Under the pieces are notes generated by a model, which was not told the origin of the DNA, did no database searches, and worked only from the letters and a program-made list of their open reading frames with translations. Below, one piece after another: positions 1-38,839 of a stretch of DNA of 38,839 nt. The first letter of the stretch is position 1. The number at the start of each line of letters is the position of its first letter. The stretch is from Candidatus Omnitrophota bacterium (GTDB taxonomy: Bacteria > Omnitrophota > Omnitrophia > Omnitrophales > Aquincolibacteriaceae): positions 1 through 38,839 of the forward strand of contig JAQTOZ010000006.1 of NCBI GenBank assembly GCA_028713205.1, read 5' to 3'. The position numbers and the translations under genes are program-made.

Positions 1-13
1 GCTCTTCCGATCT
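1..13. other. Illumina adapter remnant
   Basis: The first 13 bases, GCTCTTCCGATCT, match the 3' end of the standard Illumina TruSeq adapter. The following base begins sequence that matches the second copy of a tandem repeat 450 bp further in. The adapter therefore replaces genomic sequence at the contig edge and is not biological. Confidence 0.93.
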
Positions 14-1126
14 AAAATGAGATTTCTCGCCGCTCACGGCCACGGCAACTTGATTGCCTTGCTGCGATAAAAGATACTCACCGCTAAATGCGTCTCCTGC
101 TCCGAGGGTTGGGCGCAAAGCCAGGACTTGCTCGCGGGTAATGTGCGTAATGCCGCGACTTGCCAGCAAACTCATAAAACTGTCGATATCGGGACGACTA
201 ACGGCAACCGATGCTTCGGTGACATGAACCTCCTCCATAAAAACCAGGACCGAAGAGGCATAGGTGGTCACAAATCCGTCTCGATTATAAACTTTGACAC
301 TGCCGTATTGAGGCCGCACGACCAGTCCCCCTTGCGACGTAAAACCCATCTTGACACTGGTCAACTGGCTTGTGGAAATCGTATAGCCAACACTGGTCGG
401 TTCCGGTTTGTAGAGAACCATGGCATAAGGACTTTTGCTCGTCGCACCGGGCCGCCCCGGAACGAAATGAGATTTCTCGCCGCTCACGGCCACGGCAACT
501 TGATCACCCTGCTGCGATAAAAGGTACTCGCCGCTAAATACGTCTCCTACCCCCAGTTTCGGGCGCAAGGCCTGAACTTGTTCACGAGTAATATGCGTAA
601 TGCCGCGACTTGCCAGCAAACTCATAAAACTGTCGATATCGGGCCGGCTGACGGCAACGGTCGCCTCGGTCACAATGACCTGCGACACAATCGCGCTTTT
701 CGCGGCAACTTTTCCGAAAGCAACAATTTTGCCTCTCTGATCATAAACTGCAACATTCTTCCCTTGGGGAGTTAAAACCAGTTTACCGTCATCCGTAAAG
801 CCGGTTTTGATGGTTCCCTCAAGCTCCGTCGAGATGATCCGGACTCCGGGACTCGTCTTCGTCGGCTTATAAAGGCTGGCGGAATAGGATACGCTTCTGG
901 CCGCTTTCCCCGGATAAACTTTGTCGCCGCTCCAGCTGACCACAACCTGCCCGCCCCATTCGGAAACAAGAAATTCTCCGACAGGCTTAAACCGGTCTCT
1001 GGCGGTCGGGACCGGGACCAATTTTTTGACTTCGCTTTGTTTGATGTGTTTAATCCCCATTTCCCTAAGCTCGGCCATCAGACCGGAAATCGTCTTCGCG
1101 CTTCGGGTCACGGTCACCGGGGACAC
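14..1126 (-). repeat. Tandem 450-bp coding repeat, three units (last partial)
   Basis: Units lie at about 676-1126 (degenerate, about 459 bp), 226-675 and 14-225 (cut by the contig edge). The second and third units are offset by exactly 450 bp; a run of about 50 bases at 144-193 is identical to 594-643. Each unit encodes a segment with VSRPDIDSF, SRGITHITREQV, GEYLLSQQG and VAVSGEKSHF, probably one beta-rich extracellular repeat domain. The near-identity implies recent expansion, and the true copy number is unknown. Confidence 0.9.
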
Positions 1127-3781
1127 ATACACCGTATCCACGGTCGCCGGCGAAACCGGAGTCGATGCAACACTGCTGACGACCTTCGTCAACAACTGGT
1201 CCCGCCCGGTCTGATCCGCAGGGACGGGAAATTTATTCTCATATCCCGTCCCCTGTCTGACTTCTTTCGGAACTGCCGTCCCGGTAATGATATTCGATGT
1301 CTGATTCGGAACCGTGTACATAATCGAAAAACGATTTAAGACTGCCATGTTATTGCCTTCGTCCAACAGCGAGAAATCATAGCCCATCAACGTATTGTTC
1401 GGAATCGGCGAACTGATCGAATAGTGAAAATACCGCGTCGTTCCGTTGGGCAAGGTCAAACGGAACTCGCCCGGCTGGCTGAGATAATTCGTGCCGTCGA
1501 ATTTATTGAAGGCGTACTTGATCACGGTCGCCTTTCCGCGGGTGATTTGCTCGATCATCCGGATCGGCACCACCGATTGTTCCGCCTCCGCACGAAGCGC
1601 GGTCTCATCCAAGTTGGCCAAAAGCGGCGTGTTGGCCGTTGCCTTTGATTTGACCGACGGGATCTTCCCCGGATCCTCAAACGCCACCTGAATATCCGGC
1701 GTCAGGTTGTCCGTCGCGGCCGTAATGGCGCTCAGTAGCCGCCTGGCTTCCGGTATTTCAATACGCAATGGCTTGGTTTGCTGATGACGCGCTCTTATTT
1801 CCGAGCGGGCCGAAACCGGCAAATCCGATCTTTTCAAAACAACCGGACCCTGAGAAGAAATGCCTAAAAATTCATGGGGGTTCCCGGCACGCGCCAAAGG
1901 TTGCCCGTTGACCGTCGCGACCGCTTTTCCCTCAGCGGCCGGCTGATAGACGATGCCCCCTTGAAGTGCTGCGGGGCTATTGGCCATTTCCAGAATGCTG
2001 GGACGATGCCTGGCCACCATGGAACCGAGTACGGTATTTTCCGTTCTTGCAAACGCGGAAGCCGATTCCGCGCCCAAAGTTTCCGACAACGATTTAAATC
2101 CGCCGGCCTCTGCGGGAGAATAATGGTTGGCGTAAGAACGACGAGTCACATCATCAACTTTTAAAGTCATTACATCTACATAAGGACTTTTCTCCTGCAC
2201 CTGCGTAATACGGGGAATCACTTCCACATAAGACATCTGATGCTCCCGGAAGAGGGACGACAATCCGTCGGAATGGAAACCTCCGGTAATCAAGACAGCA
2301 TTGTGTTTGCCGTTCGCCTTCATCGTATCCGTCATATTCCGGTAAATCTCCTGCTCGCGGGCGCGGGAACCGGCATAAAAGACCAGCGCTTTTTCAAAAA
2401 CGGCGTCGCACTTTTTCACATCGTTGGCACCGAACTTCAAAGGCGCGGCTTCATTTTTTAATGTGCTGCGCACCTCTTCGAGCCGTACGGCCAATTGGGA
2501 AGGTTTGACAGTCTCGCGGCGGTTTTCCACTTGTGCAAAGTCTTCGTACACAAGCTCCAGCGCGAGGAGTTTCTTCACCAGCAGGTAATCCTGATAAATA
2601 GAAAGGAGTGCTTTTTCTTCCGCGCTTACGGCCAGCTTGTCCAAAACCATTCCGGTCAAGCGATGGATTTCATTGAATAATTTCTTGGCATCGATTTCGC
2701 TGCGTAAAACGGAAAGACCCAGCGCCGACTTGAGCCGGGGGTAGGCCTGCCATGAAAACGCCAACGGCGCGGCCTGATCATAAAACTTTTCAATCATGGT
2801 GCGCGGACTCTCGGCATCGGCGTTTTTTACGCTTTTCCCGCTGACAAGATTGTCGAGATCGTTCGCCCATGATGCGTTTAGCCCCGACTTCTTGATCCAC
2901 GCCGTCAAGGCCTCAAGTTCCTCACTCGCTTTGTTGCGATCCAGACAGGCTTCAAGCTGCTGCAACCTGAAAAACCTGACGAGTTGCGGCCAGTCAAGTT
3001 GTTCGCGCGCATTTTCAAGGTCCAGTTTGAGTTCCCGATGCACGGATGTCTTGAGGGTATTAACATGCCGCAAGAGTTCCCCGGGGACGTCCTGGTAAAA
3101 AAGCCATTCTTTGAAAAAGGTGCTGAGTTTTTTATTGAAAACATGCGAACTTAAAGTCAGAAGAGATGCCTTGAGCTGTCCGGTCAGGGATTCCGATAAT
3201 TCCTTCTCGGCCATAACCGAACGAAAGGCTTCGAGATTTGCGCGATAGAGCTTTGCGTTCTCGACACCGTACGCGGTGATGCCGGCATTGTTTTGCCCGA
3301 TCAAAAAGAGTTCCGTTCCGCCGACAATACCTTCTTCGGCAAGGTGATTCGTAAATTCCTGATTGAGGGAATCTTCCTTGAAATACCGCAAGAGATCGGG
3401 ATCGATTTGATGCATGACGCCTTCCAGAAAAACGGCATCGACACCGTAGGTCTGCGACACATGATCCAATATTTTTTTGATGTTGACCTGTGCTTCGTAA
3501 TTGGAATGCGCGTCCTGAATGTGAACGATGACCGGCGCGAGCATGGCTCCCACCGGGCTATTGGCATCGGCGCTGAAACGGGCCGTAACTTCGCCGATGT
3601 TTTCCGGGACCGCGATTTGGCCCACAAGCGAATGGATTTGAACACCGTCCAAATTTTGCATACCTCCGGACACACTTTGGGCGGGCATGCTAATCGGAGC
3701 TGCGACGACTAAATTTGAAAATGAAAAAGCAAGGATCGTGACGATCGAAATAATTTTTTTGATTTTCTTTTGAGTGTTCAT
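14..3781 (-). CDS. Exported ChaN/EreA-like domain protein with C-terminal 150-residue tandem repeats, 3' end missing
   Basis: This is an uninterrupted reading frame of 1256 codons with no stop before the contig edge, so it is incomplete at its C-terminus. It starts at an ATG preceded by GGGAGGAGA with 6-7 nt spacing. Residues 1-28 form a signal peptide (Lys-rich start, hydrophobic core, VVAA). Residues about 84-515 form a domain with HIQDAHSNYEAQ near H92, LEG at E120 and ITGGFHSDG at H503, shared with the genes at 5589 and 14603. These motifs loosely resemble the ChaN/EreA/Tiki-type superfamily; the catalytic role is unknown. An RSEIR pentapeptide sits at residue 659. The C-terminal third contains at least three tandem units of about 150 residues; units two and three are nearly identical in places and the first is degenerate. 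The repeat array probably caused the assembly to break. Function is not known; a surface or periplasmic role is inferred from the signal peptide and repeats. Confidence 0.85.
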
Positions 3782-3852
3782 GGCTTCTCTCCTCCCGTTT
3801 CGCTTAGTTATTCAGTGTTTTATAAAAGTCTTAAGAAACAAATAAGCGCTAA

Positions 3853-3881
3853 AGCGTACACGCCGATCTGAAAATTTTCAA
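3853..3881 (-). promoter_or_regulatory. Putative sigma70-type promoter of the truncated exported-protein gene
   Basis: On the minus strand TTGAAA (3876-3881) and TACGCT (3853-3858) are separated by 17 bases. Transcription would start near 3846 and give a leader of about 65 nt carrying the GGGAGGAGA ribosome binding site. Confidence 0.4.
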
Positions 3882-4162
3882 GGGACGCAATAAAAAAATT
3901 TTGCGCGACTTTACTTGTAATTAATATGGAAACAACGTCGGATGCCGGACCAAGCTATTCCATTCATAGAATTCGCTTCGTCGGTGCGGTCATGCTATCG
4001 AAGGCATACAAGAGAGGAAAATAATGGGCGTTTGTAGAAAATCAGGCAAGGATGTTAGAAATGACTAGGATATGAAAAAACCGCCATGCACGGAGGCCGG
4101 GGCTAACTCAACAAACAGGCAATCAACTTCCGGCACCTTCACAGCGTTAACTGATTAAATTG

Positions 4163-4186
4163 AATTGTCGCGCCGGCGCGACAATT
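4163..4186. repeat. 24-bp perfect palindrome, copy 1 of 3
   Basis: A perfect dyad with half-site AATTGTCGCGCC. It shares the AATT ends, 24-bp length and central CG-rich core with the two palindromes at 4252 and 4311. It could be an operator or a stable RNA hairpin; no T-run follows. Confidence 0.85.
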
Positions 4187-4251
4187 GGCTTAGTTTTGAC
4201 AGCTTAACGTTTTCGGTTTTCCGGTGCCGGATACTTAACTAAGGTTTTGTC

Positions 4252-4275
4252 AATTTTACCGACGTCGGTAAAATT
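4252..4275. repeat. 24-bp perfect palindrome, copy 2 of 3
   Basis: A perfect dyad with half-site AATTTTACCGAC, centred 89 bp from copy 1. The half-site fits the common pattern AATTkTnsCGmC. Confidence 0.85.
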
Positions 4276-4310
4276 CGCTACGCTCGGGCCCCTTCGTAAC
4301 CTTTCTCTTG

Positions 4311-4334
4311 AATTTTGGCGACGTCGCCACAATT
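4311..4334. repeat. 24-bp near-perfect palindrome, copy 3 of 3
   Basis: Half-sites AATTTTGGCGAC and AATTGTGGCGAC differ at one position, and the centre lies 59 bp from copy 2. Five of the six half-sites in the three palindromes are CG-centred variants of one pattern with differing inner bases, so shape is conserved more than sequence. Confidence 0.8.
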
Positions 4335-4486
4335 GGTGCATTTTGATACATTCCGGCAAACTGCGGGGTTCTTCTCCGACACTCCCATACTCCGTTACAA
4401 AATTGCTCCTCGTCACCGTGTCGTTTTTCCTATGCCCCGTCTTGGGTCTTGAGTCTTGGGACTTTACATCAGGTATCGCATCTTGA

Positions 4487-5362
4487 TTAGAGCAACAACA
4501 GCGGAGACACGGTAATACGTTTCGGCAAAATCTTCTTCTCGTAGCCTTCGTCGAAAAGGCGTTGCAGGGCCGCCTCTCCCCGTTTACCGATGTCCAGGGT
4601 ATATTCATTCACATACATCGCCACAAACCGGTCTCCCTGTTCCGGCTGAATTCCGCGCCCGAACTGCAGCGCGTATTGCAAAGCTTCTTCCCGGTTTTGT
4701 AGCGCATACTTGATGCTCTCCTTGAACAACATGGCAAACTCCTGGATCGCCCCTTTGCCCAGGTCCTTGCGGATGACATCAATCCCCAGCGGCAACGGAA
4801 GCTCTGTCTGATCGAACCACCACTGGCCAAGGTCCAAAACTTTTGCGAGCCCTTCTTCTTGATAGGTAATTTGTCCTTCGTGGATTACCAGGCCGAAATC
4901 CATGTCGCCGGATTTAACCGCTTCTAAAATTTGATCGAAGGGCACGAAGACCGCTTCGAAATTTTCTTCGAAAAGCCTCAGGAGCAGATACGCTGTCGTT
5001 AATTTCCCGGGAATGGCAATGCGTTTGCCGCGAATATTGGAAGGTGAAATCTTTTTTGTCTTGGCATACATGCCGTCCTGGGGCGCAACTAAAATAGGCC
5101 CGTACCGGTCGCCCACGCTGGCCCCGCTGCGCAAAATGAAGTACTGATCTGCCATATAGGAATAGGCGTGACAGGAAACCGCCGTCACCTCAAGCTCGGC
5201 ACGTAGCGCCCGTTGATTGAGACTTTCGATATCTTCGACGACATGCTCGATCTGGAAACCCAGAGCGGGGATTTTCCCTTCGGCCAAGGCATAAAACATA
5301 AAAGCATCATCTGCATCCGGGCTATGCCCTACGCGAATCAATTTGGAATTTGTCCTGTGCAT
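4487..5362 (-). CDS. mqnD: MqnD-like 1,4-dihydroxy-6-naphthoate synthase (futalosine menaquinone pathway)
   Basis: The 291-residue protein has the periplasmic-binding-protein-like fold signature of MqnA/MqnD. GHSPDADDAFMFY (residues 12-24) corresponds to the SPCPND segment of MqnD, and the central VIHEGQITYQEEGL and LPLGIDVIRKDL match MqnD better than MqnA. Known MqnD enzymes convert cyclic dehypoxanthine futalosine to 1,4-dihydroxy-6-naphthoate in the cytoplasm. Length fits the family. No other mqn gene lies in the window, so the pathway is not shown to be complete; a divergent MqnA/MqnD-family binding protein is the alternative. A near-consensus promoter sits immediately upstream and leaves only a few bases of 5' leader. 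Confidence 0.75.
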   Translation of the reverse strand: MHRTNSKLIRVGHSPDADDAFMFYALAEGKIPALGFQIEHVVEDIESLNQRALRAELEVTAVSCHAYSYMADQYFILRSGASVGDRYGPILVAPQDGMYAKTKKISPSNIRGKRIAIPGKLTTAYLLLRLFEENFEAVFVPFDQILEAVKSGDMDFGLVIHEGQITYQEEGLAKVLDLGQWWFDQTELPLPLGIDVIRKDLGKGAIQEFAMLFKESIKYALQNREEALQYALQFGRGIQPEQGDRFVAMYVNEYTLDIGKRGEAALQRLFDEGYEKKILPKRITVSPLLLL

Positions 5363-5370
5363 GGCCCTTC

Positions 5371-5398
5371 ACTATAAACAAAGTGGGAGATCTGTCAA
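5371..5398 (-). promoter_or_regulatory. mqnD: Near-consensus promoter of the MqnD-like gene
   Basis: TTGACA (5393-5398) and TATAGT (5371-5376) are separated by 16 bases on the minus strand. The -10 box ends 8 bases before the ATG, so the predicted transcript has a leader of about 2-6 nt, that is leaderless or nearly so. Confidence 0.6.
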
Positions 5399-5411
5399 TG
5401 GGGATGTCGAA

Positions 5412-5568
5412 TCAGGGATAAGGGTTAAGAAGTAAGGGATAAGCGAAAAGGTATCAGCAGAGGAATCTTTATGCCCATTTACAATTTAAAAATCATGATG
5501 CGAGTGTTCTTCCGTGCTTTCAGATTTCTGAATGTCTCGGGGATTATTCACTTACCTCTTATCCCTGA
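5412..5568. repeat. Imperfect 18-bp inverted repeat flanking about 120 bp
   Basis: The arm at 5412-5429 (TCAGGGATAAGGGTTAAG) matches the reverse complement of 5551-5568 at 16 of 18 positions. It fills most of the gap between the giant gene and the MqnD-like gene. It may be a degenerate mobile or REP-type element or a long transcript hairpin after the giant gene. Confidence 0.5.
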
Positions 5569-5588
5569 CCACTTACCTCTGGCTTGCT

Positions 5589-8500
5589 TTACGCCGCTCG
5601 GGAGACTTGCATGCGGCCCCGGAGTGCCGTCATGAGGTCCTGAACTTGTTGGCCGACGAATTGCTTGAAACGTTCCATCATTTTAGAGGTCATGATCGTG
5701 ACTTGATCGGAGATCTGTTTCAGACGGGAGGCCAGTTCCAATTCTTCGCTGCTGGTAATCGCCGTAACTTTACGCTTCAGCGGCAAAGCCGAAACGGCGG
5801 GTACCTGCATTTCCGCAAGTTTTGATTGCAGTTCCGTAACGTCCTTGGCGACGACGACCCTCGGATAATTCTCGGCTAAAAACTGCCGGCGGGATTCTTC
5901 GGGAGCAATGATAATAATAGGAATAGCAGGATAAAGTTTCAAGACAGCCTCGAGACCGCCTTCTGAAAGTGCGAAACCGCTGCTTAAGATGAAAACGTCG
6001 CCCAAGGCCATATCGTTTGTGCTGAGTAATCTTTTGGCCGCATCGATGTCTTTGCCGAATTCCACGGGCCGGGGTTCACCGAAGAACGGTGTCAGGAACG
6101 GCCGGGCCAAAGAACCGAGGGACACCGGTAAAACACCGTCCATGACCGTTACCGTCGTACCGATAAATCCCTGCTCGGTAATCCCCCGCGCACCGAGATA
6201 ACCCACCAGTTCTTGTTTTTGCCGGTCGGTCAAAAACTCGTTGAGTTTCGGATTCAAATAAGCCCGGCTTTGAGCTCTCAATTCCGAACGCGCAGGCGCC
6301 GATGCGATCGTATGCAATTGCCAGTTCCCGTCCACCCAATAGCCGTAAACGCCTGCCGCCAAATCGTCCGGGAGTCCGTGTTCCGTCCAAGCCTGGCGAA
6401 ACTCGCCGTCGTTCATGTAGGCTGCCACCCAAGGGAGCTGAAGCATCACGGTCTCATCGGCCGTGACATGAATTTTGGCCAACCGTTCACGCCAGAATTG
6501 TGCGATCTTTTTCCGGACATCGGATGGGGTATCCACCGGCGACTTGCCTTCCTTATATTTCAAGGGTGCGAGAAATAGCCGGGGAAAGGCCAGAATAGCG
6601 CCCCGTGATCGTTTTTCCGTGCTGGCGCTTTCGAATTTAAACGTGTTGTCATGCGCGACACCATGGCTATCAATGACTGGTTTTTTGTTTTTGCTGATGC
6701 GGAACCGCAAAGGCGTAGAGCCGCGCAATGTTTCCCAGGTGACGATCTGAAAACTCGGATGTCCGTGCGTCGACTGCGCTTTCATCGCGGCCGGGGCTTT
6801 GTCGTAATCGTAAACCTCGCGCCTCAAACCGTCGGCGGCATCGGGCTCGGGAACATAAACGATATGCGCGGCACGTTCATCCGGATTTTCAAGGGGCCAC
6901 ATGCCGATACTGATATGCGCCTCTCCGGGTACGCGCGGCATGCTTTCGCTAAGCACATGCTGTCCGATAAAGGCTTCGTCGCCGATGGGATTGAGAACGT
7001 TGTCTACGGCAAAATATTGCACATATTTGACGCCGTGTTTGCGCAGCCAGGCCTGAACATGCTCGAGCTGCAGGACATAATCGAAGGCATCACCGTGACC
7101 GGCCCCGCCGACATCGATCGTTTCTTTATCTTTGAGAATGACTTTATAGGTGTCCTTATCCACGACCGGCAGCTCCTGCTGTTTGACAAAAAGGAACCGG
7201 TCTTCCTCTTCGCCGAACCAGTTTTGCTCACGAAAATAGGCGAGGGTTTCTTCATGGGTGTCTTCGCTGGTCATCACAATCAAGGGCATCATTTTCCGGT
7301 GGCCGTAATAGCGGCTCAGAGACTTCCAACGGTCGATCAATGTCTGATAAAAACTTTCGCCGCTCAAATCCATAATTGGGTACATACCCTTCGGATGATT
7401 GTACTCAACCCCTGAACCACGCCCCCCCGCAAGCATAATGCCCGCCGTCAGCACTTCCCCGTTCGGACCCTCCCACTGTAATGTCTCGCGCCCTTTTGCC
7501 CTTACCGCCGGAGCCAGTTCGTCATGATCCACCGGCCGGGACGGAACAAATTCCGAAGGGATTTCCGTTTGTGCCCCGCTTTTGGCAAACTCAATCAAGT
7601 CCGCCAGGAGCTTCCAATTGATTTTTTCAATCCGGGTCAAAAGCCGACCTTTGCCGGCATCATCCAATTCATTCCAATGCTCGAGCACATGCTCCTGCCC
7701 GTATTCCCGCAACATTGCTTCCGCGTCTGCACGGCGTGCCTCCAGGGGGCGTACTTCAGAGCGATAAATATCGGGCCAGCGCCGTTTGAAGTCGGTCAGG
7801 CGTGCCGTAAGTCCCAAACGCATGCGATGTAAAGCCGTTAAATCGTCTCGCGTGGCTTGTGCCTCGTATTTCGCAAAAAAAGGAGATTGCCTGGCACAAT
7901 GGGTCAGGACACGTACGTATTCTTCCGTCCTCAGCAAGATACTTAACGTCAGCTTTAACCGGCGGTTCCTTTGAGCAACGGTTCCGGATATTTGTCCGAG
8001 CAATTCATAATCCGCAAATAACATCCCGACAATTGCTTTGAGCGTCAAATCGTCAGCCGGGCCTCCAACCCCACCGGTGGCCAAGTTAACCAGAACGTCG
8101 GCTTCTCCGGCAGCTTTGGCATACTGATCGGTCAATACATAAAGCCTTACGCGAATAACCCTGATCAGGGCGTCCGCGATCTTTTGGTCCTGCGATACAA
8201 GGCCGTAGAAAAATTTAATCGCTTCATAAGCTTGTCTTTCATCAAGGACGTTCCCCTGAGCCCAATAATCTTTCACGATCGCATTAACAGCCGACTGGGC
8301 CTGCTTGAAAATCTGATCGGGCACATAGATTTTCAAGCGTTGTAGCGCCAAATAAAGGATGGGATCGGCTAATCTCAAATCGTTGGAACCGGCCCGCAAA
8401 CGCACGATGACGGTCTCCTGCTGGGAATCGGTAATCCACGAGGGCACGCCCGCTTTTCTTCCGGGTAAGACCAACTCCGGATGAGCTTTTGCGATCAATC

Positions 8501-11500
8501 GTGCTACGGCTTGCCGGACCTTCAAAGCATTTCGGGCAGTCATCGGAATTTCCCTTTCGGATTTGTCGATATGGAGATAGAGCTTTGGTCCGCCGACGGC
8601 AGCGTGAATCTTAAGCACCCCTTCGTCATCAGGCGTATGTGTTATCGTGTAATGAACGTCGTCGTTAACGATTTCAAAATAATCCCCCAAAGGAATGGTA
8701 TTTAAATCTTCGGTGACCCGGCTATCACTCGAAGAGGCCAGTATCGCAATGTCCGAAACCGTCAGCCGGTCTCCCGCCGGAACGGGTTGAGTCGACCGCT
8801 CCAATGCCATCATTCTCTTAACTTTGTCATTCACGTCCCGTGCGCTTCGGGTTTCGGAGCGGCCCGCGGCACCCACAAGCGCCTGCCCCAGGTTTTCCAT
8901 CCTTTCGAAATCGGCGGCCGGAATACCCAAGGTAAGCGCCATCGAATAAACGTAGATTTCGTAATCGACCGGAACCGGCCAGCGGATAGACCCAATCCCG
9001 ATTCCGATTTGCCGGTTAAATCCGCCTGCCCGTTCAACGTTTTGTGTCCGCCTGACCCGGATTGCCAATCGGTTCAACTGCCGCATTCTTGCGTCGATGG
9101 CTCTGGTCATCCGTTGATCCATGTCTTCGATGGTGCGCGCCTCAATGATCTGCTGCCGCAATTTTTCAACCGTCATTTCATACTGCTTTTTTTCAAACGT
9201 CTCCCGGAATATGAAATCCGGGACGTCCCCTTTGGCGGTAGGCCGCGCCCTGAACAAAACCTCAATGTCCCTGAGATACCTCAGCTTGACCGAATCACGG
9301 ATGCGGTGGAACCTGTCCAGTTCTTGCTTGGCTTCGTCGTAAGTCATCTCACGGGGCGAACCCAGCGGCTGGGGCAGCATAACCTGCCGGTTAAAAGACC
9401 GCAATTTTTGGTACATCGCCGTCAGCATTTCCGATTTCAAATCATTCCAGTTCGTGGTATTCGTTTTATCAATGAAGGCAAGCAAGGCCGGCCTTTCTTC
9501 CGGAGCAAAATATCTGTCCACATCCTGCCGGTAAGCCGCTTTGGCATCTTCCAATAACTCCGCCTGACTTTTGACCCGGGCCGGCTGCGGCTCAGTTTTG
9601 CCGCGGACTTCCGAACGGGCGGACAAGGCCCGCCTTAAAGCCCGGAGCATGGCGATATCTTCCTTCGTATTTTCAAGACCGATCAATTGATCGGCTCCCC
9701 GCTCCCATGCCGCCACAATGTCGACCACTTCCATAACACCGTAATACTGTTCAAGCGTCAGTTGAATCTCACGGCCGAATTCATAGACAACCCCGCCCTC
9801 GTTTTCCAGAACATCGGGGCTTGCTCTCTGGTTCTCTGGCTCTTGGAGAATGCGCCGGCCTTCTGCAATCAATCTGTCGATTTCCGATATCAACCCATCG
9901 ACATCACGCGTAGCGAGCATGCCTTCGTCCCGAAGCGCAACATATGGATTCTTCTTCCGCACCTCCGAACGCCCGGAGGCGGACAAGCACCGCTTCGGGA
10001 ACCAAATCACGACTTCGCGGCCGCGGCCTTCCTGATCACTTAAATGAATAACGTTGTTCTCGGTACTCACGGGAAGCTTGGCCACTTTGAGAATCCCTGT
10101 TAAGGCATCGTTTCGAATCGAACCGGGCAATGCCGCAGCAGGATTGGTGTCACCGGCAAATTGCGTGCGCATATCATCCCACGAACTCACTTCGGCCCCG
10201 GGAATCGTGCGAAGTAAAACTGCCACGGTTTTGGTTCCCGGCGTCTCAAAATCCTTGCTGAACCGCATATAAAAACCATTGGCCAAGATGACGGGTTTGT
10301 TCCAATGTTCCCTGGGAATTCTCGGATCTTCCGGCAATCTGAACGCATAGCTATAAACCCCTTCGGCAGCCTTCATGACTCCCCGGGGCGTCTTGTAATT
10401 CGATCCCATTCCGCGATTCCATAATTCGAGCACCAAATCATCCGCCACATCATCGGATAAACCGAATTTCGTTTTCATGTCCAGCGCCGCCACAACCAGA
10501 TCTTCGCTGTAAGCAGTTCCCAATAAGGCAGGCAATTCGTTTTCGTATGCATGTCTCAATGCAAACCTTTGATTCGCGTCCATCGCTCCGATACCGCCCT
10601 TGGCGACTTTATAAATATTTTCGTAATGCCGCGGGATAATACCAAGACGGGCAATCGCGCTGCCTTCATAAACGGCAATCTGATCGGCGTAATATCCGCG
10701 CTTCTCGGCCCGGTCTAATATCTCTTTGACGGTTTCTTCATAAGGCTGTCCCGCAGGCGGTTTGATCAGAAGGACACCACCGTCCGGATGCTCAACATCA
10801 TAAGGTTCGGGGTTCAGCTGAACGGTTTCCGTAATCGTTGTCATACCCGACAGCCACGAAATCTCGGGCGCGGTTGATTCATGGATTTTTTCCGCTAAAA
10901 GCGCCGTATTTTGCCGCTGCGTTAGAGCTGCAAGAATTTTTTCCGTTTCCCAAAATAGTTTCGCGTACTCTTGATGAGACTTCCGCAAACTTGCCAGGAC
11001 CCTCCCCAGGCCGTCCGTTAACTCGGTAAATTGTGTCGGTTCGATGAGTGAATAGACCGTCCGATCGCCTTCCTCATAATGACCTTGCACACTCCGGACA
11101 ATTTCCCTATACAATCCATCCAGGGAAGCCTTTCCGCTCACCCAATCTCCCGTCTTTTTCCTAAGCGCAGTCCTTCTCGCTTGGAGATCGCGCACCACAG
11201 GGCTTTGCCTTCCCAAACGGCGGGACAGCTCGACCAAATTTTGCGCCAACAGCGTCGTGATCCGCCAAAAACTTTCCTGTTTCAATTCATCAAACGCCTT
11301 GCGTTTCGCCCAAATTTCAGACCACTGATACCGCAAAGCTTCGAAATCGCTTTCCGGAGACATGCCCTCCATCACGTCAATGGCTTGTTGCGTCTCGGCT
11401 TGTGCTTTTTCCCAAAAATATTCCTCGACCTCCTCGAATTTTTCGGGCGTATAACCGTAGCCACGATCGCCCCATGTTTGTCCGGTCCAGTCATACGGAG

Positions 11501-14291
11501 AAGGAAGCCTTGTCAGATTGCATATCCCCCGAACACGATCCCAGGTAACATCGAAAACAAAGGGGGTTTCAATCCGGTGAAGCAATTTTTGAGGTTCGGG
11601 GATGAGCGCGCTCCCGATTTCCACCTCGGCATGAAGAATATCCCGCATGCCGGCTCCGTCCCGGCGGACCTGAGTCAGGCGCAGGCTTAAATCGTTGCCG
11701 TGGTCGTAAACTTCCATCATGGGCGCTCTCAGAATAACTTCTTCCGGTTTCAGGCTGGAATAATAGCTCATCATTGCATTCTCGGCTGCCTTCGTAAAGC
11801 GGACGGCGTCCGTCGGAATGACCAAACTGTGAGAGACACCCAGAACAGGCACCACAACGTAACGTGCGTCTCCTTCCGGCGATTTCTTGCCAGGGATTAA
11901 ATCACTGCGTTCGAACTGCGGGGCTTCTTGTTTCGGGCCGGTCTTTTGCCGGTTCAACAACGCCACCACCGCTTCGATTTGGGTCACCGGAATTCCTTCG
12001 GCACGTCCGGTACTCAAAATTTGCTCCGCCCATTGTTCGGGCGTGCGCACTTCGGAACGATTCGGAGATGGAGACACATCCTGCAACCGTTTGACCGCTG
12101 ACAGAGCATGCTCGATCGTGCGGAGGGCGCTTGCCCACCGCCGCGCCTCGATCTTCGGATTCATGCCTCGCGTATCCAGCCAAAACCTCAACGCGGGCAT
12201 CGTGATACCGTTGATTGTCTCAGACGACAAGCTGAACCGGAACCGGTGGGTCTTTCCCATCACGAGCGTAGTATCTTTCTCGCGATGCAAAAATCGTTCG
12301 ATTTCGGCACGGTCCCGCTGCCCATGGAATATCCCGTTGAAAGCCATTAATAACAGGAACAAGTCATCAACTTTTCCGGCGAAATCAACCGTATGCTGAT
12401 CGTTAGCGAATTTCATGGCAATGCCCATACGCACTTCCGAGCGCCCGACAAAATGACCGCCCGCAAATTCGTTGGCCGAAAAACCGATGCCGAAGACTTG
12501 TGCGAAACGGGATCGGTCCAGTTGTTCTAAAAGTTCACGGACTTTTGCCGGTCTTTCCTGAGCAACGACATTGCGCACTGTCCGGCGCATGGTCTCGATG
12601 GCGCCGCCCGTTAACTCGGGATCGCGCACACCGATTAAAGTTGCCGGGTCTTCGCGGAGGGCGTTCTCAATCGTCGCCTTCGCGGGAGTTTTCGGAGCTG
12701 CGGGCTTCCCCAGAAAAGCCCGCAGATAAATCTCGTGATCCTTTTTACTGACTTCGGTCATGCGCGGCGTGATTTGAACGTAGGCATAGCCTGCTTTTAA
12801 AATTCTTTCTTTGACACCTTCCGAGTGAAAACCGCCGGTGACCAGGATGGCTTGTTTTTGATGTTTTTCGACAAGTTTTCCGACCGCATTCTGGACAAGC
12901 CAGTCTTCGCGACGGATGGCACCACGGTAAAACCCCATAGCCTTTTTAAACCAAAGATCCTGATCCGGTTGAATCAGATCTTGCCGGCTCAGAAATTGCG
13001 CGAGGGCCGTAGGACGAATCCTTCGTTGATGCTTTTGAATCGTCAAATATTCCGTGCGGGACAGTTCCAGACGGTAGAGTTTTTCGAGCAAACGATAATC
13101 GAAAAGCACTCGAAGCAGTTTCTTTTCCGCCTTCGTCCGGACGCACGCAAAAAACAATCCCTTGGTCAGACGGTCGATTTCGCGGTTAAACCCTTCTGCT
13201 TCCAGCTCTTCGGCCATGATCAGGTATTGTAAATAGGCTTTAAAATTCGGATAGGCGGCAGTCAGCGGGAAATTCTCCGGCAATTTGTCCATGAGCCGTT
13301 CGACGATCAAACGGACCGGCGTGCTCCTGTCGGCACGGGGCACACGGCCGCCATCCCTCTTCGCTGTGGCCGTGATCTCTTCGAGTTTCCGGATAATTTC
13401 TTTGGTCTCATCATGATTTGAATAAATCTCCAACCCCTTGAAAAAAATTTCCTTTTCCTTTTCGACCTTGGCGTCATCCAGCTTCCCTTCCATTTCGCGG
13501 AGTTTGGTATAACGAACCAAGATCGGCCACCGTTCCTGACTCCAAAATGAATTCAAATCTGTTTTTAAATGCTCCGCGGCCTGGCGGCGCAGAATCTCAA
13601 GCCAGCTCTGATGCGACAGGCTCCCTTCGCGATAAGCCTTCTCGCGATAGAGCAGGCTCCTGAGATCTTCCGAGAATTCGGGATAAGCAGCCTTTTCCCA
13701 GGCAACGTAAAACTTCTTGAGGAACCCATTTAAGGCTTCCTGGCGAAGCATCACCGATTTAAAGGCTTCCCGGTTCCGGCGATAGGCTTCAAAGTCCTCG
13801 ACGCCCCAGCCTTCGGCCTTTTCCCGAGCTTCGATCAGATAAGCCTCCGCACCGGTAAGCTCGCCTTGCCGGATGAGGGCATCGATGATTTTCTGATTCA
13901 GCTCCTGATCGCGAGGGAAAAAGCGGAATAACTCCGGCCTGAGTTTTCGGGCAGCGCCTTCCAGGAAAAGGAGTTGCCTGCCCTGCCGTTCACCGAGGAA
14001 GGTGAGGAGTTTTTGAATATTTTTTTGTGCCTCGTAATGTCCGTGAGACGTCCGGATATGCACCAACAGTTTATCGGACCCGCCGGGTAAAACCTGTTCG
14101 CTGATTTCACCGAGTTCATAAGGAATCTGTGCATCAAAAGAGGCTGTCGGATTTAAAGAAGGCGCCAAAACAGGCTGGGCATTCGCAGAGGCCGGGAAGG
14201 CCAGATTCGTGACAAAAAAGGTCACGGCCGTCAAAGCACAAATAAATTGTTTGCACCGTTTGTCGTGAAAAAAACCCGTGATCATCATCAC
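5589..14291 (-). CDS. 2900-residue exported multidomain protein: ChaN/EreA-like, NDK-like and UDP-sugar pyrophosphorylase-like domains
   Basis: The frame is uninterrupted. The listed start is GTG; the ATG at codon 3 (14285) fits the GAGGG ribosome binding site better. Residues about 12-38 form a signal peptide ending ASANA. Residues about 70-515 are the shared domain (HGHYEAQ, H83/H85; E111; TGGFHSEG, H489). Residues about 1165-1435 resemble nucleoside diphosphate kinase: K1177 in LLIKPP, T1382 in TNPAAALPGSIR, R1393, and catalytic-type H1416 in NVIHLSDQEG followed by REVVIWF. An insertion of about 100 residues splits the domain and the usual KPD is KPP. Residues about 2180-2640 resemble the UDPGP/UAP1 family, with LAGGRG (2287-2292) and PKG (2300-2302). 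RSE[VLT]R occurs at residues 617, 745, 1441, 1559, 1811, 2177 and 2668. Remaining segments are mostly helical and unrecognised. Export combined with two nucleotide-using domains is paradoxical, because the periplasm has no NTP pool. Confidence 0.88.
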   Translation of the reverse strand: MMMITGFFHDKRCKQFICALTAVTFFVTNLAFPASANAQPVLAPSLNPTASFDAQIPYELGEISEQVLPGGSDKLLVHIRTSHGHYEAQKNIQKLLTFLGERQGRQLLFLEGAARKLRPELFRFFPRDQELNQKIIDALIRQGELTGAEAYLIEAREKAEGWGVEDFEAYRRNREAFKSVMLRQEALNGFLKKFYVAWEKAAYPEFSEDLRSLLYREKAYREGSLSHQSWLEILRRQAAEHLKTDLNSFWSQERWPILVRYTKLREMEGKLDDAKVEKEKEIFFKGLEIYSNHDETKEIIRKLEEITATAKRDGGRVPRADRSTPVRLIVERLMDKLPENFPLTAAYPNFKAYLQYLIMAEELEAEGFNREIDRLTKGLFFACVRTKAEKKLLRVLFDYRLLEKLYRLELSRTEYLTIQKHQRRIRPTALAQFLSRQDLIQPDQDLWFKKAMGFYRGAIRREDWLVQNAVGKLVEKHQKQAILVTGGFHSEGVKERILKAGYAYVQITPRMTEVSKKDHEIYLRAFLGKPAAPKTPAKATIENALREDPATLIGVRDPELTGGAIETMRRTVRNVVAQERPAKVRELLEQLDRSRFAQVFGIGFSANEFAGGHFVGRSEVRMGIAMKFANDQHTVDFAGKVDDLFLLLMAFNGIFHGQRDRAEIERFLHREKDTTLVMGKTHRFRFSLSSETINGITMPALRFWLDTRGMNPKIEARRWASALRTIEHALSAVKRLQDVSPSPNRSEVRTPEQWAEQILSTGRAEGIPVTQIEAVVALLNRQKTGPKQEAPQFERSDLIPGKKSPEGDARYVVVPVLGVSHSLVIPTDAVRFTKAAENAMMSYYSSLKPEEVILRAPMMEVYDHGNDLSLRLTQVRRDGAGMRDILHAEVEIGSALIPEPQKLLHRIETPFVFDVTWDRVRGICNLTRLPSPYDWTGQTWGDRGYGYTPEKFEEVEEYFWEKAQAETQQAIDVMEGMSPESDFEALRYQWSEIWAKRKAFDELKQESFWRITTLLAQNLVELSRRLGRQSPVVRDLQARRTALRKKTGDWVSGKASLDGLYREIVRSVQGHYEEGDRTVYSLIEPTQFTELTDGLGRVLASLRKSHQEYAKLFWETEKILAALTQRQNTALLAEKIHESTAPEISWLSGMTTITETVQLNPEPYDVEHPDGGVLLIKPPAGQPYEETVKEILDRAEKRGYYADQIAVYEGSAIARLGIIPRHYENIYKVAKGGIGAMDANQRFALRHAYENELPALLGTAYSEDLVVAALDMKTKFGLSDDVADDLVLELWNRGMGSNYKTPRGVMKAAEGVYSYAFRLPEDPRIPREHWNKPVILANGFYMRFSKDFETPGTKTVAVLLRTIPGAEVSSWDDMRTQFAGDTNPAAALPGSIRNDALTGILKVAKLPVSTENNVIHLSDQEGRGREVVIWFPKRCLSASGRSEVRKKNPYVALRDEGMLATRDVDGLISEIDRLIAEGRRILQEPENQRASPDVLENEGGVVYEFGREIQLTLEQYYGVMEVVDIVAAWERGADQLIGLENTKEDIAMLRALRRALSARSEVRGKTEPQPARVKSQAELLEDAKAAYRQDVDRYFAPEERPALLAFIDKTNTTNWNDLKSEMLTAMYQKLRSFNRQVMLPQPLGSPREMTYDEAKQELDRFHRIRDSVKLRYLRDIEVLFRARPTAKGDVPDFIFRETFEKKQYEMTVEKLRQQIIEARTIEDMDQRMTRAIDARMRQLNRLAIRVRRTQNVERAGGFNRQIGIGIGSIRWPVPVDYEIYVYSMALTLGIPAADFERMENLGQALVGAAGRSETRSARDVNDKVKRMMALERSTQPVPAGDRLTVSDIAILASSSDSRVTEDLNTIPLGDYFEIVNDDVHYTITHTPDDEGVLKIHAAVGGPKLYLHIDKSEREIPMTARNALKVRQAVARLIAKAHPELVLPGRKAGVPSWITDSQQETVIVRLRAGSNDLRLADPILYLALQRLKIYVPDQIFKQAQSAVNAIVKDYWAQGNVLDERQAYEAIKFFYGLVSQDQKIADALIRVIRVRLYVLTDQYAKAAGEADVLVNLATGGVGGPADDLTLKAIVGMLFADYELLGQISGTVAQRNRRLKLTLSILLRTEEYVRVLTHCARQSPFFAKYEAQATRDDLTALHRMRLGLTARLTDFKRRWPDIYRSEVRPLEARRADAEAMLREYGQEHVLEHWNELDDAGKGRLLTRIEKINWKLLADLIEFAKSGAQTEIPSEFVPSRPVDHDELAPAVRAKGRETLQWEGPNGEVLTAGIMLAGGRGSGVEYNHPKGMYPIMDLSGESFYQTLIDRWKSLSRYYGHRKMMPLIVMTSEDTHEETLAYFREQNWFGEEEDRFLFVKQQELPVVDKDTYKVILKDKETIDVGGAGHGDAFDYVLQLEHVQAWLRKHGVKYVQYFAVDNVLNPIGDEAFIGQHVLSESMPRVPGEAHISIGMWPLENPDERAAHIVYVPEPDAADGLRREVYDYDKAPAAMKAQSTHGHPSFQIVTWETLRGSTPLRFRISKNKKPVIDSHGVAHDNTFKFESASTEKRSRGAILAFPRLFLAPLKYKEGKSPVDTPSDVRKKIAQFWRERLAKIHVTADETVMLQLPWVAAYMNDGEFRQAWTEHGLPDDLAAGVYGYWVDGNWQLHTIASAPARSELRAQSRAYLNPKLNEFLTDRQKQELVGYLGARGITEQGFIGTTVTVMDGVLPVSLGSLARPFLTPFFGEPRPVEFGKDIDAAKRLLSTNDMALGDVFILSSGFALSEGGLEAVLKLYPAIPIIIIAPEESRRQFLAENYPRVVVAKDVTELQSKLAEMQVPAVSALPLKRKVTAITSSEELELASRLKQISDQVTIMTSKMMERFKQFVGQQVQDLMTALRGRMQVSRAA

Positions 14292-14390
14292 CCTCAGATA
14301 TGGACCTGTGTCGGCTTAAATGCCGCCTTCCGATGAAGAATGAACCAGCTCCTGACTCTCGCAAATGCTTACTGGAAATGGTTTTGGTAA

Positions 14391-14418
14391 AAGGTAACAT
14401 ATCTTTCACGAATTTCAA
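14391..14418 (-). promoter_or_regulatory. Possible promoter of the giant gene
   Basis: TTGAAA (14413-14418) and TACCTT (14391-14396) are separated by 16 bases on the minus strand, about 100 bp upstream of the start. The -10 match is weak. Confidence 0.3.
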
Positions 14419-14524
14419 TTCGGCGGGTCCGGGATATGAAAATAATTTCAAAAAGGGGTGTTTGCGATTGTTAAAAAATTCATGTTTTTAATAGAAATTG
14501 TGCCTCTTTGCGCATCCGCCCTCT

Positions 14525-14553
14525 TTGCAATCGGTCATTTCCTCAAGTATAAT
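14525..14553 (+). promoter_or_regulatory. Promoter of the 696-residue exported-protein gene
   Basis: TTGCAA (14525-14530) and a perfect TATAAT (14548-14553) are separated by 17 bases. Transcription would start near 14560, giving a leader of about 43 nt that contains the GGGGAG ribosome binding site. It lies in the 311-bp divergent gap shared with the giant gene. Confidence 0.65.
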
Positions 14554-14602
14554 TTCCTATGGAATTTACTGGCGGCGTTAACAAACGGGGAGACTCTATC
14601 CG

Positions 14603-16693
14603 ATGAAACCGAAGGGCTTATGGTTATTGATGGTAGGCATGCTTTTGTCCGTTCCGGCAGGTAGCCTAAGCCGGGCCCAAGAAGCAGAGTCTCTTTCCAT
14701 CGCGAATTTGGCGATCCCCAAATCTCTGGGAAAGGTCGAAGAGCGTATCCCGGGGACCACCCAACGCTGGGTGATTGAAATCCAAGACGTCCATTCCCAG
14801 TTTACCGCTCAGGAGAACATCGCCGCCATTGTGGATCATTTAAACGCTGTCTACGGAATCAAGACCGTTGCCTTGGAAGGCGGCTGGTCCGAAACCAGTT
14901 TTCCCCAGAGCTGGGGGCTGCCCACATCACGTGAGAAAAACATGCTGGCGCGCGCGCTTTTGGAAGACGGGCATATCGGCGGACCGGTTTACGCGGCCCT
15001 GTTCTCAAAAACGCCCATCAGCATCATCGGTCTTGAAGAAACCGGCCCCTATCTTGAAAACGTGAACCTCTATACCGAGTACTTAAAACAACGCGATGAT
15101 ATCAAATCTCAGTTGGATCAGCTGTCCAAACAAATAGCTTCCGAGAAAGACAAAGTGTTTAACCCGGACCTGCGGCGTTTTGACATGGCCTTGTCCGAGT
15201 TCCGGGAAGGCAACAAAGCCGAAAAATTTCTGCCGGCGCTTGTATCCATGGCGGAAGCCAAAGGGATCAAGATGACATCGTTCAAGCAAATCGTCCTTTT
15301 CAAAAAGATCCTAGGAATCGAGAAAAATCTGGATAAAAAAAGGCTGGATGGTGAGGCCTCACGACTCATGAAGGACTTCAAGGGATCGCGACTCACTTTC
15401 GAAGAGTTGCTGCGCAACGGGAAATTCCCGAAGGAAAAACTGCAATATTATCCTCAAACCCACAGATATCTCGAACTCATAACCTCGCAGGATAAAGTTT
15501 CCCATCAAGAGTTTTTTGACGAAATCGAAAAAGTGATCGGGCTCACCAAAGACAAACTCTTCGCCAACGAGGCCGAAAGAACCTTGGATGCCAAATCCGA
15601 ACGGTTTCTGAATTCCAAGAAAATCATTACCTTTCAGGCGACCCCCGATGATTTGAAAAAGCACGCGAATGAAAAAGCGGCAACGGACGCGGACATCCGC
15701 GAAGACGGCTTGGATAATCCTTTCAGCCTGGCTTTGAGATTTTACGATCTGGCCCAGAAGCGCGACAGCATCTTCTACCAAAAGATCACCGGAGATCCTC
15801 GTCTCGAGGGCGATATTGTCGTGGTCACGGGAGGATTTCACACCGAAGGCCTGAGTCAGCAATTGAAAGACGCCGGCATTTCTTACATGGTGATTCGTCC
15901 CGAGATCGGGACCGAAGCCACAAGCGACGAGCTTTATTTCAAACGGCTCCAAGACAATGTCCCGCTTGTCCAAACCGTCTCGCCCGAAAAAAACCGCTAT
16001 GCTTTCCTTGATGCGCAATTCTCAAAAGGCGTGGCCGCTCTGAGGAAATCCAAAAACATTACCGCCGCAGAGACCATCGCAATCGATTACGGACGGACGG
16101 ACGCACCCGACGAAGCAAGTACCGTTCCCGTAACACTTGGACTGAGCGAATTCGCGGCCATGGAACCCATCGAACGGCAGAGCAAGGTCGAGGAAGTTTG
16201 GAATAGCACGCGAACGTCTGAACCGCCGGGCGCCCGCAAAGAGACAAAACCCAGACGGCCCACGGTCATCATTTTAATCAAGGCATCGGTACTCAGCCGA
16301 TTATTGAAAACGGATGAGGGGTTGACCATCTGGCAGCAAAAAGTCGCACCGGACCGTGACAACCGTATCGGGCTGATTCTGGATGTGCCCGATTATCCGG
16401 ACGCCACAATCGGAACGAGTGCACGGGTCGATCGCATTCCCGGGGCCGATTATGATGTCGTGGCCAATAAACGGTATGGGCCGGCGAAATCCAGCCAAAT
16501 TGTCGTCATCGCAAATGATTATGACGGCACCTTGGTCCGAAAACTTCCCGAAGATGCCGTCTCTCTCCTGCTTGCACGCCCTTTGGTGGAAGGCCTGCTG
16601 CGCATTTCCATCGCGCCCGAGTTTTTGGAACGGTTTCGTGCCGAATTGCGACGTTTCCTTGAAGCCAACGGCCTCCTCGAACGCGCTGCGTAA
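14603..16693 (+). CDS. Exported ChaN/EreA-like domain protein, third paralogue
   Basis: The 696-residue protein starts at ATG with GGGGAG 10 nt upstream. Residues 1-25 form a signal peptide. The shared domain has EIQDVHSQFTAQENI (H64), VALEGG (E92) and VVTGGFHTEG (H413), aligning with the proteins at 14-3781 and 5589-14291 over about 350-450 residues and with the same spacing logic. The helical stretch between the first and last motifs is charged and variable, as in the paralogues. Residues about 545-696 are a separate domain that I do not recognise. No clear RSEVR motif is present; RTSEPPGAR near residue 535 lies at the equivalent position after the shared domain and may be a degenerate relative. 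The gene is transcribed divergently from the giant gene. The enzymatic role is unknown; location in the periplasm or outside the cell is inferred from the signal peptide. Confidence 0.85.
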   Translation: MKPKGLWLLMVGMLLSVPAGSLSRAQEAESLSIANLAIPKSLGKVEERIPGTTQRWVIEIQDVHSQFTAQENIAAIVDHLNAVYGIKTVALEGGWSETSFPQSWGLPTSREKNMLARALLEDGHIGGPVYAALFSKTPISIIGLEETGPYLENVNLYTEYLKQRDDIKSQLDQLSKQIASEKDKVFNPDLRRFDMALSEFREGNKAEKFLPALVSMAEAKGIKMTSFKQIVLFKKILGIEKNLDKKRLDGEASRLMKDFKGSRLTFEELLRNGKFPKEKLQYYPQTHRYLELITSQDKVSHQEFFDEIEKVIGLTKDKLFANEAERTLDAKSERFLNSKKIITFQATPDDLKKHANEKAATDADIREDGLDNPFSLALRFYDLAQKRDSIFYQKITGDPRLEGDIVVVTGGFHTEGLSQQLKDAGISYMVIRPEIGTEATSDELYFKRLQDNVPLVQTVSPEKNRYAFLDAQFSKGVAALRKSKNITAAETIAIDYGRTDAPDEASTVPVTLGLSEFAAMEPIERQSKVEEVWNSTRTSEPPGARKETKPRRPTVIILIKASVLSRLLKTDEGLTIWQQKVAPDRDNRIGLILDVPDYPDATIGTSARVDRIPGADYDVVANKRYGPAKSSQIVVIANDYDGTLVRKLPEDAVSLLLARPLVEGLLRISIAPEFLERFRAELRRFLEANGLLERAA

Positions 16694-16947
16694 CTTCTCC
16701 GGACGTTCTCCGCACGCTCTTTGTGTTGAAAATCAACCCTTGCTGGGCGGCCATTTCCGGCAAAGCCTTTTGAGAATCCGAAGAGATCCCGATCGACAAA
16801 TTCGGCATCAAAAACTAGCATCGCCGAATCACCAAAAGAAGTATAATACAGCCTTGATATTTCGAACTAAAATCGGAAAGATAACTCAAATTCCATGTCC
16901 GAACCGAACCTATTTTGGATCGACGGTCTCATTTAAAATCTGACGCC
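16694..16947. other. 254-bp gap at the border of the AT-rich region
   Basis: No gene is seen. It contains a TATAAT at 16842-16847 without a good -35 box, and a TAAAAT at 16934-16939 lying 8 bases before the next ATG. The 7-bp arms ATTCGGC/GCCGAAT (about 16799-16828) could form a weak hairpin without a T-run. Base composition changes across this gap. Confidence 0.5.
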
Positions 16948-18210
16948 ATGCACCCATCGCCGTCCTTACCCGATTTCAACTCCGGCACATACCTCACAGA
17001 AGTATTCTTGATCGATCTCCTGCGAGCAAACTCCCAAAGGGATTTTGAGACCGTTCTGGCAAGCTACGAAAACAAAACCCGCTTCATTCACTGGCAAACC
17101 CTTAGCAGTTTTGGATTTAAGACTTTTCTGCCTCTGTATTTAGAAGCAACGGCCCTATTCCCCAATTTTAAAATTCCGCCGGCAATACGATTTGTCATTC
17201 AACAAAGATACCTCATGACCGCTATTAAAAATGAGCAGATCAAACGAAGCATGATCGAATTGGCACAAGAATTCGAAAAAGCCAAGATTGATTTGATTTT
17301 TCTAAAAGGGGCTGCCCTTTTGACAACGATCTATAAGGATGACCCCGGATTAAGGCCCATGGAAGATATCGATTGCTTGGTGAAAAAGAACGATTTGCCG
17401 CAAGCGGAAAATATATTAAAAAAGCTTGGCTACCGGGAAGATTACGAAAAATTATCAAGCATAAAACATCTAAAGCTTTCACGCGATTTATTTACGAAAC
17501 AGGGTTGCCATTATATGTATTTAAAAGGGCAGGTTTGTGTTGAGCTACACTGGGATATCACGCCCTCAAAATGCTCTCCGGTTCTATTAAACAAATTATT
17601 TGAAACATCGGTCAAAACCCGTATCGACGAATCCGAAATACACATTTTAAGTCCCGAAGCACAAGTTTTCATGGCCTGTCTGAATTACTTGAAGGATTCA
17701 CTGGCCCTGTTCTCTAGCGATTGGGCCTGCTCAAGCGAAGGCATCAACAAAAATTTTTATTACACGATTTTCCTGCTCTGCGAAATCAAGAAAATCCTGC
17801 GGTTCTACCAAAACAACATTTGCTGGAATCAACTTCCGGTTTTCACGGAGGCAACTCATACCAACTATGCTGTCCTGTCCCTGTTATATCTGTCCCAGAA
17901 AATAGCGAATGCTCAGCTCTCCGAGGAGGTCAGCCATATCATCAATCGGTACGGCCCATCAAAGCGATTCCAACGGATGTGTAAAACTATAGCTCATACG
18001 GATTTCGTAAGATTGTTCCTCACGCGAGATCTGCTTCGGGGGTTTACTTTTCTGCCAACGTTTTGGGGACATCCGTATCGCACAGCCAAAAACTTTTATA
18101 ACTCCCTATGGCCTTATTTGTTCGTCTATCACAAACGAACCTATAATGTGATTAAAATAATAGTGCGCATCTTGAACTTTATGGCTAGAATCATTAGACG
18201 GTTTGCCTGA
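16948..18210 (+). CDS. NTP_transf_5-type nucleotidyltransferase family protein (RiPP/surface-polymer locus)
   Basis: The 420-residue protein contains FLKGAALLTTIYKDDPG followed by LRPMEDIDCLV, the core of the uncharacterised nucleotidyltransferase family PF14907: a LKG segment, then the metal-binding D-x-D of the polymerase-beta-like fold (DID). The C-terminal half is helical. The family's substrate is unknown, but members commonly lie beside PqqD-like chaperones, HPr-kinase-like proteins and RiPP precursors, as here. I chose the ATG at 16948; a TTG at 16915 extends the frame by 11 residues without homology or a ribosome binding site. No Shine-Dalgarno sequence is visible. It opens the AT-rich plus-strand run and probably begins a transcription unit. 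Confidence 0.75.
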   Translation: MHPSPSLPDFNSGTYLTEVFLIDLLRANSQRDFETVLASYENKTRFIHWQTLSSFGFKTFLPLYLEATALFPNFKIPPAIRFVIQQRYLMTAIKNEQIKRSMIELAQEFEKAKIDLIFLKGAALLTTIYKDDPGLRPMEDIDCLVKKNDLPQAENILKKLGYREDYEKLSSIKHLKLSRDLFTKQGCHYMYLKGQVCVELHWDITPSKCSPVLLNKLFETSVKTRIDESEIHILSPEAQVFMACLNYLKDSLALFSSDWACSSEGINKNFYYTIFLLCEIKKILRFYQNNICWNQLPVFTEATHTNYAVLSLLYLSQKIANAQLSEEVSHIINRYGPSKRFQRMCKTIAHTDFVRLFLTRDLLRGFTFLPTFWGHPYRTAKNFYNSLWPYLFVYHKRTYNVIKIIVRILNFMARIIRRFA

Positions 18211-18244
18211 CCTCGATGGCCGGTTTGGTTAAACATGATATTTG

Positions 18245-18321
18245 CACTAGGTTCTGTTGACATTTGCCCAAAAAACTTCCTCCCCCTTGATGGGGGAAGG
18301 AAATGTCGACAGAGCCTGGTG
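18245..18321. repeat. 77-bp imperfect inverted-repeat element, MITE- or terminator-like
   Basis: Arms of about 20 bp (GGTTCTGTTGACATTT near 18250 against AAATGTCGACAGAGCC near 18301) match with about three differences. A second, nested hairpin CTTCCTCCCC/TGGGGGAAGG fills the interior. It sits between the nucleotidyltransferase and the PqqD-like gene. The terminal inverted repeats and size suit a miniature inverted-repeat element; a strong intercistronic RNA hairpin is the alternative. No clear target-site duplication is visible. Confidence 0.6.
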
Positions 18322-18361
18322 AATACCCAAAAATGATTCAAATTGTGAAAAGGAGTTGGAA

Positions 18362-18643
18362 ATGACGTTGAGTCAACGCTACAAAATCAATAAGGATCAA
18401 GCCGTTCATCGAATTATTGCCGGAGAAGCGGTCATGCTGCAACTGGAGAGCGGTTACTACTACAGTCTGGACAAAATAGGAACCGAGATTTGGAAAGCCC
18501 TCGACGAAAATAAATCCGTCGGTGAAATTATAGATTCTCTTAAAGAAGCATACGACGTATCCGATAAGCGGCTTGAAAATGACGTTTGGGCACTGTTGAA
18601 AAAACTGGAGAAAGCGCAGCTTATCAAAGCGATTAAAGATTAG
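18362..18643 (+). CDS. PqqD-like peptide chaperone (RiPP recognition element)
   Basis: The 93-residue protein matches the PqqD family in length and pattern: GEAVMLQLESGYYYSLDKIGTEIWKALDENKSVGEIIDSL, then a helical C-terminus with DVWALLKKLEKAQLI. PqqD-type proteins form a small winged-helix-turn-helix fold that binds the leader of a ribosomal precursor peptide and delivers it to a partner enzyme such as a radical SAM protein. The ATG at 18362 has AGGAG with 6-nt spacing. A radical SAM gene follows after 53 bp and a small Lys-rich peptide 1.1 kb downstream carries a leader-like motif. Direct binding to that peptide is inferred. Confidence 0.85.
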   Translation: MTLSQRYKINKDQAVHRIIAGEAVMLQLESGYYYSLDKIGTEIWKALDENKSVGEIIDSLKEAYDVSDKRLENDVWALLKKLEKAQLIKAIKD

Positions 18644-18696
18644 TCTTTGATTCCATCATCTCATTATCTCATTCTATAAGATTAGCCTGCTAAATT

Positions 18697-19707
18697 ATGA
18701 TTAGTCTACGGAATAATGACTTGCTTCATCATTTCTTGAGGCATAAAGTTCCCCTAACGGCTTTTATTGAATTAACGAGTCGCTGCGATCTTAAGTGTAT
18801 CCATTGCATGCGCTCCAAGACTCCCTCGCCTGATCTGACCAAAAGCATCTGCCATAACTTGCTCGATCAATTAGCCCGGATGGGTACTTTGAATGTAACC
18901 TTTTCCGGGGGAGAACCTCTTCTGCACAAAGATTTTTTTGATTTAATAGCCTATGCCCGGCAAAAAAATTTTAACGTCAAAATCGCTTCAAACGGAATAG
19001 GATTCAATAAAAGCAATGTTCGCAGATTCAAGGCACTTCAACCGATAACCGTTCAGCTTAGCCTCTACGGCACCTCTCCGGCCCTCCATGATTTGATCAC
19101 CCGGACAAAAGGCTCCTTCAAAAAAGCCATACGGGCCATCCGTCTGCTGAAGGATTCGGGAATTTCCGTTTTGATTCACATGATAGTCTTGAAGGAAAAC
19201 TTCCATGAATTGGGAAAGATGAAAACCCTTGCAAAAGCCGAGGGCTGGAATTTTTCTTACGATTTTGTTCTTTATCCGAGGGACAATGGCTCCTTAGAAC
19301 CTTTATACCATCGTATTACCGGTGAGCAGCTCGGGTGTGCTGTTCGAAAGGGTTGGGTTCGTCAATCGAATTTCATCGTACCAAAATCAAGGTATGCGGG
19401 AACAACCAGGATCCTCGATTTAGCAACCGTCTCATGCCGGGTATCCCCTTCCGCCCAGGTCTTTCCGTCGGGGACTGTGCGTTTAGAAATTGGTAATTTG
19501 AGGCGGGACTCTTTTCGGGATATTTGGCTCAAATCCCCGGAGGTTCACGATTTGCGAAAGCTGAAAACCGATGATTTTGAATGCTCTCGATGCCGGCTCT
19601 ATCAACACTGTTCTTGGGATATCGGACTGGCATTCGCCGAGCACGGCAGTGTCACGGCAACGCCGGATGAATGGTGCCGATTCGTACGACAACTTGAATC
19701 AAAATGA
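18697..19707 (+). CDS. Radical SAM/SPASM enzyme, PqqE-like peptide maturase candidate
   Basis: The 336-residue protein has the canonical CX3CX2C cluster motif CDLKCIHC (C30, C34, C37) and the GGEP motif (71-74) of the radical SAM barrel. The C-terminus has a SPASM-like cysteine set: C near residue 248, then FECSRCRLYQHCSW and a final WC, suggesting one or more auxiliary iron-sulfur clusters. SPASM enzymes of this architecture typically modify ribosomal peptides, for example PqqE and sactisynthases. It follows the PqqD-like gene and precedes the 31-residue peptide gene, which makes that peptide its most likely substrate by context. Some SPASM proteins in surface-polymer loci act on other substrates. 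No Shine-Dalgarno sequence is visible before the ATG. Confidence 0.85.
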   Translation: MISLRNNDLLHHFLRHKVPLTAFIELTSRCDLKCIHCMRSKTPSPDLTKSICHNLLDQLARMGTLNVTFSGGEPLLHKDFFDLIAYARQKNFNVKIASNGIGFNKSNVRRFKALQPITVQLSLYGTSPALHDLITRTKGSFKKAIRAIRLLKDSGISVLIHMIVLKENFHELGKMKTLAKAEGWNFSYDFVLYPRDNGSLEPLYHRITGEQLGCAVRKGWVRQSNFIVPKSRYAGTTRILDLATVSCRVSPSAQVFPSGTVRLEIGNLRRDSFRDIWLKSPEVHDLRKLKTDDFECSRCRLYQHCSWDIGLAFAEHGSVTATPDEWCRFVRQLESK

Positions 19708-19744
19708 TCATTCTACGCTTCCGGATTTCTCCGGGGGTACAACT

Positions 19745-19764
19745 TCCTCTTTGATCAAAGAGGA
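19745..19764. promoter_or_regulatory. 20-bp perfect palindrome upstream of the small peptide gene
   Basis: TCCTCTTTGATCAAAGAGGA is a perfect dyad ending 21 bases before the peptide ATG. It could be a regulator binding site, or an mRNA hairpin that sets the level or 5' boundary of the peptide message relative to the radical SAM gene. Confidence 0.6.
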
Positions 19765-19785
19765 TAACCGCATAGGAGATCGACC

Positions 19786-19881
19786 ATGGCGGATGTCAAA
19801 AAGACAAATAAGAAAAAGAAAAAATACAAAACACCGACCCTGACGGTTTATACTGAGATCAAGAAAGTTAAGGGCTATTAA
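19786..19881 (+). CDS. 31-residue Lys-rich peptide, candidate RiPP precursor with YxxPxL motif
   Basis: The frame runs ATG to TAA with a strong ribosome binding site, AGGAG, 7-8 nt upstream. The product has 11 lysines, a KKTNKKKKK tract at 5-13, and YKTPTLTVY at residues 14-22. The latter matches the first half of the lasso-peptide leader consensus YxxPxLxxxGxxxxxTxG, which is bound by PqqD-type recognition elements. The peptide ends where such a leader would end (residue 31), so no normal core follows. It lies between a SPASM radical SAM gene and an HPr-kinase-like gene. Thr16, 18, 20 and 23 or the tyrosines are possible modification sites. Role inferred from context; a structural or regulatory small basic protein is the alternative. 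Confidence 0.7.
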   Translation: MADVKKTNKKKKKYKTPTLTVYTEIKKVKGY

Positions 19882-19933
19882 AGAGGACGCATCCATCAAC
19901 CATTTCCCCGATCTCGAAATTGGCAGGAGCCAA

Positions 19934-20896
19934 ATGAAATACCGGCGGGTATTGACTCATGAACACCTTCAGATCACCACGTCTACGAACAGCTTTCGCT
20001 TGCATCAGCTGATCCATAACTTTTTCGATTTTCAACGTTCCCCCCATTCGACACCTCAAATGAAGGTCAAGCTCTGCATCCAGATCATAAAAAATCGCAA
20101 CGATCAGTATATTTATCAAAGTCTGAACAAAAATAACCGCATTTTTTCATTCATGGACACACGCACCGTCCGTGTCACAACGGACCTGCGGACGAACACC
20201 GCAACGGCCCGGTTGCTCGAATTCGACGAGTCTTTAAAAGAAAGGATCCTTGACTTTGCCCTGATGCGGCCACTTTATCATATCCTCGGCCATCATGGTT
20301 TTTTCCATATGCATGCCTCCTGGGTCTCCAAAAACAATTCCTCGATTCTGATCAGCGGTCCCACCAATAGCGGTAAAAGCACCCTCGCTTTCGTTCTTGC
20401 CCAACACGGCTTCCAGATCCATTGCGATGATGACTGTTTTGTTAAAGCTTCGAATCGTCAAATTCATCTGATGCCACTTCCGACCAAAATGGGACTGAAG
20501 GAGACGGTTCTGAATCGTCATCCAAAGCTCGTGCGAAATACCGTAAAAAATTACTTGTATGGGGATAAAAAAAGGATTTCTTTAAAAAATATTCCGAATC
20601 ATCGTGTCCGTGACCTAGGAGAGCCGACCCGCATCGATATTCTATTCCCAAAATACAAAATCCGGGGGAATGCCGCTTTGAAACCCATTTCTAAAACAAA
20701 AGGATTAAAAAAATTAATCGGAGAATGCCTCTGCGCCTACCCCGAAAATGATTCCAGAAAAATGCTTTGGACCTTTTATTCTCTTGCCCAGAAAACGCGT
20801 TTTTTTGAATTGATTTACAATGATCAACATTTTGACCAAATTCCTGCCATCATGGACCAGCTTGATGGTGCCCTGAAAATTGACATTCGAAAATGA
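19934..20896 (+). CDS. HPr-kinase-like P-loop protein associated with PqqD/RiPP loci
   Basis: The 320-residue protein has an HPr-kinase-type core: MHASWV at 126-131, Walker A GPTNSGKST at 142-150 and an acidic CDDDC near 164-168, followed by a C-terminal helical region. The classical HPr kinase/phosphorylase signature and length differ, so it is not an HPr regulator of carbon metabolism. Related kinases in lasso-peptide and HPr-rel-A loci phosphorylate precursor peptides or work with PqqD-like chaperones. The ATG at 19934 follows AGGAG closely; the frame stays open further upstream without a good start codon. Its stop overlaps the next start by 4 bp (ATGA), indicating translational coupling to the B12-binding radical SAM gene. 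Confidence 0.75.
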   Translation: MKYRRVLTHEHLQITTSTNSFRLHQLIHNFFDFQRSPHSTPQMKVKLCIQIIKNRNDQYIYQSLNKNNRIFSFMDTRTVRVTTDLRTNTATARLLEFDESLKERILDFALMRPLYHILGHHGFFHMHASWVSKNNSSILISGPTNSGKSTLAFVLAQHGFQIHCDDDCFVKASNRQIHLMPLPTKMGLKETVLNRHPKLVRNTVKNYLYGDKKRISLKNIPNHRVRDLGEPTRIDILFPKYKIRGNAALKPISKTKGLKKLIGECLCAYPENDSRKMLWTFYSLAQKTRFFELIYNDQHFDQIPAIMDQLDGALKIDIRK

Positions 20897-22308
20897 AAAT
20901 ACTGCTCGTCCACCCTCAAATCAACAGCATTCCTGCATACAGCTACGGCATCGGGTATTTGATATCGGTTTTAAAAAGAGGCGGACATTCCGCCGACTAT
21001 TTTGTCCTTCAAGATTTAAGGGATATTCTTTTGCTGTACCAAACCGTCAAGGAGCAAAAACCGGACATTATCGGATTTTCCCTGTTAACCGCCGAAGCCG
21101 GTTATCTTGGTGATATCATCAAAGGAGTTAAAGAAATCTCGAGTGCTTTGATCGTATGCGGGGGTATACACCCTACCTTACAACCGGAATCTACCTCCCA
21201 AATTGATGGGGTGGATGCAATTGTGCGCGGCGAAGGAGAATACCCGTTGCTGGAACTCGCAAATTGCATGGAGAAGAAAGAAGGCTATTTCCATCTTAAA
21301 AACTTCTGGTTCAAAAAAAACGGGCAGATCATCAAAAATGATCTCCGCCCATTAATTGACCTGAATGAGCTGCCTCCCCCGGATAAAGGGATATTCTATC
21401 AACGCATGATCGATTTGGATTGGGGGACCAATCGGTTTATGTTCAACCGGGGATGCCCCTTTGGCTGTTCCTATTGCTCCAACTCAGCTTTGCAGATGTT
21501 ATACAAAAGCAAAGGGCCCTTTTGCCGGTTCTTAAGCCCGCAGAAGGCTATCGAACTGATCGATTTGGATTCAAAACGATTCAAATTTGATTTTATTTTT
21601 TTTGATGATGACATTATTGCCCTGGACAAAAATTGGTTTTATGAGTTTTTTGCTTTATACAAAAAACGATTTTCATATCCCTTCTGTTGCAACGTGCGGG
21701 CCGGCAGCGTCGATTCAGCCATGATATAATTGTTGAAGGAGGCGGGTTGTGCAGAGGTTGCTATTGGAATAGAACATGGAAACGAAAATTTCAGGCAAAC
21801 CATCTTAAATCGAAATATGGGAAATGATCTATTGGCCGAAACCGTTGAGCTCGTCAAACGGCACGGAATTAAAAAAATCAGCGGGCACGTGATGATCGGA
21901 CTTCCTTTTGAGAATACGGGACTATTTCTCGACACCGTCCGCTTATTCAGACGTTTAAAGATTAGCCCCATCAAATTCATCTATTCACCCTTACCGGGAA
22001 CAAGTCTTGGAACCATTTGCCGCGAAAAAGGCTGGCTATCGCAAGAAGCTTATTATTGCGATCGCATTCAGGCGGTCATCGATTACCCGACGTTCAGTGC
22101 GGATGAGATCCAATTATGCTTTGATGTCTTCTCCATTCTTTTACGTTTTCCATTTCTCCCTCTTAAACTACCGGGGATACCGACAAACTATTTGTTTCGG
22201 TTATACAAATTCATATTCAGCTTCGCGCTATTCGTAGAACATCGATTTTTCGCTGCGGATGGCCCTAACCATGCGGCAAAGGCCTACCTCCGTGCAAAAC
22301 CAGCATAA
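20893..22308 (+). pseudogene. B12-binding radical SAM protein gene interrupted by one in-frame TAA
   Basis: One reading frame of 472 codons carries a single ochre codon at 21727-21729. The first part has a cobalamin-binding-like domain (MKILLVHPQ to about residue 130, with PDIIGFSLLT and GGIHPTL) and the radical SAM motif CPFGCSYC near residue 195. The second continues without loss of frame as LLKEAGCAEVAIGIEHGNE, the standard barrel continuation, to the normal C-terminus. Homologues have a sense codon at the TAA. Every other codon looks intact, so a recent nonsense mutation, a strain variant or a consensus error is likelier than old decay. If functional, members of this superfamily perform methylations or rearrangements on polymers, lipids or peptides. 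Its 4-bp overlap with the HPr-kinase-like gene ties it to the peptide locus. Confidence 0.8.
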
Positions 22309-23518
22309 GCAAAACAAACGTATCATCACGCACAAGCGCCCGGTGAAACGCTCCAAGCGTCCTTTTGGTTTCAATGTTATTGGCTATGTCAGCCGGAACC
22401 TGGGACTGGGCGTCATGTCCCGAAGTCTGATTCAGCTGCTGATCGAACATGGTTATCCCGTCGCCATTCACGATTTGAATCCCATCGGAGTATTTCATAA
22501 ACGATTTGACGAATCTTATAAAGATCTCTTTGTTCAATCGGTTGACAAATTACCCTATGCGATCAACCTTTTTACATTACCCGCGCGGGATGCGACCGAG
22601 TTTCTTTTTTTCGATTTATCGCGATTATTGCGCCGGCATCATAGCCTGAACGTTTTTTGCCCAATGTGGGAACTCGATATCTTCCCTGTGATATGGGTCA
22701 AAGCCCTGCAATTATGCGATGTCATCGTGTCTCAATCTGATTTTGTAAGTTCGACATGCGCCAAGTATCTTCCGGAGTTGCCCATCCTTTCCGCCGAGCA
22801 GCCCCTTTATTTCCCCCGAGGCGTGAAAGCTTGCCGGGCCCGTTTTGGATTGCCGGAGGATGCAACGATCTTCGTTTTCAGTTTTGAGCCGCGGAGCGAC
22901 ATTGAAAGGAAAAATCCTTCCGGCCTGATCAAGGCGTTTCGACGAGCATTCCGCAATCAATCCTCCGCACATCTAGTCATCAAGGTTAACAATGCTTACG
23001 GCAATGAGTGCGCTCATTCCGTCGTGAAACAACTGAAGGCACTTTCGAATAACGATCCACGCATCCATTTGATTACCGAAGATTTGACTTACCTCGAAAT
23101 ATTGAATTTGTATGCGAGCTGTGATGTTTTTGTCTCGCTCCATCGATCGGAAGGGCTTGGTTTGGGAATGATGGAAGCAATGCAATTGGGCAAACCGGTC
23201 ATCGCCACGGCTTGGTCAGGCAATATGACCTACATGAATGATGCAAATTCATGTCTTGTACGTTACAAGTTGATCCCTGCCAAGGGCATCATTAAATGTT
23301 ACCAGCAGCACTTCGTCGGGAAAAATGCATTTTGGGCCAATCCTGATATCGACGATGCTGCGGCTTGGATGCGAAAATTAGCTGACAATGTCAATCTCCG
23401 CAAAAGCATCGGCACAAGAGCGGCTAGAGACATGGCGCACTATCAAAAGCAGGCTAGACGGGGTTTCTTTATCGAGAAAATTCGAGATTTATGGCATCGC
23501 AAAGTTTCCAAAACGTAA
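22259..23518 (+). CDS. GT4-type glycosyltransferase
   Basis: The 419-residue protein has the two-domain GT-B layout. The N-terminal half includes NVIGYVSRNLGLGVMSRSL. The C-terminal half has RKNPSGLIKAFRRAF, the diagnostic SLHRSEGLGLGMMEAMQLGKPVIAT donor-binding E-x7-E-like region of glycosyltransferase family 4, and a WSGNMTYM segment. It is likely a cytoplasmic retaining sugar transferase building a surface polysaccharide or glycan; donor and acceptor are unknown. The annotated start overlaps the previous frame by 50 bp and the first 35 residues are basic and poorly conserved in type; ATG at 22271 is an alternative. Confidence 0.85.
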   Translation: MALTMRQRPTSVQNQHKQNKRIITHKRPVKRSKRPFGFNVIGYVSRNLGLGVMSRSLIQLLIEHGYPVAIHDLNPIGVFHKRFDESYKDLFVQSVDKLPYAINLFTLPARDATEFLFFDLSRLLRRHHSLNVFCPMWELDIFPVIWVKALQLCDVIVSQSDFVSSTCAKYLPELPILSAEQPLYFPRGVKACRARFGLPEDATIFVFSFEPRSDIERKNPSGLIKAFRRAFRNQSSAHLVIKVNNAYGNECAHSVVKQLKALSNNDPRIHLITEDLTYLEILNLYASCDVFVSLHRSEGLGLGMMEAMQLGKPVIATAWSGNMTYMNDANSCLVRYKLIPAKGIIKCYQQHFVGKNAFWANPDIDDAAAWMRKLADNVNLRKSIGTRAARDMAHYQKQARRGFFIEKIRDLWHRKVSKT

Positions 23519-23640
23519 TCTTCCTCAGGATAAGACATTGCTTTGTTACCGCTTGTCTTGCTAGTGTTGTCCCGGAAATCAACCGATGCGTTGATTAACT
23601 AAATGACTCTCATCATAAACAAATAATAAATAGAAACGTT

Positions 23641-24720
23641 ATGATAAAAAAAGTGCAATGGCTTTGCCTGGAATTAACGAATTGCTGCAATTTTGATTGC
23701 GCATTTTGTGGGAATCAGTTTATGACAAGAAAAAAAGGTTTTATGGATAAAACCTTGGCAAAACGAATCATCACAGAAGCCACGCAACATGATTTTTGCG
23801 AAGGGATCGTGCTTCACATGATGGGGGATCCCCTGTTATATGCGGATCTTTTTGAAATCTTGGAGTCTGCCCACAAAATAAACGCGCCCATTTTATTAGT
23901 GACCAACGGATCTTTATTGAAAAAAGATGTGGCCCTGCGCATTTTTGAATACCCGCCCAAAATCACGGTCATCAGTTACCACACGGGAAATAAAGATTCC
24001 TTTAAGTTTAGGAATGCGCCTATCTCCTATGAGGAATACCAAAAAAAAATCTTTGATTTTATCGAATTAAAATTCAAATTGAAGGCAGACACTCATATCG
24101 AAATCGATTCGATCGCAACGCGATATAAACATCATGACCGATTTAAAATCATTAATTCGACACGGGAATTCAAACAATTTGAAAAAGAATGGATCGGATT
24201 TGCAAAATACCTCAAAAAGAAGTATTCCTTGCGGCAGAATATTCCATCCGCAATCGTACCCGGAACAAACTATTTACTGGAAGATTTTACGTTTGTTTTA
24301 AAATACACATACCACTTATGGGGAAACATGATTTTACCGTTAGGGACAAAAACGGACCCATCATGCCTTGGTTCCTGCGAAATGCCCTTCACGCAATGCT
24401 CTGTTCTATGGAATGGTGATCTCTCCCCTTGTCCTCTAGATTATAATGGGGAATTGGTCTTTGATAATGTCACCCATAAAAATCTTGTTGAAGCATTTAA
24501 TTCAACAAAAGCTGAAGAAATCATGCAGCAGCTTATTCAAAAGACCGAAGTTCCGCAAAAATGTCATCGCTGCATGAGCTCGATTAAAAATATGGACGGA
24601 ACCAAATATGTCGCAGCAGGACAGACCTTGGAATTGTCTGATCTCCATCATCTTAAAATAGAAGCGGGGATGAAGGACTTTAAACAAAAGTTAAAAAGAA
24701 TATTTAGGATCAGCACTTGA
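23641..24720 (+). CDS. Radical SAM protein with C-terminal SPASM-like cysteines
   Basis: The 359-residue protein begins with LELTNCCNFDCAFCGNQ, a canonical CX3CX2C motif near residues 17-23. HMMGDPLLYADLFE replaces the usual GGEP region. The C-terminal part has SCLGSCEMPFTQCSVLWNGDLSPCPLDY and PQKCHRCM, a SPASM-type cysteine pattern, and the phrase FTQCSVLWNGDLSPCPLDY is typical of SPASM proteins found in polysaccharide loci. It sits between two glycosyltransferase genes. Substrate unknown. The ATG has no clear Shine-Dalgarno sequence; the region is notably AT-rich. Confidence 0.85.
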   Translation: MIKKVQWLCLELTNCCNFDCAFCGNQFMTRKKGFMDKTLAKRIITEATQHDFCEGIVLHMMGDPLLYADLFEILESAHKINAPILLVTNGSLLKKDVALRIFEYPPKITVISYHTGNKDSFKFRNAPISYEEYQKKIFDFIELKFKLKADTHIEIDSIATRYKHHDRFKIINSTREFKQFEKEWIGFAKYLKKKYSLRQNIPSAIVPGTNYLLEDFTFVLKYTYHLWGNMILPLGTKTDPSCLGSCEMPFTQCSVLWNGDLSPCPLDYNGELVFDNVTHKNLVEAFNSTKAEEIMQQLIQKTEVPQKCHRCMSSIKNMDGTKYVAAGQTLELSDLHHLKIEAGMKDFKQKLKRIFRIST

Positions 24721-24771
24721 AACGGGTGCTTCGCGCAGCCGAGACATGCGCGCAGAGTCAGGGAGTATGAA

Positions 24772-25773
24772 ATGCACAACGTCGATATCGTGATCGTAAC
24801 CTATAACGCGAAAGCAAAACTCGGAAGATGCATCCGCAGCATTCGAAAAAATACCCGTCATATTCCTTATACCCTGACAATTGTTGATAATCACTGCACG
24901 GATGGAACCTCTGATTTTCTTAAATCTTTAGGCGATATGAAAATCATAACGAGCAGAAAAAATCTCGGCTTTTCAGGTGGCGCTAATCTGGCCCTAAAAG
25001 CAACCTCCGCGAAATACATCGCATTGGTGGACGACGATGCCGAGGTGACTCAAAACTGGCTGAAAAAGTTATATCACCAAATCAACCAGAGACCCGATAT
25101 TGGTATCGTGGGATGCAAAATTATTTTTCCAGACCGCATGATTTTTTGCGCTGAGATTGAACTTAGCCCTGGATACTGCCATGCCATGGGACATGGGGAA
25201 AGAGATAACCGGCAAAGGGACTATATCAAGACCGTTGATGCTGTCTGCGGAGCCTGCTGGCTGATGAGAAGAGGGGTTATCAAAAAAATCGGTTTTTTTG
25301 ATGAACAATTCTTCCCATGCAAATACGAAGATTGTGACTACTGCTTAAGAGCGACGCGGGCAGGTTTTCAAGTCGTGTATGAGGGCAAGGTATCTATTAT
25401 TCATCATAATCTCAACCGTGACGGAAAAAGCAAAATCAAGGCATTAACAAAAAATCGCAGACTATTTATGCGAAAATGGAAAAATCTAAAAGATTTTGCA
25501 GCCACTCAAGAACATCTCGGCGGTGGTATCGATAACGGGTCTTCTAAAAACAAGTATTATTTATCCAGAGCTGTTGAATCTGTGCGGGATAAAAACTATG
25601 GGAGAGCGGTAAAACACCTTAGAGACGCAATCCGTTTTGATCCCTACAATCTGGCGGCGTCCTATTATCTTGCGATGATCTATAAAAAAACGGGGCAGTT
25701 GGATAAAGCTAAAACAGAAGCGTATAAATCACTGGCGATCTTCGACCATCCCCTCCTTGGTTCCATGGAGTAA
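24772..25773 (+). CDS. GT2-family glycosyltransferase with C-terminal TPR-like tail
   Basis: The 333-residue protein starts VDIVIVTYNAKAKLGRCIRSI, the GT-A nucleotide-binding start, then NLGFSGGANLAL and the metal-binding ALVDDDAEV, as in rhamnosyltransferase-like family 2 enzymes; DEQFFPCKYEDCDYCLRA provides the catalytic acidic ED region. Residues about 260-325 form TPR-like helices (SVRDKNYGRAVKHLRDAIRFDP, then LAASYYLAMIYKKTGQLDKA). The tail may mediate complex formation. GGGAG precedes the ATG. It is probably part of surface-glycan assembly together with the neighbouring transferases. Confidence 0.88.
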   Translation: MHNVDIVIVTYNAKAKLGRCIRSIRKNTRHIPYTLTIVDNHCTDGTSDFLKSLGDMKIITSRKNLGFSGGANLALKATSAKYIALVDDDAEVTQNWLKKLYHQINQRPDIGIVGCKIIFPDRMIFCAEIELSPGYCHAMGHGERDNRQRDYIKTVDAVCGACWLMRRGVIKKIGFFDEQFFPCKYEDCDYCLRATRAGFQVVYEGKVSIIHHNLNRDGKSKIKALTKNRRLFMRKWKNLKDFAATQEHLGGGIDNGSSKNKYYLSRAVESVRDKNYGRAVKHLRDAIRFDPYNLAASYYLAMIYKKTGQLDKAKTEAYKSLAIFDHPLLGSME

Positions 25774-25844
25774 TACAAAATGCCATTTTGCGGTAACCAC
25801 TTGCCCTATCTCCACCGCCGCATTCGGCAATCCGAGTCTCCCTC

Positions 25845-26657
25845 ATGAACCCAAGGATGCCTAAAGTCAGTATTATCATCCCAACCCGCGACCGGACGAC
25901 GTATCTCAAACGCGCGATCAAAAGTGTTTTAGCACAAACATACAGAAACTACGAAATCATCGTTGTGCAAAATGGGCCTGTCGAACACTCAAAGCAACTG
26001 GTTCAAAAAATGATTCGCCACGGTGCACCCATGCGCTATGTGCATAAGCTTAAGGCCGATCCGGTGAACGCGCGTAATACCGGCATCCGAGCTTCCAAAA
26101 GCGATTATATTGCCTTTCTTGATGACGATGATGAATGGCTGCCCACGAAGCTTGAAATTCAGATCCATGCTCTTATGAAGAATGCCCGTTTGGGATTGAT
26201 CGCTTGTTCGTCAATCGTTCTGAATCAACACCATCAGAACAGAAATGCGCGCGGTCATTTCCAAGGGCGGATTTCGTTGAAAATCTTATTAACAAAGGGG
26301 TGCATCATACCATCATTGTCAAATATACTGACGAGGAAAACATGCCTTGATCGCATCGGGTACTTTGATGCAAGATTCCCAATTGCCAATGATTATGATC
26401 TTTATTTGCGCATGGCACAACATTATGCGCTTTGGATGACATCGGATCCGCTGGTCCGTTCCCATCAACATAAAAGCAATATGACAAAAAAAGCCAGTCA
26501 AGTCTTCACAGAAACGACGGGAGTTCTCAAAAAATTACGATTATCCAATACAAAATTGAAAGGCGTATCGGGGCCATTTCTGAAATCCATTATCGATAAG
26601 CGGCAACCTTTATGGTCGATAATAGCAACCGCCTCGAAAGGATGGCCTAAAACTTAA
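25845..26657 (+). CDS. GT2-family glycosyltransferase
   Basis: The 270-residue protein has the family 2 N-terminus MPKVSIIIPTRDRTTYLKRAIKSVL, a NARNTGIRASKSDYIAFLDDDDEW donor-binding segment with the DDD metal site, and DARFPIANDYDLYLRMA as catalytic region. The ATG at 25845 and the ATG at 25857 are both possible; MPKVSIIIPT is the commoner start in the family. It ends 40 bp before the convergent membrane-protein gene, with no visible terminator hairpin between them. Confidence 0.88.
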   Translation: MNPRMPKVSIIIPTRDRTTYLKRAIKSVLAQTYRNYEIIVVQNGPVEHSKQLVQKMIRHGAPMRYVHKLKADPVNARNTGIRASKSDYIAFLDDDDEWLPTKLEIQIHALMKNARLGLIACSSIVLNQHHQNRNARGHFQGRISLKILLTKGCIIPSLSNILTRKTCLDRIGYFDARFPIANDYDLYLRMAQHYALWMTSDPLVRSHQHKSNMTKKASQVFTETTGVLKKLRLSNTKLKGVSGPFLKSIIDKRQPLWSIIATASKGWPKT

Positions 26658-26698
26658 AGCGAATGAACCCCGCGTCCGAAAACAATAAAGCATGCCGA

Positions 26699-28321
26699 TC
26701 ATTTCGACAGATCTTGAATGAACATTTTCTTTTTTGTCGGATCTGCTTCCATGCCTTGATCAACGAGCAAATACCTTAAATGGTAGGTACGATACAAATC
26801 CTGGAATCTTTTTTCTTTGATGGCCTGCTGTACCGCTCGATCCTTCATGAAAACGCTGACCGGTGTGCGTGAAACATAACCAAAAGCCATCGGTTTCTCA
26901 TGAATCGTCTGGTAGTATAAAGCACGGGAGGGACTCGCAACCAAATCAATAATCCCCTCCTTCCCGGGTATTTTTTTCAATTCTTCAACGTATGCCGGAA
27001 CCGAAATATCGGTCGCCGGTAACGGTTTGGGCATATGTTCTATCAAGAGCACTAAAAGCAATACGCACAATAGCCCTTTTCTGCGCCCCTTTGCAAAAAG
27101 CGCGCCGAAGCCGCAAGCAAAAATAACAGCCGCGCTCAAATCCAGCATGACCGCCATCCGTACGGGGCATCCGGATAGTTTAAGAAAGCCAACTGTCTGT
27201 TCGAGAAAGGCATACGGCAATTTCATATCCTTGAGAAGAGGTTTACCACAAACGTTCAACGTAGGGCCCAAACCCAAAATAAAAAATGTGAAGAATATAA
27301 CATACCATAATCCCAGGCCTTCCGTTTTTAAACGGCGCCTTTTGACGAGGCCATAGGCAAGCATGAAGAAAACTGCGTAGCCGAGATAAATGCTGTGCTC
27401 TGCGGCATACTCCGGCAATCGAGACCAATACATCTTGGTCATACTTGCAAATTTCCAGTGGATTCCCGGAATAAACAAATCGAAGGCATCGATGGAATAG
27501 ATATTCGAAGCGTGGGCACCTAAAAAAGGGTCGATTCGGTTCAAATGCGCTAGGCTCATGACAATCACTCCCGACGTAAGACAGACTCCGATGAGAAAAA
27601 CAGCCATAGAAAGTGCATATTCGTTCCTCAAAAAGAAAATACCGTCTCTCCTCCGCCACGCAAACCATACCAGCATCAATAAAAAAGACAGCACACAATA
27701 GAAGAAATAATAGTAATCGCAAAGGATGACTAAAAAAAGGGTGAGGGCCGTAAGGGCGGCCAAGATAAGCGACGGTTTCCGCAATAAAATATAACTGCAG
27801 AGAATAAACACGGGGATCCATTCCAGAGACACCAACTGCAAATGGCCCAGCGCATGCACAAAGTGAAAACTGGAAAAGGTAAACAGGAAACCCGCCAAGA
27901 GGCTCCCCCAATAAGCCCGACTGATGTAAAGCGCCAGCAAAAAAGCGGTCCATCCTCCCGTGACAAACGATAAAATCATAATAAGATTGTGGGTTTGGAT
28001 GAGCGTCATAAATTTCAGTAAAACGATGGCAAGAAAACCATTAAATGGGTTTAAAGTTTGCCCGAAAAGCGAAACACCGTAAGGCCAATGAAGATAGGTG
28101 GTATACCATGGCGAACAATGGAGCTGGGTGACGGCCTTATTCACCCACCAAAGGTTCCACACATTTTGAAAACCATCGTAGGCGCCGCTAGATAAATGCG
28201 TAGAGAAATACCACACCGAAGGAAAAGTCAGGATGCAAAAAAAAACGAAATAAAAAACGACCGGAAAGATCACCCTTTCGCAGGAATAACGGACAACTCC
28301 CATACGGTTATTTTCTGTCAT
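26699..28321 (-). CDS. Polytopic membrane protein, GT-C-type glycosyltransferase-like
   Basis: The 540-residue protein has about ten or eleven hydrophobic segments. Between the first two lies an extracytoplasmic loop with GAYDGFQNVWNLWWVNKAV and HWPYGVSL, a pattern frequent in uncharacterised GT-C-type proteins that use lipid-linked sugars. A soluble C-terminal part of about 110 residues ends with YHLRYLLVDQGM. The ATG has AAGGAG with 4-5 nt spacing. It lies 110 bp after the radical SAM gene at 28432 and is probably co-transcribed. The N-terminus is homologous to the short remnant at 29861-29968, showing that the gene was once duplicated along with its radical SAM neighbour. Substrate unknown. 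Confidence 0.75.
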   Translation of the reverse strand: MTENNRMGVVRYSCERVIFPVVFYFVFFCILTFPSVWYFSTHLSSGAYDGFQNVWNLWWVNKAVTQLHCSPWYTTYLHWPYGVSLFGQTLNPFNGFLAIVLLKFMTLIQTHNLIMILSFVTGGWTAFLLALYISRAYWGSLLAGFLFTFSSFHFVHALGHLQLVSLEWIPVFILCSYILLRKPSLILAALTALTLFLVILCDYYYFFYCVLSFLLMLVWFAWRRRDGIFFLRNEYALSMAVFLIGVCLTSGVIVMSLAHLNRIDPFLGAHASNIYSIDAFDLFIPGIHWKFASMTKMYWSRLPEYAAEHSIYLGYAVFFMLAYGLVKRRRLKTEGLGLWYVIFFTFFILGLGPTLNVCGKPLLKDMKLPYAFLEQTVGFLKLSGCPVRMAVMLDLSAAVIFACGFGALFAKGRRKGLLCVLLLVLLIEHMPKPLPATDISVPAYVEELKKIPGKEGIIDLVASPSRALYYQTIHEKPMAFGYVSRTPVSVFMKDRAVQQAIKEKRFQDLYRTYHLRYLLVDQGMEADPTKKKMFIQDLSK

Positions 28322-28431
28322 AAGGCTCCTTAAACCCGCAAAAGAAAAGCCCTCTCATCCACTTTTTTTCTTACACCGGTTCACGACTCCTTAAACTCAC
28401 TTGAATCCATTGCTGGTTTATTAAACAGCGG

Positions 28432-29523
28432 CTATTTTTCAAAAACCGGACAATGGCTGCATGCGCTCGGCATGATGCCCTTTGCAATGTCTTTCCTGAT
28501 TGATGTGATTTTATCATTATTCCAAATAGTGTTAAAATCACTTCCATTAAGATTGCCCATCACGCAGTTCTCCCCTCTCATATGGCAGCAGACCCATACA
28601 TCGCCATTTAAATGAATGAGCGCATGCCGCCAGGGTCTGGTGCAATAATATTTTTTACGCTGCTTTTGGCGTTCGCAACCGCGTCCGGGGTTTGGCTGAA
28701 TTGCTTTCAGAATTTCATCGATCATGCTGGAAAACCTGATCGATAATTGATCGGCCATAACTTTTGCTGCCCTCATATTTTCTATAAATAACGATGAGCT
28801 CGTGTCAATCATCTGTGCGGCATAATCGAAATTAAAGGAATCAGATTTGACACAATATTGCACAGGCATCTGACCCAAAACATGGAACTCCACTGCATTT
28901 GCCTCCACCTCTTGAGCCAGTCGCACAAAATCGACAACTTCAGCCAAATTTTCGTTCATGATTGTCATATTGATCCATAATTCCGGATAGTCGACGCCCA
29001 GTTCCTTCTTTATCTCGAATAAAAGCTTTAAATTATTTTTAATTGCGCAAAAATAATCATCACGGCGGATTTTTTTATAGGTTAGCGGATTTGCTGCATC
29101 CAGCGAGACACTCAGGCGGTTCAGCCGATGTTTTATCATCTGCAGAATCTTTTTCTTATCGAGCAAAATCCCGTTGGAGGTAAAAGAAATATGCGCTTGT
29201 GGTGAAAATCGATCCATTAATGAAAAAAGGGCTTCTTGCATGAGGGGTTCGCCAATGCCATGGAGAGAAACCGATTTGATTCGCGGAAATAGAGGCTTTA
29301 ATTTTTCAATCATTTCTTGAGGGATGAATGCTACCGGCGCCATTGTCGCCAAGTGTCGACAACACATCACACAAGGAGGATTGATATTGCAAGTCGTGGT
29401 CGTTTCGATCTCGATCTCTTCGGGCATTGACGGAAGCCGGGGATTATCTTGCCCTGATCTCCTAAAAAAAGAAGCCATTCCGGCCCTTATCGCCCGTGCA
29501 GAAAACAAATTATGAAATGGCAT
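28432..29523 (-). CDS. Radical SAM/SPASM protein with CX5CX2C motif, paralogue B
   Basis: The 363-residue protein has IEIETTTTCNINPPCVMCCRH, where the cluster cysteines are spaced CX5CX2C instead of CX3CX2C. LHGIGEPLM replaces GGEP. The C-terminus has YYCTRPWRHALIHLNGDVWVCC, then GENCVMGNL and ACSHCPVF, a SPASM-type set. It is a tandem paralogue of the gene at 29995, and the last 40 codons are nearly identical at DNA level. GGAGG precedes the ATG. SPASM enzymes of this kind often accompany glycan or peptide modification loci; substrate unknown. The membrane-protein gene follows directly. Confidence 0.85.
   Translation of the reverse strand: MPFHNLFSARAIRAGMASFFRRSGQDNPRLPSMPEEIEIETTTTCNINPPCVMCCRHLATMAPVAFIPQEMIEKLKPLFPRIKSVSLHGIGEPLMQEALFSLMDRFSPQAHISFTSNGILLDKKKILQMIKHRLNRLSVSLDAANPLTYKKIRRDDYFCAIKNNLKLLFEIKKELGVDYPELWINMTIMNENLAEVVDFVRLAQEVEANAVEFHVLGQMPVQYCVKSDSFNFDYAAQMIDTSSSLFIENMRAAKVMADQLSIRFSSMIDEILKAIQPNPGRGCERQKQRKKYYCTRPWRHALIHLNGDVWVCCHMRGENCVMGNLNGSDFNTIWNNDKITSIRKDIAKGIMPSACSHCPVFEK
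28481..28605. repeat. 125-bp block nearly identical to 30044-30168
   Basis: The two blocks differ at 2 of 125 positions while the flanking parts of the paralogous genes differ much more. This indicates recent gene conversion or unequal crossover restricted to the 3' end. Confidence 0.85.
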
Positions 29524-29860
29524 CCCGTCCTCCGAAACTTTATTTCGCTGTTATCGCTTAGATAAAATGTGCGCGAACAGCTTCCATCATATAGTTTTAT
29601 CGTTTAAATGGATATGCGCATCTTTCTCTCAATCACCCTTACCTTAGGCCCGCTACATCGCCAGACCATAAATTCTACTTGCCCTTTCGCTTCGCCATGA
29701 GATGAGCGCGCTTCATTTTCTCAAATACTATCATTTTATGATCACTATTCTCATCACGCATATAAGGGCCGTTCTTTTGGGATTGCAATTGAAAACAATG
29801 TCTTTTCTTAACCGTTGTCACGAAAGGAGGAAATCTCGTACCTCGCCGGACAACTGCGTT
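29524..29860. other. Intergenic region with decayed sequence
   Basis: About 340 bp between the radical SAM gene and the membrane-protein remnant. The only frames are a plus-strand 66-codon frame without homology or ribosome binding site and a minus-strand 28-codon Lys/Met-rich frame (29675-29761). It most likely represents eroded remains of the duplicated membrane-protein gene. Too degraded to call a gene. Confidence 0.5.
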
Positions 29861-29968
29861 TCAAAGAAAATCGAAAACGTATCCGTGAGAAACGAAATAT
29901 AAAATGATCGGAAAGAAATTCATCTTGTAAGGACGGCACGGCGCTCCCACGCCGTTATCTTCGGTCAT
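29861..29968 (-). pseudogene. Remnant N-terminus of a second copy of the GT-C-like membrane protein
   Basis: The 35-codon frame begins MTEDNGVG and continues FFPIILYFV, aligning with MTENNRMGVV and IFPVVFYFV at the start of the intact gene at 28321; the DNA also aligns, for example TTTCCG then TATTTCGTTT. It stops soon after the first membrane segment. It lies 26 bp after the radical SAM paralogue at 29995, just as the intact gene follows the other paralogue, so the ancestral duplication covered both genes and this copy decayed. Confidence 0.75.
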
Positions 29969-29994
29969 ACAATTCCCGGGTTTTAAAATGGGGG

Positions 29995-31086
29995 TTATTT
30001 CTCAAATACCGGACAGCCGCAGCATGCACTCGGCATGATGCCATTTGCAATGTCTTTCCTGATTGATGTGATTTTATCATTATTCCAAATAGTGTTAAAA
30101 TCACTTCCATGAAGATTGCCCATCACGCAGTTCTCCCCTCTCATATGGCAGCAGATCCATACATCGCCGTTCAAATAAACAAGCACATGCCGCCAAGGCT
30201 TAAGGCAAAAATATTTTCCGCGATGTTTTTTACGGCCATAATCGGGTTGGGTCTTGGGTCGAATCACGTTCAGGATTTCATAGCTACTGCTATAAATATG
30301 AATCGATAATTGATCCGCCAGCGCCTTCGCCGCTATCAGATTTTCACGGAATCGAGAGGATTTGACATCAATCAGCTGGGCGGCATAATCGAAATGAAAG
30401 GAACCGGAAGCGATACGGTATTGCACGGGAATTCTATTGATAAGATGCAGCTCAACGACGGCCGCCCCTATCTCCTTAGCCAGTCGCACAAAGTCTGCAA
30501 CCTCAGCCAGATTTTCATTCATGAGCGTCATATTGATCCATAATTGCGGATCGTTGACGCCCAGCTCCTTTTTTACCGCGGATAAAAGCTGCAAATTATT
30601 TTTGATCACGAGGAAACAATCATTTCTGCGGATTTTTTTATAGGTCAGAGGGTTCGCTGCGTCTAACGAAATATTCAAATGGGCCAGTCGATGCTTGATC
30701 AACTCCAGAATTTTCGTCCGGTCGAGCAAAATACCGTTGGACGTGAAATGAACCTTCGCATCCGGGGGGAATTGCCCGATCAATGGAAACAGCTTCTCTT
30801 GCATTAAAGGTTCGCCAATGCCATGGAGTGAAGCCGATTTGATCCGCGGAAACAGAGGCTTTAATTTTTCAATCAGCTCTTGAGGCATAAACGCTACCGG
30901 CGGCGCCGTGACCCAATTCCGCGAGCACATCACACAAGGGGGATTGATATTGCACGCCGTGGTCGTTTCGATTTCGATCTCTTCGGGCATTGGCGGAAGG
31001 CGGGGTATCCCGCCCCTCAGCCGTCTTAATAAAGAAGACGTTTTCCGTTTAATGACTTCGGCCGAAAATATTTTTCGAAACGACAT
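29995..31086 (-). CDS. Radical SAM/SPASM protein with CX5CX2C motif, paralogue A
   Basis: The 363-residue protein aligns without gaps to the gene at 28432. Cluster motif TTACNINPPCVMCSRN is again CX5CX2C, with LHGIGEPLMQ, a basic linker, and the C-terminal CLKPWRHVLVYLNGDVWICC, ENCVMGNL and ACCGCPVF. Substitutions are spread over the first 320 codons while the last 40 are almost identical. The two copies keep all cysteines of the SPASM set except small changes next to the last pair (SHC against CGC). A GGGG-type ribosome binding site precedes the ATG. Retention of both complete copies suggests they are functional and may serve related substrates. Confidence 0.85.
   Translation of the reverse strand: MSFRKIFSAEVIKRKTSSLLRRLRGGIPRLPPMPEEIEIETTTACNINPPCVMCSRNWVTAPPVAFMPQELIEKLKPLFPRIKSASLHGIGEPLMQEKLFPLIGQFPPDAKVHFTSNGILLDRTKILELIKHRLAHLNISLDAANPLTYKKIRRNDCFLVIKNNLQLLSAVKKELGVNDPQLWINMTLMNENLAEVADFVRLAKEIGAAVVELHLINRIPVQYRIASGSFHFDYAAQLIDVKSSRFRENLIAAKALADQLSIHIYSSSYEILNVIRPKTQPDYGRKKHRGKYFCLKPWRHVLVYLNGDVWICCHMRGENCVMGNLHGSDFNTIWNNDKITSIRKDIANGIMPSACCGCPVFEK
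30044..30168. repeat. 125-bp block nearly identical to 28481-28605
   Basis: Partner of the converted block at 28481; two mismatches in 125 bases. Confidence 0.85.
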
Positions 31087-31107
31087 TTTTCCCCAATGGC
31101 TGATGAA

Positions 31108-31341
31108 TTATGGTTGCGGTCTATTCGTCAATGACTTGTCCCAATAAGCATCGGCACCTTTCATGTATTGCTCATCGGTCACGAGAGGTTTCTCAAGTTT
31201 CCGCATGATGGCATCTGAAACTTTGAGCATTCTTACCACCTCGGCGCCCGCCTCCCGGGCCCCTTCCAAAAAGGCGTCGACCCTCACATGGGTGTTCCCG
31301 TATTCTGCCCGCGGACTGCCATTAAATACCATGATCTTCAC
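31108..31341 (-). pseudogene. Internally deleted NADPH-dependent FMN reductase remnant
   Basis: The 77-codon frame starts at GTG and reads MKIMVFNGSPRAEYGNTHVR with LEGAREAGAEVV, the flavin-phosphate loop (GSPR..GNT) and first helix of flavodoxin-fold FMN reductases. After residue about 38 it jumps to PLVTDEQYMKGADAYW, which looks like the C-terminal tail of the same family. Members are usually 180-270 residues, so the middle, including the flavin and metal-binding cysteine regions, is missing while the frame is kept. It ends 22 bp before the radical SAM paralogue A. A functional miniprotein is unlikely. Confidence 0.65.
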
Positions 31342-31598
31342 CGGTTTGTTTCTGCGCTTATTTCAAGGTTTTCCCATTATGTTGGTGGTGATTTAACCGC
31401 AAATTATTCTTCCGAGCTTCCGCGATGATCCTTTTGGGCAACCGGACGTCCCTAAACCCCTTTGGCCGGGTCATCAAATATTCGCGCAAAAACGGCAATC
31501 CAAATTGCGATCATCGGTCAATTCCATATTGAGTCATTGAACTTTATAAATCATCTATTCTTTTGCTATTCGAAGACGCAATTCTTCTTTGTTTTTAA
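31342..31598. other. 257-bp gap, no gene seen
   Basis: No credible reading frame, terminator or repeat is visible between the FMN-reductase remnant and the SPASM protein gene. Overlapping short frames here are shadows. Confidence 0.4.
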
Positions 31599-32624
31599 TC
31601 ACACGCAAAGTACCCGCTGCTGTAAGAGACACCTCGAACAATACTCAGGCAAATGGCCGCTTCGCAAACGGCTTCTGAATGCTTCGTATTCTCTCGAACG
31701 CCAAATATCCAAGAGGTTCTTTTTGTGGATATTACCGAAGACAACTCTTGGATGAACGTATTTTCGGCCAAAATACCAATAGGGTCTTTCATAGGACAAC
31801 AGGGGGCAAGGAGATACGAATCCGTTCCAATGAACGACGCAACCTTGCATTTCGCAAACAAAATAAGGGATGGCTGTTAAAGACGGGAGCTTTAATTTTA
31901 TCTTGTATCGCGATGCCTTCTGCCGCATATCCGCAAATATTTTTGCGCATTTTTTGTCGACTTTCTCACCGGGCCGGACGTACAATTTCTTTCCTGCCAT
32001 TGCCCGGCTGTAAGGCTCTAAACCATTGATCGATACATTTTTGATTTCAAGCGTTTTGGCCAAATCCAGAATTTTGGGTAACTCTTGAACATTGATTTTG
32101 CTCGCGACCGCTAACAACTCAACCATCGGAAGTGCATTTTGACGAGACTTCTGCTGTCTCACGAGTTCTTTGATATTGGTGATGGCTTTTTCGAAGTTTG
32201 CGCCCTGCCGGATTCTTTCGTATGTCTTTTTCGTCGCTCCGTCCATCGAAACAGATATCTGATGGACTCCCGCCTTTAATAACTGAGCAATCATGAAAGG
32301 CGTTAATAACATACCATTGGTCACAAGACGAATTCTAATCTTTCGATTAATCGTCTTTGTAAATTTGATGCATTCAATGATTTGATTGTTTAATAATGGT
32401 TCGCAGTTTGCCTGAAGTTCTATGTTTTTGATTTTCTTCAACACGGCCCGAAGCATCTTGAAGGTTTCAAGGGACATGATCCCTTTTTCGCCATACCATT
32501 TTTGGAACGAACACATTTTGCAATTTAATTGGCACAACCCGCTAATGTCAACATTGAGACAACTCAAAGCGTCCCTTTTTTTATAAAATGTTACGTGATT
32601 CGATAGTGATATGTTTTTTCCCAT
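31599..32624 (-). CDS. Radical SAM/SPASM protein
   Basis: The protein of 341 residues from the chosen start has DISGLCQLNCKMCSFQK, a canonical CX3CX2C motif, and ELQANCEPLL in place of GGEP. The C-terminus has YFVCEMQGCVVHWNGFVSPCPLL and YCSRCLLQQRVLC, a SPASM-type pattern. The frame opens at 32672, but the ATG at 32624 has GGAG 8 nt upstream and removes an unconserved Arg-rich stretch, so I prefer it. It shares the CVVHWNG-FVSPCPLL style with the gene at 23641 but is not a close paralogue. Substrate unknown; context is the surface-polymer region. Confidence 0.82.
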   Translation of the reverse strand: MGKNISLSNHVTFYKKRDALSCLNVDISGLCQLNCKMCSFQKWYGEKGIMSLETFKMLRAVLKKIKNIELQANCEPLLNNQIIECIKFTKTINRKIRIRLVTNGMLLTPFMIAQLLKAGVHQISVSMDGATKKTYERIRQGANFEKAITNIKELVRQQKSRQNALPMVELLAVASKINVQELPKILDLAKTLEIKNVSINGLEPYSRAMAGKKLYVRPGEKVDKKCAKIFADMRQKASRYKIKLKLPSLTAIPYFVCEMQGCVVHWNGFVSPCPLLSYERPYWYFGRKYVHPRVVFGNIHKKNLLDIWRSREYEAFRSRLRSGHLPEYCSRCLLQQRVLCV

Positions 32625-32778
32625 TCCTTCAGCTCCCGAATATCCGAGATGATATCTCCTCCGGCAATCCATCGCCCTCGGTTAAATCATCTCCGAGATA
32701 AAACCTGGAACAATCGTTGTCGGATGATGTCAAAACAAGAAGAGAGGTCTTAATAAAAACAAGCCGGGAATTGTTTGT

Positions 32779-34203
32779 TCATTTGTTCCCGCCCCTGCGG
32801 CGCACGTAGGCGTGCGTCGCATATCCGTAGAAAAGTTCGGCGCATTCCATGATCGTTTCCGACAACGTCGGATGGGGATGCACCGTCCTGGCAAGGTTTT
32901 TGACCGTCGCGCCCATTTCGATCGCGAGCACCGCTTCGCCGATCAATTCTCCCGCGCCGTGTCCGACAATCCCGACACCCAAGACGCGTTCGGTCTTGGG
33001 CTCGATGATGAGTTTGGTCATGCCTTCCGTCCGGTCCATGGTCACAGCCCTTCCGGAAGCGGCCCAAGGAAATTTTGTGACTTGAATATCGATGCCTTTG
33101 ATTTTTGCGTCCGCTTCGGTCAATCCGCACCAGGCAATTTCGGGATCGGTAAAAACAACTGCGGGGATAACAACACCTTCAAACGTACCGGACTCACCCG
33201 TGATCACCTCCACGGCGACACGGGCCTCTTTGGCAGCCTTGTGCGCAAGCATCACCCCGCCGACGGCGTCGCCGATCGCGTAAATACCGGCGTCAGTCGT
33301 TTCTTGCCTTCCGTTGACAAGGATATAACCCCTTTTATCCCGCGTCACTTTGGTATGCTCAAGCCCCAGATTTTCACAGTCAGGAACACGCCCGACGGAA
33401 ACAAGCACGCGGTCATAGGACTCTTCTTTCTTTTCGCCCGCAATCTCTATCTCAACGCGCACTTTCTTTCCATTCATCTCCATTTTGAGAACTTTCGCGC
33501 TGACGCGGACCTCCTTGAAATGCTTCTCGGCATAATCTTTGACCGGACGCACCAAATCCGCATCGGCACCCGACAAAATCGACTCCAGGGCTTCCACCAA
33601 CACCACACGGCTTCCGAGGGTGGCATACACGGTCCCGAGCTCCATGCCGATATAACCGCCGCCGATCACCAATAGGTCCTGCGGAATTTCTTCGAGATTC
33701 AAAGCTTCGGTCGAAGTCATTACCTGGGGATCCCCCAAATTAAAAACCTGCGGCAACGCCGCTTTGGACCCTGCGGCGATAATCGCTTTTTCGTATTGAA
33801 TCAACTTTGCCCCTTCGCCGGTTTCGACGCGAAGCGTTTGAGAATCGACAAAGGTACCGCGGCCGGCCATCACTTCGACGGCTCTGCGTTTGGCCATCAT
33901 GGAAATGCCTTGGCCCAATTTTTCCAAAATAGATTCTTTCCAGGCGCGCAGTTTGGCCATATCGATCTTAGGTTGGCCGAATTCGATGCCGCGCAGGACG
34001 GACGCTCTGGCTTCTTCGATGAGATGGGTCGCATAAAGCAAAGCCTTGGACGGGATGCAACCGCGATTCAAGCATACGCCGCCGAGGCGTTTTTCCTGCT
34101 CGACCAAAATAACTTTTTTGCCTTTATCGGCAGCGTAAAAAGCGGCCGCGCAACCGCCCGGCCCGCCGCCCAAAACAACGATCTCTGTTTGGATCTTCTC
34201 CAC
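32779..34203 (-). CDS. lpdA: Dihydrolipoyl dehydrogenase (E3)
   Basis: The 474-residue flavoprotein has the FAD-binding VVLGGGPGGCAAAFYAA, the redox-active disulfide GGVCLNRGCIPSKA (C44, C49), a second Rossmann motif VIGGGYIGMELGTVYATLG for NAD, YAIGDAVGG, and the dimer-interface HPHPTLSE containing the catalytic His-Glu pair. It reoxidises dihydrolipoamide of 2-oxoacid dehydrogenase or glycine cleavage complexes in the cytoplasm. GTG start with AGGAG 7 nt upstream. No E1/E2 or lipoate genes are in the window. Base composition is higher in GC than the island to its left, so it marks the return to the core genome. Confidence 0.95.
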   Translation of the reverse strand: MEKIQTEIVVLGGGPGGCAAAFYAADKGKKVILVEQEKRLGGVCLNRGCIPSKALLYATHLIEEARASVLRGIEFGQPKIDMAKLRAWKESILEKLGQGISMMAKRRAVEVMAGRGTFVDSQTLRVETGEGAKLIQYEKAIIAAGSKAALPQVFNLGDPQVMTSTEALNLEEIPQDLLVIGGGYIGMELGTVYATLGSRVVLVEALESILSGADADLVRPVKDYAEKHFKEVRVSAKVLKMEMNGKKVRVEIEIAGEKKEESYDRVLVSVGRVPDCENLGLEHTKVTRDKRGYILVNGRQETTDAGIYAIGDAVGGVMLAHKAAKEARVAVEVITGESGTFEGVVIPAVVFTDPEIAWCGLTEADAKIKGIDIQVTKFPWAASGRAVTMDRTEGMTKLIIEPKTERVLGVGIVGHGAGELIGEAVLAIEMGATVKNLARTVHPHPTLSETIMECAELFYGYATHAYVRRRGGNK

Positions 34204-34295
34204 GTGACACTCCTAGTCCAAGAAACACGTTATCTTCTTTATCTTTCCACAAAGAAGGATCAGGACCTCACTTGTCCGTAGCTGGAATATTCGAG

Positions 34296-34484
34296 CTAAG
34301 ATTCCTGCTCTACTGAAAAGTTGGTCACGCCCGTATCATCCGTCTCTAAACGGATCACGATAGGCCGGCAGCACTGATCACAATCGTAATCAAAACTCTG
34401 ATGCCGTCCCCCCGTCAAATCCACATTCATGGAAACTTTCGCCGAACAATAGGGACACAAAAACGACAACTCATCTTCCAACAT
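34296..34484 (-). CDS. CPXCG-motif cysteine-rich small protein
   Basis: The 62-residue protein has FLCPYCSAKVSM near residues 9-20 and DYDCDQCCRPIVI near 33-45, two Cys pairs of a zinc-ribbon-like unit as in the CPXCG cysteine-rich family (PF14255). Function of the family is unknown. AGGAG lies 9 nt before the ATG. It follows the MORN-type gene on the same strand by 23 bp, probably in one transcript. Confidence 0.8.
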   Translation of the reverse strand: MLEDELSFLCPYCSAKVSMNVDLTGGRHQSFDYDCDQCCRPIVIRLETDDTGVTNFSVEQES

Positions 34485-34507
34485 GACTGTTCGCTCCTGT
34501 CCCGGCG

Positions 34508-35518
34508 TTAAGGTTTTGAAACCTTGGCCGGCTTCTTTACCGTTTCAACCGTCACGACAATTTCCGAAAACATGATGGGAGGCATCTTGGCCTTGTCCGA
34601 TAAATAATGGATCGTAAACCACTGAGAACCGCTCGGGTAATAATAATGCGTACTTTCGCATGTCCCATCTGCCGCATACAGAGTTTCCATCCATGGGAAA
34701 CCATTATCATAATACGATTTCACCAAGCCCTGCCACAAGCCTTCTTTACAATGACCTTCGAAATAAACCTGGCCGTTGGGGTAAAAAAGCTTGAGAGCGC
34801 CTTCTTTGGTTTGATCCTTAAAAATCCATTCGGTGCTCACCGCCCCGGTTGTATAATGAGCGCGCGTCAAATTCGTCCCCTCTTCACCCTCGACATTCCA
34901 TTGCGAAACCAGCTTCCCTTCCGAATCATAGGCCTTGAAATACGCAGCTTTGTTGTCCGCCGGTTGGACTTTGAGATCGTTTTTAAGTTCTCCGCTTTCG
35001 GAGTAAATTTTGGGAATACTCGAAATCTTTCCAGGCCCGTTGTATTTTTCCACCCAGATCGGGCCGCTCTCGTAATACACTTTGGCTTCCCCGTTTTCTT
35101 GACCAACCTCGAAACGGATCTCCGTCCATGGAGTTCGGTTGGGATAATAGGTTTTGACGGGTCCTTCAAACATACCATTTTTGAAGCGGGCCTCCATCCA
35201 AAGGACCCCATTGCTGTGATACGCCGTGAAGGTCCCACCGTTCATATCACGGTCAAACCTCCACTTCGCGCTCAAGACTTCGTTCGCATAAAAGACATCG
35301 GCATCACCGGGTTTGAGAGGCAGCTTCGGCGGCTTCGATTCCCCCGCCTTTGCGTTCTTGTCACCGGACTTCTTGACGGCAGGTGCTTTGATGAGTCCTT
35401 TCTCCTTCGACGAACTCGCCGAATCCTCGGTCTTCGTCTTTTCATGAATGGGCAACATCATCAAAGCCCAGAAAAGAACAAGTACGCCGATTCCGATGGT
35501 AATTAAAAATTTTTTCAT
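34508..35518 (-). CDS. Membrane-anchored MORN_2/YwqK-like repeat protein
   Basis: The 336-residue protein begins with a transmembrane anchor (residues 4-23), then a Lys/Ser/Pro-rich linker to about residue 75. The remainder is repeats such as FTAYHSNGVLWMEARFKNGMFEGPVKTYYPN, with WMEA/WTEI/YFEG steps: the MORN_2 (YwqK-like) beta-hairpin family. These proteins are usually periplasmic or surface located. The upstream leader carries a c-di-GMP-I-like aptamer and a terminator, so expression should respond to c-di-GMP. The start overlaps the stop of a 37-codon ORF by 4 bp, giving translational coupling. Family members have been named as antitoxins by annotation pipelines; no toxin gene is seen here. 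Confidence 0.8.
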   Translation of the reverse strand: MKKFLITIGIGVLVLFWALMMLPIHEKTKTEDSASSSKEKGLIKAPAVKKSGDKNAKAGESKPPKLPLKPGDADVFYANEVLSAKWRFDRDMNGGTFTAYHSNGVLWMEARFKNGMFEGPVKTYYPNRTPWTEIRFEVGQENGEAKVYYESGPIWVEKYNGPGKISSIPKIYSESGELKNDLKVQPADNKAAYFKAYDSEGKLVSQWNVEGEEGTNLTRAHYTTGAVSTEWIFKDQTKEGALKLFYPNGQVYFEGHCKEGLWQGLVKSYYDNGFPWMETLYAADGTCESTHYYYPSGSQWFTIHYLSDKAKMPPIMFSEIVVTVETVKKPAKVSKP

Positions 35519-35628
35519 GCGCGTAACTTCACAAGGGCTTCCGGTTTGCTACAACTGACGATGTCCTTCTCGGCTTCGTTGCGGGAATTTTGTCCGAAAA
35601 ATATTGAATGATGGACCACGATTTGCAT
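35515..35628 (-). CDS. 37-residue leader ORF overlapping the MORN-type gene
   Basis: ATG at 35628 and a TGA that overlaps the next ATG by 4 bp (ATGA). A GTAGGA element lies about 10 nt upstream. The product (MQIVVHHSIFFGQ start, ending KLRA) resembles nothing I know. Being located after the terminator and coupled by overlap suggests it is translated to tune the downstream gene. Confidence 0.5.
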   Translation of the reverse strand: MQIVVHHSIFFGQNSRNEAEKDIVSCSKPEALVKLRA

Positions 35629-35670
35629 AGCGGGAGTATCCTACAAAATCCGGGAGGGTGATTCCACAAC

Positions 35671-35709
35671 AAAAAACCCATTTTCGCAAACGCCGGCCGA
35701 AAATGGGTT
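35671..35709 (-). terminator. Rho-independent terminator in the MORN gene leader
   Basis: On the minus strand AACCCATTTTCG pairs perfectly with CGAAAATGGGTT over a short loop and is followed by TTTTTTGTTGT. It lies between the aptamer and the coding region, the standard position for riboswitch-controlled termination. Confidence 0.88.
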
Positions 35710-35733
35710 CCTTGTGGGTAACCTTTTTTTACC

Positions 35734-35885
35734 GGCAACTCGGCAGTCCTAAGGCCACACGGGTGTGCAGTATCAGGATCCGTAGCTTTGCCCGTCACAC
35801 GACTTGGCGGGATAACCCGCTCGGTCCGTTCGACGGGTTCGTCAACAACGGTTGACGAACGTCCCATCCTTACGGGTGGTTTGCC
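35734..35885 (-). promoter_or_regulatory. c-di-GMP-I (GEMM-I)-like riboswitch with a 69-nt insertion
   Basis: The minus strand reads GGCAAACC, then ACCC-GTAA-GGAT (stem with a GNRA loop), GGGACG, and later CAAAGC, TACGGATCCT, AGGACTGCCGAGTTGCC, in consensus order. GGCAA at one end pairs with TTGCC at the other. The normal GGGACGCAAAGC junction is split by 69 nt (35791-35859) that fold into two perfect hairpins (TTCGTCAAC/GTTGACGAA and CCCGTC/GACGGG). A perfect terminator follows, and the MORN-type gene lies downstream. Class I c-di-GMP aptamers are normally about 85-90 nt. Ligand identity (c-di-GMP or cGAMP) cannot be settled by eye. Confidence 0.72.
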
Positions 35886-35993
35886 TTTTTCGGTTGAAAC
35901 CGAAATTTTAGAGGGTATCTTCTCTCTTTTTCTCGAACATCACCTCCAATTAAAAGGGACCTACGAAACCGGTAAAATGCAAACAATGACCGC

Positions 35994-36410
35994 TTACTCG
36001 CCCAGGATCTTGATCAAAACGCGCTTTCGCCGCCGGCCGTCGAATTCCGCGTAAAAAATTTGCTCCCAAGGCCCGAAATCCAATTCCCCTTGGGTGATGG
36101 CCACGATAACCTCCCGGCCGAAAACTTGTCGTTTGAGATGGGCATCCCCGTTATCTTCTCCCGTACGGTTGTGCCGATAGCGGGATTTGTCATAGGGAGC
36201 CATTTTCTCCAAGAATTCGTCAAAATCTTTGATCAGGCCTGGCTCATCATCGTTGATATAAACGCTCGAAGTGATATGCATGGCATTGACCAAAACCAAA
36301 CCCTCCTTCACTCCGGATTGTTGCACGGCGGCCCGAACCTTCGGGGTAATATTGATATACTCCCTCTTTTCCTTCGTTTCGAACCAAAGCTCCTGGCGAT
36401 ACGATTTCAT
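35994..36410 (-). CDS. yjbQ: YjbQ/UPF0047 family protein
   Basis: The 138-residue protein matches the family over its length: [40 protein letters not shown] and [24 protein letters not shown]. Members have weak thiamine-phosphate synthase activity; the physiological role is uncertain. AAGGAGG lies 5-6 nt before the ATG. The usual GTWQ is GPWEQ here, a small deviation at the conserved C-terminal site. Confidence 0.9.
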
Positions 36411-36546
36411 AATCCCCTCCTTCGAAATAGTCCAAATAGCATGAACGGATGGTACCGGCCTTTATTTTACCCCGAATCAGCCAAAGCCTTTTCATTATTA
36501 TTCATACGGAAGCTAACAGTATCCGTAGCCACCACAGAGGCCGTCA

Positions 36547-36575
36547 TTGACAGAACCCTGTTTGCACCCTAAGCT
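36547..36575 (+). promoter_or_regulatory. Promoter giving a leaderless transcript of the secreted repeat protein
   Basis: A perfect TTGACA (36547-36552) and TAAGCT (36570-36575) are separated by 17 bases. The expected start point is about 36582-36583, that is on the ATG. No Shine-Dalgarno sequence is present before that ATG. Confidence 0.5.
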
Positions 36576-36582
36576 ATCCTTT

Positions 36583-37209
36583 ATGAAGATTTGGCCATGC
36601 CTTTTATCCCTGCTGATTTTAATGTTCGCGCTCCCGGTGATCGCCTTCGGCAGTATTGTCAATGAAGGAAGTGAGGTCGTCGAAATCCGTATGACCAAAA
36701 CCAACGGCTCGTTTGTGACCACCATGGTTTATCCCAGACAGACGATCATCCTTCCCGATGACATCATAACAGTTCAAGTCCTCCCGGGACTCTCCGTCCG
36801 GGGCGATGAAACGGTCAAAATCAAAGTGACCGAACCGGACGGCATCGAAAAATTTCTCAAGAAATTCGGAGATCGTATCAATATCGGCGATAAATCTCCG
36901 GACAAGCTCCCGGCGGTTCAAGGGAAGGTCACAAACCGCAGCAACGCGATCGTGGAAGTCGTCGTCAAAAGAAAATCGAGGTCCCATGAAGTCAAACGTC
37001 TCTATCCTAATGATTACATCAAATTATTGCCCGACACCGAAGAAGTCGGCATCCGGGCCAGCGGTAGATTCTGGGGCGACGAAAAAGTAAAAGTCGAAGT
37101 CCTCTGTCCGGACGGAAGAACCGAAACCCTTAAAAGTTTCGGGCGAAAAGTCAAACTCGAGAAAGAAAAGCCCGTTTCCAGGATCCCGAAGTTTTCGGTC
37201 AATAAATGA
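36583..37209 (+). CDS. Secreted two-repeat protein of unknown function
   Basis: The 208-residue protein from the ATG at 36583 has a signal peptide (residues 1-22, hydrophobic core to VIAFG). The mature part consists of two repeats of about 80 residues: the first has EVVEIRMTK, YPRQTIILPDD, VRGDETVKIKVTEPDG and LKKFG; the second has AIVEVVVKR, YPNDYIKLLPDT, FWGDEKVKVEVLCPDGRTETLKSFG. Each resembles a small beta-sandwich. No family recognised. A TTG at 36547 in frame is not used as start because it coincides with the -35 box and precedes the signal peptide by 12 residues. Confidence 0.75.
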   Translation: MKIWPCLLSLLILMFALPVIAFGSIVNEGSEVVEIRMTKTNGSFVTTMVYPRQTIILPDDIITVQVLPGLSVRGDETVKIKVTEPDGIEKFLKKFGDRINIGDKSPDKLPAVQGKVTNRSNAIVEVVVKRKSRSHEVKRLYPNDYIKLLPDTEEVGIRASGRFWGDEKVKVEVLCPDGRTETLKSFGRKVKLEKEKPVSRIPKFSVNK

Positions 37210-37303
37210 TCTTCGCTTGACGGCGTTTCCGGACAGAGCATCCGCCCGCCGGGTTTTTGCAAACCTTCTTGATCATCCTGATCTGAGCCGTCAAGGCAAT
37301 GAC

Positions 37304-37516
37304 TCATAAACGGATCGCTCGCTGCGGATACTCGAGAATATTCTGAATCTCGAACGCCTGTGCGCCGAATTCCTGTGCAATCTCGATGAGTTCCGCGCAT
37401 TCTTCGTACTTTTCGTCCAAGAGCGCTTCCCTGAGATACAGAAGTGCCGTCAACTTCACGGGATTCTTCTTTACCCTGAAAAGCCTTCTGGGTAAAAGCG
37501 GGTTGATCGCGGGCAT
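37304..37516 (-). CDS. Small helical protein, unknown
   Basis: The 70-residue protein starts at the ATG at 37516, which has GGGAGGC at good spacing; a longer in-frame extension would read through the terminator and is rejected. The N-terminus is basic (PRRLFRVKK), the middle is a helix with KLTALLYLREALLDEKYEECAELIEIA, and it ends EYPQRAIRL. No homology recognised. It lies directly behind a strong terminator on the same strand, so readthrough or attenuation may control it. Confidence 0.6.
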   Translation of the reverse strand: MPAINPLLPRRLFRVKKNPVKLTALLYLREALLDEKYEECAELIEIAQEFGAQAFEIQNILEYPQRAIRL

Positions 37517-37545
37517 TTTCTTTGCCTCCCTTCTTTTTAAATAAA

Positions 37546-37577
37546 AAAGCCCATGACTCGTAAGAGCCATGGGCTTT
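37546..37577 (-). terminator. Rho-independent terminator
   Basis: The minus strand has AAAGCCCATGGCTC pairing with GAGTCATGGGCTTT, followed by TTTATTT. It separates the 47-residue ORF from the 70-residue gene. Confidence 0.9.
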
Positions 37578-37611
37578 GGATTGATTCGCTTAATTGTTTC
37601 GGATAATGACG

Positions 37612-37755
37612 TTATGAAACGACCAGCAACCTCCTTCCGCCCATGACCGGTTCAAGGCGATGGATCGAATAGAACGATATCCATCCCTTGACCGCACGAA
37701 GCTTCATGGGTTTACGACAAATAACAAGGTTTCCCGTTAAAGTTAACTGGTTCAT
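37612..37755 (-). CDS. 47-residue basic small ORF
   Basis: ATG with AGGA 7 nt upstream and a promoter-like TTGACC-18-TACAGT just before it. The product starts MNQLTLTGNLVICRK and ends GGRRLLVVS, with many Arg and Lys residues. It is not recognised. Position between a promoter and a terminator suggests either a short monocistronic message or a leader peptide of an attenuator for the 70-residue gene. Confidence 0.5.
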   Translation of the reverse strand: MNQLTLTGNLVICRKPMKLRAVKGWISFYSIHRLEPVMGGRRLLVVS

Positions 37756-37785
37756 ATAAGTATCCTGCAAATCAATTGTCCGATT

Positions 37786-37815
37786 ACTGTATCAGATGAC
37801 AAAAACAAGGGTCAA
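37786..37815 (-). promoter_or_regulatory. Putative promoter of the 47-residue ORF
   Basis: TTGACC (37810-37815) and TACAGT (37786-37791) are separated by 18 bases on the minus strand; the start point would be about 20 nt before the ATG, leaving room for the AGGA ribosome binding site. Confidence 0.4.
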
Positions 37816-37980
37816 GTTATATTCCGGGAATTTTATCGGGAAGCATTGGCTTATCATGCCGCAACTCATTTATTTATAATCGGTTGGAATGAATAAGCTC
37901 GCTAAAGATATTTTCTTTGGCAATAACGTAGGAGGAATAGAGACATATCGGCAGTAACGGGATGTGTAAATTGATTGTTG

Positions 37981-38715
37981 CTAGATGAGTCCTTTCGCTA
38001 GTTTTTTATTCGGCCGCGCAAAGTAGTAACCTTGAGCATAGGATATTCCCATTTCGCTCATGACATCCAGCTCCTTTTTCCGCTCAATACCTTCCGCGAT
38101 CACTTCGGCACCGCATTTACGCGCCAATTGCATCAGCTGATCGGCAATATTTTTCTGAAAGACATTCCGGTCGATATTTCGAATGAGCGCCATGCCGAAC
38201 TTGATAAAATCCGGTTTCATGGTCAAAATCTTGAGAAGTTTGATACCGACCCCAACCACATCATCAATGGCAAAATGGCAGCCCAGTTTTTTGAGATACC
38301 GAACTCCGCGCCGGACATGATCAAAGTCGCGGATTTTCATTCCTTCCGTGAGCTCAAAGACGACTTGCTTGCGATATTCCGCGATCTGATTCAAGATTAA
38401 AAAATCCGCTTCTCGCCCCGGCCCGAAACAACGGGAGAAGGTCATGGGTTCTACGTTCACAAAAAGCAATTGATCTTTACCAAGCTTGGGGAGAATCCGA
38501 AAAGCCGTATTCAAACATTCGAGATTCAGGGCCAAAGTAAGGCCATCTTTATAGGACCTTCGATACAAATCTGACGGCAGGCAGGATTTACCGCAGCCGC
38601 GCACCAGCGCTTCGTAGCCAATAATCTTGCGCGTGCGAATATCCACCACAGGCTGAAACACGCTGTAAAAAGGAGCAATCCTTGAGCTTTTGTCGAATAT
38701 CTTTCCCTGAGCCAT
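37981..38715 (-). CDS. EAL-domain c-di-GMP phosphodiesterase
   Basis: The 244-residue protein is a single EAL domain. All key residues are visible: the E of GYEALVRG, N of LFVNVEP, E of FELTEG, the DD of FAIDDVGVG, K of FIKFG, E of IAEGIE and Q of YAQGYYFARP. It should hydrolyse c-di-GMP to pGpG in the cytoplasm. No sensory, GGDEF or membrane domain is attached, so input must come from expression or a partner. The riboswitch at 35734-35885 would report the resulting c-di-GMP level. Confidence 0.93.
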   Translation of the reverse strand: MAQGKIFDKSSRIAPFYSVFQPVVDIRTRKIIGYEALVRGCGKSCLPSDLYRRSYKDGLTLALNLECLNTAFRILPKLGKDQLLFVNVEPMTFSRCFGPGREADFLILNQIAEYRKQVVFELTEGMKIRDFDHVRRGVRYLKKLGCHFAIDDVVGVGIKLLKILTMKPDFIKFGMALIRNIDRNVFQKNIADQLMQLARKCGAEVIAEGIERKKELDVMSEMGISYAQGYYFARPNKKLAKGLI

Positions 38716-38808
38716 AAACTTTTGTCTTTTCCTCTATCTTACTTACTTACGGCCGTTGTTCCCATTCCTTGACTGAAAACGCCGTCACGCTTTGTAAGGA
38801 ACTTTCCC

Positions 38809-38839
38809 ATGGACAAAACTCCGGTACATCCAATCAAAA
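38809..38839 (+). CDS. Possible 5' end of a gene cut by the contig edge
   Basis: An ATG with AAGGA 8 nt upstream opens a frame of ten codons (MDKTPVHPIK) that runs off the end. It would be divergent from the EAL gene. Too short to support more. Confidence 0.25.
   Translation, partial: MDKTPVHPIK

Follow-up and report, generated by a model that had tools for sequence, protein, structure and literature searches.

The locus described here raises the question of whether a 31-residue peptide, encoded among enzymes of peptide modification in a genome of Omnitrophota, a little-known bacterial phylum, is the substrate of those enzymes, and what they would make of it. We analyzed it within a stretch of 38,839 nt, called the window below. 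Our answer is that the locus is probably one of the short-tail representatives in a family of RRE-guided RiPPs found across Omnitrophota. The gene set of this family resembles that of the linear polyphosphorylated peptides (LPP) but also includes a SPASM radical SAM enzyme.

Gene content of the locus

Pfam and NCBIfam profile searches of the window proteins reveal an operon-like run of genes on the forward strand. It starts with an NTP_transf_5 protein, LppN/PsmN-like by context (16948..18207; PF14907, E = 6e-38), followed by a discrete RRE of the PqqD family (18362..18640; PF05402, E = 1e-19) and a SPASM radical SAM peptide maturase (18697..19704; PF04055 and PF13186, E = 2e-24 and 1e-4). Then come the precursor-like peptide MADVKKTNKKKKKYKTPTLTVYTEIKKVKGY (19786..19881 including the stop codon), an HprK-like kinase (19934..20896 including the stop codon; Hpr_kinase_C-like at E = 1e-5, below the Pfam cut-off) and a B12-binding radical SAM protein (20893..22308). 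This is the order that a sequence-only reading of the same DNA had listed, and the gene set is confirmed, with the correction that an in-frame TAA (21727-21729) interrupts the last gene, which hence is not intact. It has an intact relative in another locus of the same genome, C191 (10653-12005; 29% identity), and belongs to the gene run, while its role in the peptide pathway is uncertain. The NTP_transf_5, PqqD, SPASM and HprK genes are all intact, with catalytic motifs present.

Several glycosyltransferases adjoin the locus, and a GT2 glycosyltransferase with a TPR tail, a marker of the short-tail subtype, lies at 24772..25773 on the same strand. As the earlier reading had noted, the window holds no macrolactam synthetase (Asn-synthetase-like cyclase); the genome does encode Asn_synthase proteins, but only on other contigs. 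Neither a B2 nor a SipW-like leader peptidase was found in the window, nor an exporter.

The peptide

The open reading frame of the peptide (19786-19878, 31 codons) has a positive codon score, and the other two frames hold stops. A Shine-Dalgarno-like AGGAG lies a few bases 5' of it, and directly 5' of this ribosome-binding site the sequence contains the perfect inverted repeat CCTCTTTGATCAAAGAGG (19747..19764, forward strand). The corresponding RNA hairpin (z = -2.3 for the fold of 19705-19800) is a candidate element only.

The peptide carries the YxxPxL leader motif of lasso peptides and PQQ in the stretch YKTPTL, and the lasso_cyano leader profile matches it weakly (E = 0.005). It is unusually short for the family and almost coreless: it stops where the cores of its relatives start, leaving a core of about GY. 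Tyr is the C-terminal residue, Ser and Cys are both absent, and there is no obvious phosphorylation site. The core Cys from which sactipeptides and ranthipeptides form their thioether bonds is thus not found in this peptide; Cys is present in 39 of 58 related ones. The frames 3' of the peptide stop were also read for a core hidden behind a frameshift, but their scores were unremarkable, and the idea was dropped because the kinase start and its ribosome-binding site fit where they stand.

Homologous loci in Omnitrophota

Of the 384 Omnitrophota genomes that we sampled, 132 encode PqqD-type RREs. Our comparison set comprised about 90 Omnitrophota loci, most of them with kinase and radical SAM genes, and in 69 loci the short open reading frames beside core genes were scored for YxxP. 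The motif Y-x-x-P, exactly at +3, was found in 40 of these 69 loci, against 5-18 for any other spacing, and reading frames far from the core genes give a flat profile without this spike. Counted by reading frame, YxxP is present in 50 of 169 short ones near core genes versus 29 of 639 elsewhere. Peptides are therefore found in the homologous loci, where the earlier reading might have been refuted by their absence, and together with the conserved gene order the spike lends good support to its proposal of a RiPP-like system guided by a chaperone.

We aligned 58 peptides from 47 loci. Their commonest setting is that of the window, with the radical SAM gene 5' and the HprK gene 3' (21 peptides), and most have Cys-containing cores. 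Ser is the C-terminal residue of 25 out of 50 motif peptides, compared with 74 out of 758 (p~1e-11). PqqD and HprK genes stand together in 57 loci, accompanied by the radical SAM gene in 52 and by NTP_transf_5 as well in 41. Of these 52 loci, 36 have a motif peptide, 28 have ABC genes and 34 have a leader peptidase, SipW-like in 27 cases and B2-like in seven; in one further variation a SipW-like peptidase is fused to an HprK domain (L094). The absence of a leader protease noted by the earlier reading thus holds for the window copy and fails for the family.

Five more loci (L017, L021, L022, L136 and C191) have peptides with short tails, of 20-24 residues. In the short-tail peptides as a group, the tails are 18-24 residues long and have a hydroxyl residue as the last one or close to it. 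A closely related copy of the window locus, or another homologue of its kinase, was not found among 47 genomes of the order, and protein-level scans of genome and viral contig sets gave no close relatives beyond one Omnitrophota contig; the family search around genome G261 covered two genomes. Seven aligned kinase sequences proved too divergent for scanning.

The RRE and the enzymes

In NCBIfam the PqqD protein scores best against the lasso PqqD chaperone, though under the cut-off of that model (E = 1e-18), and its nearest solved structures are the lasso RRE TbiB1 (E = 6e-11) and then 9x90 (E = 6e-8), which is PbaB1, a paeninodin-type RRE. Its D74 aligns with D70 of LppB, which hydrogen-bonds the leader Tyr, and the position is Asp in 40 of 45 RREs from YxxP loci. 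Covariation between leader Y or W and RRE residues shows a trend in the expected direction, for few W loci. Two marks of an RRE-dependent RiPP are present, namely a discrete PqqD-fold RRE and a short precursor whose RRE-binding motif is conserved across homologous loci.

In the SPASM enzyme the CxxxCxxC motif is invariant among 40 relatives, and the window enzyme groups with the peptide-associated radical SAM proteins of loci L019 and L020 (support 97/83). The kinase has the same motif as BsfK (H127, G142, G147-K148-S149, D165); it matches the HprK_rel_A profile (E = 2e-12, below cut-off) and HprK structures, and an AlphaFold2 model of 19934-20893 (pLDDT 83) matches the HprK/PEPCK kinase fold, with a Foldseek E of 2e-8 to PEPCK. 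The NTP_transf_5 protein keeps the conserved KGA...DID motif, and its AlphaFold2 model (pLDDT 79) resembles the ANT(2'')/LnuA nucleotidyltransferases (Foldseek E = 2e-4).

A model for the pathway

Gene content, protein folds, the leader motif, the shared gene order and the bias towards a C-terminal Ser are observed; from them we infer the following chemical steps and their order. The PqqD protein would clamp the YKTPTL stretch and present the C-terminal end of the peptide to the SPASM enzyme. Across the wider family, the substrate of this enzyme would be a core with Cys. Next, the HprK-like kinase would place a phosphate on a Ser, in most cases the last residue, and the phosphate would be decorated by the NTP_transf_5 protein; release of the product would fall to a peptidase, SipW-like or B2-like, together with an ABC exporter. 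With only about GY left as its core, the window copy may do without a peptidase of its own. The residue targeted there would most likely be a Thr or the C-terminal Tyr, which the linked GT2 protein might afterwards glycosylate. The phosphoryl or nucleotidyl mark that the sequence-only reading had proposed for this peptide is doubtful. Known lasso kinases phosphorylate Ser, which it lacks, and although we considered Tyr as the acceptor, published mutants of the characterized kinases BsfK and LppK show that these do not accept it.

Alternative explanations

Several observations count against the model: the missing Ser, the absence of a peptidase and exporter from the window, the broken B12 radical SAM gene, and the lack of a close copy in the order. 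The first three, with the near loss of the core, would also be expected of a decaying copy, a relic in a genome whose working set is the C191 locus (two PqqD, two HprK and two NTP_transf_5 genes, a SipW-like peptidase and a 48-residue YxxP peptide). We nevertheless consider decay unlikely, since the four other protein genes retain their catalytic motifs, the peptide scores as coding and short tails recur elsewhere.

Alternatively, the short-tail peptide may stay whole, as a leader-only carrier whose near-C-terminal hydroxyl primes the addition of phosphate, hexose and then a surface glycan made by the linked glycosyltransferases. The terminal hydroxyl residues and the adjoining glycosyltransferases point this way, as does the requirement for PsmN in placing hexoses on the phospho-Ser of pseudomycoidin (PMC9266682). 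A strong homologue of the TPR-GT2 is found in four of six short-tail loci and in none of 41 others (p = 8e-5), but this link is not independent because likeness to the window kinase had brought part of the loci into the set. A Ser to carry such a phosphate is missing from the window peptide. We know of no polymer-linked peptide of this kind, and regard the carrier as rather doubtful. An equally speculative extension would make the Omnitrophota loci a distinct RiPP class, joining radical-SAM chemistry and a sugar-decorated C-terminal phosphate on one RRE-delivered peptide, with the short-tail branch as an uncleaved, almost coreless primer of surface glycans.

A mycofactocin-like route, in which the SPASM enzyme would act on the Tyr that ends GY and this Tyr would be excised and glycosylated, appears quite improbable. 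PqqD, SPASM and GT2 proteins are all at hand, the GT2 has MftF as its best NCBIfam match (E = 5e-18, well short of the cut-off at 65 bits vs 280) and the radical SAM protein resembles MftC (E = 9e-37, below cut-off at 127 bits vs 265). However, the latter is equally similar to several other SPASM families, and while L022 also has a C-terminal Tyr, the last two residues of other short-tail peptides are LS, TA or QP. Finally, that the peptide is a chance reading frame among independent enzymes of a surface-polysaccharide region, as its shortness and the many glycosyltransferases might suggest, is hardly credible given the YxxP offset spike, the gene order conserved in dozens of loci and the conserved RRE Asp.

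Comparison with known systems

The preferred model, an RRE-guided RiPP of LPP-like gene content, can be set beside five known systems. Mycofactocin and PQQ share a PqqD-type RRE and a SPASM enzyme acting on a short peptide, and mycofactocin also a glycosyltransferase, but the window locus has no family-level match to them and contains a kinase and an NTP_transf_5 protein; to our knowledge mycofactocin loci have no kinase. The SynChlorMet cassette (NCBIfam TIGR04248-04251), on which our literature search found no paper, has among the profile matches a PqqD-like ScmD, an HprK-like ScmC and the SPASM proteins ScmE and ScmF. Scores nonetheless fall well short of the cut-offs (ScmC 38 bits vs 125, ScmD 27 vs 100, ScmE 99 vs 400, ScmF 85 vs 400), in a comparison that rests on these four profiles rather than on the cassette's peptide or any NTP_transf_5. 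The HPr-rel-A system (TIGR04352/TIGR04353) likewise pairs an HprK-related kinase with a PqqD-like protein, at 47 bits vs 200 and 20 vs 35.

The phosphorylated lasso peptides paeninodin, pseudomycoidin and Bsf are closer, with an RRE, a YxxP or WxxP leader and an HprK-like kinase of the same motif. The psm and bsf clusters also have a nucleotidyltransferase, and paeninodin and pseudomycoidin accept the phosphate on a C-terminal Ser, the residue that ends half of the Omnitrophota motif peptides. The window locus differs in its radical SAM protein and in lacking the macrolactam synthetase and B2.

The LPP of Bacillota, reported in May 2026 and described as restricted to that phylum, combine an RRE, an HprK kinase, an NTP transferase and a SipW-like peptidase without a cyclase (PMC13381572). 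The window locus has the RRE, the kinase, the NTP transferase and the YxxP leader, and likewise no macrolactam cyclase; both systems sit among polysaccharide genes, and many Omnitrophota relatives, C191 included, have the SipW-like peptidase, and many relatives have an exporter. Set against the LPP consensus YxxPxVLxHQxIxFETxxS, the window peptide has YxxPxL and, at +11, the I, and lacks the H, the F and the Ser; the peptides of L017 and L021, compared by eye, agree with it at the H and F positions of the consensus. The window copy differs in lacking the SipW-like SpI leader peptidase and the exporter, and the Omnitrophota family in its Cys cores and C-terminal Ser, where LPP use core Ser3, and in a SPASM radical SAM protein that is a standing partner and outside the LPP core set. 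The new combination proposed by the sequence-only reading is therefore not new as regards the kinase and NTP transferase, already described for LPP (PMC13381572); the SPASM enzyme and the occurrence in Omnitrophota are the additions. In the searchable literature we found no description of a constant SPASM radical SAM protein, of Cys cores or of a spread through Omnitrophota.

The Omnitrophota loci are thus apparently a widespread, undescribed branch of the LPP-type family. If so, the LPP idea would extend outside Bacillota, peptides would again be linked to surface-polysaccharide genes, and radical-SAM chemistry would be joined to phosphorylation in a large, mostly uncultured phylum, in a widespread product family whose named precursors and predicted acceptor, the C-terminal Ser, make it testable by heterologous expression.

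Organization of the gene run

The window corresponds to contig C115 in a genome of 3.1 Mb and carries genes for an NTP_transf_5 protein (NTP5; 16948-18207), a PqqD-type leader-binding protein (RRE; 18362-18640), a SPASM radical SAM protein (18697-19704), a 31-aa peptide (19786-19878) and an HprK-like protein (19934-20893), all as listed in the sequence-only reading. The B12 radical SAM gene that completed that list is present from 20893 but is broken: a TAA at 21727-21729 halts the frame, which resumes in the same frame to 22305, giving pieces of 278 and 192 aa. The reading frame of this B12-binding protein is otherwise unbroken around the TAA, which may be a genuine nonsense change or else an assembly error.

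The peptide, MADVKKTNKKKKKYKTPTLTVYTEIKKVKGY, is preceded by AGGAG, and both alternative frames over its ORF contain stops. Directly 5′ of the ribosome-binding site lies a perfect 18-bp inverted repeat (19747-19764), possibly a control element for precursor expression.

Elsewhere in the window, three consecutive radical SAM/SPASM-like genes lie on the minus strand (28432-29523, 29995-31086 and 31599-32672), the first two being duplicates with 68% identity. Three large proteins, at 2-3781 (minus), 5589-14291 (minus) and 14603-16693 (plus), have a common N-terminal region (e.g., VHIQDAHSNYEAQ / IEIQDVHSQFTAQ) for which no Pfam match was found; in the 2900-aa protein, RSEVR tags recur and one segment is UDPGP-like.

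The leader motif in related loci

The window peptide contains Y-K-T-P-T-L, an instance of the motif [Y/W]xxPx[L/V/I/F/A], to which the RREs of lasso peptides, of the linear polyphosphorylated peptides (LPP) of Bacillota and of PQQ-type systems bind (PMC13381572). We sampled 80 loci around PqqD or NTP5 matches, 8 around kinase relatives, and C191, a second RRE locus in the window's own genome; gene calling in these loci followed a simple ORF rule, and the genes were then annotated with profiles that had been expanded from the window's own proteins. The relatives compared are Omnitrophota, the window's own phylum, where PqqD was found in 132 of 384 genomes. The search in depth covered this phylum, and the family may spread beyond it.

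The sequence-only reading would be refuted by absence of the peptide from homologous loci. In an unbiased offset test, short ORFs near core genes on the same strand have P at +3 from Y/W in 40 of 69 loci; all remaining offsets between -10 and +10 give 5-18 loci, and the spike is absent from distant short ORFs. The peptide thus survives this attempt at refutation. Motif peptides most often have the radical SAM gene upstream and HprK downstream (21 peptides), an arrangement identical to that in the window.

Composition of the family

PqqD and HprK occur together in 57 of the 89 loci with annotated core genes, with a radical SAM protein in 52 and with NTP_transf_5 as well in 41. Among those 52 loci, 36 have a motif peptide, 28 ABC transporter genes, 27 a SipW-like S24/S26 peptidase and 7 a B2-like transglutaminase-fold protease. 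At one locus the SipW-like signal peptidase and HprK-like kinase domains form a single 420-aa protein (L094:5762-7024, plus). An S24/S26-type peptidase is also fused to a GNAT acetyltransferase in L120:12404-13366 and relatives, a cluster present in 16 loci with the fusion checked in L120 only. C191 (L007/L008; 3235-20283) encodes two PqqD, two HprK and two NTP5 proteins, a B12 radical SAM, a RimK-like ATP-grasp and a SipW-like peptidase, along with a 48-aa YxxP peptide (15818-15964, minus).

Cys follows the leader in 39 of 58 peptides; because that set includes by-eye additions, quoted tests use the mechanical set. There, Ser is the last residue of 25 of 50 motif peptides; among the remaining short ORFs the figure is 74 of 758 (p ~1e-11, a value that overstates independence since related peptides are each counted singly).

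The window radical SAM clusters with the enzymes of two fetched loci, L019 and L020 (35-36% identity, support 97/83). Between radical SAM and HprK these encode five (10356-11277) and four (9380-10334) tandem YxxP peptides, respectively (YKKPKLLKFSKVKRIQGGSIVDVPSVPI and similar), with near-identical leaders and variable cores. The nearest relatives of the window kinase are in L017, C191 and L018; within the order, no close relative was found outside the window's genome. Peptides ending 18-24 residues past the motif Tyr occur in six loci, four of which encode a close relative of the window GT2-TPR glycosyltransferase, compared with 0 of 41 others; this link is only suggestive, because some of the loci were collected for the resemblance of their kinase to the window's.

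Predicted functions

RRE residue D74 corresponds to D70 of LppB, the LPP RRE, which fixes the leader Tyr; of the 45 RREs encoded in YxxP loci, 40 have Asp at the equivalent position. The window radical SAM has CxxxCxxC and the SPASM cysteines. The kinase has an HprK/PEPCK fold and the motif of BsfK, the kinase of a phosphorylated lasso peptide system: His, a Gly-rich loop with GKS, and Asp. NTP5 has a nucleotidyltransferase fold, nearest to ANT(2'') and LnuA, with DID conserved. The paeninodin and pseudomycoidin kinases act on the C-terminal Ser of the precursor, and PsmN, a nucleotidyltransferase homologue, is required for hexoses on the pseudomycoidin phosphate (PMC9266682).

For the family as a whole we infer, with moderate confidence, that the core is modified by the radical SAM enzyme and that a Ser is phosphorylated. 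This estimate concerns the family; the window peptide has no Ser and no Cys. BsfK accepts Thr and refuses Tyr, and LppK, the LPP kinase, accepts neither. When the peptides are aligned by eye on YxxP, the one from the window stops one residue short of position 19, where those of its L019/L020 relatives have Ser.

Comparison with known systems

No paper joining HprK, radical SAM and precursor peptide was found in the open-access literature searched, and an Omnitrophota secondary-metabolite paper describes no such system. By profile, the nearest radical-SAM-containing relative is the SynChlorMet cassette (NCBIfam), which the window matches well below cut-offs. Without the radical SAM, the gene combination is that of LPP, already described (PMC13381572); the kinase and nucleotidyltransferase part of what had been proposed as a new combination is thus not new, though the LPP core set lacks a radical SAM. 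The phospho-Ser of LPP, counted from Tyr in a by-eye consensus alignment, is also at position 19, one residue beyond the point at which the window peptide stops.
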